52,172 bases of DNA from a virus. The number at the start of each line of letters is the position of its first letter. Position 1 is the stretch's first letter. The notes below the pieces were generated by a model. The model had not been told where the DNA came from. It did not search any database and was given only the letters and a program-made list of their open reading frames with translations. Where the stretch lies: positions 1 to 52,172 of the IMG/VR virus record IMGVR_UViG_3300027734_000102; one strand, given 5' to 3'. The position numbers were made by a program, and so were the translations under genes. Positions 1 through 52,172 of the stretch are shown here, in pieces.

Positions 1-6513: not shown

Positions 6514-6589
6514 GCCCCGGTAGACCAGCGGCAGAGTCAAGGAACTTAAAATTCCTGTAGGGTGGGTTCGAATCCCGCCCGGGGCACCA
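6514..6589 (+). tRNA. Class I tRNA with Leu anticodon (TAA)
   Basis: Canonical 76-nt class I cloverleaf: acceptor GCCCCGG/CCGGGGC, D stem GAC/GTC, anticodon stem AGGAA/TTCCT, loop CTTAAAA giving TAA (reads UUA), 5-base variable loop GTAGG, T stem GTGGG/CCCGC, CCA encoded. Bacterial tRNA-Leu should carry a long variable arm, as the two other Leu tRNAs here do. Amino-acid identity is therefore uncertain. Confidence 0.85.
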
Positions 6590-6607
6590 AATTCTAATAT
6601 CAATTTT

Positions 6608-6698
6608 GCCTCCATGTCCCGAGTTGGCCGATGGGAGCGGACTTTTAATCCGACGCGGTAACACGCCATCGCAGGTTCGAATCCTGCTGGAGGCACCA
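6608..6698 (+). tRNA. Class II tRNA with Lys anticodon (TTT)
   Basis: Acceptor GCCTCCA/TGGAGGC, D-arm nearly identical to the class II Lys(CTT) gene at 5392, anticodon loop CTTTTAA giving TTT, long variable arm, T-arm GCAGG-TTCGAAT-CCTGC, CCA at 6696-6698. Paralogue of the gene at 5392. The D-arm resembles that of bacterial tRNA-Tyr, while the anticodon loop and T-arm resemble tRNA-Lys. Confidence 0.85.
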
Positions 6699-6723
6699 TT
6701 TCATAAACAAAACACCAAGTTGC

Positions 6724-6797
6724 TGGGGTGTCGTTCAATGGTAGGACAGCGGGCTTTGACCCCGCGAATTAAGGTTCGAATCCTTGCACCCCAACCA
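6724..6797 (+). tRNA. tRNA-Gln(TTG)
   Basis: Acceptor TGGGGTG/CACCCCA (U1-A72, typical of Gln), anticodon stem GCGGG/CCCGC, loop CTTTGAC giving TTG, CCA at 6795-6797. Confidence 0.95.
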
Positions 6798-6802
6798 CAT
6801 CA

Positions 6803-6877
6803 GATCCCATCGTCTATCGGTTAGGACTCGAGACTTTCAATCTCGTAAGCTGGGTTCAACTCCCAGTGGGATCACCA
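6803..6877 (+). tRNA. tRNA-Glu(TTC)
   Basis: Acceptor GATCCCA/TGGGATC, anticodon stem CGAGA/TCTCG, loop CTTTCAA giving TTC, CCA at 6875-6877. Last tRNA of the first array. Confidence 0.95.
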
Positions 6878-6881
6878 ACTC

Positions 6882-6919
6882 GGCCCTCTGCATTATATTT
6901 AAGATGCAGAGGGCCTTTG
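6882..6919 (+). terminator. Strong hairpin after the tRNA array
   Basis: Perfect 12-bp inverted repeat GGCCCTCTGCAT (6882-6893) and ATGCAGAGGGCC (6904-6915), 10-base loop, then TTTGTGT. It probably ends the tRNA transcript. It sits only 6 bases before the next ATG, so it could also sequester that start. Confidence 0.7.
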
Positions 6920-6925
6920 TGTACC

Positions 6926-7810
6926 ATGAGAATGACTGAGACGAGACTTAGACACCTCATTCGCGAGAATCTCATATCTGAGGGCCTCCTGAAGCCGCCA
7001 CCAAAGATGCTGGCAGACATCACCGACTACCTCCAGGGTCGAGCTGCTGGTTGGCTAGCAGATCCTAACAAACAGAAAAACTTTAGACCCGATGACATCT
7101 TTGTCGACCCAGGGGTGATGAAGTTGGCGGCTGGAGATTCGGTGCCCATGCACCCGAAAGCGTGGACAGTCATGAGCGGTGAGATGGTCAATTGGCCAGT
7201 GGACCTCACTGGATTTCCGTACCCAGTGAAGGAAGCCCCAAAAAGCATCCTCCTGTACCTGAACTACAAAGACCCAGTCCCGAACGTGGGTGGATCTTAC
7301 GATCCCGGTCTCTCTGTTCAGATCAGGGACGAGAAGCTGTTCAAGTCGACGGAGGGCTATGACAAGCTGATGTGGCACATTGAAGCTGTCGTTGCACACG
7401 AGCTTGAGCACTTTGTCCAAGATCTCCTGAAGGGAGTATCAGGTGGACTGCCGAGCAGGAAGATAAGGGACGAGCGTTTTGACAAGTACGGCTATCCTGA
7501 GAAGGGGTCCGGCGTCCCAAGGGAAGAGCTCGGCTACGACGGCAGAAAGAAGTACTTCCTTCAGGACACAGAGTTCTATCCGTGGATCCGCTCTGAGGTC
7601 ATGGCATTCGAGAGATTTGCGCGTGGTCTGGGAGAAGAAGAGAGGGAGAGGGTAAGACGCTCCTGGGTGGATCCCAAAGATCCGGAAATCCTTCAAGCAA
7701 AGGCAGACATCCTCGGTGAGGATGAGTCCAAGTTCTTCTCCGCCCTGAAGGACAAGGAGCCACTGAAGTGGCAGAAGGCAGTGAAAGAGTTCTGGAAGTC
7801 GACACAATGA
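6926..7810 (+). CDS. Putative zinc metallopeptidase with N-terminal capsid-targeting-like tag
   Basis: 294 aa from ATG 6926. Residues 4-19 (TETRLRHLIRENLISE, then G) match the tag shared by about 25 proteins here. The catalytic motif is H158-E-L-E-H162 in a helix after a hydrophobic stretch (EAVVA), the HExxH zinc signature; an acidic third ligand is expected downstream (candidates in ELGYDG and the DTEFYPWIRSE segment). The family is not otherwise recognised. The stop overlaps the next ATG, forming a five-gene tagged cluster. Proposed role: a protease packaged in the head, released from its tag by the maturation protease and injected to cut host protein (inference). Confidence 0.7.
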   Translation: MRMTETRLRHLIRENLISEGLLKPPPKMLADITDYLQGRAAGWLADPNKQKNFRPDDIFVDPGVMKLAAGDSVPMHPKAWTVMSGEMVNWPVDLTGFPYPVKEAPKSILLYLNYKDPVPNVGGSYDPGLSVQIRDEKLFKSTEGYDKLMWHIEAVVAHELEHFVQDLLKGVSGGLPSRKIRDERFDKYGYPEKGSGVPREELGYDGRKKYFLQDTEFYPWIRSEVMAFERFARGLGEEERERVRRSWVDPKDPEILQAKADILGEDESKFFSALKDKEPLKWQKAVKEFWKSTQ

Positions 7811-8379
7811 AAATTACAGAATCACAGCTACGCAGTCTCATCCGTGAGACCCTCCTCACTGAGGCTGCAATGACACCGGCTTACGCCAGTGAGCTTGGCA
7901 TCAGGTTCCAGATTCGCAAGTTCCCTGACAGCGCCGTCATCTATGCGCGCAAGGAAGGAAGGGACTCGGCAGTGGGAACCCTCTCAGCCTCGCCGACCAA
8001 CGACCCGTGCAGCGATGCGTGGGAGATCGTCTTCTCGCAGGCCAGGATCGACGGCCTCGGTCCACTCATGTACGACCTGATGATCGATGTCATCAGTCCA
8101 CACCCGCTGATGTCCGACAGGATAGAGGTCTCCGATGCTGCCAAGCGGGTGTGGGACTACTACCGCGACCGAAGGGATGACATCGAGAAGCTACAGATGG
8201 ACGACGAGATCAACACCCTCACCCCTGAGCCAGATGACAACTGCTATCAGAAGAGCGCCAAGCTGTGGGACAAGCGCAATTGGGCCAGCTCCTCGTTGTC
8301 GAAAGCCTACAGGCGGAAGGGTGGTGGAAGGCCAACCTTAGACGAGCTGGTGAGGCTCGGCCTCGTGGACTCATACTGA
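7807..8379 (+). CDS. Tagged family-A protein (GLGPLxYD / VWDYY)
   Basis: 190 aa, ATG 7807 overlapping the previous TGA. Tag at 4-18 (TESQLRSLIRETLLTE then A). Core shared with the genes at 10092, 31485, 37583 and, more distantly, 39315: a beta-rich N-terminal half, GLGPLMYDLMID, LMSDR-x2-VS-x2-A-x2-VWDYY-x2-RR-x-D, a TPxxxDNC motif, and SSLSKAYRRKG near the end. The R/GxGPLxY segment is reminiscent of the acyl-CoA-binding loop of GNAT acetyltransferases, but the family is not recognised and this is only a hypothesis. Confidence 0.75.
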   Translation: MKITESQLRSLIRETLLTEAAMTPAYASELGIRFQIRKFPDSAVIYARKEGRDSAVGTLSASPTNDPCSDAWEIVFSQARIDGLGPLMYDLMIDVISPHPLMSDRIEVSDAAKRVWDYYRDRRDDIEKLQMDDEINTLTPEPDDNCYQKSAKLWDKRNWASSSLSKAYRRKGGGRPTLDELVRLGLVDSY

Positions 8380-8389
8380 AGAAGGAAAC

Positions 8390-9259
8390 ATGAGAATCAC
8401 AGAATCACAGCTTCGCAGAATCATCAGGGAAGAGCTATTGTCGGAGAAAACCTTGGGCCAGGTCACCGACATCCGTCCAGTGCCAATCGACCCAGCTGAC
8501 GATGAGATGATGATAGGTAACTTCACTTTCTCACCCGGTAGAAAGGACGTCACAACACGTCGTCGCGACATCAAGCGCTCTTGGAACCAGAACGCTGATC
8601 ACAGATTCTTCCAGGATCCGAACAAGATCCTTGTCATCCACACATTGGGCCTGGTCTCAGGCCGGGTGAAGCTGGGAAACTATTTCCCGCCCGAGGATAT
8701 CAATCCCAAGCTTTTCGAAGCTGCTGTGAAAGCTGGTCTCGTTGAAAACGATCCTGAGAAGAGGGGCGAATTTATCTCAGGCGGAAACCTGTTCAAGAGT
8801 ATTGCGCCCAGGATTCCGAAGGATCTCATACAAATCCCAGGCATCCAGATCCCGAACAGAAATGAGCTCTCCTGCGAGGCGATGCCCCGGGGCAACGATC
8901 CGGAGCTGAAGTATCTGGAGTGGAGTGTCTTCGCAAAGGGAGTAAGACGAGGTCGCAACCGGCGAAATCAAGCATTCTTCACCTTCAAGAAGTACAGGAT
9001 GACATGGGCCTCTCAGGATGACTCACACACAGAGCACCTGAACATGGCGACACCAGAGGATCTCAAGTTCTATGCGAGCTCAGGCCTGCCCAAACGCCCT
9101 GCGGCATACCTGCGCGTAGATCAAGCGCCGATCGATGAGGAGGATTCCCAGTTTCTAGGTGAGGTGGTAATCGACAACTGGATAGTCGATACCTACTACG
9201 GACCCAAGGAAGATGCTGGGCTCGCTGGGATCCTGGGGCTGAAATTCGAGATCCTGTGA
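8390..9259 (+). CDS. Tagged family-B protein (ADHxFFQDPxK ... VIDNW)
   Basis: 289 aa, ATG 8390 after GAAGGAAAC. Tag at 4-18 (TESQLRRIIREELLSE then K). The core is shared with the genes at 34876 and 36374: SWNQNADHRFFQDPNK, VIHTLGL, NELSC, FTFKKYRMTWAS, SSGLPKRP and a C-terminal E-VVIDNW-VDTYYGP. The gene-length spacing and the H...Y...E-hydrophobic-DNW order faintly recall ADP-ribosyltransferase folds, but homology is not shown. Distant relation to family C is clear from ADH, SSGxPKRP and DNW. Confidence 0.75.
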   Translation: MRITESQLRRIIREELLSEKTLGQVTDIRPVPIDPADDEMMIGNFTFSPGRKDVTTRRRDIKRSWNQNADHRFFQDPNKILVIHTLGLVSGRVKLGNYFPPEDINPKLFEAAVKAGLVENDPEKRGEFISGGNLFKSIAPRIPKDLIQIPGIQIPNRNELSCEAMPRGNDPELKYLEWSVFAKGVRRGRNRRNQAFFTFKKYRMTWASQDDSHTEHLNMATPEDLKFYASSGLPKRPAAYLRVDQAPIDEEDSQFLGEVVIDNWIVDTYYGPKEDAGLAGILGLKFEIL

Positions 9260-9417
9260 TGAAGTGATATTATAAGTTTCCACCTTGGAATCACGATGAC
9301 ATTAGTGGAACCTCGTGATACTCAGGAATAACTGACCTCAGGCGATTAGGATATACCTTACCATGGACCATGGTCCAACAGGGAACAACTGGTGAATAGA
9401 TATACGCAGGAGCGCAT
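9260..9417 (+). other. Intergenic region, 158 bases
   Basis: No credible gene. Holds the perfect 12-base palindrome GGACCATGGTCC (9365-9376), a GATATTATAAG string near 9267 that could be a -10 box, and GATATAC near 9400. It may contain the promoter of the ART gene. CAGGAGC gives the ribosome-binding site. Confidence 0.4.
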
Positions 9418-10095
9418 GTGAGAATTACAGAGTCACAACTTCGCAGAATCATCCGTGAGACGCTCCTCACGGAGGCCGCAATAGCTCCTGATAGATTGCC
9501 ACTTGGAAAGTATGCGTTCTCTCCCCAGCGCCAGGCGGCCAAGAAGCGTCCTCCGATGGAGAGGAACACACCTGTTGAGTCAGCCCTCCTCAGATCCATC
9601 ATCAACCACTTTGAGGGAATGAGACCCCTCACACGGAAACAGGCAGAGATGGTGACGGGTTTCATCAGGGACGGACTCTATCCAGATGTCTTCAAGGAGG
9701 CTCCGCCTGGGACTTACTATCGGGGAATGTCACTTACGCTAGATGAGCTCGAGAGGATGGGAGTCGACATCACGGAGCTGGACCCTGAGGGCGGGAAGCA
9801 GGAACTGCGGGGTAAATTTGTGATCGCTCCCATAGACGACAGGTTCTCCTCCTCTTGGTCTTCCGACATAGAGGTCGCTGACGGTTTCTCATTGGGCCGT
9901 CGTAGTCAGAGAGAACACAACACCTACTCGGTCATCTTTGCAGCGAGTTCGAGGGAGAATCTTGGGAAGTTTCTCGATGCCGAGGGCCTGTACGATATCG
10001 AGGTGGACGAGTTCACCTTCTTCGCGCAGGAGAAGGAAGTCATCGGCCTCGGGGACATCAATGCAAATTGGATCAGACTTGTGAGGCTTGCATGA
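9418..10095 (+). CDS. Tagged R-S-E ADP-ribosyltransferase
   Basis: 225 aa, GTG 9418 with AGGAG upstream (the overlapping ATG at 9416 is in another frame). Tag at 3-17 (TESQLRRIIRETLLTE then A). Three motifs of the arginine-specific-type ART fold appear in order: Y101-R102-G103, S144-S-S-W-S148 (STS-like), and Q204-E205-K206-E207 (ExE-like) before a Gly-rich strand. Such enzymes transfer ADP-ribose from NAD+; T4 Alt, ModA and ModB are phage examples and Alt is injected from the head. A paralogue lies at 46094. Target unknown. Confidence 0.8.
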   Translation: MRITESQLRRIIRETLLTEAAIAPDRLPLGKYAFSPQRQAAKKRPPMERNTPVESALLRSIINHFEGMRPLTRKQAEMVTGFIRDGLYPDVFKEAPPGTYYRGMSLTLDELERMGVDITELDPEGGKQELRGKFVIAPIDDRFSSSWSSDIEVADGFSLGRRSQREHNTYSVIFAASSRENLGKFLDAEGLYDIEVDEFTFFAQEKEVIGLGDINANWIRLVRLA

Positions 10096-10673
10096 GAATC
10101 AAAGAATCCACACTTCGCAAGCTCATCCGTGAGACGCTCCTCACAGAGGCGATGGTCACACCCGAGTCAGCCCTTGACATGGGTCTCAGGTTCGAAGCGT
10201 ACAATGACTTCGGTGCCGTGATGGAAATCTCTGCATACAGGGGCGACGAATTCGTCGGCGAGCTAGCCGCGTCAAAGCAAGATGACTGTTCTGGCGCTTG
10301 GTCAATCTTCAGGTCTCAGGTTAAATACAACGGTCTAGGACCTCTCATGTACGACCTCATGATGGACCTCATCAACCCCCATCCCCTGATGTCAGACCGC
10401 GAAGAGGTCTCTGGAGATGCAAAGGCGGTGTGGGACTATTACTTCAAGCGCAGGAATGACATCGAATCCGTGCAGCTCGACAACCGCAGGAACTTCCTCA
10501 CCCAGGACCCCAGCGACAACTGCGACCAAACTGCTGCGCGGGATTGGGCTGAGGACGAAGGCGGCAAGTGGTACGAGTCCTCTCTGTCAAAGGGCTATCG
10601 GAGGAAGGATGGCAACACGCCGACTCTTGATGCCATGCGAAGGCTGGGAATGATATCTGAGGGCGGTGGGTAA
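10092..10673 (+). CDS. Tagged family-A protein
   Basis: 193 aa, ATG 10092 overlapping the previous TGA. Tag KESTLRKLIRETLLTE then A. Close paralogue of the gene at 7807: GLGPLMYDLMMD, HPLMSDREEVS, VWDYY, TQDPSDNC, SSLSKGYRRKDG all conserved in order. Two family-A copies flank the B and ART genes in this cluster, consistent with duplication and shuffling of tagged cassettes. Confidence 0.75.
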   Translation: MRIKESTLRKLIRETLLTEAMVTPESALDMGLRFEAYNDFGAVMEISAYRGDEFVGELAASKQDDCSGAWSIFRSQVKYNGLGPLMYDLMMDLINPHPLMSDREEVSGDAKAVWDYYFKRRNDIESVQLDNRRNFLTQDPSDNCDQTAARDWAEDEGGKWYESSLSKGYRRKDGNTPTLDAMRRLGMISEGGG

Positions 10674-10739
10674 ATAATTCCAAAGATCCGTGTACACGGT
10701 CAGGCCCTGGATAGATTAGTCATATCCGAAAGGACAAAC

Positions 10740-10814
10740 GCCCGAATAGCTCAGGGGTAGAGCCCCCTCTTTGTAAGTGGGAGGTCGTCGGTTCAAATCC
10801 GACTTCGGGCTCCA
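10740..10814 (+). tRNA. tRNA-Thr(TGT)
   Basis: Acceptor GCCCGAA/TTCGGGC, anticodon loop TTTGTAA giving TGT on a stem with one mismatch, CCA at 10812-10814. Starts the second, smaller tRNA cluster. Confidence 0.92.
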
Positions 10815-10820
10815 TTCAAT

Positions 10821-10907
10821 GGAGGGTTGGCAGAGTGGTCGATTGCGTCGGTCTTGAAAACCGAAGTCCCTAAAGGACCGTGGGTTCGAACCCCACACCC
10901 TCCTCCA
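10821..10907 (+). tRNA. tRNA-Ser(TGA)
   Basis: Class II tRNA: acceptor GGAGGGT/ACCCTCC, anticodon stem TCGGT/ACCGA, loop CTTGAAA giving TGA, long variable arm AGTCCCTAAAGGACC, CCA at 10905-10907. Confidence 0.94.
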
Positions 10908-10949
10908 AATCTTGATACAAGAGCCGTTCTGTGGTGTATGATAAGCATC

Positions 10950-11618
10950 ATGGAACGGTTCTTTCTTGTCTATAAGACAACAAATAAGATCAAAGGCGAG
11001 TACTACATTGGTGTTCATGTCACTGATGATCTTGAAGACGGATATCTCGGTTCGGGAAAGCGCCTGATTTACTCTTTGAGTAAATACGGAAGAGATGCGT
11101 TTGAAAGAGAAATTCTCGCGACATTTAATAATCCCGACGAGATGTTCCAGAAAGAGGCTGAGCTAGTCAATGAAGAGACTCTTAAGGATCCACTCTGCCT
11201 AAATCTCAAAGTGGGAGGACATGGCGGCTGGTTGTTGAAAGATAAATCTGCTCTCTACACAGCTGAAAGTCAGGCTATTCGTTCTCCCTATGGCAAGAAA
11301 GAGTGGCGGGAAAAGAACGCTGAGAAGATTAGAGAGTGGACAGCAAAAGGGCTTTCTAGCGCTAGACAAAAGCTTTATGAGATGAAGAAGTCAGGATATA
11401 AACCAGTAGGCATGCTTGGTAAGCATCATACTGAGGAACATAAGAATCATATGAGCCAAGTTATGTCCGTCGCCCAGGCTGGTGAGAGGAACTCCCAGTA
11501 CGGAAAGTGCTGGATCTATTCTACCACTGAGAGACAAAGCAAGAGGGTCATGAAGGAAGACGTACAAGGCTGGCTAGACAAGGGATGGAGTCTCGGAAGA
11601 AAGATGAAGTTTGACTGA
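10950..11618 (+). CDS. GIY-YIG homing endonuclease
   Basis: 222 aa from ATG 10950 (an in-frame ATG at 10938 is the alternative). The N-terminal GIY-YIG core is visible: VYKTT near residue 7, then GEYYIGVH at 16-23, an Arg-bearing helix, and a Glu-rich segment before LNLKVGGHGG, as in phage Seg-type enzymes. The C-terminus holds NUMOD-like repeats (KHHTEEHK, SQYGK) that bind DNA. AT-richer than its surroundings and located between tRNA-Ser and tRNA-Ala, matching the other two endonucleases. Confidence 0.85.
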   Translation: MERFFLVYKTTNKIKGEYYIGVHVTDDLEDGYLGSGKRLIYSLSKYGRDAFEREILATFNNPDEMFQKEAELVNEETLKDPLCLNLKVGGHGGWLLKDKSALYTAESQAIRSPYGKKEWREKNAEKIREWTAKGLSSARQKLYEMKKSGYKPVGMLGKHHTEEHKNHMSQVMSVAQAGERNSQYGKCWIYSTTERQSKRVMKEDVQGWLDKGWSLGRKMKFD

Positions 11619-11643
11619 AACATCTCTGAAGCTTTGTTATATT
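11616..11643 (+). promoter_or_regulatory. Candidate promoter before tRNA-Ala
   Basis: TGAAAC (11616-11621), 16-base spacer, TATATT (11638-11643), 10 bases before tRNA-Ala. The geometry matches the promoters at 1543, 1819 and 6028. Confidence 0.4.
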
Positions 11644-11652
11644 AACATTCAT

Positions 11653-11726
11653 GGGGCGATAAGCTAGTGGGAAACTGGAGCCTTTGCAAGGCTCACTCCC
11701 GGGTTCAACTCCCGGTCGCTCCACCA
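11653..11726 (+). tRNA. tRNA-Ala(TGC)
   Basis: Acceptor GGGGCGA/TCGCTCC with one G-U pair, anticodon stem GAGCC/GGCTC, loop TTTGCAA giving TGC, CCA at 11724-11726. Confidence 0.93.
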
Positions 11727-11729
11727 CAT

Positions 11730-11803
11730 TGGGGATTTGTGTAACGGTAGCACCACAGACTCTGACTCTGTTTGTCGAGGTTCGAATCCTTGATCCCCAG
11801 CCA
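11730..11803 (+). tRNA. tRNA-Gln(CTG)
   Basis: Acceptor TGGGGAT/ATCCCCA, anticodon stem ACAGA/TCTGT, loop CTCTGAC giving CTG, CCA at 11801-11803. Second Gln isoacceptor of the window. Confidence 0.94.
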
Positions 11804-11818
11804 AATAGCGCTGTGCAG

Positions 11819-11827
11819 AATAGTTAG
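11819..11827 (+). promoter_or_regulatory. AATAGTTAG start-proximal element
   Basis: Same ATAGTTA core as at 2174, five bases before the ATG at 11832. The extended match AATAGTTAGGT is repeated at 19654-19664 before another gene. Confidence 0.4.
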
Positions 11828-11831
11828 GTGT

Positions 11832-12359
11832 ATGAGCACCTACAAGATAGACCCCCTCCACAGCGAAATCGAGTTCAAGATTAAGCACCTCATGATCTCC
11901 ACCGTCAATGGGAGATTTGGGGTGTTTGACGCATCCATGGAGTCCAGCAAGCCTGACTTCACTGACGCAAAGATCACGTTCGAGTGCGATGTCGACTCGA
12001 TCAACACTGGCGTCGCCGACCGCGATGCCCACCTCCGGACCGCCGACTTCTTCGACACCGCGAAGTGGCCAAAGATCAGGTTCGCCTCCACGGGCATCAA
12101 GCACAAGGGCGGTCAGAGCTATGACCTCATGGGCGACTTCACGATCCGCGATGTCACCAAGCCGATCACGCTGAACTGCGTCTTTGGTGGTTCTGATGTC
12201 GACGCCTACGGTCAGTCGAAGTACGGCTTTGACCTGACGGGCGCCGTGAAGAGGGCTGACTACGGTCTTGTGTTCCAGGCCTACGGTGGGGCTGGATCTG
12301 CGATGGTGGGCGATGAGGTGAAGCTCTTCGTCTCCGTCCAGATGACGAAGGTAAGTTGA
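11832..12359 (+). CDS. YceI-family protein
   Basis: 175 aa. Begins with the family's typical Y-x-I-D-x2-HS-x2-F-x-I-KH-LM motif, followed by GRF, the D-A-K-I-x-F strand, the RD-x-HL-R-x2-DFFD motif and the F-S/GDFTI-x-D-VTKP-I motif. YceI proteins are lipocalin-like barrels that bind polyisoprenoids or ubiquinone-like lipids. The usual signal peptide is absent, so this copy should stay in the cytoplasm or leave by lysis. Its TGA overlaps the TTG of the sensor kinase gene. Confidence 0.9.
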   Translation: MSTYKIDPLHSEIEFKIKHLMISTVNGRFGVFDASMESSKPDFTDAKITFECDVDSINTGVADRDAHLRTADFFDTAKWPKIRFASTGIKHKGGQSYDLMGDFTIRDVTKPITLNCVFGGSDVDAYGQSKYGFDLTGAVKRADYGLVFQAYGGAGSAMVGDEVKLFVSVQMTKVS

Positions 12360-13246
12360 GCAAGCTCTCACTGAAGAGCCGGATCTGCATCGCCGTCGAT
12401 GGCATGCTGCTCACGTACTTCTTTGTCGCCAAGGCGCTGATCGCGCTGAATATCGTTGGCCACTCCCAGCCTACTGAGCTCATAGACTTCCTGGTCATGA
12501 TCGCGCTCATCCCGCCGACGCGCACCTTCGTCAAGGAGTACATCGAGGTCCGCGAGCGGGAACACAATGAGGTGCTCTCGGACATCCAGGGCAAGAACGC
12601 CTATCTCGAGCACGCCGCGAAGATCCTCAGGCACGACATGCACAGCGGGATCAACACCTACATTCCCCGTGGGATCTCCTCACTCGAGCGCCGGCTCTCC
12701 CCAGAGGTCATCAAGGAGCTGAAGCTCGAGGCGCCGCTGAAGATGCTCAAGGAGGGACTCACCCACACCCAGAAGGTCTACTGGGGAGTCTACGAGTTCA
12801 CGAACCTCGTGAAGCAGGGCGCGAAGCTCAACATGGAAGAGCACGAACTCGGCGCCATACTCACGAGCTACCTGTCGTCGACCGCCTACAAGGACCAGGT
12901 CGTGATCGACCGGCTCCCGAAGGTGATGGTGAACGAACCCCTGTTCTGCACCGCGATCGACAACCTGATCCGCAACGGGCTCAAGTACAACGACAGTGAG
13001 TTCAAGATGGTCGCAGTCTCAATGCTGGACGACGCAACGCTCGGAATCATCGACAACGGTCGTGGTATGTCGCAGGAGGACTTTGAGAAATACTCCAAGC
13101 CGTACACCAGGAAGGAGGGTCAGAAAGAGAAGGGCACGGGACTCGGTCTCAACATCTGCATTGCGATCCTCCGCGAGCACGGATTTGCCATCACCTGCCA
13201 GAAGCAGGAAGAGGGCGGCACACTCATAAGGATAAAAGTAAGATGA
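12356..13246 (+). CDS. Sensor histidine kinase
   Basis: 296 aa, TTG 12356 overlapping the YceI stop. Two hydrophobic segments near the N-terminus (about 8-30 and 43-58) probably span the inner membrane with almost no periplasmic loop. The phosphoacceptor is H93 in ILRHDMHSG. The ATPase domain shows an N-box (NLIRNGLKYN), G1 (IIDNGRGM) and G2 (GTGLGLNI). It should autophosphorylate and pass phosphate to the regulator encoded immediately downstream. Two-component pairs are rare in phages. The signal sensed is unknown. Confidence 0.88.
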   Translation: MSKLSLKSRICIAVDGMLLTYFFVAKALIALNIVGHSQPTELIDFLVMIALIPPTRTFVKEYIEVREREHNEVLSDIQGKNAYLEHAAKILRHDMHSGINTYIPRGISSLERRLSPEVIKELKLEAPLKMLKEGLTHTQKVYWGVYEFTNLVKQGAKLNMEEHELGAILTSYLSSTAYKDQVVIDRLPKVMVNEPLFCTAIDNLIRNGLKYNDSEFKMVAVSMLDDATLGIIDNGRGMSQEDFEKYSKPYTRKEGQKEKGTGLGLNICIAILREHGFAITCQKQEEGGTLIRIKVR

Positions 13247-13677
13247 TGATCAACTCGATACTTCTCGTGGACGATGAGAACCTCTTTCACCTCGTGTTCG
13301 AGGACGCATGTTCACTCCTCGACATCGCGCTCCACCTGCAGGCGATAGACTCGGCTGATAAGGCAGACCACCTGTTCAGGGAGTGGAGCAAGGATCCCAC
13401 CGCCCGTCCCGACTGCGTGTTTGTGGATCTCAACATCGTGGGCTCATCTTTCGACGGTATCGAGCTCATCCGCAAGATCAACAATGAGCACGGGAACGGC
13501 TGCGTCACGGGCATCATCTCGTCATCTGCCGACAAGGCAGAGATCGCAAAGGCACAGTCAGCCGGCGCCCAGTTCTGGATCGTCAAGAGCGATGAGATTG
13601 AGCCCAGGCTCGAGGCCTTCAAGAGTGACTACCTCGGCTACAAGAGCAAGAAGGGGTCGTTCAAGGTCTACGCATGA
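13243..13677 (+). CDS. Single-domain response regulator
   Basis: 144 aa, ATG 13243 overlapping the kinase stop (an in-frame ATG follows at 13246). Receiver motifs are complete: acidic D10-D11, phosphoacceptor D62 in VFVDLNI, SSS at 93-95 and K115 in WIVKS. There is no DNA-binding output domain, so it likely acts by protein contact, perhaps with the coiled-coil membrane protein encoded next. Confidence 0.88.
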   Translation: MMINSILLVDDENLFHLVFEDACSLLDIALHLQAIDSADKADHLFREWSKDPTARPDCVFVDLNIVGSSFDGIELIRKINNEHGNGCVTGIISSSADKAEIAKAQSAGAQFWIVKSDEIEPRLEAFKSDYLGYKSKKGSFKVYA

Positions 13678-14246
13678 TCAAGCTCGATCCCGCAGCGAGA
13701 AGGGCACTGCTGGATCTGAGCCACAAGAGCAGGCTATACCTCGAGGGCAACATACTCAAGGTGATCGATCCTGATGGCGATGAGGAGTTCTCGCAGTACC
13801 TCAAAGATGCGATCGAGCTCGACAAGTCTAACCGCAGGAAGCGGCTCGAAGTCACAAAGCAGATCCAGTCCCAGAACAAGGACCTCACCGCCGCGCAGGA
13901 AGAGAACAGCAAGCTGATGGGAGACCTCCAGCGGGCGCTCACGGAAGCGGAAGCGGCAACTAGATCTGCCGAGCAGGCCAGGAACACCGCCGAGGGTGAC
14001 CTCGACCTCCTGCAGAAGCGCACGCAGTTCCAGCTTGTCGGCACCATCGTCAAGGTCGCTCTCTGGGTCATCATGGGCGTCGGTGTCACGACCACGCTCC
14101 TCTACTCCCTCGCGCTCGTCAAGGGGCTTGACACCACGCTGCTGGGCTCCACGTGGTCCAACATGTTCTCAATCCTGCTCACAAACTCGTTCAGCATCAT
14201 CGGCACGATCATGGGTGTCAAGTACGCGACGGAGAAGGGCGAGTGA
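13674..14246 (+). CDS. Coiled-coil membrane protein of the two-component operon
   Basis: 190 aa, ATG 13674 in an ATGA overlap with the regulator. Residues about 45-120 form a long Gln/Glu/Ala-rich coiled coil; two hydrophobic spans follow (about 122-145 and 158-182) with a short loop. The soluble N-terminus would face the cytoplasm. No family recognised. Strict overlap with the kinase and regulator suggests it is their partner or output. Confidence 0.7.
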   Translation: MIKLDPAARRALLDLSHKSRLYLEGNILKVIDPDGDEEFSQYLKDAIELDKSNRRKRLEVTKQIQSQNKDLTAAQEENSKLMGDLQRALTEAEAATRSAEQARNTAEGDLDLLQKRTQFQLVGTIVKVALWVIMGVGVTTTLLYSLALVKGLDTTLLGSTWSNMFSILLTNSFSIIGTIMGVKYATEKGE

Positions 14247-14357
14247 GTTGTACAGCAACACAAGCTTGGCTACAGTACAGAGAAGTCCCCCGATCAGGGA
14301 TCGAAGACACGGGTATCCTGACAGCAATCCCGTCCAAATCGTAGGTTGGCACAGTTC

Positions 14358-14396
14358 GCGGCTCTGGGGGTGTTCCAAAAGCCGCTTTTATTTTTT
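14358..14396 (+). terminator. Rho-independent terminator
   Basis: GCGGCT (14358-14363) pairs with AGCCGC (14380-14385), followed by a T-rich tract (14386-14396). It ends the YceI/two-component operon. The 100 bases before it (14247-14357) show no gene. Confidence 0.75.
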
Positions 14397-14447
14397 GCGG
14401 AGGGTGTCCAAACCTCTCAAATGAATTAAAGGATCACAGGAGATCAA

Positions 14448-15017
14448 ATGTCCACTATCCTCCGAAAGGCGATCCGTGAAGTCCTGGTCAACGACATGCG
14501 CCCGAAGCTCTACGTCCTGGTGGGACCGCCTGCCATCGGCAAGTCCACCTGGGTCCGGCTCAACGTCCCTGGCGCCTACCTCATCAACCGCGACGACCTC
14601 GTGGACGATGTCCGAGTTCCACTCGGCCTGAAGTACGACCAGATGTTCCGCCCCGAGAACCGCCGGCACCAGTCGGAGGTCGACCGGCTCCACCGTGAGA
14701 ACATCGCCGGCGCGGTGGCCTCTGGAAAGGACATCGTGGTCGACATGACGAACATGGGTGTCAGCTCCCGACGCAATGCGCTCCGAGTGATCCAGGGTCA
14801 CGAGGCTGAGTACGAGAAGATCGCCGTCTTCTTCGACCACCGTGGCAAGGAGAGCCTCGTCCGTGACAATCTCAGGCGGCGCGCTGAGAAGCTGGGTGAC
14901 AAAAACATTCCCTACGACGTGATGACCGGAATGTTCGACCGCTTCGAGATCCCCACCGAGGCGGAGGGGTTCGACCGGGTGATCTCGGCGGACACAACGA
15001 AGGCGATCGGCGCCTGA
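14448..15017 (+). CDS. PseT-like polynucleotide kinase domain protein
   Basis: 189 aa, ATG 14448 after CAGGAGATCAA. Walker A G26-P-P-A-I-G-K-S-T34, then INRDD and VVDMTNM as in the T4 polynucleotide 5'-kinase fold, and a lid region rich in Arg. The expected reaction is ATP-dependent phosphorylation of a 5'-OH of RNA or DNA, as in repair of tRNAs cut by host anticodon nucleases. The N-terminal residues ILRKAIREVLVND resemble the shared tag. The phosphatase half of T4 PseT could be the separate HAD gene just downstream. Confidence 0.8.
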   Translation: MSTILRKAIREVLVNDMRPKLYVLVGPPAIGKSTWVRLNVPGAYLINRDDLVDDVRVPLGLKYDQMFRPENRRHQSEVDRLHRENIAGAVASGKDIVVDMTNMGVSSRRNALRVIQGHEAEYEKIAVFFDHRGKESLVRDNLRRRAEKLGDKNIPYDVMTGMFDRFEIPTEAEGFDRVISADTTKAIGA

Positions 15018-15053
15018 TCGATACATTCCAGGACCTATACATAAGAGTATATC

Positions 15054-15653
15054 ATGGACGTCAGCACCTCAATGAGGAACCCGGTCAAGAAGCTCAGGGT
15101 GTTTGACTTCGATGACACCCTCGTAAGGACGAACTCCTTCGTCCGGCTCCGGAAGCCGGGTGGCGATCAGGTCCACATGACGCCGGCACAGTACGCAGTG
15201 TACAGCCCGATGCCAGAAGACGACCTCGACTTCGAGGACTTCAAGACGCTCAAGGACCCGACCGAGATCTCCTGGACGCTCAACATCCTGCGCTCGGTCG
15301 TCAGGAGCGGCGGTGACGCGATCATCCTCACCGCACGAGGTGACGAGGCGAAGCCGCACATCGAGGAATTCCTGCGCGCGGTGGGTGTGCCGGGAATCGA
15401 GGTCGTGACGCTCGGGGACAGCAACCCCATGATGAAGGCAGCGCACATTGCTGCGCGGATTGAGGAGTTCGGCTACAACTTTGTCGAGTTCTTCGATGAC
15501 AGTGAGAAGAACATCAGGGCGGTCGAGCGCATGGTCGCACAGCGGTACCCCGACGTCAAGGTCCGCACCCGGCACGTGGTGCACCACGCCCGAAATCGTG
15601 GAAGTGTCACTGAGTCCCGCCTCCGGCAGATAATCAGGAATTCTCTTCTCTGA
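15054..15653 (+). CDS. HAD-family phosphatase with C-terminal tag-like segment
   Basis: 199 aa, ATG 15054. Motif I D18-F-D20-D-T22, motif II ILTARG, and motif III/IV in FFDDSEKN with a Lys/Asn-rich end, typical of HAD phosphatases and of the PseT 3'-phosphatase domain. Together with the kinase at 14448 it could be a split end-healing enzyme. The last residues (VTESRLRQIIRNSLL, about 185-199) reproduce the tag that most other proteins carry at the N-terminus, but lack the final x-E. Start chosen for spacing; an in-frame ATG lies at 15072. Confidence 0.8.
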   Translation: MDVSTSMRNPVKKLRVFDFDDTLVRTNSFVRLRKPGGDQVHMTPAQYAVYSPMPEDDLDFEDFKTLKDPTEISWTLNILRSVVRSGGDAIILTARGDEAKPHIEEFLRAVGVPGIEVVTLGDSNPMMKAAHIAARIEEFGYNFVEFFDDSEKNIRAVERMVAQRYPDVKVRTRHVVHHARNRGSVTESRLRQIIRNSLL

Positions 15654-15697
15654 CGTTATAATTAAGTCTCGTAGCCCGCCTACAGGAGAATAAAATC

Positions 15698-16108
15698 ATG
15701 GCAATCCGTCTTACAGAATCCCGCCTCCGTCAGATCATCCGTGAAGAGGCTTCCCGCCTCCGTGAAGGCATTTGGCCTCCTGGCCCCCGCCAGATGCCAA
15801 AGCCCAGGAAGCTCCTCACCTACTCTTGGATAATGGCTTGTGGTGAAAACGAGCTGCCTCAGATCAAGTCGCTGGCGGCTGAGTCTGGCTGCAACGTTGT
15901 CTCTGCGGAGCCAACCGGAGAGATGCGCGAGGCGTTCGATGAAGATGGATATGAAACTGGCGAGACCCCAGAGATGGAGCTCGAAGTTCATGGCACCCTG
16001 CCTCAGCTCAGGAAGTTCTACTACGCATCGTCAGAGCTCATGGATGGCAGCGCTCAGAGCATCGAGTCTTTCGATGCTCGAGATCTTGGAATCATGCCGG
16101 TCCGCTGA
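15698..16108 (+). CDS. Tagged hypothetical protein, 136 aa
   Basis: ATG 15698 after AGGAGAATAAAATC. N-terminus MAIRLTESRLRQIIREEASRL carries the tag with LRE-G as a possible cut site. After a Pro-rich linker (about 27-38) the rest looks like an alpha/beta domain (LLTYSWIMACGENELPQ, MELEVHGTLPQLRKFYYAS), perhaps ferredoxin-like. No family recognised. Confidence 0.7.
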   Translation: MAIRLTESRLRQIIREEASRLREGIWPPGPRQMPKPRKLLTYSWIMACGENELPQIKSLAAESGCNVVSAEPTGEMREAFDEDGYETGETPEMELEVHGTLPQLRKFYYASSELMDGSAQSIESFDARDLGIMPVR

Positions 16109-16134
16109 ATCTAGAGTCTCTGGAGGGAGTCTCC

Positions 16135-16863
16135 ATGCAAATCTTCGAAAGTAATCTGCGATTGGTCGTCCGTGGAATCTTGCGAGAGTCCACAGGTGGC
16201 TCAAGCCTATTGCACCCAGGCGTCACCGTCCAGGATCTGGCGCGCGACTGGGTGCAGCTTGGCGACTCCTATGGTAGGACTCCAATTTTCTCAATCCCAA
16301 GATCTCGTGAACAAGTTAGATCGACAGCAAAAGAGTTCAACATCGCCAAGTACGAAAGTGTTCCAGTGCCTGAGCAGGTGCTTGAGCAGTTTGTCGATCT
16401 CTATATGGCGCTGCAGAACATCGTGCCATCCCTTAGTGGGAATGGCACATATGACTCGGCGTACAAAGATGCTGCCCGGGCGCTCAGGGCGCGTCTCCCG
16501 CGCGATGGCTTCGACTATTTTCCAGACATCTATGGCCCGTATAATCCGCAGCCAACGCTGATACTCGGGACAATTTGCCAGTCAATTACGTCAGGAGTGG
16601 TGCCACAGCCCTATCAGATCGAGGCCCTGGCGTGGACTCTCAGAGAGCTCAAGAGAATAACGCCTGAGGTTCTCGACAAGAGGTTCAGGTACTTTGATAC
16701 CTCGAAGAAGATGGCTGAGCTGGCAAAGATGCTGACTCCAGAAGAGATAAACTCGATGAGACCAACCTTCACGAAACTGTTCAATCCTGGCGAGGCTGCT
16801 GGTCTCACCAAGTTCTATGAAGCGTACGATCTTCTTCTCTCCATGACTTCAGGCAGGGCTTAG
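16135..16863 (+). CDS. Tagged hypothetical protein, 242 aa
   Basis: ATG 16135 after GGAGGGAGTCTCC. Tag FESNLRLVVRGILRE then S at residues 4-19. The remainder is mostly helical with no recognised motif. GC and codon use match the other tagged genes. Probably another capsid-borne protein of unknown activity. Confidence 0.68.
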   Translation: MQIFESNLRLVVRGILRESTGGSSLLHPGVTVQDLARDWVQLGDSYGRTPIFSIPRSREQVRSTAKEFNIAKYESVPVPEQVLEQFVDLYMALQNIVPSLSGNGTYDSAYKDAARALRARLPRDGFDYFPDIYGPYNPQPTLILGTICQSITSGVVPQPYQIEALAWTLRELKRITPEVLDKRFRYFDTSKKMAELAKMLTPEEINSMRPTFTKLFNPGEAAGLTKFYEAYDLLLSMTSGRA

Positions 16864-16906
16864 AATTCGGCAGTTTATGACTCGCCGCCACTGATAGTAT
16901 CTGCTC

Positions 16907-17686
16907 ATGGTACCAACGTTCAAGATGCACGGGTCAAAGGCCCGCACTGCCGCGTGGATCTCTGGCTTCATACCCCACAAGTTCGGCAGGTGGATCGAGC
17001 CGTTCGCTGGACGTGGCAATGTCCTGTTCAGGATCGCGAGCTCAGGTCATGAGTTCCAGCAGGCTCTCCTCAACGATGCGAACACCGCACCGTTCCTCAC
17101 CGCGCTCCGCGACCAGGAGAGCTTCGAGTTCGTGGACGCCCCGCCGATCGATAAGGCGCTCTGGATGAGGTGGCGTGACTCCGAGCCCTCGCCTGAGCGC
17201 GCCCTCGCCGAGTCCTACGTCGCGAGGTTCGGTTCCTCTTACAGCATGGGACCGAACACTGCTGGCGCAGGCTCCAAGAATGGCCACTCGCGCGAGAACA
17301 CGATCAGGCGGATGACGGCGGCACAGGAGATCCTCCGCCGGACAGACGCGAGGATCACCGCGCTCGACTACAGCGTTGCCCTGCGTGCCCTCGATTTGCG
17401 TGAAGATGATGTGGTATACATGGATCCACCCTACGATGTGAAGCAGACGGTCCACTACTCTGGCATCGACCATGATGAGTTCCTAGACCTTGCTTCAGAC
17501 CTTCCCTGTTGGGTCTTCATCTCGGGGTATAGCACACCACGTTACGAGGCGTTTCTTTCATCGTGGGGCCGCGCAGCAAGGCCCCGCGCATCAGTCGGGA
17601 AGGGTGCCAGCTCCACTGGAAAGACGGGTGCAAAGCCCAAGGTCGAGGAGATCCTCTGGTGGAAGTCTCCCGGGAAGCATACTTAA
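16907..17686 (+). CDS. D12-class DNA adenine methyltransferase (Dam-like)
   Basis: 259 aa, ATG 16907. SAM-binding motif I is EPFAGRGN (31-38) and the catalytic motif is Y-M-D173-P-P-Y176, in the order FxGxG...DPPY of the alpha class (Dam, T4 Dam). It should methylate the N6 of adenine in a short DNA site. It lacks the tag, so it is a normal intracellular enzyme, likely for protection from restriction or for timing. A second, beta-type methyltransferase lies at 49642. Confidence 0.88.
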   Translation: MVPTFKMHGSKARTAAWISGFIPHKFGRWIEPFAGRGNVLFRIASSGHEFQQALLNDANTAPFLTALRDQESFEFVDAPPIDKALWMRWRDSEPSPERALAESYVARFGSSYSMGPNTAGAGSKNGHSRENTIRRMTAAQEILRRTDARITALDYSVALRALDLREDDVVYMDPPYDVKQTVHYSGIDHDEFLDLASDLPCWVFISGYSTPRYEAFLSSWGRAARPRASVGKGASSTGKTGAKPKVEEILWWKSPGKHT

Positions 17687-17753
17687 GCCCGCGATCTATA
17701 CAAGCATGGTCGCCAAGATACTTTAGACTCCCGAAAGGGAATTGGAGAACAAC

Positions 17754-17867
17754 ATGAAGAACTTTCTCGTAGCAATTAGCTTCCTCTCGCTCGCCCTTCT
17801 CGGTGGATGCACCGGTGGCGACGACAAGGACAGTGGAACCACCGATACCGCCGATTCGGCGCAGTAA
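17754..17867 (+). CDS. Mini-lipoprotein, 37 aa
   Basis: ATG 17754 after TTGGAGAACAAC. Basic start, hydrophobic core and lipobox LGGC (16-19), then a short Asp/Thr/Ser tail (GGDDKDSGTTDTADSAQ), a smaller version of the protein at 4600. It could be an outer-membrane spanin, because a protein with one N-terminal membrane helix follows 14 bases later, but the usual i-spanin coiled coil is not evident. Confidence 0.65.
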   Translation: MKNFLVAISFLSLALLGGCTGGDDKDSGTTDTADSAQ

Positions 17868-17881
17868 CCAAAGAGGATAAC

Positions 17882-18151
17882 ATGGAAACCCTGAAGAACA
17901 ACAAGCTCATTGTAGCACTCGTTGCGGCACTTGCCGCCGCCCTCGCCGCCTTCGCAACCACCTGGGAAGAGAAGACCGCTGAGGAGCCCAAGGTCGAGGA
18001 GGCCCCCGTGGCTACCGTTGAGGCTCCGGTCGCCGCCCAGGCGACGGAGGCCACGCCTGCCGAGACTCCTGCTGCCGGTGAGGCTGAGGTTGTCGTGGTT
18101 CCCGCCACTGAGACGACCCCTGCTCCGGCTGCCGTCGAAGTCAAGAAGTAA
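17882..18151 (+). CDS. Single-span membrane protein with Ala/Glu/Pro-rich tail
   Basis: 89 aa, ATG 17882 after AGAGGATAAC. Basic N-terminus (METLKNNK), one hydrophobic Ala-rich helix (9-27), then a low-complexity tail of E, A, P, V and T that should lie outside the cytoplasm. Pairs with the mini-lipoprotein upstream; an envelope-bridging or spanin-like role is possible but unproven. Confidence 0.65.
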   Translation: METLKNNKLIVALVAALAAALAAFATTWEEKTAEEPKVEEAPVATVEAPVAAQATEATPAETPAAGEAEVVVVPATETTPAPAAVEVKK

Positions 18152-18167
18152 GCTTCTTTCGGCTTGT

Positions 18168-18216
18168 ACTCTTGCTCCCAGTGGGGTATACTCTCTGGGA
18201 GCAAGAACATTTTTAG
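18168..18216 (+). terminator. Hairpin with embedded promoter-like box
   Basis: CTTGCTCCCAG and CTGGGAGCAAG form a perfect 11-bp inverted repeat (about 18170-18206) followed by AACATTTTT. The loop contains TATACT with TTGTAC 17 bases upstream, so the same DNA could be a terminator of the upstream pair and a promoter for 18226. Confidence 0.5.
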
Positions 18217-18225
18217 GAGAAACAA

Positions 18226-18537
18226 ATGGCGACGAAGACTGATACGGTAGTTGACATCGACAAGCTCATGTCTGACACGGTGAAGACCCTCGACAATGTG
18301 TGCACCTTCCTCGAGGACTGGGACGAGCTGGAAGACGAAGAGAAGGGCAGCGCGTCGGCACGGATGCCAATTGTGATGGCGCTGTGGAAGCAGTCGGTCC
18401 AGCTTGAGTCGCTGTGCGGCGCACTCCAGCTCCTCCAGAAGGAGGAGACTGAGGAAAAGGAATCAAGTGACGTGAAGCCCAACAAGAAGAAGTCGAAGCA
18501 GAAGTGCTGTCACCTCTGCGCGGACGAAACAAAGTAG
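18226..18537 (+). CDS. Hypothetical acidic/coiled protein, 103 aa
   Basis: ATG 18226 with AGGAGAAACAA upstream. Mostly acidic helix; the C-terminus turns Lys-rich and ends with CCHLCADETK, a possible half zinc site. No family recognised. Confidence 0.65.
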   Translation: MATKTDTVVDIDKLMSDTVKTLDNVCTFLEDWDELEDEEKGSASARMPIVMALWKQSVQLESLCGALQLLQKEETEEKESSDVKPNKKKSKQKCCHLCADETK

Positions 18538-18566
18538 GGTTCACAGTTTATACTGTGGCGTTGCTG

Positions 18567-18648
18567 GCCCTGGTGGTGGAATGGCAGACGCGTCCGACTC
18601 AAAATCGGATTCCCTTCGGGAGTGCGGGTTCAAGTCCCGCCTGGGGCA
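18567..18648 (+). tRNA. tRNA-Leu(CAA)
   Basis: Class II with Leu-type D-arm; acceptor GCCCTGG/CTGGGGC with two G-U pairs; anticodon stem TCCGA/TCGGA, loop CTCAAAA giving CAA. The gene is followed by CCCA instead of a clean CCA at the expected place. Isolated from the other tRNAs, just before the peroxidase gene. Confidence 0.92.
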
Positions 18649-18671
18649 CCCATTAAACAATAGGAGAGACG

Positions 18672-19649
18672 ATGCTGGTATTTCTTTCGATGTTGATTGC
18701 CTGCGGTGGAGACCAGAAGGTCGAGACCGTGAATCCACAGATCACTGATGCCGTGACGATCGATCAGGCAAAGCTTGGAGGTTTTAGTCCGCTTCCGGAC
18801 AGCTTCTTTCCAGAAGGGCAACTCGCGAGTCCTGAGCTCACTGCGCTCGGGAAGCGCCTCTTCAACGAGACCCAGCTCTCGGCAGACGCCAACATGTCCT
18901 GCAACACCTGCCATGATCTTGCCACGAACGGAGCCGACGACGTCGCGTTCTCCCCTGGCCACAAAGGTGCTCCGGTCGGTCGCAATTCTCCTACCGTCTT
19001 CAACTCTGCCGGTCACGTCGCCCAATTCTGGGACGGAAGAGCCGCAACCGTGGAAGAGCAGGCTCTCGGTCCTATTCTTGCCACCGGTGAGATGGCGATG
19101 CCTGATGCTGACACGGTTGTTCGAGTCCTGAAGGAGGACGCAACCTACGTTGCCGATTTCAAGAAGGCTTTCCCTGGGCAGGAAGAGCCACTCACGTTTG
19201 AGAACATCGGTGTGGCGATCGGAGCATTTGAGCGCACCCTTGTCACTCCGAGCCGCTGGGACGCCTATCTCAAGGGCGACAAGGCGGCTCTCACCGACAC
19301 CGAGGAGCGAGGCTTCAACACCTTCGTCGATTCTGGTTGCTCTGGCTGCCATGCGGGCCAGCTCATTGGCGGCGCGACGTTCATGAAGCTGGGCCTGGTA
19401 CACCCATGGCCAAATCAGGCTGATCAGGGTAAGTTCACCCTCTCCAAGTCTGATGCTGACAAGATGGTCTTCAAGGTCCCGTCGCTTCGGAACTCTGCGC
19501 TCACAGCGCCTTACTTCCACGATGGCTCTGCACAGGACCTGCCCACTGCCGTGAAGATGATGGGCCACCACCAGCTTGGGAAGGAGCTCACGGACGCGCA
19601 GGCCAGCGATATTGCTGCTTGGCTCGGGTCAACTTCGCTAAACAAGTAG
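18672..19649 (+). CDS. Di-heme cytochrome c peroxidase (MauG/CcpA-type) lipoprotein
   Basis: 325 aa, ATG 18672 after AATAGGAGAGACG. Lipobox LIAC within the first 12 residues, so it is exported and lipidated. Two heme c sites: C77-N-T-C80-H81 and C223-S-G-C226-H227, spaced as in bacterial cytochrome c peroxidases; GRNSPTVFNSA, FWDGRA and PYFHDGSA are family motifs. It would reduce H2O2 in the periplasm using host cytochromes and needs host heme-maturation proteins. Very unusual in a phage; most likely acquired from the host as an auxiliary metabolic gene. Confidence 0.9.
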   Translation: MLVFLSMLIACGGDQKVETVNPQITDAVTIDQAKLGGFSPLPDSFFPEGQLASPELTALGKRLFNETQLSADANMSCNTCHDLATNGADDVAFSPGHKGAPVGRNSPTVFNSAGHVAQFWDGRAATVEEQALGPILATGEMAMPDADTVVRVLKEDATYVADFKKAFPGQEEPLTFENIGVAIGAFERTLVTPSRWDAYLKGDKAALTDTEERGFNTFVDSGCSGCHAGQLIGGATFMKLGLVHPWPNQADQGKFTLSKSDADKMVFKVPSLRNSALTAPYFHDGSAQDLPTAVKMMGHHQLGKELTDAQASDIAAWLGSTSLNK

Positions 19650-19653
19650 AGAG

Positions 19654-19664
19654 AATAGTTAGGT
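19654..19664 (+). promoter_or_regulatory. AATAGTTAGGT start-proximal element
   Basis: Same string as at 11819-11829, located 7 bases before the GTG at 19672. Another instance of the recurring ATAGTTA box. Confidence 0.4.
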
Positions 19665-19671
19665 TACCATA

Positions 19672-19965
19672 GTGGAAGGTGAGACTACTGAACAGACACT
19701 GAAAATTACGCCCAAGATGCTGCTGATTCTATTCGCAGCGTCCTTTGTGGCCGGCATATCAGCGATCCACTTCAGTAGGTCAGTGAATAGAGATTCGATT
19801 GTCTCAGCGGGATTGTTTGGGTTTGCCGTGCCAATCCTCAATTCCGTCTGCACCATGGCGGTGATCGAGGCAACCACTAGAAAGGAGCGAATCCTTGTCT
19901 CTACAATTCAAGCACTATCTTTGTCTCTTGCGGCAGTCGTTGACATTTACCTCAGGAGCCATTGA
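19672..19965 (+). CDS. Membrane protein, 97 aa
   Basis: GTG 19672. Three hydrophobic stretches (about 16-33, 45-62 and 75-93) separated by short charged loops. Gene order directly upstream of a transglycosylase-like gene suggests a holin or lysis-related membrane protein, but this is only contextual. The last codons overlap the region where the next gene may start. Confidence 0.65.
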   Translation: MEGETTEQTLKITPKMLLILFAASFVAGISAIHFSRSVNRDSIVSAGLFGFAVPILNSVCTMAVIEATTRKERILVSTIQALSLSLAAVVDIYLRSH

Positions 19966-19981
19966 CACGACGGTCAAGAGG

Positions 19982-20500
19982 ATGCTGGCGGTAGGCATTA
20001 CTACCGTAGCCCTCTGGCCCACTCCAACTGCCGTTGAACCTCCTCTGCCAGCGCCTCCGCCCGAAGAGCATGCCGTGGACGGTATCAGTAGCCTCACTGA
20101 TGAGCAAGAGGCAATTGCTAGGGAGATCGAGCGCGTTCTCAAGGACGAAGGGTTTGAGAATCCTGAGATCCAGGCAGCCATAATCAACGGGCTTGCAGAG
20201 AGCCGGCTCGATCCCCTTGCTGTCGGTGACCACGGAAATTCCCGCGGAGTGTTCCAGCTCAACAAGAATGGGCTTGGCCACAAGATGAAGACAGAGCGGA
20301 TGCACGACGTGGAGACTGCCACTCGCCGTGTGGCAAAGGCCATGAGGCGCTCGAAGCAGATGATGAAGAAGATTGATGAGGGCGCCACGGTCGAAGAGCT
20401 TACTGCGACATTCTGCATTCACATCATGCGTCCCTCAGATAAGATGAAGAAAGCGAAGCGCCGCGCTTCAACGGCGAAGAGGCTAGTCCAGACGACATGA
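19982..20500 (+). CDS. Lysozyme/transglycosylase-like protein
   Basis: 172 aa from ATG 19982; an ATT at 19961 with AGGAG upstream and overlapping the previous stop is a possible earlier start. A hydrophobic N-terminus (LAVGITTVALW) and Pro-rich linker precede a helical domain with GLAESRLDPLAVGDHGNSRGVFQLN, the E-S...G-x-R/S-G-x-FQ-x-N pattern of SLT/tail-tip lysozyme folds, where the Glu is catalytic. Probably cuts peptidoglycan during lysis or entry. The TGA overlaps the next ATG. Confidence 0.75.
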   Translation: MLAVGITTVALWPTPTAVEPPLPAPPPEEHAVDGISSLTDEQEAIAREIERVLKDEGFENPEIQAAIINGLAESRLDPLAVGDHGNSRGVFQLNKNGLGHKMKTERMHDVETATRRVAKAMRRSKQMMKKIDEGATVEELTATFCIHIMRPSDKMKKAKRRASTAKRLVQTT

Positions 20501-21294
20501 AGAGTTCAATTGTACTGTTTGACCTTGATGGGACCTTGACCCCGCCGCGGGGTGCGATCGATGATGAGACCGCGCAGAGCGTCCTTGATCTGCTGCGCAA
20601 CACTGAGGCTCGAGTCGGGATTGTAACTGGTTCCGACCTGCCATACGTCGTCCAACAGCTTGGCGTTTGGTCCAGTGTCCTGCGAGATGCTGGCTTGGAG
20701 ATATTCTCCTGCAATGGCACCAAGCATTACAAGAGCTCGGGCGATGATTGGATGCTCTACGACACCGCGCCTGAGATGAGAGAGGTCCTCGGGGCAGAGA
20801 GCTGGAGAAGCCTGATCACCACTCTGCACAGTGCACAGCTCAGGCTCATTCGAGAATATCCAGACCTGCCGCTCACTGGCAATTTCATCAGCTACCGTGG
20901 GCCAACTATGAACTGGTGTCCAATCGGTAGGGACGCGAAAGAGCCTGACCGGGCCATCTTTGAGAAGATGGACTCAGAGTCAAAGATCAGGGTCAGGTCC
21001 ATGGACTGGCTGGTCGATTGCTTTGAGCTCTCGATGCCCGGCAAGGTACAGGTCACCCTTGGCGGTAACACCTCTTTCGACATCTTTGTCAAGGGATGGG
21101 ACAAGACTTATGTCCTCACACGCCTCCGAGGTATGGACTGCTGGTTTGTAGGAGACCGCTGTCGAGAAGGTGGCAATGACCACACGATCTACGAGGCTCT
21201 GTACAAGCGCAACCGAGCGTTCGAGACCATGGGTCCCATGCACACGAGGACCATCATCTCTGAGATCACCACGAGGATCGGAACAAAATGCTGA
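20497..21294 (+). CDS. Phosphomannomutase-like HAD enzyme (eukaryotic PMM type)
   Basis: 265 aa, ATG 20497 in an ATGA overlap. Motif I is FD9-L-D11-GTLTP; then GIVTGSD, IFSCNGT, NFISYRGPTMNWCPIGR and GWDKTYVL, the characteristic order of alpha-phosphomannomutase (PMM1/2), about 245-260 aa in that family. It would convert mannose-6-P and mannose-1-P for GDP-mannose synthesis. Paired by a 7-base overlap with a class II aldolase, suggesting sugar-nucleotide metabolism for glycosylation of DNA, capsid or cell surface. Confidence 0.85.
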   Translation: MKSSIVLFDLDGTLTPPRGAIDDETAQSVLDLLRNTEARVGIVTGSDLPYVVQQLGVWSSVLRDAGLEIFSCNGTKHYKSSGDDWMLYDTAPEMREVLGAESWRSLITTLHSAQLRLIREYPDLPLTGNFISYRGPTMNWCPIGRDAKEPDRAIFEKMDSESKIRVRSMDWLVDCFELSMPGKVQVTLGGNTSFDIFVKGWDKTYVLTRLRGMDCWFVGDRCREGGNDHTIYEALYKRNRAFETMGPMHTRTIISEITTRIGTKC

Positions 21295-21890
21295 CTGCGA
21301 TTGGCGATGTGATGCGCCGGTGTTACGACAGGGGCTGGATCACCACTAGGGACGGGAACATCTCTCTCCGCAGGAAGGGCTCTGGCATACTATACATCAC
21401 GCCCTCGGGCTGGAGGAAGACGATCATCCATCCCGAGCACATAATCAAGTGCAAGATCGCCGATGGGACTGTCCACCCACCGGATGGCGCTAAGCCTTCA
21501 GGCGAGCTTCACATGCACTGGCGCATCCAGGAGAACAGCAAGGGGGTGCGTGCGGTCGTCCACGTCCATCCAACACACATTGTCGCCGCAATGTACGCAG
21601 GATGGCAGCTCGATGAGGTGGCAAAGGAATTCCCCGAAGTTAGCAGGTACACCAGAGTCGGACCCAACGTGCCATCTCTGCCAGCCACCTCAGTCTCTCT
21701 TGGCGATGCGACGGCAGATGCACTTTGTGTTGAACATGATGGAAGGCTCCAATATGATATCGTAGGTCAGGCAAACCACGGAGTATGTTCTGTGGCAAAT
21801 GACCCGTGGTCAGCCTATGAACACATTGAGAGGCTGGATCACATTTGTGAGATAGTACTGAAGAGCGGCGTGAAACCCACTAAGAGGTAG
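21288..21890 (+). CDS. Class II aldolase/adducin-family protein
   Basis: 200 aa, ATG 21288 overlapping the PMM gene. Motifs of the fuculose-phosphate aldolase family: DGNISLR, ITPSG, KPSGELHMH (with E73 as likely catalytic acid) and the zinc ligands H92-V-H94 in VVHVHPTH, with a third His in QANHGV. It would cleave or form a sugar phosphate using Zn2+. The combination with PMM points to deoxyhexose/mannose chemistry, though the exact substrate cannot be read from sequence. Confidence 0.85.
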   Translation: MLTAIGDVMRRCYDRGWITTRDGNISLRRKGSGILYITPSGWRKTIIHPEHIIKCKIADGTVHPPDGAKPSGELHMHWRIQENSKGVRAVVHVHPTHIVAAMYAGWQLDEVAKEFPEVSRYTRVGPNVPSLPATSVSLGDATADALCVEHDGRLQYDIVGQANHGVCSVANDPWSAYEHIERLDHICEIVLKSGVKPTKR

Positions 21891-21930
21891 TTGATATGCT
21901 GTAAGTTGTAACACGATCTGTGCAGGGACG

Positions 21931-21946
21931 CTTAATGATCATTAAG
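21931..21946 (+). promoter_or_regulatory. Perfect 16-base palindrome
   Basis: CTTAATGATCATTAAG, a perfect palindrome 40 bases after the aldolase stop and before a strong terminator. AT-rich, so more likely a protein-binding operator than a terminator, although ATCTTTTG follows. Confidence 0.4.
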
Positions 21947-21997
21947 ATCTTTTGAAGTAACAGGTGAAATCGGGCCTGCACGCCCTGAGTAACCACC

Positions 21998-22045
21998 GGC
22001 GCCATGGAGAGAAATCTATAAATCTCCATGGCGCCTTCAATTTTT
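21998..22045 (+). terminator. Strong Rho-independent terminator
   Basis: Perfect 13-bp inverted repeat GGCGCCATGGAGA (21998-22010) and TCTCCATGGCGCC (22023-22035), then TTCAATTTTT. It ends the peroxidase-to-aldolase transcription unit. The remaining bases between 21891 and 22110 hold no gene. Confidence 0.8.
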
Positions 22046-22110
22046 GCGTGTTCATCTCTGCAGATGTGATTAAACTGCTAGAGAACCCCAGAGGAACCAT
22101 GGAAGGAAAC

Positions 22111-22302
22111 ATGAAGAATCTCACTCCGATAGAGCAGGCGACGAACCGCATGTTCGCGTTCCACGCCAATCTTGCGGCATGTATGGACTGTGCCGCATTC
22201 CTCCGGGCTGCGAAGGAGGCAGAGTCGGACAACCTCCAGTCGATGCTGCTTGAGGCGGCGTGGGCATCGTTCCACCAGGAGACGGCTGAGATCTGGCACT
22301 GA
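22111..22302 (+). CDS. Hypothetical helical protein, 63 aa
   Basis: ATG 22111 with GGAAGGAAAC directly upstream (an in-frame ATG at 22099 lacks such a site). All-helical appearance with a pair of Cys (ACMDCAAF). No family recognised. The next gene begins 1 base after its stop. Confidence 0.65.
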   Translation: MKNLTPIEQATNRMFAFHANLAACMDCAAFLRAAKEAESDNLQSMLLEAAWASFHQETAEIWH

Positions 22303-22303
22303 G

Positions 22304-22630
22304 ATGCGGGTAGAGCCGTGCACACTCGATGAGAGCGTTCCCGTGATCCACGTGGAGGAGGGTGACGATGGCCAGGTCGTCGAAGCCCTCAAGTCCCGTG
22401 GACACGGGTTCTGCGTCTATGGTGACGGCATCGATCCGCTGATCGTGTTCGACTCGAGGTGCGAGGCGCTGCCGTGGTGGACCAAGAACCACACGCTCGC
22501 AGTGCTCGCCCATGAGCTCGGTCACATCAGGACGAAATCAGAGTCAGAGCCCGACGCTGACCGTGCTGGGATCGAGATTCTGAAGGCAGCAAAGAAGCAC
22601 ATGGCAGCCCGTGTGCTGCGCCGCAGGTGA
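22304..22630 (+). CDS. Small metallopeptidase-like protein (HELGH)
   Basis: 108 aa, ATG 22304. H70-E-L-G-H74 in a helix preceded by NHTLAVLA and followed by EPDADRAG, where an Asp or Glu could be the third zinc ligand, as in minimal zincin proteins. A compact M78/ImmA-like or SprT-like zincin is plausible; such small phage zincins sometimes cut repressors. No tag, unlike the metallopeptidase at 6926. Confidence 0.72.
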   Translation: MRVEPCTLDESVPVIHVEEGDDGQVVEALKSRGHGFCVYGDGIDPLIVFDSRCEALPWWTKNHTLAVLAHELGHIRTKSESEPDADRAGIEILKAAKKHMAARVLRRR

Positions 22631-22671
22631 TTCGTCCTGAACGTGGCGTGGAAGATATTTAGAATGTCACC

Positions 22672-23178
22672 ATGCCATACAACATCAGAAAACGTAGCTG
22701 TCGCCAATCCAGCGGGAAGAAGGGGTCGTATGTCCTCTCCTACACCGACAACAAGGGCAAGAAGCACAGCAATTGCCACACATCTCGGAAGCGTGCGAAA
22801 GGACAGATCGCCGCCATTGAGGCAGAATCTATCGAGCCTGTTGCGCTCCGCAGGCTTGTTCGTGAGTTTGTCGAGATCCAGCAGGCCACCGAGGCACTGA
22901 TGTCACTTGCACCTTGGCTGGCCAACTACCTCGATGGCCTCATCAACGCAAGGGACACGAAGGAGCAGGTGCTCTCGATCCTTCAGGCCACAAAGAGCTA
23001 CCGGAACAAGATTCCAGAGCCAATCTTCAAGGCGATGGATGTCGTGGTTCCTGGTTTCCGCTCGTTCGAGCACTTCGAAGACAGGGTGATGATGATGAGT
23101 GAAGATGAGCTCGACAACCGGCTCGGCAGGCTCCTGGTCTACATCCAGGCTGGCAGGCTCACGGGAATGGTGGCGTGA
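22672..23178 (+). CDS. Hypothetical protein, 168 aa
   Basis: ATG 22672. The N-terminus is Cys/Lys/Ser-rich and looks like a small module (RSCRQSSGKKGSYVLSYTD then KKHSNCHTSRKRAKGQ), possibly a basic DNA- or RNA-binding element; the rest is helical. I recall similar N-termini in marine phage proteins of unknown function. The TGA overlaps the next ATG by one base. Confidence 0.7.
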   Translation: MPYNIRKRSCRQSSGKKGSYVLSYTDNKGKKHSNCHTSRKRAKGQIAAIEAESIEPVALRRLVREFVEIQQATEALMSLAPWLANYLDGLINARDTKEQVLSILQATKSYRNKIPEPIFKAMDVVVPGFRSFEHFEDRVMMMSEDELDNRLGRLLVYIQAGRLTGMVA

Positions 23179-24479
23179 TGCGGAAGGGATTCCAAAAGCT
23201 TGCGGCAGAGTTGTTGGTGGAAGCCACTCAGCAAGATGACACAATAGCTAACACTGAGTCTCCTGGCGCAGTTGTAACTGTAGACACTGATTCGGAAGAA
23301 CGTAGATACTACGTAAAACCTGAAGATGTCGCTTCGTTAGAACAAACGATAGACTTAGTTGGTCTTTCTACTGCTGAGATAGCTTCTGGCAAAGAAGAAC
23401 CAGCACCTCCCAACTTGGGTGCTGTACAAGCGTGGATAGAAGCATGCACAAAAGGAGAAGATGAGTCATACAATAGGCTTAAGAAGATCTTCGAGACCAA
23501 TCTTCTTAGAGACAGAAGTCGCATCAATGATTTCGGCAAATACCAAGATGCGAAGCTAACATCAGGTAAAACCTATGGTTCTGGTAACCCTCTTGTCTTA
23601 GACTTAGCCAGATTTGTGCCAACTGTTTCTGCAATAAGCAGAACAACAGGACCTGGCGAATTTGCCGTAGCATTTTTGTTTGGTTTAGTACCTGCTAGAG
23701 AGACTGGTTTTGATCTAGTCACTGCTCCATCTGGCAGTAGACAATACACGATAAAGCATGCATCAGAAGCTCCTGAGGAAGGACTCAGGAAGTTCGTTTA
23801 CAAGTTCCAAGGAAGAAAACGGAATCTAAAAAGAATCAACGATGCCCTAGATAGTAACGAAAGCATTACAAAAAATGATGCAAAGTTGATGTATTCCACG
23901 AGAGAAAAATTTAGGTTCAATCTCACCAAAGATGAGAAAGCTGCTCAGGAAAGTAGAAGAGCTTTGACTAAGCGTGAATTGGCTTATGTGCTCCTGGACC
24001 TCATGCCAAGAAATCGCAGAGGAGGTGGAACTCCCGCTCCTACCAGATGGGCGCTTATCTGTAACAATCCGCCGCCTAAAAGTCAGGATTCTGCACAGTT
24101 CACATTTAAAGCTTTTAGTTTGAGCAGTAGAATTGAGGCTGTCGAAACCACTATCGAGTCAGGAACAGAAAGCAAAATAGTCATAGACAAAACTCAGATT
24201 ACGATCTTTGAGTCAGCGTCCGCCGGCGCGCTAATCAACGAGCTCTCTCGCCGCGATCAGGAGCAGGTCACTGCGATCGCACGCAGGATCGCACAAGAGG
24301 TGCTGGAGGACGAGCTCGGCGATGACTTCGATAAGGCGGTCCGCCGTGAGATGGCGGCTGGATTCAAGGACCCAGATGTCGAGTCAGCCGCGGCGGATGT
24401 CACCAAGGACTATCTCCGGAAGTTCTACCGCTCTCTCGGTGTGTCGAGCTCATCCCCATTGGACAAGGTCAAGATCTGA
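23178..24479 (+). CDS. Large hypothetical protein with possible tag; mosaic composition
   Basis: 433 aa from ATG 23178 (a GTG at 23175 is alternative). Residues 5-15 (FQKLAAELLVE then A) loosely match the shared tag. No catalytic motif recognised. Bases about 23200-24190 are AT-rich with codon use unlike the neighbours, while from about 24200 to the end the sequence returns to the GC-rich style (helices with DELGDDFDK), so the gene looks like an acquired segment fused to a local 3' end. Confidence 0.7.
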   Translation: MRKGFQKLAAELLVEATQQDDTIANTESPGAVVTVDTDSEERRYYVKPEDVASLEQTIDLVGLSTAEIASGKEEPAPPNLGAVQAWIEACTKGEDESYNRLKKIFETNLLRDRSRINDFGKYQDAKLTSGKTYGSGNPLVLDLARFVPTVSAISRTTGPGEFAVAFLFGLVPARETGFDLVTAPSGSRQYTIKHASEAPEEGLRKFVYKFQGRKRNLKRINDALDSNESITKNDAKLMYSTREKFRFNLTKDEKAAQESRRALTKRELAYVLLDLMPRNRRGGGTPAPTRWALICNNPPPKSQDSAQFTFKAFSLSSRIEAVETTIESGTESKIVIDKTQITIFESASAGALINELSRRDQEQVTAIARRIAQEVLEDELGDDFDKAVRREMAAGFKDPDVESAAADVTKDYLRKFYRSLGVSSSSPLDKVKI

Positions 24480-24500
24480 CCGGAGGTTATACTTACTGTC

Positions 24501-24620
24501 ATGAAAGAAGAGCAATACATAGGACTCACCGAGCGGGAACTCAGGCTCTCAGTGTACAAGATGCTGATCGAGCGGGAGATCCAGCGCCTCGTGGAATCCA
24601 TCAGGAAGCGCAAGAAGTAG
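24501..24620 (+). CDS. Small charged peptide, 39 aa
   Basis: ATG 24501 after GGAGGTTATACTTACTGTC; TAG at 24618-24620. One predicted amphipathic helix rich in E, R and K (ERELRLSVYKMLIEREIQRL) that resembles the tag in its heptad pattern. Good ribosome-binding site but short, so only moderately supported. Confidence 0.5.
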   Translation: MKEEQYIGLTERELRLSVYKMLIEREIQRLVESIRKRKK

Positions 24621-24622
24621 CA

Positions 24623-24650
24623 TGACCAGCTGAGACCGAGTGGATATAGT
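24623..24650 (+). promoter_or_regulatory. Candidate promoter
   Basis: TGACCA (24623-24628), 16-base spacer, TATAGT (24645-24650), 26 bases before ATG 24676. Same geometry as the promoters at 1543 and 1819. Confidence 0.45.
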
Positions 24651-24675
24651 AGCACTGTAACAACTCGGAGTGAAC

Positions 24676-25035
24676 ATGGTATCAAATCAGCAGTTCTGGG
24701 ACACGTTCAGGAACATCCCCAATGACTTGCGCGAGCAGCTGGTCAGGCTCAAGCTTCCACGGGCAATCCGTGGTTCTGAGCGGGAGATCATCCGCGGGAT
24801 GATGCCCTCCAATCCGATCCGCGTGGTCGAACTTGCCGCATCCCGCGCGAAGACGAAGCACGGCTGGCAGGAAGTCTACTGGTCCATCAACGAGGAGTCC
24901 TGCTGGGTCTCCAACGAGCCACTGCCGGACCGGTACGCGACCAGCTACTTGGCCCCAATCTCTGGGGACAGTGACCGTGACAGCGCAGAGCGCCTGGCGG
25001 TGCTCACCCTCCTGGCGATGGTGGAGGCCAAGTGA
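24676..25035 (+). CDS. Hypothetical protein, 119 aa
   Basis: ATG 24676 after CGGAGTGAAC (TTG/ATG upstream less likely). Contains a helix-loop region (NDLREQLVRLKLPRA) and an EVYWSINEESCWVSNE beta segment. No family recognised. The stop overlaps the next start by 4 bases. Confidence 0.65.
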   Translation: MVSNQQFWDTFRNIPNDLREQLVRLKLPRAIRGSEREIIRGMMPSNPIRVVELAASRAKTKHGWQEVYWSINEESCWVSNEPLPDRYATSYLAPISGDSDRDSAERLAVLTLLAMVEAK

Positions 25036-25283
25036 GCCGCGTAGACCACCCTGACCACTACAATATGGGAAAGTATGAGGTCATCGACGTGATCGAGGAC
25101 CACGACCTGAACTTCAATCTCGGGAATGTCGTCAAGTATGTCCTCCGCGCGCCGCACAAGGGAGAGCCTGTCGAGGACCTCGAGAAGGCGCAGTGGTACA
25201 TTGCAAGGGAGCTAGCCCGTGTGAAGGCTGACATCGAGCGCAGGGACAAGCCCAAGAAGTCCAAGAAGGAAAGCGGAGCCTAG
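25032..25283 (+). CDS. DUF3310-family protein
   Basis: 83 aa, GTG 25032 (GTGA overlap). The order VDHPDHYN-x3-YEVIDVIE, FNLGNVVKYVLRAPHKG, DLEKAQWYIARE matches the small DUF3310 family, common in phages and once annotated as possible nucleotide kinases without proof. Complete for the family; C-terminal Lys-rich tail. Confidence 0.85.
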   Translation: MSRVDHPDHYNMGKYEVIDVIEDHDLNFNLGNVVKYVLRAPHKGEPVEDLEKAQWYIARELARVKADIERRDKPKKSKKESGA

Positions 25284-25287
25284 TGAG

Positions 25288-25452
25288 GTGGAGGACCTGC
25301 TGTTCAGCATCCTGAACCCGGTCTTCAATCTGCTGTTCTGGCTCATTGTATCTCCAGAGGCGAAGCCTTGGCTGTTCGCCACCTGGACTTTCACTCTTGT
25401 GCTGAGCATCAGCCTTCTCTGGTTGCTACTTACTGATAAGAGCGACGACTAG
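25288..25452 (+). CDS. Small membrane protein, 54 aa
   Basis: GTG 25288, four bases after the DUF3310 stop; TAG at 25450-25452. Two hydrophobic spans (LLFSILNPVFNLLFWLIV and LFATWTFTLVLSISLLWLLL) and a charged DKSDD end. Holin-like size and shape, but no family recognised. The stop overlaps the following GTG by one base. Confidence 0.55.
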   Translation: MEDLLFSILNPVFNLLFWLIVSPEAKPWLFATWTFTLVLSISLLWLLLTDKSDD

Positions 25453-26105
25453 TGAGACTCTCCAAGAGCGATGTTGACATCAAGAGCCTCAGCCAGATTG
25501 GCTGTGGACACATTCACATGTGGGAGGCACCCAACTACGAGTGGTGGGTCCCACTCTCTGGAAGGGAGGAGTGGTACTTCTGGACCCCGAGAGAAGAGCA
25601 ACACTCAGGATCGCTTGAGCTCGACTACACGACAGCGGATGAAGAGATGCGCGACCTCCTGCCGATGCTCCACCGCGCTGGAATTGCGACCATGCCATCG
25701 TGCACGGGACACCGACCAGAGCCTGAGAACATAATGTCGAGGCTCGACGCGATAGATCGATGCTCACAGTTGATCAGAGGGAACGGGCTTCTATTCGAGA
25801 ATGTCGAGAACGGGAGCCTTGGTTTCTACCTAGATCACAATTGGATTCCCCCTGACAAATCTGAGTTGGCGCGAATGGCAACCAGGGATTCAATGGTGGG
25901 TTACCTCGGCATGGTGGACCCCGACAGGACGGGAAAGCTCAAGGAAATCTGCCGTCACATATCGAAGAACAAGAACTGTGGTCCATCCCTCGTGAGGGAC
26001 CAGCGAGGTGACGTGCTCGACTTCACTGTCGTGTGTCCATCCTGGGGAGAGCAGACCAAGTTCTGGAGATCACTCACCAGATTCTGTAATGAACACATCT
26101 GCTGA
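25452..26105 (+). CDS. Hypothetical protein, 217 aa
   Basis: GTG 25452 overlapping the previous stop. Trp- and acid-rich N-terminus (WEAPNYEWWVPLSGREEWYFW), a central segment with H/C residues (MPSCTGHRPEP) and an alpha/beta C-terminus. No catalytic motif identified. Codon use matches the phage genes around it. Confidence 0.65.
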   Translation: MRLSKSDVDIKSLSQIGCGHIHMWEAPNYEWWVPLSGREEWYFWTPREEQHSGSLELDYTTADEEMRDLLPMLHRAGIATMPSCTGHRPEPENIMSRLDAIDRCSQLIRGNGLLFENVENGSLGFYLDHNWIPPDKSELARMATRDSMVGYLGMVDPDRTGKLKEICRHISKNKNCGPSLVRDQRGDVLDFTVVCPSWGEQTKFWRSLTRFCNEHIC

Positions 26106-26146
26106 TTGAGTTACATTCCCACTGAACCCGAAGAACCGGAGTCAAT

Positions 26147-26764
26147 GTGAACATCTTCGTCCTGAACGAGGACCCCGTCCTCGCAGCCCAAGACCACTGT
26201 GACAAGCACGTAGTGAAGATGATCATTGAGTCAGGCCAGATGCTCTGCGCCGCGCACTGGATTGGCTGGCACAAGATGCTCAAGCCTGATTCCAGCATGA
26301 AGCAGAAGGAACAGCGCGAGTGGATGACAGAGCGCATCCACCCTGGCCTGTTGCCTCCCTGGAAGATGACGCATGCTGGCCACCCCTGCACCCAGTGGGC
26401 CCAGCGCTGCTGGGGCAACTACATGTGGCTGAGCCGTCATGGACTTGCGCTGTGTGAGGAGTACACGAAGCGCTATGGCAAGGTCCACAAGAGCCATGAG
26501 GTCCACCGGTGGCTGAACCGCGTGATCCCTCCCACCTTCGAGGGTCACATCGATGATCCCATCGGCATCATGCCCTTTGCGGTTGCGATGCCCGATGAGT
26601 ACAAGGTGCCAGGAGATCCTGTCGAGAGCTATCGAAACTACTACAACTACAGCAAGTCGAGGTTTGCGAAATGGAAGTACACCACGCAGCCGAACTGGTT
26701 CGTGAACTTGAGCTCGAGCCCGGTGATCTCGTCAAGCTCTGGAGCGACTCAGCCCTCGGTGTGA
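26147..26764 (+). CDS. Conserved phage protein with CDKHV motif
   Basis: 205 aa, GTG 26147. The N-terminus MNIFVLNEDPVLAAQDHCDK followed by HVVKMIIESGQMLC is a conserved pattern seen in uncharacterised proteins of many phages; HPCTQWA and YYNYSKSRFAKWKY are further family-like blocks. Function not established. The last 31 codons overlap the next gene in another frame and may be a non-conserved extension. Confidence 0.72.
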   Translation: MNIFVLNEDPVLAAQDHCDKHVVKMIIESGQMLCAAHWIGWHKMLKPDSSMKQKEQREWMTERIHPGLLPPWKMTHAGHPCTQWAQRCWGNYMWLSRHGLALCEEYTKRYGKVHKSHEVHRWLNRVIPPTFEGHIDDPIGIMPFAVAMPDEYKVPGDPVESYRNYYNYSKSRFAKWKYTTQPNWFVNLSSSPVISSSSGATQPSV

Positions 26765-26937
26765 CGATCTACACAGGGTCCAGAAACAACCTGGTCCCCA
26801 CTCGCGTGCCGAAGGGGACCAGGGTGACTTATGTCGGTGGAGCTGACTGCTACTTCATCCAGGCTGGCCAGCGCTGCTGGATTTCCCGAGAGTCAGTGGC
26901 TCTCGTTCACCGTATCAGTGAGCTCACTGCTTCTTAG
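26671..26937 (+). CDS. Small barrel-like protein, 88 aa
   Basis: ATG 26671, overlapping the upstream gene by 94 bases, which is long for this genome. ELEPGDLVKLWSD, then short strands with Gly turns (VPKGTRVTYVGG, AGQRCWISRESV), resembles the small SH3/KOW-like barrels at 48674-51703. Converges with the minus-strand gene ending at 26924, overlapping by 14 bases. Confidence 0.6.
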   Translation: MEVHHAAELVRELELEPGDLVKLWSDSALGVTIYTGSRNNLVPTRVPKGTRVTYVGGADCYFIQAGQRCWISRESVALVHRISELTAS

Positions 26938-27454
26938 CGGCATGCATTGACTTCATGACGGCCGCCATGTAGGCCTGACCGACCTGCGCGTCGTCGAGGC
27001 CTTCCTTCCTGCCCTTTGCCAGCATGTTCTTGAAGAGCTTTGACAGGGCAGCCGAGACATCTCCCTGGGCATCCTCTATGAGAGCCTTCGCGATCTCGTA
27101 TTTTGCCTCGTCCATCGTGTCCTTCATGCTGGACATGACCTCATCTGCCGCCTGGCTGACTGATTGGGCTGCCTTATTGACGACTCCCTTGATCGCCGTC
27201 ATGGCCTCAGCCGCCTTCTTACCAGCCGCATCAGCCGCGCCGGCCACCTTCTTCGCGCCGAGGCCACCGAGGTTCGATGCCACCTTGAACATGCTGCCGA
27301 AGAATCCCTCGCGGAGGATTGCCTCCTGCAGCTGGTTGGCCTTCATCTCAAGGGCTATCTCCTCGAGGATCACATCGCGCACCCTGCTCTCTGATATCTT
27401 CTTGCTTCCAACCTTGAGCACGGGCCTCTTGTTCACAATCCTGCGTGTTGCCAT
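26924..27454 (-). CDS. Tagged Ala-rich helical protein
   Basis: 176 aa, ATG 27454 after GGAGGTGCAATT. The tag is offset: a basic leader of 18 residues, then KKISESRVRDVILEEIALE. The rest is Ala/Lys/Met-rich amphipathic helix (GLGAKKVAGAADAAGKKAAEA), resembling T4 internal or scaffold-core proteins more than an enzyme. Likely a head-interior or core protein; activity unknown. Confidence 0.7.
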   Translation of the reverse strand: MATRRIVNKRPVLKVGSKKISESRVRDVILEEIALEMKANQLQEAILREGFFGSMFKVASNLGGLGAKKVAGAADAAGKKAAEAMTAIKGVVNKAAQSVSQAADEVMSSMKDTMDEAKYEIAKALIEDAQGDVSAALSKLFKNMLAKGRKEGLDDAQVGQAYMAAVMKSMHAAKKQ

Positions 27455-27470
27455 AATTGCACCTCCGGAA

Positions 27471-27477
27471 TAACTAT
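27471..27477 (-). promoter_or_regulatory. ATAGTTA element
   Basis: On the minus strand GATAGTTA lies 16 bases before the ATG at 27454, leaving room for the GGAGG ribosome-binding site. Confidence 0.4.
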
Positions 27478-27554
27478 CACCGATTGTACAAATTTTCCCT
27501 CACGGTCCTTCCATTCTGCGCGCACCTGATTAATAGAAGACAGGAGGCACCGAG

Positions 27555-28313
27555 ATGCAGAACACCTTCACCACCGCCGAAGTGATCGCCCGCCGCGACG
27601 AGATGATCGAGGCAGGACTCCAGGGACACCGCGATTTCCGCGTGATCGACGCAGGCGCAAACGGCAACCGCCTCGGTGGCCAGTGGGCGAGCTGGCTCGT
27701 GGAGGCGATGAACCGCCCCAGCCCGGTTGCGGCGGCGAACCAGGCCACCGAGCTCGAGACCCTGGCGGCGAATCCCTTCGCGCGGACCGATGCGAACACC
27801 CTCCTCGACTTCGCCCGCCGACTTCGCGCCGGTTACGAGCTCAGCGAGAAGCAGGCGAAGCTCGCGGAATTCATCAAGGTCCGCATCAATGAGCGCGCTG
27901 AGACCAATGAGCCTGAGTACGTCATGACCGCGCGCGACCATGCGCTGGTCCGAGGCCTCAGCGCCAAGAAGCACTATGGCTCGATGTACTACTGGTCCAA
28001 TCGCGCGGCGACATCGAACCGGCTCGACCGCCTCTTCGGCTACTACAGCCAGCATGGCAAGGTCAGCGGTGATGACTTCAAGTACATCCGCGAGCACTTC
28101 AAGGGCGTCGTCGCCACCTGGGACGCCCAGGAATTCAGCAATGGCGGACTGGTGAAGACCCACCATGGGATCGGGATGGTGACTTCCGACTACTCCTTCG
28201 ACCAGTTCGGCCGAATCATGGCCGATGTGCTGGTCAATGGCGCGGTAGTCGCCTGCCAGGTCGACGAACTCCGACCGGCGATGCGTCGCAGCCGAAAGAC
28301 CAAGGAGAGCTGA
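27555..28313 (+). CDS. Hypothetical protein, 252 aa
   Basis: ATG 27555 after GACAGGAGGCACCGAG. Mostly helical: an Arg/Glu-rich N-terminus, DFARRLRAGYELSEKQAKLAEFIK in the middle and a C-terminal beta-like GLVKTHHGIGMV segment. No recognised domain and no tag. High GC with strong phage-like codon use suggests good expression. Confidence 0.7.
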   Translation: MQNTFTTAEVIARRDEMIEAGLQGHRDFRVIDAGANGNRLGGQWASWLVEAMNRPSPVAAANQATELETLAANPFARTDANTLLDFARRLRAGYELSEKQAKLAEFIKVRINERAETNEPEYVMTARDHALVRGLSAKKHYGSMYYWSNRAATSNRLDRLFGYYSQHGKVSGDDFKYIREHFKGVVATWDAQEFSNGGLVKTHHGIGMVTSDYSFDQFGRIMADVLVNGAVVACQVDELRPAMRRSRKTKES

Positions 28314-28325
28314 ATACTTAGTGGC

Positions 28326-29549
28326 ATGGCCACATACGAAGAGCACCTCCTGCGAGAGGTAATTGCACTAGAGATCAGGACATACTACGCATACCACCCC
28401 TCGCCCAGTGAGCTCGTGCTCCGGGAGGGGCTCTCTGACTTTTTAGGAAAAGTCAAGGGCTTCGCGTCCAACATGGCTCAGAAGTTCTCAGACGGCTGGG
28501 AAGCGGTCACGAGCACCGTGAAGGGCATGATCGACACCGTGAAAGAGGCTGCCGTCGAGAAGCTAAAGTCCGCGTTCGAGAAGCTCAAGCAGATCTACGA
28601 GAAGGTGAAGGAAAGCCTCGGAAGCTTCTTCAATAGTCCAGACGTGAAGAGCTTCACTGGAAAGTACCTGAAGGACGAGGTGAAGCTCGCCGCAGAGATC
28701 AAGCAGACACTCGAGAGCGAGGACGCACCGTGCGCCCAGGCTGCGCTCAAGAGCATGGGCGAGAAAGCAAAGTCCTCTGATGCGGGTATCAAGGAAGGAA
28801 GAATCCGGCCTGGACGGGACCACAGGGCGGTGGCGCTGCTAGAGGCTGACATCAGGCATGGAAATCTCCGCCAGAGACAAGTCATCACCGAAGCGCTCTT
28901 GCCAGACCCGGTCAACACCTTCCTCCTCGCCATCGGTGGTCTCCCTCTGCTCTTCAAGGGACTTGAGAAGGCTTTCGAATACCTAGCCAACAAGTCCTGC
29001 GCAGCGTGGGCGAAGAAGGCGCAGAAGTACTCCAACGCTCTATACAAGTACTTCCACCACAAGGAAGAGGCCTTCATAGACCTGATTCCGAACTCTTTAG
29101 CAGTCAGATTCTATGGAGTCTATATCAAGGCTGGCGGAGATCCATTTGCTGAAGAGAGCTCTGCGAATGTGGTGCATGAGTCTTACCAGCTTTCAGAGTT
29201 CTTCTGGGGCAAGAAGAAAGAGGAAGACCGCGGACCATCACAGGACAACGAGCAGCCAAGCACGGCCAAAGTCAAGGGAAAGTTTGGTTCGACCAGCAAC
29301 GTCACTGTGAAGACTCTCGAGGAGAACAAGGCGCTCCGGATGAAGATCAAGAACGCAATGTACCACTTCCTCGTCATGTTACTTCTCTTCGAGGGAATCT
29401 ACACGCTGTTCAAGAAGGGATTCTCGGCCTTCTACACCTTCAAGTCTTCAGTGAAAAGCGCTGAGCTCGCCGCTGGCCGTGGGGCCGAAGCGGCGGCTGA
29501 GCTTGGATTTGCTGGCATCGCCTCTAGAACGGCGAGGTCAGCAGTCTAA
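28326..29549 (+). CDS. Tagged membrane/coiled protein, 407 aa
   Basis: ATG 28326, preceded by AATACTTAGTGGC. A tag-like N-terminus (EEHLLREVIALEIRTYYAY) and a second possible cut at LVLRE-G near residue 35. Residues 40-150 are amphipathic helices (FLGKVKGFASNMAQKF, MIDTVKEAAVEKLKSAFEKL). Hydrophobic stretches near 195-215 and 340-360 could span a membrane. Looks like a pore-forming or internal head protein; unrecognised. Confidence 0.65.
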   Translation: MATYEEHLLREVIALEIRTYYAYHPSPSELVLREGLSDFLGKVKGFASNMAQKFSDGWEAVTSTVKGMIDTVKEAAVEKLKSAFEKLKQIYEKVKESLGSFFNSPDVKSFTGKYLKDEVKLAAEIKQTLESEDAPCAQAALKSMGEKAKSSDAGIKEGRIRPGRDHRAVALLEADIRHGNLRQRQVITEALLPDPVNTFLLAIGGLPLLFKGLEKAFEYLANKSCAAWAKKAQKYSNALYKYFHHKEEAFIDLIPNSLAVRFYGVYIKAGGDPFAEESSANVVHESYQLSEFFWGKKKEEDRGPSQDNEQPSTAKVKGKFGSTSNVTVKTLEENKALRMKIKNAMYHFLVMLLLFEGIYTLFKKGFSAFYTFKSSVKSAELAAGRGAEAAAELGFAGIASRTARSAV

Positions 29550-30254
29550 TCACGAGATCTTCACACCGCGGATCGAGAACGGGAGCTTGAGATCCCAGTT
29601 GTCGACCTTGATGAGCTCGAGGATCGCATCCTGACGATACACGGTCTTCTGGACAAGGGCGTTGCTGTTGCCAGCAAGCCAAGCACGGCGGGCATTGAGA
29701 TATGCCTTGATCCACGCCTTCTCGTCTCCGCCGTTCTTCGGTGACTTCTCGGGGAATGCAGCACGGTGAGTCGCCACTCTACCTGGACCCGAGTGGATGC
29801 AGGTGTCGTATATCACTAGGAGGCCCAGCGCAGTCGTGAGGCCAGCATCCTTCGCGTGGTTGACGGCAGGTAGGAAGTAGTTCGCGTCGAACACTTCGTC
29901 CTGTGCCTCGTGCATGATTGGATCTGCACCTGCAGTCTTCAGCAGGTTGACGAGGCTCGTGACCTCGGGACCCCACGGACCCTTGGGCGGGACCTTGGTG
30001 GAGGCGTTTGTGGCGAGGAGCGGAAGGCAGGCCTCGAGCTCCTTGGCGTGCTTGCCGCCCTTCTTGATGTAGGCCTTCACCACGAGGTCAAGCGAGCCAG
30101 CCTTGTCGGTGCACTGGTGCTTGCCATAGCTTATTCCGGCGCCGTCGGCCAGGATGGTGCAGGTGGCGTAGCTAGCCGCCGTGGGAACCTTGCCTGTCTC
30201 AAAGATAGCGAGGACGCAGTCAATTGCTTTCTTCTGGTCTGGTGTATAGTTCAT
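29550..30254 (-). CDS. GH46 chitosanase-like glycoside hydrolase
   Basis: 234 aa, ATG 30254 after GGAGAGACA. The GH46 N-terminal signature is clear: AIFE19TG and LAD37GAGISYGKHQ, with the catalytic Glu and Asp 18 residues apart as in known chitosanases (Glu22/Asp40). The two-lobed lysozyme-like fold cuts beta-1,4 links in chitosan; in phages such enzymes probably attack peptidoglycan or a host polysaccharide. No signal peptide or tag. It lies alone between tagged genes, so an endolysin role is the leading guess. Confidence 0.8.
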   Translation of the reverse strand: MNYTPDQKKAIDCVLAIFETGKVPTAASYATCTILADGAGISYGKHQCTDKAGSLDLVVKAYIKKGGKHAKELEACLPLLATNASTKVPPKGPWGPEVTSLVNLLKTAGADPIMHEAQDEVFDANYFLPAVNHAKDAGLTTALGLLVIYDTCIHSGPGRVATHRAAFPEKSPKNGGDEKAWIKAYLNARRAWLAGNSNALVQKTVYRQDAILELIKVDNWDLKLPFSIRGVKIS

Positions 30255-30290
30255 TGTCTCTCCTTCGGGTTGTTTGACGAATACAGAAAT

Positions 30291-30312
30291 GGCGCTGCGA
30301 AATCACAGCGCC
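30291..30312 (-). terminator. Hairpin between the ParB-like and chitosanase genes
   Basis: GGCGCTG/CAGCGCC 7-bp stem with an 8-base loop, followed on the minus strand by ATTTCTGTATT. Probably ends the long minus-strand tagged operon. Weak T tract. Confidence 0.5.
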
Positions 30313-30333
30313 ACTCTTCAAAAGGCAGTTCCT

Positions 30334-31425
30334 CTACTTTATGAGTCCTGCCAACTTGTTCCAGCGCTCCATGATCACGGCATCTTGCTTTTGCCTGGAC
30401 TCAGAATTTACGCCTTTTATGAAAGCTGGCTTAAAATTGACTTCTCCCTGATCCAACATAGAGAGAACAGTATCAACTCCGCCACCTGCTTGATCAAGCT
30501 GTGGCATGTCCAGTCTAGGTGGAGATCCTGCTGCTGGCTGCTTCATCTGGGCTAGATTTCCTGCCATGAATTCTGCTATGCCTTCACAGATCTTTTGCTT
30601 TGCAGCCGAGTCTGATCCACCAGACTCAATGAACTTATCAGCAGAAGACTTATCGATGTTTGCTTCCTTGACTAGCTTATCATCGCCAGCAACAGCCTCA
30701 ACCACATTGTTGTTGAGTATTTCTTTGCCCTTCTCGTTTGGCTTTCCAATGCTCTTGATGATCAAATCCTTGATTGCATCTTTGCTCTTGCCAAGGATGT
30801 TTAGCTCTCCTGCTTTTGCGTCTGGAACCTTCGCGTTTGGCTTTGAGGCTGCGATTGCGAGCTGGGCTATGGCTAGAAGCTCTGGGGCTGACTTTCCAGT
30901 GATTTGAAGATCATATGCTGCAATTTGACCGTCTGGACCCGCAGTAGACATGAAAGAAGACCAGCGGTGATGACCGTCAATGATGATGTTACCACAGGTG
31001 ATAATGTGATCATTTCCCGGTGGCCCCACCTTTTGAACTCCACCAGACCTGGTTTTCGCCATAGCGCCTGGCTCGACTAGCGGATAGCTTACAGAATTCA
31101 TGAACTCGATTTCGCTCTGCGTGGGCTGCAGGTCTCCAACTCTTTTACCAGCATCGGTGAAGGGAATCTTTTCGTCAACCTTTGCACCATCTTTTTCTCC
31201 AGCCGCCAAGAATGCTCTTACTTTTGGATCAGATCCTGGCCCGTTCAAAAATTTCTTCATTGTGCCAGGGCCCTCGCTCGGGTCTGGCATGTCAGAAAGA
31301 ATATCAGAGATTCTCTCCTTATCGCTTTCTTCGAAAAGAACGCTAACGAGCGATGGCGTCCTGGTCTTCTTGCGACCAAGCTCTTCAGCGATAATCTTCC
31401 TCAGCGTCATTCTAGAAATTGTCAT
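30334..31425 (-). CDS. Tagged ParB/Srx-fold protein
   Basis: 363 aa, ATG 31425. Tag-like start (SRMTLRKIIAEELGRKK). The core has the ParB-type motif I-I-I-D150-G-H-H-R-W155 after a QPTQSEIE strand, the pattern of ParB N-terminal/sulfiredoxin-fold proteins, some of which are CTPases or nucleases. The C-terminal half is helical with K/A-rich stretches and a Gly-Gly-rich end. Codon use is AT-richer than adjacent tagged genes, so it may be a later acquisition into the cassette. Confidence 0.72.
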   Translation of the reverse strand: MTISRMTLRKIIAEELGRKKTRTPSLVSVLFEESDKERISDILSDMPDPSEGPGTMKKFLNGPGSDPKVRAFLAAGEKDGAKVDEKIPFTDAGKRVGDLQPTQSEIEFMNSVSYPLVEPGAMAKTRSGGVQKVGPPGNDHIITCGNIIIDGHHRWSSFMSTAGPDGQIAAYDLQITGKSAPELLAIAQLAIAASKPNAKVPDAKAGELNILGKSKDAIKDLIIKSIGKPNEKGKEILNNNVVEAVAGDDKLVKEANIDKSSADKFIESGGSDSAAKQKICEGIAEFMAGNLAQMKQPAAGSPPRLDMPQLDQAGGGVDTVLSMLDQGEVNFKPAFIKGVNSESRQKQDAVIMERWNKLAGLIK

Positions 31426-31450
31426 TGAAACTCCGAATTGCTATCGCGAT

Positions 31451-31458
31451 TAACTATA
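31451..31458 (-). promoter_or_regulatory. TATAGTTA element
   Basis: On the minus strand TATAGTTA lies 25 bases before the ATG at 31425, ahead of CGGAGTTTCA. Confidence 0.45.
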
Positions 31459-31484
31459 CTAGACCCTCTTATTCTTCCACTGCT

Positions 31485-32090
31485 CTACTTCGGTTCCCAC
31501 CCTTTGAACCTGATCTTGCCCAGCTCCATGAGCCGCCTGATGAATGGCAGCCCCTTCTTGACGTAGACCTTGGCGAGCGGATCATCCCACCAGTTGTCGT
31601 AGAGCATCTCAGTCTTTGGTATCTCCACGTCACAGTTGTCATAGAGGTCTGGCGTGCGCTCGTTCTCTGGGGAGTCCATACCGAACTTCTTGACGTCAGG
31701 TCGATTCCTGTCGTAGTAGTCCCACACATTCCTCGCCTCACCCGATACCTCGCTGCGATCGGCATAGAGACCTCCGCCAATCTCACTGGCGACCTCCATT
31801 GCAATGTCGTAGAGGAGAGGACCAATTCCTTGTACGCCCGAGTTGGTAGACATCTTGACCTGGAAAGCATCGAAGCAGGGCTCTGACATGTAGGTGTTGT
31901 TGTTCGCCCTCAGATAGCCAGAGTACGCGCCATTCACTCCGCTTATGTTCACGATTATGAGGCGGCTTCCACTGGAGCTCCTGGTGACCTCGAGGTCGAC
32001 CATCGCCCCATCAGGCAGCGTGTCAGGAGTGTATGCGGCTTCCCGGAGGAGCATTTCACGTATGAGCGCGCGGATAGATGTCGAGTCCAT
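31485..32090 (-). CDS. Tagged family-A protein
   Basis: 201 aa, ATG 32090. Tag STSIRALIREMLLRE then A. Shares GIGPLLYDIAMEV, ADRSEVSGEARNVWDYYDRNRPDV, TPDLYDNC and a PLAKVYVKKG end with the family-A genes at 7807, 10092 and 37583. Four bases separate it from the upstream gene. Confidence 0.75.
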   Translation of the reverse strand: MDSTSIRALIREMLLREAAYTPDTLPDGAMVDLEVTRSSSGSRLIIVNISGVNGAYSGYLRANNNTYMSEPCFDAFQVKMSTNSGVQGIGPLLYDIAMEVASEIGGGLYADRSEVSGEARNVWDYYDRNRPDVKKFGMDSPENERTPDLYDNCDVEIPKTEMLYDNWWDDPLAKVYVKKGLPFIRRLMELGKIRFKGWEPK

Positions 32091-32094
32091 TGCT

Positions 32095-32805
32095 CTAAGT
32101 ATTATGTATCAGCTGGATATAATCGATGGGAACCGGAGATGTTCCGACCACCTGGTACCATCCAACCTTTCCTCGGTCCAGAGTCTGCGCAACATCAGAC
32201 ATCTTGATCCCGAGCTCCCACACGTCCCTTCCACCAGAATCAGCGGCTATTCCCATTGCGTCTTCAGGATCGCTGGTCAGGAAGATGCCAGGAGGAACAG
32301 TGCTGGCGTTCGTGTAAATGCTTCGGTCTCTAACTGGTCTCGCGGTGTAGAGCGTGATGATTCTGTCAGAGCGCGACGTGCTTCCAGGAGATCTCATCTC
32401 AGAGACTAGGTGCAAGTAGTCAGCCATCTCCTCAGGAGATCGGAAATCTTCCTTGTCCTCGAGGACGTCCTCAATGTCTCTGTCTGAGAGAATCGTGAAG
32501 AAGGCTGAGCCCACATAGACCTGGGGAATGGCATAGGGCTGTTCGCTCCACTCCCTTGGAACTTGCATCTTCACACGCACTGCAGAGCCAAACCACCGTG
32601 GAATCCGATCAACAGCAGACTGGACTTGCATCGCCAGAGATCTGAGCTCAGAAGTGAACTTATTCACGAACTCATCGACATACTCTTCAAGTGGAACAGC
32701 ATCCATGACCTGATCAGTCAAACCCGTTGTATCGATAGCCACTCGAGCTGACTCTAGCATCAGAAATTCTCTGACTAACATGCGCACAGAGCTACTATTC
32801 GCCAT
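32095..32805 (-). CDS. Tagged ADP-ribosyltransferase-like protein (H-Y-type fold)
   Basis: 236 aa from ATG 32805, chosen because it places the tag (SSSVRMLVREFLMLE then S) at the same distance as in paralogues; a GTG at 32817 is alternative. After a helical region (20-140) come LYTARPVR (152-159) and PGIFLTSDPEDAMG (about 172-185), then an ELGIKM strand and VPIDYIQLI at the end. This is the order of first-strand, G-x-Y/F-x-T-DP-x2-A, and final P-x-x-YI seen in phage ART-fold proteins. The usual His is replaced by Tyr-Thr, so activity is uncertain. Confidence 0.6.
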   Translation of the reverse strand: MANSSSVRMLVREFLMLESARVAIDTTGLTDQVMDAVPLEEYVDEFVNKFTSELRSLAMQVQSAVDRIPRWFGSAVRVKMQVPREWSEQPYAIPQVYVGSAFFTILSDRDIEDVLEDKEDFRSPEEMADYLHLVSEMRSPGSTSRSDRIITLYTARPVRDRSIYTNASTVPPGIFLTSDPEDAMGIAADSGGRDVWELGIKMSDVAQTLDRGKVGWYQVVGTSPVPIDYIQLIHNT

Positions 32806-32809
32806 GGTC

Positions 32810-33589
32810 TTACGCACTTCTACCCCCTAGGGCAGCCTCGATCTTCTCTTTGGGTATCTCTTTCATCTCCCAGTCGTATACTGGAAGGCCAAGTTCAAGG
32901 ATCACCTCAGCGTATCGAGTGTTGATGAAATTTCCCTTGTTGACGTCGTCCTTCACAATACCCGGAAACCCAATCAGGTCGACGATGATGCCCACCGGTT
33001 TCCAGTTGTCGACGATGAACTCACTGCGACGGGACTCATATGGATCGAAAGAGTCCCTATCAAGGATGTACTTGCCACTTCCGCCGCCCCAGGCCTCGGG
33101 CCCCCTGAAAGAGAGGGGACGCTTTGGGACGCCTGAAGATGCGTACTTCTTTAGTGCCTCTGGTGGAGCCTGCCCGTGGTACCCGCTGTTCACAGTGTTC
33201 ATGTCGTTCGAGGCAAGAGTTGTCCTGCCCTTCACGATGACTCCGACAGTGCCCCATGAGCTTGAGAACTTGTTTGAACCCGGGAGGTATCCGCTCGTTG
33301 AGATCTCGTTCTTTCCTGAGAGATTGAGGAAGTTCCTCAGCTTGTTCTCCCAATCGAGGCCACCGGTCCAGTGGATTTTGATGAGGGAGTCGATGAATCT
33401 GTGGTCAGCCTCGGCAGCCCATGCCCTTTTCACATCCCTCGCCATTGGCTTGTTGACGAGGCTTCCCTGCCGAGGGTCCTCAAAGGTGGGATCGTCGAGG
33501 TTAGCCATGTAGTCGATGCCCTTCGTGCGGGACTGGAATCCTTTGAGATCCTCGAGAAGAATTTCACGGACTAATTTGCGAAGCTGCAT
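32810..33589 (-). CDS. Tagged family-C protein
   Basis: 259 aa, ATG 33589, overlapping the upstream gene by 26 bases. Short tag MQLRKLVREILLE then D. Family-C core: EADHRFIDSLIKIHWTGG, KNEISTSGYL, VKGRTTLASNDMN, SSGVPKRP, ILDRDSFDP, EFIVDNWKPVGIIV. Shared with the C-terminal parts of the genes at 33564 and 38128 and with 35568. The EF-I-V-DNW strand and IHW start faintly resemble PARP-type ART motifs (H...Y-N-E-Y-I-V); this is speculative. Confidence 0.72.
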   Translation of the reverse strand: MQLRKLVREILLEDLKGFQSRTKGIDYMANLDDPTFEDPRQGSLVNKPMARDVKRAWAAEADHRFIDSLIKIHWTGGLDWENKLRNFLNLSGKNEISTSGYLPGSNKFSSSWGTVGVIVKGRTTLASNDMNTVNSGYHGQAPPEALKKYASSGVPKRPLSFRGPEAWGGGSGKYILDRDSFDPYESRRSEFIVDNWKPVGIIVDLIGFPGIVKDDVNKGNFINTRYAEVILELGLPVYDWEMKEIPKEKIEAALGGRSA

Positions 33590-34835
33590 TGAGCCACTCC
33601 TTTGCGAGGTTAGATTGCTTTCTCTTCATGTAAGGGATCTTGAATTCTTCGATAGTCTGGAAGATCTGGGTCCACATCTCACCCTTTGTCATTGGTGACC
33701 TTCCTTCAAACTCCCGCCACTTGTTGGGACTAGTGTGGTCGAGGACATCCTTGAGTGTGTTGTAGGTCGATTCCGTGAGGACGAAACCGATGGGCTTCCA
33801 ATTGTCGACCAGGAACTCATTGTATCCCTGTTCATCGGGTCTGAAGGAATCCTCATCGAGGATGTAGCCTGCGCCCTCGAAGGTGTCCCTGTAGGACTGG
33901 GGCCTCTTGGGGACCCCAGAGTGCCTGTACTTCCACATCCTTGAGAACTGTCCGGGGCCGGAGAAGTATCCGGTGTAGAGTCTGTTCATGTCGTTGTGGG
34001 CGATGGTGGTCCTGCCTTGGAGCTGGAATCCGGCGCCACCCCAGCCCCAGTTGGTGTAGGGAGGCTTCAGGTATCCCATGGTGGAGATCTCGTCCTTCCT
34101 GCCGCTACTGAGGAACTTCCTCATCTTTTCTGGGTTGATGTCCTTCATCCAGTGGATCTTGGTGACGGATTCCATAAACTGATGGTCGGCTTCCTCCTTC
34201 CAGGCGGTCTTGAGTGCCCTTGCATTCTTTCGAGCTTCACGATCTTCCTCGAAAGTGGGGTCTTTCTCGATGTCAATTCTGTACTCATGGGATGCCGCCT
34301 TCTTTCTGAAGCCCGTCAGGTCCTCACTGAGGATTGACCTGATGAGGTTGCGGACCAGGGACTCACCCATCGCCATGGACCAGAATTTGTCCTGAGCCCT
34401 CTTGCTACAGTAGGTCTCCACGACCTCCGCCATGGGAACTTTCATGTAACCCAGTTCCTCAAGCCCGTATCCAATCATGATCATGCTCTCGGGTTCATAC
34501 CCGAATTTTCCCGCGCATGGAGCCGCAATCTCTGACCAAGTGTCCCAAGCGCGCTGGTCGAGAGTATCGGGGTCTTCCATCTCGATGCTGCTCATTGAGG
34601 AGACCCGTAGCCAACCAGACTTCAAGAGAGCGTCCTGTGCATCTATTATTTCGTCATCCAAGCGTATGAAGTCGTCTCGATCGAAGCCCGGATTGAGATG
34701 CATGTACGCCCATGTCGGATGGGTGAAGCTGTCGTCGATCCAGTGCGTCACACCGGTTGGCTCCACCCACGCGAGGCTCCCCATCGAGTTGCATATGCGA
34801 TTTGTGGATGGTGCTGGCCTGTCTATCGTCGTCAC
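33564..34835 (-). CDS. Two-domain protein: W-x-P domain, internal tag, family-C domain
   Basis: 423 aa, GTG 34835, supported by N-terminal similarity to the protein at 38128 (PSTNRIC / PSINRMC, then SLAWVEP / SLAWIEP). Residues 19-110 form the WIEPxGxxHW...H...WA...NP domain also found at the C-terminus of the 915-aa protein. Residues 157-171 (GESLVRNLIRSILSE then D) are an internal copy of the tag. The rest is family C (EADHQFMES, DEISTMGYL, GRTTIAHNDMN, SGVPKRP, YNEFLVDNWKPIG). A maturation protease could split it into two products. Confidence 0.75.
   Translation of the reverse strand: MTTIDRPAPSTNRICNSMGSLAWVEPTGVTHWIDDSFTHPTWAYMHLNPGFDRDDFIRLDDEIIDAQDALLKSGWLRVSSMSSIEMEDPDTLDQRAWDTWSEIAAPCAGKFGYEPESMIMIGYGLEELGYMKVPMAEVVETYCSKRAQDKFWSMAMGESLVRNLIRSILSEDLTGFRKKAASHEYRIDIEKDPTFEEDREARKNARALKTAWKEEADHQFMESVTKIHWMKDINPEKMRKFLSSGRKDEISTMGYLKPPYTNWGWGGAGFQLQGRTTIAHNDMNRLYTGYFSGPGQFSRMWKYRHSGVPKRPQSYRDTFEGAGYILDEDSFRPDEQGYNEFLVDNWKPIGFVLTESTYNTLKDVLDHTSPNKWREFEGRSPMTKGEMWTQIFQTIEEFKIPYMKRKQSNLAKEWLNAASQISP
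34323..34367 (-). other. Internal tag / predicted prohead-protease site
   Basis: Encodes residues 157-171 of the 423-aa protein, ending L-S-E before Asp. Its position between two domains that occur separately elsewhere suggests a processing site. Confidence 0.5.
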
Positions 34836-34875
34836 TTATCCGCTCCTTCCAGCGCTAGGACCTTCAGTTGTCTTA

Positions 34876-35571
34876 TCACCAGAGTACCTCATACTTCAGA
34901 CCGAGCTCCTCAGCGTACTCAGCCTCTTCTTGTGGCCCATAGCATGTGTCCACGACCCAGTTGTCTATGACCACTTCCTCAAGGTCGTAGCTGAACGCCC
35001 CTTCCTCGTCTATCGGAAAGTCGCTGTCGGGCGACAGGGCGGAAGGTCTCTTTGCGAGTCCTGAGCCCTTCATCCTCTCGATGTCTTTCGGTGTCGCCTT
35101 GCTGAGCCTCTCAGTGGCTGCGTCCTGCGTAGAGACGAGGGTGACACGGTACTTCTTGAAGGTGAAGTAGGGGCCGGTCGCAAATCCTATGAAGTCCTTT
35201 GGATTTGCCGGGGGAATGTATCCGAAGCAGCTTAGCTCATTCCTGCTGGGGATGTGGATGCCCGGTATCCTTCCTGGCGTGACCTTTCCCTCTGGGAAGT
35301 AGTCAGTGAGAGAGCTACCTCCCGAATAGAGTCCGAGGAAGTGGATCACCTGCATCTTCTTCGGGTCCTGGAAGAAGGCGTGGTCAGCGAATCGGTTCCA
35401 GGACTTCTTGATCTTCCTCCTGTAGTCGGTGGTGGCCCTGTCGCCGTACTTGAGCCCACCACCCTCAGAGTCGTCTGTGTCGACGTCCGGACCTGGGATC
35501 CTTCTTCCACGTGTGATGTCAGCCAGGGTCTTCTCCTGCAGTAGCATCTCCCTGATCAGATGTCTTATCAT
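34876..35571 (-). CDS. Tagged family-B protein
   Basis: 231 aa, ATG 35571 overlapping the upstream stop (ATGA). Minimal tag MIRHLIREMLLQE then K. Core as at 8390: SWNRFADHAFFQDPKK, VIHFLGLYSGG, RNELSCFGY, FTFKKYRVTLVS, GSGLAKRPS, EEVVIDNWVVDTCYGP, LGLKYEVLW. Shorter than the 8390 copy by an internal deletion near residues 95-105. Confidence 0.75.
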   Translation of the reverse strand: MIRHLIREMLLQEKTLADITRGRRIPGPDVDTDDSEGGGLKYGDRATTDYRRKIKKSWNRFADHAFFQDPKKMQVIHFLGLYSGGSSLTDYFPEGKVTPGRIPGIHIPSRNELSCFGYIPPANPKDFIGFATGPYFTFKKYRVTLVSTQDAATERLSKATPKDIERMKGSGLAKRPSALSPDSDFPIDEEGAFSYDLEEVVIDNWVVDTCYGPQEEAEYAEELGLKYEVLW

Positions 35572-36377
35572 CTCGTCACTTTCCTCTCTACACCGCGCTC
35601 ATCGTAAATAAGTATCCCTGATGGTATATCATGCCTCTTGAAGCTTTCGAGAATCTCATCAATTCCCACGTCTCGTATCCGATCATCGGGCACCACAATC
35701 CCCTCGATTTGCCAGTTGTCAAGCAGAGCTTCAGGCCAACCCATTGGAGAGTCATTGACCTCTCTGGACGATGGAGAAAACACGGTCTTCGCATCGAAGT
35801 TGATCTTCTCGGCAGGCGCAATCTCATCTGCGGAGTAGACGAGGTGGTCCTCCCATGAGCGGGCAAGCTGGGTGCTGAAGTCATCGCTGAAATCAGGCTC
35901 AGATCCCGGCGACTTTGGTCCTGGATACTTGTTCCAGCCGGACGACTTCTCCCTGTGTGTCATCTTCTCGATGTCCATGACGCTCGGAAGTCTTCTGAAC
36001 GCGTTAGAGTTGAGATCGGCGTTGGCGACAAGCGTGGGATGACCCTTCAAGACAACGCCATAGATGTCAGACCAACCAAGAGAGAATGGCTTCCAGGGCG
36101 GAGACCTGTATGGGAATGTCGAGATCTCATCCCTTCCCTTAGGCTTCCGCAGGAGCTTTGCGATGTTGAGGAACCCGTTCCAGTGGATGAACGTGACGCT
36201 GTCGAAGGAGGAGATGTCAGCCTCTTTCTGCCACATGGTCTTCAGCACCCTTCCAAAGTTCCTCCGCTCGACTGGCCCATGGGTCTTTGTGGCCATGTGG
36301 GTCGCGAGGTTGGCGTTCATCCGGCGCGTGAAATCGTCCTCCTGGAGGAGCATCTCTCTGATCAGGCGGCGTATCAT
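35568..36377 (-). CDS. Tagged family-C protein
   Basis: 269 aa, ATG 36377 in an ATGA overlap with the upstream family-B gene; a longer reading from 36434 would overlap more and put the tag inside. Tag MIRRLIREMLLQE then D. Core: EADISSFDSVTFIHWNGFL, RDEISTFPY, VVLKGHPTLVANADLN, then a diverged C-terminus with ALLDNWQIEGIVVP. The most divergent family-C member, with an insertion before the DNW motif. Confidence 0.72.
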   Translation of the reverse strand: MIRRLIREMLLQEDDFTRRMNANLATHMATKTHGPVERRNFGRVLKTMWQKEADISSFDSVTFIHWNGFLNIAKLLRKPKGRDEISTFPYRSPPWKPFSLGWSDIYGVVLKGHPTLVANADLNSNAFRRLPSVMDIEKMTHREKSSGWNKYPGPKSPGSEPDFSDDFSTQLARSWEDHLVYSADEIAPAEKINFDAKTVFSPSSREVNDSPMGWPEALLDNWQIEGIVVPDDRIRDVGIDEILESFKRHDIPSGILIYDERGVERKVTR

Positions 36378-37177
36378 ATCTTCTCGCACTTGAGACCGAT
36401 CTTCTTCGCGTAGGCCATATTCTCCTCGCGGCAATAGTAGGTATCGATGATCCAGTTGTCGATGACGACATCCTGTAGTATCCTGCGTTCTCCAATCCCT
36501 TCTAGGTCCAGAGGAAAGTGCTTGTGCGGAGTGTTGGCCGGCGGTCTCTTGGGAAGCCCTGAGCTTTTGAACTTCTCGTAGTCTATGGCTGATGCCAGGC
36601 TCATGAGCTCAGTTCCAAGATCGTACAGAGACGCCAAAGTGATGCGGTACTTCTTGAAGGTGAAGAACTCATCCCTGAACACGCCAAACTCATTGGTGCG
36701 CAGCATGCTCATCTGATCTTCTGTGGGATTGACGATTCCGAAGCAGTTCATCTCGTTCTTGCTCGGAAAGTCTATTCCCGGTATCTTTCCAATCGTGATC
36801 TGCTTTAGCGGAAAGTAGTCTTTCAGCGACCTCTTGCCCGAGAACAGACCGAGCTTGTGATAGACGTAGAGGTTCTTCGGATCCTGGAAGAAGGACTGAT
36901 CAGCATTCTGGTTCCACTGGGACTTCATCTTCCGCCTGTAGTCCGAGGTGGCCTTGTTATACATGTAGTCCAGAGGAGGCTGATAGTAGGGATTGAGGTT
37001 GACTCCCGGCGGAGCCTCTTCTTGCGAGGGTGTCTTGACGATGTCCTCAAGCGACTTCTCGCGTAAAAGCACCTCACGGACGACTCTCCTCACCTCCTGG
37101 AGCTCGATATCCTCAGTATCCATGGGGTCGAGTGGGACGTCCTGAGCAGACGGCATCGTGAATATCTCTTTGTTCAT
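36374..37177 (-). CDS. Family-B protein with offset tag
   Basis: 267 aa, ATG 37177 in an ATGA overlap with the stop of the upstream gene (a reading from 37252 is rejected). A 25-residue acidic leader precedes the tag LQEVRRVVREVLLRE then K. Core: SQWNQNADQSFFQDPKN, VYHKLGLFSGK, KNEMNCFGI, FTFKKYRITLAS, SSGLPKRPP, QDVVIDNWIIDTYY, IGLKCEKI. The Glu seen before VVIDNW in the other B members is Asp here. Confidence 0.74.
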   Translation of the reverse strand: MNKEIFTMPSAQDVPLDPMDTEDIELQEVRRVVREVLLREKSLEDIVKTPSQEEAPPGVNLNPYYQPPLDYMYNKATSDYRRKMKSQWNQNADQSFFQDPKNLYVYHKLGLFSGKRSLKDYFPLKQITIGKIPGIDFPSKNEMNCFGIVNPTEDQMSMLRTNEFGVFRDEFFTFKKYRITLASLYDLGTELMSLASAIDYEKFKSSGLPKRPPANTPHKHFPLDLEGIGERRILQDVVIDNWIIDTYYCREENMAYAKKIGLKCEKI

Positions 37178-37545
37178 AGTCCGCTCTCCGTCACGAGGTC
37201 CCAGGGTCCGTATGTCTTGAATTTCAACGCCTTCTCTTTTGCTTCTGACCAAGTATATTGGTGTTCGTTTCCAATGTCACTGATCTGGCCAATGGCGTAG
37301 TAGAGGAACGCAGGCATCTCGAGGTTCCTGCCGTTTGACTTGTCGACCACGACTGCCATGTCCTTCACCACGAAGGCGTGGCCGAAAGTCGTGCCCTCGA
37401 GGGGTCCCTGTCCCATCACTTCAGCATGGACGAGAATGTACCTCGACTCGTTCTCTGGAGTGAACGTGCATTCATCCATGATGAACTTGAATGCTGCCTC
37501 ATAGCAGTCCCCGAGCGCTTGCTTCTTTCTCGATTTTCTTGGCAT
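37174..37545 (-). CDS. Small Cys/His/Asp protein, possible papain-like fold
   Basis: 123 aa, ATG 37545, four bases after an ATAGTTA element. DCYEAAFKFIM, then LVHAEVMGQGPLEGTTFGHAFVV and VVDKSNGR: a Cys on the first helix, His before a strand and Asp after it, the order of a papain/transglutaminase-like triad. I recall this pattern in uncharacterised phage proteins. It is the only untagged member of the minus-strand block. Confidence 0.65.
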   Translation of the reverse strand: MPRKSRKKQALGDCYEAAFKFIMDECTFTPENESRYILVHAEVMGQGPLEGTTFGHAFVVKDMAVVVDKSNGRNLEMPAFLYYAIGQISDIGNEHQYTWSEAKEKALKFKTYGPWDLVTESGL

Positions 37546-37549
37546 GCTG

Positions 37550-37556
37550 TAACTAT
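37550..37556 (-). promoter_or_regulatory. ATAGTTA element
   Basis: ATAGTTA on the minus strand four bases before the ATG at 37545, as GCATAGTTACAGC-ATG. Too close for a normal leader, implying a nearly leaderless transcript if it is a promoter box. Confidence 0.4.
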
Positions 37557-37582
37557 GCTAAGCGAGCGATGAGTTCATATCA

Positions 37583-38131
37583 CTAGGAAATGATAACGAT
37601 GATGCCAAGCCTCTGCAGTTCATCGATCACCGGAGTGCCCCTCTTCCTGTAGACCTTGGAGAGGGGTGACTCTTGCCACCCGCTCGCGTCCTCTCTTGCG
37701 GATGACTGCTTACAGTCATCCTCCTCGTCGTAAGGAGTGAGAATACCAGGCGTCGAATCGAGCTGAGCACTTGACACGTCAGGACGATTGTTGAGATAGT
37801 AAGCCCAGACCCTTCTGGCCTCTGGTGAGACCATCGCCCTGTCAGACATGATGCCAGCATCTCCTGCGATCTCCATCGCGATATCATAGAGGAGTGGGCC
37901 GAGTCCCTCACGGTCAGTGCCAGAAAGTATGACCTCATACGCACCGAGGCAGTTTCCAATTCCGAGTGACCTCTGCATGATGATCTCTCCGATTGGACCG
38001 CAAGAGATTTTCCATCCGCCTTTGCCGAAGCGTGTCCTCTTCACTGTGAAGACGATTCCTTCCTCGGCTGCTCGTTCCGGTGTGTACATCGCCTCAGTGA
38101 GGAGCATCTCACGTATCAGCTCCCTTATCAT
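37583..38131 (-). CDS. Tagged family-A protein
   Basis: 182 aa, ATG 38131 overlapping the upstream stop. Tag MIRELIREMLLTE then A. Family-A motifs: GLGPLLYDIAMEIAG, IMSDRAMVSPEARRVWAYYLNNRPDV, LTPYDEEDDC, PLSKVYRKRG. Diverged N-terminal half. Confidence 0.75.
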   Translation of the reverse strand: MIRELIREMLLTEAMYTPERAAEEGIVFTVKRTRFGKGGWKISCGPIGEIIMQRSLGIGNCLGAYEVILSGTDREGLGPLLYDIAMEIAGDAGIMSDRAMVSPEARRVWAYYLNNRPDVSSAQLDSTPGILTPYDEEDDCKQSSAREDASGWQESPLSKVYRKRGTPVIDELQRLGIIVIIS

Positions 38132-39318
38132 CGTGTCCTCAGCATCTCTTTGAAGGGTGCCATGTCCTTGGGCGTTCCGTTATTCGTGTAGACAGGGAGA
38201 TCAGAGGTGACGAAGAGCTTCACCAGATTCTCGTAGCTCTCTTCAAGCTTTCTCTTTCCGAGGACCGGAACGCTCTTCTTTAGATCATTGATGAACCAGA
38301 GGGGAGCGATGAGTCCTGTTGGACGCCAGTTGTCCAAGATGAGCTCGTTACCGAGGTACTGACTGCCGAAACTCTCCCCGTCGAGGATGAACCCCTTCGC
38401 TTTTTCTGGACTGAATTTGCTTGCTCGTCTCGGAAGGCCGGAAGTCTTGCTGTACTTCTCAATCTCACCTGGATCAATCTCACGGTAGTAACCGGAGACG
38501 ATGGCATTCATGTCATTCGCCGCGAGGGTGGTCCTTCCCTGGACCATGATGCCGAACTCTCCCCACTGGCTGACGCTGGGCTTGCCGATGTATCCCATCG
38601 TGGAGATCTCGTCCTTGCCGCTCGCATTGAGGAAAGAGCTCATCTTCTCGAATACCCGGTACGGTGACTTTGGCATGCCGGCAATCCAGTGAACCTTGAT
38701 CAGGGACTTGAAGAACTCGTGGTCGGCCTCCTGTGACCAGATGCTCTTCAGTTCCCTTGGCAGTTTCTTGGGATCTTTTGAACCGTAACTGATATTCGAA
38801 GTCTTTGAAGTGAAACCCTCAAGACCCTCACGAAGCAATGACCTCACGATGTTGCGAATGAGGGACTCACCCATTAGTTTGGCCCAGTATGCTTCACTTG
38901 CTCTTTTGCTGCAATACTTCTCTATGAAGTCACCGACGGTGGTCTTGAAGTATTCTCTGATTCCGTAGCCAGTCGAAACAGTCATCTCCTTCTCTGGAGG
39001 GACCTGTCTCGCACATGAGGCAACGATTGTCAACCAGGCATCCCAAGCAGCCTGAGAGATGGAGCTGATGTTGCGTACGTCGATGTCTACGACAGATGAG
39101 ACTCTGATCCACCCGCGCTCAAGAAGTTGCAGAGAACTCTGTGCAGAGTCAGGCACGTATGGACTGTTCTCCCGGTCTGGATTGTGGTATATGAAAGCCC
39201 ACATGCCATGAGTGTGCGTCATGCCTATCCAGTGAATCTTACCATTGGGTTCTATCCAAGCCAGCGAGGTGAGAGGACTGCACATCCTGTTGATCGATGG
39301 TGGCGACTCTTCTCTCAT
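38128..39318 (-). CDS. Two-domain protein: W-x-P domain, internal tag, family-C domain
   Basis: 396 aa, ATG 39318 in an ATGA overlap. Same architecture as the gene at 33564: residues 18-105 (SLAWIEPNGKIHWIG, THGMWAFIYHNP), internal tag at 150-164 (GESLIRNIVRSLLRE then G), family-C core (EADHEFFKSLIKVHWIAG, DEISTMGYIG, VQGRTTLAANDMN, SGLPRRAS, NELILDNWRPTGLI). The conserved order shows that the fused form is selected, not an accident. Confidence 0.76.
   Translation of the reverse strand: MREESPPSINRMCSPLTSLAWIEPNGKIHWIGMTHTHGMWAFIYHNPDRENSPYVPDSAQSSLQLLERGWIRVSSVVDIDVRNISSISQAAWDAWLTIVASCARQVPPEKEMTVSTGYGIREYFKTTVGDFIEKYCSKRASEAYWAKLMGESLIRNIVRSLLREGLEGFTSKTSNISYGSKDPKKLPRELKSIWSQEADHEFFKSLIKVHWIAGMPKSPYRVFEKMSSFLNASGKDEISTMGYIGKPSVSQWGEFGIMVQGRTTLAANDMNAIVSGYYREIDPGEIEKYSKTSGLPRRASKFSPEKAKGFILDGESFGSQYLGNELILDNWRPTGLIAPLWFINDLKKSVPVLGKRKLEESYENLVKLFVTSDLPVYTNNGTPKDMAPFKEMLRTR
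38827..38871 (-). other. Internal tag / predicted prohead-protease site
   Basis: Encodes residues 150-164 of the 396-aa protein, ending L-R-E before Gly, at the junction of its two domains. Confidence 0.5.
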
Positions 39319-40007
39319 ATTTCATCCTCCGACAATCTCTGGTCGAATATCATCCTGAAAAGCTGGCGGAGGTAGAAAGTGAGATTCTCTATGCCAATGC
39401 TGGAACAGAACTTCATGCAGTCCTCGTGGTTCTTCTCAAGTGTCCGGAGGCCTGGCGGCTCATTCTTCAGACTGTAGGAATAGTTCAGGAAGTCTCGATC
39501 CTGAAAGCCGCAGTCATCCTCTTCAGGCGGCGTCTTTGGGTCGTTGATGTCATCGAAGGGTGATTTTATAACGTCGTCTCGGTCATAGTACCTCGACCAG
39601 ACATAGCCCGCCAGCCTGCTGGTCTCCACCCTGTCTGAGGCTAGCCCGCCTGTGTACCAGATCGCTGCCTCGTAGGCAGCAGGTCCCATACCGGATCTAG
39701 CGACTGAAGCTGCCTTTGTCACCACCTTGGCGCCGTTGCAGGGTTCGGTCTCTGTAATCCACCTGATGCCTGACCTCACGATAGGATCCTCTTCTATCGA
39801 GTCCTGTATCATGTTGTAGTCAACGGGAAGCCCCGCCTCCTCGTATTCTCTAGCCAGTCGATAGACAATGCTGGGATCGTAAATCATCAGGTATCCTGCT
39901 GAATCGGGACTACCCACAACACACACGGCCAATCCAGCGCTCGCAGCCCTTGAAGTCGGAGACGTTGACTCCTGCAGGAGCATCTCTCTTATGAGTTGAC
40001 GTATCAC
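39315..40007 (-). CDS. Tagged divergent family-A protein
   Basis: 230 aa, ATG 40007 in an ATGA overlap. Tag MIRQLIREMLLQE then S. The family-A core is recognisable: SGMGPAAYEAAIWYT, LASDRVETSRLAGYVWSRYYDRDDV, TPPEEDDCGF. It has a longer C-terminus (about 40 residues) than the others. Confidence 0.7.
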   Translation of the reverse strand: MIRQLIREMLLQESTSPTSRAASAGLAVCVVGSPDSAGYLMIYDPSIVYRLAREYEEAGLPVDYNMIQDSIEEDPIVRSGIRWITETEPCNGAKVVTKAASVARSGMGPAAYEAAIWYTGGLASDRVETSRLAGYVWSRYYDRDDVIKSPFDDINDPKTPPEEDDCGFQDRDFLNYSYSLKNEPPGLRTLEKNHEDCMKFCSSIGIENLTFYLRQLFRMIFDQRLSEDEI

Positions 40008-42751
40008 GGCAGTCTCTTCATGAAACTCTCGATCGCCTGCCAGTCACCCTCAGCCAGGGGCTTATTGTTATCGAATATGTTGTGGTATCTCTCGGGGTCT
40101 GAGCCTGCATTCATTCCGAGGTCAAGCCAGGCGTTCACCACAGTGCGGGTGGGCTTCCAGATCTCTAAGGAGTAGGCATTGGAGACCTTGCCCCAACCGT
40201 TGCGAAGGAGGGTCCTCATGGCGACCGATCTCACCTCTGACTGAATGTCGGAGTTGTAGTATAGTTCTCCCATGTTGGAGAACTCCGGGATTGTTTTGCC
40301 TGTGAGAGGACGCCCACCCTGTCTCTTCCAATCGTCCATCTTCTTGCCCATTGGAGACTTGGCATCATAGACAGCCTGCTCCTCTGGTGTCCTGGGTGGT
40401 GGAGGGTCTATGGGACCGCACTCCACTTCAAGAGCGGCCTCAAACTGTGGCATGAGTGACGGGTTCCTGCCTATGTGGAAGGCTGCCCACTCCCCATGGT
40501 CTCGCTGTTCGGGATTGTAATGGTACACTCCATCGGGATCGATCCAACCCACAGAGTGGGTGGTAGACGATGTAAAACCGGAGGGAGGAGATGACTCATT
40601 GAGTATGCCTCTCACGAGACTCCTGACGAGTGACTCGTTCTTTTCGAACCTCTTCACTTTGCTCAGCACGTCTTTCCTCGTTTCCTGATATTCATCGCCG
40701 GTGCCTCCGACCTTACCCGTGTCTACGACCTTCGGGTAAGCCTTCTTCGGGTACTCCTTCCACCTCTTGATGAACTTCGGTGGGATCCATCCACGGTAGG
40801 CGAATGTTCCCTTACGCGTGATGCCTGTGGTGAGGAATGACATTATCTTCGAGTCAATGTCCTTCATCAGGGCGCTGAACTCTTCGTCCTTTGCCCATTC
40901 GAGTCCAGCCTCCGGAGCCTCACCAATGTCCTTGCCATAGGCTACTGTGGTGTTAGCAAGGCGGACTGTGCGTATGATGTTCTTGAAGTGCTGTTCCCTT
41001 GCGATGGTGTGCTTCCCACCGGGCTCGGAAGTCGTTGTAACATTCCAACCGTAAGTCTCAGGGTTCCACGTCTCGTTCTTCTTGATGCGGTCAGACTGGG
41101 TGAGCGTGTATTCTCTATCGAGATTGAACCAGCTCAGGTTGTCCTCGTCAGGAACTATTCTGGTGATGTCTGGAATCTCGACCTTGAGGATGAGGGGCTT
41201 CCCACCATACCAGATGGCCGACCTGGTTGCGTAGTTCTCTGCAGTGTGCGGGTCCATGGTGAAGTAGAGGTTCTTCGAGGAGTAGCCTTCGATCTGGTCA
41301 CCGTACGCGTCTTCGAACTTTCCAGGAAGCATCCCTTTCTTCTCGATATCCGGCCAGCGTGCTGTAGTTGTGCCGTGATATGCCATAATTGTTCCCCGCA
41401 CGCCACCGACTGCAATGTCCGTGGTCCTGGGCGCGCTCCCAGCCTGACCTATCGTCTGGCCCTCATATTTGTCGTCTGGTGAGAAAATCTTGTAATCGGG
41501 TGTCACTCTTGGGTCGACCTGCATGAGGTGATTGAAGAGCTTCTTGAGAGCAATCTCCTTGCCGACAAAGGCAACGTCCCCCGACGGCATGACGTATGAC
41601 TTGTCCTTGACTGTCTTTTTCGGTGTGCTGGCTCCCCTTCGAGACTGGTGATCTGTCCAAGTGGCGTCAAGGCTAACGCGCTTATTGACAGTGTCAACGA
41701 GGAGGTACTCGAAATTAGCGCCTACGGGACCATAGTATATGTGAGTGTCAGGGATGTCGGAAGGCTTCTTCCAATTTTCGCCAGCGCTGCCAGGAACTCT
41801 CTTGAGATACTTGAACGTGGAGTCCTTGTACTCTTCCTTCCTCGGCGAGCTCTTCTCATAGAGACCGAGAGCAACTAGCTCCTCTGCCTTCCTTAGCTGC
41901 TCAGGTGTGAGGTCGTAGTCCTTTCCTGAGCAGCGCCTGTAATCTTCAGAAATTGAACCGGGAATTTCGACTGGTTCGCCGCCAGGCCCGACTGCATAGT
42001 AGAGCACATAACCTGCCGCTATTGGACGGGCATAGTATTTGGATTCTGTAGGGACTCGGTCATTAGGAGCGTTCCGTAGCTCCAACAGCAGAACTGTCTC
42101 TCTTATCAGATCTCTTAAGACTATAGAAGCTCTAGACTCTCTCTTGTTAAATGAAAATGTGCTTGCCATCTCAACCTGCTTTTGTAGTTCTTCTTGTGTG
42201 GCCTTTGGAGATCTTCCCCAGTCGGGCGTGGACCTGTCACTGAGATAGCTAGCCGAATCTATCTCGTAGGCATCTCTTGGTATCGCGCCGTGGGTGTATA
42301 GGATTCCCGTGTGCGATAGACCGGGCACGACCCACACGGGAACACCAGAGTCGATGCCAGCCCTACACGCCTGCTTGATGGAGACCTTGTCATCTCTCTC
42401 ACCAATCATTACGTAGCTACCAAACGGAAGCTTTGGCGCCGGCGCAGTGGTCCATCCCCTGTAGATCGCCGGCGCCAGCATCACTACGCGTGGCATCTCA
42501 TCAATCATCTTCAATCTGACTGCCTGCGCCAAGATTGCAGCGCCCCTGCTGTAGGCAACTATGTTGTCGTCGTCGGGATCAGCCACAGCGTCATTGATCG
42601 CCTTGGCGACCTTGATCACCTCGTCAAGCTCAACTGGCCCGCCCTTGTGGAGCGCCGGTCCCATGAGACCAAGCGTACGCATCAGGTCGAACTTGTCCAT
42701 GCCGGCACCGTGGATGCCTATGTTCTCTTTCAAGCGCTTTGACTTTCTCAT
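40004..42751 (-). CDS. Giant multidomain tagged protein: hydrolase-like, ART-like and W-x-P domains
   Basis: 915 aa, ATG 42751. Domain 1 (about 1-170) resembles an alpha/beta hydrolase: AYS68RG nucleophile elbow, GERDD near 120 and SH147TG. An internal tag at 208-224 (IVLRDLIRETVLLLE). Domain 2 (about 235-670) contains an ART fold: AYH459GTTTARW, then NLY496FTMDPHTAENYA, ILKVEIPD and a final GWIPPKFIKRW. A second internal tag at 705-719 (NESLVRSLVRGILNE then S). Domain 3 (731-915) is the WIDPDGVYHY...HGEWAAFHI domain found at the N-terminus of two neighbours. It looks like a polyprotein with processing sites between modules. First gene of the minus-strand operon. Confidence 0.75.
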   Translation of the reverse strand: MRKSKRLKENIGIHGAGMDKFDLMRTLGLMGPALHKGGPVELDEVIKVAKAINDAVADPDDDNIVAYSRGAAILAQAVRLKMIDEMPRVVMLAPAIYRGWTTAPAPKLPFGSYVMIGERDDKVSIKQACRAGIDSGVPVWVVPGLSHTGILYTHGAIPRDAYEIDSASYLSDRSTPDWGRSPKATQEELQKQVEMASTFSFNKRESRASIVLRDLIRETVLLLELRNAPNDRVPTESKYYARPIAAGYVLYYAVGPGGEPVEIPGSISEDYRRCSGKDYDLTPEQLRKAEELVALGLYEKSSPRKEEYKDSTFKYLKRVPGSAGENWKKPSDIPDTHIYYGPVGANFEYLLVDTVNKRVSLDATWTDHQSRRGASTPKKTVKDKSYVMPSGDVAFVGKEIALKKLFNHLMQVDPRVTPDYKIFSPDDKYEGQTIGQAGSAPRTTDIAVGGVRGTIMAYHGTTTARWPDIEKKGMLPGKFEDAYGDQIEGYSSKNLYFTMDPHTAENYATRSAIWYGGKPLILKVEIPDITRIVPDEDNLSWFNLDREYTLTQSDRIKKNETWNPETYGWNVTTTSEPGGKHTIAREQHFKNIIRTVRLANTTVAYGKDIGEAPEAGLEWAKDEEFSALMKDIDSKIMSFLTTGITRKGTFAYRGWIPPKFIKRWKEYPKKAYPKVVDTGKVGGTGDEYQETRKDVLSKVKRFEKNESLVRSLVRGILNESSPPSGFTSSTTHSVGWIDPDGVYHYNPEQRDHGEWAAFHIGRNPSLMPQFEAALEVECGPIDPPPPRTPEEQAVYDAKSPMGKKMDDWKRQGGRPLTGKTIPEFSNMGELYYNSDIQSEVRSVAMRTLLRNGWGKVSNAYSLEIWKPTRTVVNAWLDLGMNAGSDPERYHNIFDNNKPLAEGDWQAIESFMKRLP
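40592..40639 (-). other. Internal tag 2 of the 915-aa protein
   Basis: Encodes residues 705-720, with L-N-E before Ser, between the ART-like region and the C-terminal W-x-P domain. Confidence 0.5.
42074..42133 (-). other. Internal tag 1 of the 915-aa protein
   Basis: Encodes residues 207-226, an LRDLIRE-type helix ending L-L-E before Leu, between the hydrolase-like and ART-like parts. Confidence 0.5.
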
Positions 42752-42756
42752 TGCAA

Positions 42757-42764
42757 TAACTATA
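42757..42764 (-). promoter_or_regulatory. TATAGTTA element
   Basis: On the minus strand TATAGTTA lies five bases (TTGCA) before the ATG of the 915-aa gene. Likely the main promoter-type element of the long tagged operon. Confidence 0.45.
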
Positions 42765-42811
42765 AACTCTGACCGTTCAGGTTACAAGATCAGAGGAGCA
42801 TAGATGCAAAG

Positions 42812-43108
42812 ATGACCAACAGCATGAAGATCCTCACCTACATGACTCCGCGTGAGATCGGCGATGGCTATGGATTCACGAGCGTCATCTCACCAGAGGA
42901 GGGAGTGTACCTCCTCGTCTCAGAGGTCCACCACGGCGGCGGAATCTCCCAGTATGATGAGACCCTGGTGTTCCCATGCCGAGAGAACGGAGACACGATC
43001 TGCCTCATTGAGCTACACTCTGGAACGGACACTGCCGACGCGATCAGGTCAGTAGAGAAGTGGTGGGACAGGGGTGAGTACGATCGACTGGTCGAATCCC
43101 GCCCGTGA
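42812..43108 (+). CDS. Hypothetical protein, 98 aa
   Basis: ATG 42812 (in-frame ATG at 42824 also possible). Beta-rich N-terminal part (GFTSVISPEEGVYLLVSEVHHGGG) and a helical C-terminus with WWDRGEYDRLV. No family recognised; it precedes the topoisomerase gene on the same strand. Confidence 0.65.
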   Translation: MTNSMKILTYMTPREIGDGYGFTSVISPEEGVYLLVSEVHHGGGISQYDETLVFPCRENGDTICLIELHSGTDTADAIRSVEKWWDRGEYDRLVESRP

Positions 43109-43126
43109 CTTTGTTTCCAGATGCGA

Positions 43127-43155
43127 TGTCCAATTCCAACTGAGCATATTATATT
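43127..43155 (+). promoter_or_regulatory. Candidate promoter of the topoisomerase large subunit
   Basis: TGTCCA (43127-43132), 17-base spacer, TATATT (43150-43155), 21 bases before ATG 43177. Confidence 0.45.
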
Positions 43156-43176
43156 GCTCACGAGGTGAGCGCACCA

Positions 43177-45036
43177 ATGACCACGATCGAGCAGAAGTAC
43201 CGGAAGCTCTCGGACATCGAGCATGTCCTGCTCCGACCCGGCATGTATGTGGGTTCCACAAAGACCCGCGAGGAGGATGCCTGGCTCCTCACCGAGCCTA
43301 GCAAGTTCGAGCGCCGCAAGGTGACCGTGAACCCCGCCCTCATGAAGATCTTCGACGAGATCGTGAGCAACTCGGTCGATGAGCACCGCCGGAACCCGAA
43401 GCTCAATGAGATCCAAGTGACGGTCGACCTCGACCACGGTTCGATCTCAGTCTGGGACAACGGCGGAATCCCTGTCGTGAAGCATGCTGACTATGGTGAG
43501 TGGGTTCCTGAGATGATCTTCTCGAACCTCAAGGCTGGCTCTAACTTCAACGACGATGAGGAGCGTCTGGTCGCAGGCACCAACGGCGTCGGTTCGACCC
43601 TCACAAACATCTTCTCCAAGAAGTTCCGGGTGCGGACCGCAGACCGGAAGAGCTCGTTTGAGCAGATCTTCAGCGACAACATGCGCCAGCGGAGCGTTCC
43701 CGAAGTTGAGAAGACCCGTGAGGGCTTCACTGAGATCTACTTCGAGCCTGACCTCCAGCGATTCGGAATGGAGTCGATCGATTCCGATCACCTTGAGCTC
43801 ATGCGGAAACGCTGCGTAGATCTCGCGGCGTGCAACCCGAGCCTTCGGATGTCGTTCAACGGCACCGACTACCGGTTCTCCTCATTCAAGGAGTACTGTG
43901 GACTCTACGCTCCAGGCGTGATCTACGAGGAGTCGGGTCGCTGGAAGGTCGGTGTCCTTCCGTCTGAGGGTTCGTTCTCTCAGGTCTCTTTCGTGAACTC
44001 AGTGGAGACCAAGGACGGCGGATCGCACGTCGATTCGGTCGCGGCTGGAGTCATCGAGTGGATCCGCGAGAAGGTTCGCCGGAAGCACAAGGTAGACCTA
44101 AAGCCCTCTGAGCTCCGTAACCACTTCTTCTTCCTCGTCCAGGCCGACATCGTCAATCCGGCGTTCTCCTCCCAGACGAAGGAGAAGCTCATCACTGACG
44201 CACGGGAGTTCGGCTCCAAGTTTGAGATGAGCGAGCGGACCCTGAAGCAGGTCCTCGCCTCCGAGGTCGTCCAGCGAATCCTCGACTGGGCGCAGCAAAA
44301 GGCACTTGCTGACGAGCGCAAGCAGCTCCGTGAACTCAACAAGAACCTCGCGAAGGGCAAGGTGCTGAAGCTCATCGATGCGAAGCTCAGGCTCGACCGC
44401 GACCGGTGCACCCTTGCCCTGTTCGAGGGAGACTCGGCGTCGTCAGCGTTCCGCAAGTACCGGGACACCATGACCCAGGGCGCCTTCCCGCTCCGTGGTA
44501 AGTTCATCAACGTTGCAGAACTGCCGAGCACCCGTGTCATCCAGAACCAGGAGGTGAAGGACCTGCTCACTGCGATCGGTCTGAAGATGGGTGAGGAACC
44601 CAAGGACCTCCGCTATGGCAAGATCCTCATCTACTCCGACGCTGACCCGGACGGTGACTCCATCGCCGGGCTCCTGATGAACTTCTTCGGGCGATACTGG
44701 CCTGAGCTCTTCGACCAGGGTCGAATCTGCCGGGTCATGACCCCGCTCGTGGTCGCCAAGAAGGGGAGTGAGACGCTGTCCTTCTATTCCAACGCCGACT
44801 TCGAGGAGTGGGTAGGCAAGACGAAGGACCTGAAGAAGTGGGACATCGCCTACAAGAAGGGACTTGCGGCGCTCGAGGATGAGGAGTACAAGGAGATCAT
44901 CCAGAATCCTCGAATGTTCTCCATCGCTGGCGGCAAAGAGCTGAAGACGACTCTCGACACCTGGTTCGCCGGAGACTCGGCTCCTCGAAAGGCTAAGATC
45001 ATTGGCTGTGAAGAGGAAGCCGAATCGGGAGACTAA
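43177..45036 (+). CDS. DNA topoisomerase II large subunit (gp39/GyrB-like)
   Basis: 619 aa from ATG 43177, chosen because GAGGTGAGC is well placed upstream; a GTG at 43165 is the alternative. GHKL ATPase motifs: EIVSNSVDEH, VWDNGGIPV, GTNGVGSTLTNIFSKKF; transducer region; TOPRIM motifs FEGDSASSAF and YSDADPDGD with Mg-binding acids; a C-terminal tail as in T4 gp39 plus gp60, here in one chain. With the gp52-like subunit at 47310 it forms an ATP-dependent type II topoisomerase that untangles replicating DNA. Converges on the minus gene ending at 45033, overlapping by four bases. Confidence 0.94.
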   Translation: MTTIEQKYRKLSDIEHVLLRPGMYVGSTKTREEDAWLLTEPSKFERRKVTVNPALMKIFDEIVSNSVDEHRRNPKLNEIQVTVDLDHGSISVWDNGGIPVVKHADYGEWVPEMIFSNLKAGSNFNDDEERLVAGTNGVGSTLTNIFSKKFRVRTADRKSSFEQIFSDNMRQRSVPEVEKTREGFTEIYFEPDLQRFGMESIDSDHLELMRKRCVDLAACNPSLRMSFNGTDYRFSSFKEYCGLYAPGVIYEESGRWKVGVLPSEGSFSQVSFVNSVETKDGGSHVDSVAAGVIEWIREKVRRKHKVDLKPSELRNHFFFLVQADIVNPAFSSQTKEKLITDAREFGSKFEMSERTLKQVLASEVVQRILDWAQQKALADERKQLRELNKNLAKGKVLKLIDAKLRLDRDRCTLALFEGDSASSAFRKYRDTMTQGAFPLRGKFINVAELPSTRVIQNQEVKDLLTAIGLKMGEEPKDLRYGKILIYSDADPDGDSIAGLLMNFFGRYWPELFDQGRICRVMTPLVVAKKGSETLSFYSNADFEEWVGKTKDLKKWDIAYKKGLAALEDEEYKEIIQNPRMFSIAGGKELKTTLDTWFAGDSAPRKAKIIGCEEEAESGD

Positions 45037-45620
45037 ACACCCTCAGAGTTCACGAAGTGACCCTGGTTGCGGAGCTCTCCGACTATCTCTTCAATGCCGG
45101 CGACTGGCACCAGGTTCCATCCGTTCTCCCGCAAGTATCTCGTCGAGTCAGCGAGCGTCTCTTTTGAGACCGGACGAACTCCTTTCCTCGAGACCCACTC
45201 GATATTGTCGCTTCCACCGAGGGGACTGAAGTCTCCCTTGTCGAACGTGTACACGGTGAAACGGTGGGATCTCAGTGATGGGATGTCGCTCCTGTCCACG
45301 AGGAGGTTCATGCTGTCAGTCCTGAGATTCACGCCCATGTCAGCCAGTGACTCAATGACATCGACTTCATCGCCACTGACGACCGCTCTTGGCGTGTCGC
45401 GGGGAAGCGAGTAGAACGGAGCCCACTCGAAAGGAGACGCATAGACGAGCTTCTCCCTCCTCCCACCGACTTCGTCACCTGTCGAGATTCCTGATTCGCT
45501 ACCGTCATCGCTGAACCAGAACTCACGGGGCTCGAAGCTGGAGATCTCCGACGAGGGCGAGACGTGGTAGACGTACTGTTCTCTGGCCAACATTTCCCTG
45601 ATGAGTCTTCTAATGAGCAT
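45033..45620 (-). CDS. Tagged ADP-ribosyltransferase-like protein
   Basis: 195 aa from ATG 45620; upstream starts to 45686 would run across the divergent gene. Tag LIRRLIREMLARE then Q. Immediately after it comes YVYH19VSPSSEISSFEPRE, then LVY60ASPFEWAPFYS, the H...Y pattern with an A-containing helix typical of H-Y-E ART folds (the first strand YHVS, then VYASP). The C-terminus ends in GHFVNSEGV. The divergent gap to the GNAT gene is only 19 bases. Confidence 0.65.
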   Translation of the reverse strand: MLIRRLIREMLAREQYVYHVSPSSEISSFEPREFWFSDDGSESGISTGDEVGGRREKLVYASPFEWAPFYSLPRDTPRAVVSGDEVDVIESLADMGVNLRTDSMNLLVDRSDIPSLRSHRFTVYTFDKGDFSPLGGSDNIEWVSRKGVRPVSKETLADSTRYLRENGWNLVPVAGIEEIVGELRNQGHFVNSEGV

Positions 45621-45627
45621 GCCATAA

Positions 45628-45634
45628 ATAGTTA
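45628..45634 (+). promoter_or_regulatory. ATAGTTA element in a 19-base divergent gap
   Basis: AAATAGTTATCCAC-ATG precedes the GNAT gene by five bases. The same 19 bases must also serve the minus-strand gene starting at 45620. Confidence 0.4.
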
Positions 45635-45639
45635 TCCAC

Positions 45640-46107
45640 ATGAAGTCCGATAAGTTGATACGCATGCTGATTCGAGAAGAGCTCATCAGGCAAAGTGAAG
45701 TATCACCCGAGCACTCCGATCTGATAGCTTCACTCCTGGATGCCGCTGACTCTCATCCAGAGTTCAAGGGCTACGACCTCGTGAAGGGTCCAGAGCGTGA
45801 CGTGGCAAGACTAATCATCACTGACGAGATGGGCACTCCCGTCGGCTTTATGACTCCCAGATTCGACAGGGGCTTCTGGCGCACTGGTGCAATCTACACG
45901 CACCCTGATGTCAGGGGAAAGGGATACGCGAGGAAGGCGATCATTGAATTCTTCAGTGACCCGTCCCACAGGCCCGCCAGGGTCTGGATTGCTGACATGA
46001 ACCCCGAGTCCATCAGGGCTTTCACAGGTGCCGGTTTCATACAGGGTGAGCGCCACGATCTCAGTCAAAGTCCAGCGGACAAGGGAAAATATTATGAGCT
46101 ACACTAA
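45640..46107 (+). CDS. Tagged GNAT acetyltransferase
   Basis: 155 aa, ATG 45640. Tag KLIRMLIREELIRQSE at 5-20. The GNAT fold follows: RLIITDEMGTPVGFMTPRF strands, IYTHPD then R92-G-K-G-Y-A (acetyl-CoA pyrophosphate loop), KAIIEFF helix, and MNPESIRAFTGAGF as motif B. It would acetylate an amino group of an unknown host target; a role parallel to other injected modifying enzymes is proposed. The stop overlaps the next gene. Confidence 0.85.
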   Translation: MKSDKLIRMLIREELIRQSEVSPEHSDLIASLLDAADSHPEFKGYDLVKGPERDVARLIITDEMGTPVGFMTPRFDRGFWRTGAIYTHPDVRGKGYARKAIIEFFSDPSHRPARVWIADMNPESIRAFTGAGFIQGERHDLSQSPADKGKYYELH

Positions 46108-46723
46108 TCTTCGTTCGCTCATCCGAGAGATGGCTGGCCCTCTTGGTCTCTATGCTTTCTCTGACGAGAGGCAGATACTGCCTAGTCCTCCTCCCGGCGA
46201 GAAGAACACGGCGGCTGAGACAAGGCTCTTCCAGAAGATAGTCAAGTCAGTCGAGCGTAACGCAAAACTGGACGTGAGGGCTGCTGAGACCATCAAGGGA
46301 ATACTCCGCGACGGCCTGTACCAAGACATGCTTCGAGAGCCAGAAGCCGAAATGCTCTACAGGGGCATGATTCTGAGCTCAAAAGAGATAGAAGCTCTAC
46401 TTGGAACTAAGGACTGGATCCAAGCCCACAGAGGTGGACTCGCAGGAGACTTTGTATTCAGGCCCCGTGGAGGATCTGCCTCTTCGTGGACAACTGACAA
46501 GAGCGTGGCAAGCAATTTCACTGGTACTTCTTGGCTGTCGCCCCAAAGAGATAGAAACAAGACCAAGGTCGTAATGACAGCTCGGAGGTCGAGCAATCCC
46601 TTCTGTTTCTTTGAGCTCAAGCCATTTTATCCGTTGTTATCAAACTATGATTTTTATTCCGCCGAGAGCGAAGCCGTTGGCCTCGGAGACATTAAGTTCG
46701 AATTCGTGGAGATGGGACATTGA
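46094..46723 (+). CDS. Tagged R-S-E ADP-ribosyltransferase
   Basis: 209 aa from ATG 46094, overlapping the GNAT gene by 14 bases. Tag TNLRSLIREMAGP, without the usual final x-E. Paralogue of the enzyme at 9418: after LYAFSDERQILPSPPPGEKN come Y89-R90-G91, S130-S131-W132-T, and E191-S192-E193 with AVGLGDI following. These are the three ART motifs in order; the substrate is unknown. The TGA overlaps a TTG that may start the Nudix gene. Confidence 0.8.
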   Translation: MSYTNLRSLIREMAGPLGLYAFSDERQILPSPPPGEKNTAAETRLFQKIVKSVERNAKLDVRAAETIKGILRDGLYQDMLREPEAEMLYRGMILSSKEIEALLGTKDWIQAHRGGLAGDFVFRPRGGSASSWTTDKSVASNFTGTSWLSPQRDRNKTKVVMTARRSSNPFCFFELKPFYPLLSNYDFYSAESEAVGLGDIKFEFVEMGH

Positions 46724-46743
46724 AAAGCCTAAATGATACTAGC

Positions 46744-47256
46744 ATGAAGTCTCTTCGAGGCCTCATCCGAGAGATGTGTAAGAAACCCGAATACTGGGGT
46801 CGCGGCGGCGCCGGAATCATGTTCCGCTGTCCCGATGACGACACGGTCCTTCTTCTCCTGCGCGCTCCTTGGGTCGCCCAGGGCGGGACATGGGGTATAC
46901 CCGGCGGCGGGGTCGAGGAAGGTTGGTTCGAGACTCCGATTGAGGATCCCATCACTGATCCTATGGTGTTCCGGAACGCGGCTTTCCGTGAGGCGGTCGA
47001 GGAGTGTGGCTCGCTTCCTCCCGGATTCTCGCCATCTCAGGTCGTAGGGCAGACGGTCTACGAGGACTGCGGTTTCCAATATGTCACCCTCCTCGCCGAC
47101 ATCACCCTGGAGCAGAAAGAAGGGTGGCACCTCGAGTCCAACGACGGTGAGACTGACGACTTTCAGTGGGTCCCGAGGTCGAAGCTGAATCCCGGCGCTA
47201 GCTTGATGGGAAGTCGTCTCCACTTCGGAGTGGAGTACACGCTCTCTAAAATGTGA
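46744..47256 (+). CDS. Tagged Nudix hydrolase
   Basis: 170 aa from ATG 46744; a TTG at 46720 overlapping the previous stop would add eight residues. Short tag SLRGLIREMCKK. The Nudix box appears as GGGVEEG...R82-E-A-V-E-E-C-G89, with an unusually long insert between the two halves of the motif. Nudix enzymes hydrolyse nucleoside diphosphates linked to another group (ADP-ribose, NADH, caps). Its place directly after an ART gene suggests turnover of ADP-ribose or NAD-linked products. Confidence 0.85.
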   Translation: MKSLRGLIREMCKKPEYWGRGGAGIMFRCPDDDTVLLLLRAPWVAQGGTWGIPGGGVEEGWFETPIEDPITDPMVFRNAAFREAVEECGSLPPGFSPSQVVGQTVYEDCGFQYVTLLADITLEQKEGWHLESNDGETDDFQWVPRSKLNPGASLMGSRLHFGVEYTLSKM

Positions 47257-47264
47257 GATGCCAG

Positions 47265-47293
47265 TGTTCAACTCCGTGCACCTGTATTATAAT
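47265..47293 (+). promoter_or_regulatory. Promoter of the topoisomerase medium subunit
   Basis: TGTTCA (47265-47270), 17-base spacer, TATAAT (47288-47293). Transcription from about 47300 would begin inside the AAGGAGG region, supporting the TTG at 47310 as the real start. Confidence 0.5.
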
Positions 47294-47309
47294 GGTCAAG
47301 GAGGTCACA

Positions 47310-48674
47310 TTGGCAGAGACCCAGCAAGTATCAGTCCGCAAGGTCGAGGACTTCTTCGACAATGAGTACAAGGGGTACGCGGTCTACACGATCGAGAACC
47401 GCGCAATCCCGTCCGTGATCGACGGCTTCAAGCCATCTCAGCGGAAGATCGCATATGCGGCAAACCGGCTGTGGAAGACGGGCAATGAGAAGCCCATGAA
47501 GGTCTTCCAGCTCGGTGGTCAGGCTGCGGCAATCTCGTTCTTCCACCACGGTTCGCTCGATGGTACCATCATCGGGATGACCCAGGAGTTCAAGAACTCG
47601 ATGCCCATCTTCCAGGGCATCGGCCAGTTTGGCTCCCTCCGGTCCCCTGAGCCCGGCGCTGCCCGATACATTGGCGTGAAGTTCAACGAGAACTTCAAGC
47701 TCCTCTATAAGGACTTTGAGCTCGTCACGCCGAAGTTCGAGGAGGGCGAGGAGATCGAGCCTCAGTTCTTCCTGCCCATCATCCCCACGGTGCTCCTCAA
47801 CGGCGGGTCTGGAATCGCGGTCGGGTTTGCGACGAACATTCTCAACCGCCATCCCCTCGACCTCGTGGACGCTTGCCTCGCCCAGCTCGATAAGAAGAAG
47901 CTTCCGGTCCTCCGTCCCTGGATCAAGGGATTCCACGGGACCTTCGAGCAGTCGGCAGAGAACAAGAAGACCTGGGTGATCCGTGGCGCCTTCGAGGTGA
48001 AGAACACGTCGACGGTCGAGATCACTGAGATTCCCCCGTCGTTCACGTACGAGAAGTATGAGTCCCTCCTCGACTCCTTGGTTGAGAAGGACATCCTCGC
48101 CTCCTACGATGACCACTCATCGGACCGGGTCCGATATGTTCTCAAGTTCCCGCGCACGATCCTCGCTGAGTACATCAAGAAGGACAAGCTCGGTGACCTG
48201 CTGAAGATGCGGGAACAGGAGACTGAGAACCTGACGACCCTTGATGAGAACGGCAAGCTCAAGGTGTTCGATTCACCCGATGACATCGTGAAGTACTTTG
48301 TTGACTTCCGGTTGGATTACTATGGTCGTCGCAAGGCCTACCTTCTGAGTGAGCTGGGTAACGATCTCAAGGTCCTCTCTGCGCGCGCAAAGTTCGTCAA
48401 GGCGATTGTCGACCGCGTGATCGAGGTCGCAAACGTGAAGAAGGCTGATATTGAACGGGGGATCGAGTCCCTGGGAATCGAGCGCGGCGAGGACGGATAT
48501 GAGTTCCTGTTCTCGATGCCGATCCACACCCTCACCGCCGAGAAGTATGCTGAGCTTCTCAAGCGGCTTGAGTCGAAGCAGAAGGACTACGACAAGGTGC
48601 TGAAGACTGAGCCTGCTGACTTCTACAAGCAGGACCTCAAGGACCTCAAGAGGCAACTAGAGAAGTCTGCCTGA
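47310..48674 (+). CDS. DNA topoisomerase II medium subunit (gp52/GyrA-like)
   Basis: 454 aa from TTG 47310, which follows AAGGAGG at ideal spacing; upstream GTG 47253 and ATG 47292 would lie before the likely transcript start. YTIENRAIPSVIDGFKPSQRKI is the subunit signature (shown in parts YTIENRAIP and DGFKPSQRK), and the catalytic tyrosine is Y120 in AARYIGV. C-terminal coiled-coil/tower region, no GyrA beta-pinwheel, as in T4 gp52 (442 aa). Partners with the subunit at 43177. The TGA overlaps the next ATG by one base. Confidence 0.93.
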   Translation: MAETQQVSVRKVEDFFDNEYKGYAVYTIENRAIPSVIDGFKPSQRKIAYAANRLWKTGNEKPMKVFQLGGQAAAISFFHHGSLDGTIIGMTQEFKNSMPIFQGIGQFGSLRSPEPGAARYIGVKFNENFKLLYKDFELVTPKFEEGEEIEPQFFLPIIPTVLLNGGSGIAVGFATNILNRHPLDLVDACLAQLDKKKLPVLRPWIKGFHGTFEQSAENKKTWVIRGAFEVKNTSTVEITEIPPSFTYEKYESLLDSLVEKDILASYDDHSSDRVRYVLKFPRTILAEYIKKDKLGDLLKMREQETENLTTLDENGKLKVFDSPDDIVKYFVDFRLDYYGRRKAYLLSELGNDLKVLSARAKFVKAIVDRVIEVANVKKADIERGIESLGIERGEDGYEFLFSMPIHTLTAEKYAELLKRLESKQKDYDKVLKTEPADFYKQDLKDLKRQLEKSA

Positions 48675-48901
48675 TGTTGGAACTTGCTAGCGGTAAGCAA
48701 GTGGACTCTGGGGCGCTAGTTCGACTCAAGCCCGATCCAAGCTTCGCCACATGGGACCAAATGTACGGCGGCAAGATTGCGGTCCTCGTCGGGAGAGAGT
48801 GGTCAAGAGAGTTGGGAAAGTTTCTGTACACTGTGCTGGTCGATGGTAATGTCATCTACGTAGAGCAGGAGGACATCGGTGAAGAAATCAACTGCGAATG
48901 A
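48674..48901 (+). CDS. Small barrel-like protein, 75 aa
   Basis: ATG 48674 overlapping the topoisomerase stop. DSGALVRLKPD, GGKIAVLVGRE and YTVLVDGNVIYVEQEDI look like five short strands with Gly turns, as in SH3/KOW barrels. First of a run of similar mini-proteins to 51703. Function unknown. Confidence 0.6.
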   Translation: MLELASGKQVDSGALVRLKPDPSFATWDQMYGGKIAVLVGREWSRELGKFLYTVLVDGNVIYVEQEDIGEEINCE

Positions 48902-49070
48902 AATCATCCCATGCGCTCCGAACCAGTTGCGCCTCCTCCACGGCACCGTCATCCTTGTGTGCGAGGTCGACGGCGTTCGTGTTGATGTGCTGCACGACAA
49001 CGGCAAACAAGAGGGCTTCTACAAGAAGTGGCTTGAGAACAACACTGCCGTCATCAAGAACGTAGGCTGA
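48879..49070 (+). CDS. Small barrel-like protein, 63 aa
   Basis: GTG 48879 overlapping the previous gene by 23 bases with AGGACATCG before it. LLHGTVILVCEVDGVRVDVLHDNG suggests a small beta domain. No family recognised. Confidence 0.55.
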   Translation: MKKSTANEIIPCAPNQLRLLHGTVILVCEVDGVRVDVLHDNGKQEGFYKKWLENNTAVIKNVG

Positions 49071-49077
49071 GTTTCGA

Positions 49078-49626
49078 ATGCGCAGGACAGAGAAGATTCA
49101 GATCTCCTTCTTCAAGGGTGACCGCCATGAGTGGCATCACCGCTTCATTCGCTGGTGGACTAAGAGTCCCTACTCCCATGCCGAGATCGTCCTTGACGGC
49201 GATACATGGGTCTCTATCTCTCCATTCCTCTTCACAAGAGTCGCAGCCCGTGTGCGGACACATGTCCCGGAAGACGAGTGGGACTACCTCGACTTCAGAG
49301 TAACTCCAGAAGAGCTCCACGCGCTGAAAGACTTCATCTCAGAGACCACGGGAGACGGCTACGACTGGATCGGAATGCTCCTCTCACAGGTCCTACCCGT
49401 GATCGTGAAGGGAAAGGGGCGATGGTACTGCTCCCAGTGGATTGCGCATGCCCTCAGCCACGCTGGGATTGTGAAGTGGAAGAAGCTCGGGATCTATGAG
49501 TTTCCTGACCTCCACCCAGGTCGCCTGTTTGAGATTCTCTCAAAGGTCGAAGAGCTTCCCTTAGAAGACTCTGAAGACATCAACATCTCTCCGCAACATA
49601 TCACTACCGGCTCTATGGCTGATTGA
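49078..49626 (+). CDS. Permuted NlpC/P60-like (YiiX-type) protein
   Basis: 182 aa, ATG 49078. Order of catalytic residues is circularly permuted: H34 in YSHAEIVLDGDTW comes first, and C118 in RWYCSQWIAHAL near the end, as in the YiiX/YaeF family of papain-like hydrolases. GYDWIGMLLSQVLP lies between, also typical. Probably cleaves an amide bond in peptidoglycan or a lipid/acyl substrate. No signal peptide or tag. Confidence 0.8.
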   Translation: MRRTEKIQISFFKGDRHEWHHRFIRWWTKSPYSHAEIVLDGDTWVSISPFLFTRVAARVRTHVPEDEWDYLDFRVTPEELHALKDFISETTGDGYDWIGMLLSQVLPVIVKGKGRWYCSQWIAHALSHAGIVKWKKLGIYEFPDLHPGRLFEILSKVEELPLEDSEDINISPQHITTGSMAD

Positions 49627-49641
49627 AACAGGGATAAGCGC

Positions 49642-50409
49642 ATGACAAGTGAATCTCACCAGATCCATGGAATGGATCTGCGAAATCTGGACTGCATGGA
49701 ACTCCTCACCTCCATTCCAAGCGAGAGCGTGGACGTCATCATCGCGGATCCCCCTTACTTTGAGATCGTCGGAAACGACTGGGACCACCAGTGGAAGAGC
49801 GAGGGTGAGTACATCGCGTGGTGCGACGCCTGGGTGCGGCAGTGCTCAGCGGTCCTGAAGCCTGGGGGTGCCATGTACGTCTGGGGGACGACCAAGACCG
49901 ACACTTTCCTACGCTTCAAACTCAACGTGATGAACGGGGTCTCGAGCCTAGAGTACCGCAACTGGATCGTCTGGTCCTACGACTGGGGTGGACGCACCAA
50001 GAAGACCTGGCCACGAAAGCACGAGGACTGTCTCATGTACTCGAAGGGTCCCGAGGTCCGTTGGTATCCAGAGAATGTGGAAGTCCCCCGTAAGGTGACT
50101 AAGAACCTGCGCACTGGCGAAGAGTTCGAGCGCGGCAAGGTGCCTACTGACGTGTGGCAACAGAACAATCACACGACCAGTCGAGAGTACTGTGGCTGGC
50201 ACCCGACCCAGAAGCCTGTTGCTCTATTGGAGAGGATGGTGCTAGCCCACACAGCGCCCGGAGACATCATCCTCGATCCGTTCTCTGGTTCTGGATCTAC
50301 GGCAATTGCGGCTCTGAAGAACGGGCGCCAATTTGTCGGAAGCGAGAAGGACACTAACTACTACAACAAGTCCCTGGAGCGGATCAAGGAACTCGTTGGG
50401 GCTGGCTGA
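49642..50409 (+). CDS. DNA methyltransferase (N4/N6, beta-type motif order)
   Basis: 255 aa, ATG 49642. The catalytic motif D36-P-P-Y39 in VIIADPPYF is near the N-terminus and the SAM motif DPFSGSGSTAIAAL is near the C-terminus, the beta-class order seen in CcrM and many phage enzymes. A target-recognition region with WTRK...W and Arg-rich segments lies between. Methylates adenine N6 or cytosine N4. A second modification enzyme in addition to the Dam-type at 16907. Confidence 0.9.
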   Translation: MTSESHQIHGMDLRNLDCMELLTSIPSESVDVIIADPPYFEIVGNDWDHQWKSEGEYIAWCDAWVRQCSAVLKPGGAMYVWGTTKTDTFLRFKLNVMNGVSSLEYRNWIVWSYDWGGRTKKTWPRKHEDCLMYSKGPEVRWYPENVEVPRKVTKNLRTGEEFERGKVPTDVWQQNNHTTSREYCGWHPTQKPVALLERMVLAHTAPGDIILDPFSGSGSTAIAALKNGRQFVGSEKDTNYYNKSLERIKELVGAG

Positions 50410-50435
50410 CTACTTACTGTAAGCCAGGGTGGTGA

Positions 50436-50687
50436 TTGAGAAAGAGGTCTTGGTTCATAGAAGAAGGCTCATTGGCCAGACTCCGCATCGATGAAGATGG
50501 ATTCACAGATGTCGCGCTGTTTAAACAGGACTGCGACGGCTACGTCAAGAACCACTGGATAGAAATTGGCAAACTATGCGTTGTGCTGGAGAGTGGCCGG
50601 ACATTCACAAATGTACTACTAGATGGCATGACAGGTGTAGTTCCAACTAGACAGTTAGAGGTGATACATGAGCAGGACAACGCCTGA
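50436..50687 (+). CDS. Small barrel-like protein, 83 aa
   Basis: TTG 50436 after GGTGGTGA. LIRPEEGSLARLRID-type start (EEGSLARLRIDEDG), then IGKLCVVLESGRTFTNVLLDGMTGVVP, similar in layout to the proteins at 48674 and 50668. The stop overlaps the next gene by 20 bases. No family recognised. Confidence 0.55.
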   Translation: MRKRSWFIEEGSLARLRIDEDGFTDVALFKQDCDGYVKNHWIEIGKLCVVLESGRTFTNVLLDGMTGVVPTRQLEVIHEQDNA

Positions 50688-50925
50688 GTCTGGAGATCTG
50701 ATAAAACTGGCCTGCAAGTTCTCTGGTCAGAATACCATCATGGTCGGCAATATCCCTGATGACGAAGGCTCAAGGGAGTTTGCACCAGGGACGTTAGCTC
50801 TCGTGGTTGGATTAGCAAACCTGTCTGAGAATTATGACGGTCGCACAATCACGCCTCTTGTTCTCGTGGACGGCTTCACGGGTTGGATTTACAACGATGA
50901 GTGGGAGCAAGTTGGAGACTCTTAA
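50668..50925 (+). CDS. Small barrel-like protein, 85 aa
   Basis: ATG 50668 after GAGGTGATAC. ESGDLIKLACKF, PGTLALVVGLA, TPLVLVDGFTGWIYNDEW follow the same layout (GD-L-x-K/R-L start, TLxLVVG middle, LVDGxxGWI end) as the 83-aa protein upstream (GS-L-A-R-L, LCVVLE, LLDGMTGVV). The two appear to be tandem paralogues. Confidence 0.6.
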   Translation: MSRTTPESGDLIKLACKFSGQNTIMVGNIPDDEGSREFAPGTLALVVGLANLSENYDGRTITPLVLVDGFTGWIYNDEWEQVGDS

Positions 50926-51199
50926 ACATGAGTTCAGTGTTGGAGACCTAGTCCAGCTCAGGTTCTGGAATGATGAGACCTGGGCTTGGGATATCCCTGA
51001 CTATCCGCCCTACATTGTTACTGGCCTCGGAGAAATTGGAGAGAGCGTCCACCGGAATGACGATCCTGTAGGCAGAGCATTCATCACGGTGGTAGGTGGG
51101 CCGATGCATGATGTCCGGGTGATACCTTCAGCATACTTAGTGCACTATCCAAAGCAGGATGAAGCACAAGTGAGCATGTCTGAAGAGGTGAAAGCTTGA
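50897..51199 (+). CDS. Small barrel-like protein, 100 aa
   Basis: ATG 50897 inside the previous gene's end, or TTG 50912. FSVGDLVQLRFWNDETW, PPYIVTGLGEIGE and ITVVGGPMHDVRVIPSAYLVHY follow the GDLVxLR pattern. Overlaps the next gene by four bases. Confidence 0.55.
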   Translation: MSGSKLETLKHEFSVGDLVQLRFWNDETWAWDIPDYPPYIVTGLGEIGESVHRNDDPVGRAFITVVGGPMHDVRVIPSAYLVHYPKQDEAQVSMSEEVKA

Positions 51200-51423
51200 A
51201 GACCCTTGATCTCAACGTTGAAGATGTGGTACACCTGAGCGGGGACGACTATGAGACTCGTTTCCCAGCACTCAAAGAAGTTCCAATGGTCGTGCGGCTC
51301 ATAGAGCGATCGACTGGAAGCTACCTTGCCTACACTTATCAGTTCCAGATGGGAAATGAGACTTCTCACGGATACTTGTTCGAGTGCCAGACAGGCGGTC
51401 TCCTGAAGATATTCGTCCAGTAG
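51196..51423 (+). CDS. Small barrel-like protein, 75 aa
   Basis: TTG 51196 overlapping the previous stop. NVEDVVHLSGDDYE, VPMVVRLIERSTGSYLAY, GYLFECQTGGLLKIF: again a short all-beta layout with an opening E/GD-V-V-x-L strand. No family recognised. Confidence 0.55.
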   Translation: MKTLDLNVEDVVHLSGDDYETRFPALKEVPMVVRLIERSTGSYLAYTYQFQMGNETSHGYLFECQTGGLLKIFVQ

Positions 51424-51499
51424 TTGTACTTCTGAGATCAGAGATTATCATTGTCTCATACTGAGACAGTGAGTGGCCTGTGGTGTCTATGGAGTTGTG

Positions 51500-51703
51500 A
51501 TGGCTGAGTTCCGCAAGGGTGACCTCGTGATCGACCGGGTGCGCCATGGCGACACTGGCATCGTGATGTCAGTCCGTAACAACCTCACTCTCGTTTACTG
51601 GGTCGAAGGAGCCGGTCACCTCTGGACTCCGAGCGACCAGATCGCACCCCACCCCAGACCAGAGTCTGAGGTCCTCGAAGAAATGTTCGAATTTGGAGAC
51701 TGA
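51500..51703 (+). CDS. Small KOW/SH3-like protein, 67 aa
   Basis: ATG 51500. EFRKGDLVIDRVRHGDTGIVMSVRNNLTLVYW is close to a KOW-like strand-turn-strand (GDLV, GDTGIV). Last of the barrel group; the next gene starts directly after its stop. Confidence 0.6.
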   Translation: MAEFRKGDLVIDRVRHGDTGIVMSVRNNLTLVYWVEGAGHLWTPSDQIAPHPRPESEVLEEMFEFGD

Positions 51704-52172
51704 ATGAGCATACTTGACGCGCTACAGGACAGGGTACTCCTGTTCGACGGCGGCATGGGAACCCAGATCCAGGGCTTCAACCTGCCGATCAAGGACTATG
51801 ACGGGCTTGAGAACTGTTCAGAGATCCTGAACCTGACCCGTCCTGACGTGATACGGGAGATCCACAGCCGATATTTCGCCGCTGGATCAGACATCGTTGA
51901 GACCAACACCTTCGGCGCCAGCCCATGGGTCCTCGCGGAGTTTGGCCTCCAGGACGATACCGAAGAGATCAACTCTGAAGCGGCATACATCGCGAAAATG
52001 GCTGCGGGTAAGTTCACCACTGAAGCTCGACCCCGATATGTCGCTGGCTCGATCGGACCCGGCACTCGCCTCCCATCGCTTGGGCACATCACTTGGGACG
52101 AGATGTTTGCGGGTTACAAGCGTCAGGTCCATGGACTCATGGCGGGCGGTGTCGATCTCATCATCGTTGAGA
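51704..52172 (+). CDS. MetH-type homocysteine methyltransferase, N-terminal part
   Basis: ATG 51704 directly after TGA; the gene runs off the window after 156 residues. LLFDGGMGTQIQ, ENCSEILNLTRPDVI, IH-x2-Y-x2-AGSDIVETNTFGA, SIGPGTRLPSLGHITWDEM and AGGVDLIIVE are the N-terminal (beta/alpha)8 motifs of cobalamin-dependent methionine synthase. The enzyme makes methionine from homocysteine. Whether the rest (folate, B12 and reactivation domains) is present cannot be seen. Auxiliary metabolic gene, host-like. Confidence 0.88.
   Translation, partial: MSILDALQDRVLLFDGGMGTQIQGFNLPIKDYDGLENCSEILNLTRPDVIREIHSRYFAAGSDIVETNTFGASPWVLAEFGLQDDTEEINSEAAYIAKMAAGKFTTEARPRYVAGSIGPGTRLPSLGHITWDEMFAGYKRQVHGLMAGGVDLIIVE

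Follow-up and report, generated by a model that had tools for sequence, protein, structure and literature searches.

Three predicted proteins of 423, 396 and 915 amino acids (aa) carry a short tag between their domains, and comparison with other phages suggests, with a probability of about 0.55, that it is a T4-type capsid-targeting and cleavage tag, retained on fusion of adjacent cargo genes and most likely cut in the head. The proteins are encoded in a window of 52,172 nucleotides (the whole of the analysed stretch, IMG/VR virus record IMGVR_UViG_3300027734_000102), whose source is probably a large T4-like phage that joins pairs or triples of putative head cargo proteins. In the window we observed the tag, its internal position and the motif that follows it; we also observed fusion and, in relatives, the linkage to a protease and to head genes. 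The fused proteins, with domains designated D0 to D3, and their internal tags are as follows.

33564..34835, minus strand: 423-aa fused protein D1-tag-D2 (GTG start, Shine-Dalgarno energy -8.4 kcal/mol, in-frame stop just upstream; N-terminal tag absent)
38128..39318, minus strand: 396-aa fused protein, likewise D1-tag-D2 and paralogous to the 423-aa one (ATG start, Shine-Dalgarno energy -9.5 kcal/mol, in-frame stop just upstream)
40004..42751, minus strand: 915-aa fused protein D0-tag-D3-tag-D1
34323..34364, minus strand: internal tag ESLVRNLIRSILSE of the 423-aa protein (core residues 158-169, ILSE-171; predicted cut after E171)
38827..38868, minus strand: internal tag ESLIRNIVRSLLRE of the 396-aa protein (core residues 151-162, LLRE-164; predicted cut after E164)
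42080..42127, minus strand: internal tag SIVLRDLIRETVLLLE, first in the 915-aa protein (core residues 209-220, LLLE-224; predicted cut after E224)
40595..40636, minus strand: internal tag ESLVRSLVRGILNE, second in the 915-aa protein (core residues 706-717, ILNE-719; predicted cut after E719)

The earlier note had claimed that these three proteins carry the tag in the middle, once or twice, and all four internal copies were confirmed beyond chance. Tags were scored with a 12-column matrix trained on 64 N-terminal tags, mostly from other contigs, with nine from the window and no internal copy. Shuffling of each protein gave p < 0.0003 (423 aa), p = 0.004 (396 aa), and p = 0.0005 and 0.0014 (915 aa) with this N-terminally trained matrix. 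The fragment ends that had been proposed, residues 171, 164, 224 and 719, coincide exactly with the [L/I]-x-E ends E171, E164, E224 and E719. Across 1816 ORFs of tag-bearing and related contigs, 33 internal tags were found against 4.0 expected by shuffling, a count that includes some over-extended starts. The downstream parts of the 423- and 396-aa proteins, tag included, align with N-terminally tagged proteins of 259 and 288 aa, and the tags of the two paralogues are, judging from their sequences, homologous by descent. Since the starts of both proteins are sound (upstream in-frame stop, strong Shine-Dalgarno), their D1 truly lacks a preceding tag. Sequencing error is an unlikely source of the fusion in the 423- and 396-aa proteins, to which this argument applies (and not to the 915-aa protein), because the architecture is common to both at 40% identity. 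Searches of viral_contigs with single-sequence patterns found no near relative of the 423-aa or the 915-aa protein; megablast and tblastn yielded no match for the tagged proteins in the cultured-phage collection searched, and at E 0.1 no Pfam family was matched by any of the three window proteins taken whole.

The tag is an amphipathic helix of roughly the form ESxLRxLIRExLLxE, common to otherwise unrelated proteins across many phages. When its N-terminal form was searched as a degenerate DNA pattern (ATG-K/R-I-x-E-x-x-L-R-x-x-I-R-E), 65 stretches of IMG/VR DNA matched, the N-terminus being the usual site, and three window genes matched as well, above chance expectation. An exact peptide pattern, ITESQLRRIIREEL, had the strain-level contig L004/L005 as its sole match, which does not span the fused-gene region; the looser pattern found the further stretches. 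All four internal tags of the window are followed by [L/I]-x-E. Within eight residues after the tag, this motif occurred in 96 of 174 N-terminal copies (55%), 19 of 33 internal copies (58%) and 1 of 13 C-terminal copies, against a background of 9.6%; the low C-terminal count is partly trivial because such proteins end at the tag core. In this range the motif is missing after about 45% of N-terminal tags. At the second and third positions past the tag core, the frequency of L/I-x-E was 15-18 times that in the rest of these proteins. The prohead protease gp21 of T4 cuts after L/I-x-E and requires little else, and T4 cargo is targeted by a 10-residue N-terminal capsid targeting sequence (CTS), in which targeting and processing depend on different residues (PMC9026906).

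A Peptidase_S77 gene (the T4 gp21 family) was detected in 13 of 20 tag-bearing records, including 11 of the 12 that exceed 90 kb, and in none of 14 cellular control records. Taken alone this association is suggestive, the controls being cellular records only rather than tag-free phage contigs. The 52-kb window contains no S77 protease gene; it is a fragment without head genes. Prohead core genes of T4 sit between portal and protease, and in three relatives (L042, L039 and L067) N-terminally tagged genes are located between portal and protease as well. Most of the other protease neighbourhoods inspected, several of them short, contain a tag-like protein at a score of at least 9. G011, at 257 kb the nearest of the large relatives, encodes a gp23-like major capsid protein and an S77 protease split by an intein-like insert. 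Because of the S77 protease in relatives, the head-cluster position and the L/I-x-E after the core, the tag probably acts like a CTS. That it behaves as a putative head-targeting and cleavage sequence is thus supported, and the earlier proposal of a maturation-protease site gains from the same observations, the motif being as frequent after internal as after N-terminal tags.

The domains on either side of the tags, and the separate copies of D2, are listed here.

34365..34835, minus strand: D1 of the 423-aa protein, spanning residues 1-157 (41% identity with the D1 of the 396-aa paralogue)
33564..34322, minus strand: D2 of the 423-aa protein (44% identity with the 259-aa protein, a stand-alone D2)
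42137..42751, minus strand: D0 of the 915-aa protein, residues 1-205, probably alpha/beta-hydrolase-like (weak Pfam matches at E 0.018-0.019, below cut-off)
40646..42079, minus strand: D3 of the 915-aa protein, residues 225-702, possibly ADP-ribosyltransferase-like (phrog_11974 at 5.8e-5; weak PARP and RNA 2'-phosphotransferase matches)
40004..40594, minus strand: D1 of the 915-aa protein (beginning after E719, matching the natural D1 start of the 396-aa protein)
32810..33589, minus strand: stand-alone D2 with N-terminal tag MQLRKLVREILLE
34876..35571, minus strand: stand-alone D2 with N-terminal tag
35568..36434, minus strand: stand-alone D2 with N-terminal tag (likely start at residue 20)
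36374..37252, minus strand: stand-alone D2 whose tag sits at residue 51 (an ATG lies seven codons before the core; the start is probably over-extended)
8390..9259, plus strand: stand-alone D2 with canonical N-terminal tag MRITESQLRRIIREELLSE

The earlier note had further stated that the tag lies between domains that occur alone elsewhere. For D2 this is correct: the window itself has five tagged genes for D2 alone, and G011, L120 and L121 have further N-terminally tagged ones. It also applies to the end of D3, where a relative stops. It does not extend to D1, which occurred in these three fusions only (a profile search of 48 records found no free D1 gene), or to D0, which occurred nowhere else. 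A search of genome_contigs found no D2. The D1 boundary in the 915-aa protein, ILNE|SSPPSGF.. after E719, is matched by the beginning of the 396-aa protein at its own start codon, MREESPPSIN... In the predicted structure of the 423-aa protein, D2 was modelled fairly (pLDDT mostly 60-90), D1 poorly, and the tag as a low-confidence helix. Foldseek returned nothing below E 0.6 for this protein, with the effector XopAI at E 2.6-4.4 only, so that D2 has no assigned fold; D0 and D1 were assigned none either. A structure prediction of the 915-aa protein was discarded (mean pLDDT 31).

Relatives support the view that the internal tags mark probable borders between gene-sized units that are separate elsewhere. 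In L121, a tagged NUDIX gene and a tagged D2 gene overlap by four bases, and in L120 a single ORF of 427 aa encodes both NUDIX and D2, separated by a weakened tag that has kept its core and lost L/I-x-E at the usual place (VDD). Likewise, tag-HD-tag-X forms a single 317-aa ORF in L018; in L010 and L031, X has a gene of its own with an N-terminal tag. The L018 fusion has lost the methionine of the tag before X and kept the core and an L-x-E (L-A-E). A relative of D3 (L064:3-977; G021) stops exactly at the border formed by the second tag of the 915-aa protein, and the next gene in G021, joined by an ATGA overlap, encodes a GNAT with the tag-like N-terminus MNLEQLEIIIEGILTE. The D2 of L121 is apparently a mixture of two L120 paralogues, with the tag from one and the body from the other, a sign that tags may be shuffling sites. 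The D2 tree did not separate a loss of D1 by the 259-aa gene from two independent fusions.

The motif loss in L120 hints that cutting may not be needed in that fusion, and it favours the alternative that the fused proteins are intact multidomain cargo, packaged via the internal tag and delivered uncut, with L/I-x-E as a relic of the stand-alone downstream gene. There is precedent for this in T4, where Asp at the cleavage residue stops processing and still allows targeting (PMC9026906), and in the N4 virion RNA polymerase, which is packaged unprocessed (PMC5512222). We consider uncut delivery unlikely for the window proteins, given that L/I-x-E is kept in 4/4 copies, that internal tags overall match the N-terminal rate and that gp21 cutting after this motif needs so little else (PMC9026906). 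Between the 423- and 396-aa proteins, moreover, 14 of 21 residues are identical in the tag stretch (67%) compared with 143 of 363 (40%) in the two domains (p = 0.013, for one sequence pair), as expected of a working signal and not of a mere relic. This constraint is not universal, because the internal tag of L120 has decayed.

Internal translation starts, named beforehand as an observation that would speak against cleavage, were not favoured either. If genes were nested, the downstream parts would also be made from internal starts, giving two products per ORF and making polyprotein cleavage unnecessary. Candidate codons exist: the 423- and 396-aa proteins each have an ATG two codons ahead of the tag core, the 915-aa protein has GTG or ATG codons 7-14 codons ahead of it, and a well-spaced GAGG accompanies the GTG of residue 695 in the latter. 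Their ribosome-site energies (-4.0, -2.4, -5.4 and -5.9) are, however, similar to those of internal ATG/GTG codons taken at random, for which the median is -3.0 with 5% at -6.9, and the true starts of the 423- and 396-aa proteins are stronger (-8.4 and -9.5). Codon identity at the tag was not significantly raised in a synonymous-site test (p = 0.10), the ATG is lost in the L018 fusion, and the full-length fusion would be produced anyway. We thus regard nested genes as improbable.

In the mechanism that we favour, cleavage of a retained tag, the amphipathic helix would anchor cargo to the prohead core, and the L/I-x-E after it would serve as the site for the gp21-family (S77) prohead protease. 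In-frame fusion of adjacent cargo genes, the downstream one being tagged, would create the internal tag, which would then act as a common address, C-terminal for the upstream part and N-terminal for the downstream part. During head maturation the protease would most likely cut after E171, E164, E224 and E719. The 423- and 396-aa proteins would each yield D1 with a C-terminal tag and free D2, the 915-aa protein would yield D0, D3 and D1, and the two or three freed proteins would be ejected into the host. That the fused proteins are packaged, cut and ejected and act as effectors is inferred here from sequence. Counted against cleavage are the tag that D1 of the 423- and 396-aa proteins would retain on its C-terminus once cut, the want of a free D1 gene, the motif loss in L120 and the share of N-terminal tags without the motif. 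A broader proposal, to which we give slightly less than even odds, is that one tag between two cargos would be both address and cut site, that effector polyproteins would be loaded and then split in trans, and that the tag would be a cassette border for shuffling and fusion.

As with the T4 CTS of IPI-IPIII and Alt and its protease gp21, a short tag common to unrelated putative head cargo ends in L/I-x-E, a gp21-family protease occurs in 11 of 12 tag-bearing records over 90 kb, and the closest large relative has a gp23-like capsid protein. The tag differs from the T4 CTS in sequence (LRxLIRExL helix), in having N-terminal, internal and C-terminal copies, and in decorating many cargos per phage; the CTSs described in T4 are N-terminal, with a C-terminal propeptide in addition in Alt, as are most other copies of the present tag but not the four internal ones. 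The T4 core proteins gp22, gp67 and gp68 likewise combine several gp21 cut sites in one chain (PMC9026906), yet their fragments are mostly discarded peptides, whereas folded domains lie between the tag sites here. Prohead proteases specific for E also make multiple cuts per substrate in the ejection proteins of phiKZ and SPN3US (PMC10052503), where they strip long propeptides and do not cut linkers between cargo domains. In P1 DarB, an N-terminal capsid localisation signal is enough to send a reporter into the head (PMC9024508); there the signal is N-terminal, and P1 is without a separate T4-type scaffold.

Polyvalent proteins, described from phages and conjugative elements by Iyer et al. (2017), resemble the fusions in another respect, as each predicted packaged chain contains several unrelated domains, with ART and GNAT among the cargo; the analogy to polyproteins was drawn explicitly, and P1 DdrB is processed before packaging (PMC5512222). 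At least two unrelated domains per chain are present here too (D1+D2 and D0+D3+D1; NUDIX+D2 in L120; HD+X in L018). Polyvalent proteins are considered to be released by an embedded metallopeptidase domain; no such domain was found in the fused window proteins, whose putative cut sites are copies of a targeting tag and would be used by a protease in trans. The catalogued domains (such as MPTase, ArdC-N, DarA and PBECR) were not found at E 0.1 in the whole proteins, D3 being weakly ART-like. The fused proteins are thus not strictly CTS proteins by position, nor polyvalent proteins by catalogued domains or embedded peptidase. Each component has a precedent (CTS and gp21 in T4, T4 core proteins cut at several sites, polyvalent proteins), and the open-licence literature searched yielded no description of an internal CTS or of a prohead-protease polyprotein of the fused-cargo type. 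What looks new is an address tag common to two cargos in one chain, with the protease motif kept; to speak of a new packaging strategy, as had been proposed, is too strong in view of the multiply cut core proteins (PMC9026906) and the multidomain packaged polyvalent proteins (PMC5512222).

If the cleavage reading is true, a short tag would predict head-carried proteins and their cut sites among many uncharacterised phage proteins, and would do so in a sizeable T4-like phage group for whose tagged proteins the cultured-phage collection searched contains no match. It would also offer phages a simple route to combine and deliver several host-acting proteins via one gene, and would provide an internal linker for putting two proteins per chain into phage heads.

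Tags at the C-terminus form a further group, with one example in the window.

15054..15653, plus strand: HAD-like hydrolase that ends exactly with the tag core and lacks L/I-x-E

Exact C-terminal tags also occur, again without the cleavage motif, on large LRV/HEAT repeat proteins. These would suit a different explanation, in which the tag is some other interaction helix (e.g. an assembly or enzyme-partner motif) and not a head tag, and the window proteins are ordinary domain fusions. We judge this highly unlikely, since tagged genes lie in head clusters, nearly all large tag-bearing contigs encode a gp21-family protease, and L/I-x-E is so strongly enriched just past the tag core. For the head-targeting and cleavage reading, the hydrolase and the C-terminally tagged proteins of relatives (L008, L065 and L108) suggest that a leftover tag on a C-terminus is tolerated. 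The tag of the hydrolase had not been connected to the fused proteins in the earlier note.

The tag, an amphipathic helix read as a putative capsid-targeting and cleavage sequence, formed the exact C-terminus of one protein encoded in the window:

Window 15054-15653, + strand: HAD-like hydrolase ending in the tag core TESRLRQIIRNSLL

Resembling this terminus, exact C-terminal tags of the ESRLRQLIRQML-stop type were found on other viral contigs, namely in LRV/HEAT repeat proteins of L008 (521 and 582 aa, both) and L108 (647 aa) and in a 647-aa protein of L065. Several tags also occurred within single proteins. The most tag-dense of those seen was a 325-aa ORF (L015:2029-3006) with three copies near residues 5, 99 and 202. 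The stretch L018 (record G005) is a dense cargo array, with about 17 small tagged genes in less than 10 kb (28-9975), among them a tag-HD-tag-X fusion.

Two loci encoding D2, a domain also found stand-alone behind an N-terminal tag, were compared:

L120:5998-7502: D2 paralogues
L121:610-1365: D2 gene

The L121 gene seems to combine a tag resembling that from one L120 paralogue with a body resembling that from the following one, a pattern that recombination at the tag would produce.

In the closest large relative, G011, the prohead protease gene (Peptidase_S77, T4 gp21 family) was located:

L082:12364-14076 (G011 88364-90076), - strand: S77 prohead protease gene

It is split by an intein-like insert carrying a LAGLIDADG domain.

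Elsewhere in the window, a 407-aa protein (28326-29549, +) weakly matched phrog_5750 (E 2.7e-4), a PHROG named internal head protein, and the genes of both phage-type DNA topoisomerase II subunits (43165-45036 and 47253-48674, +) border the cluster of tagged genes at its right end.
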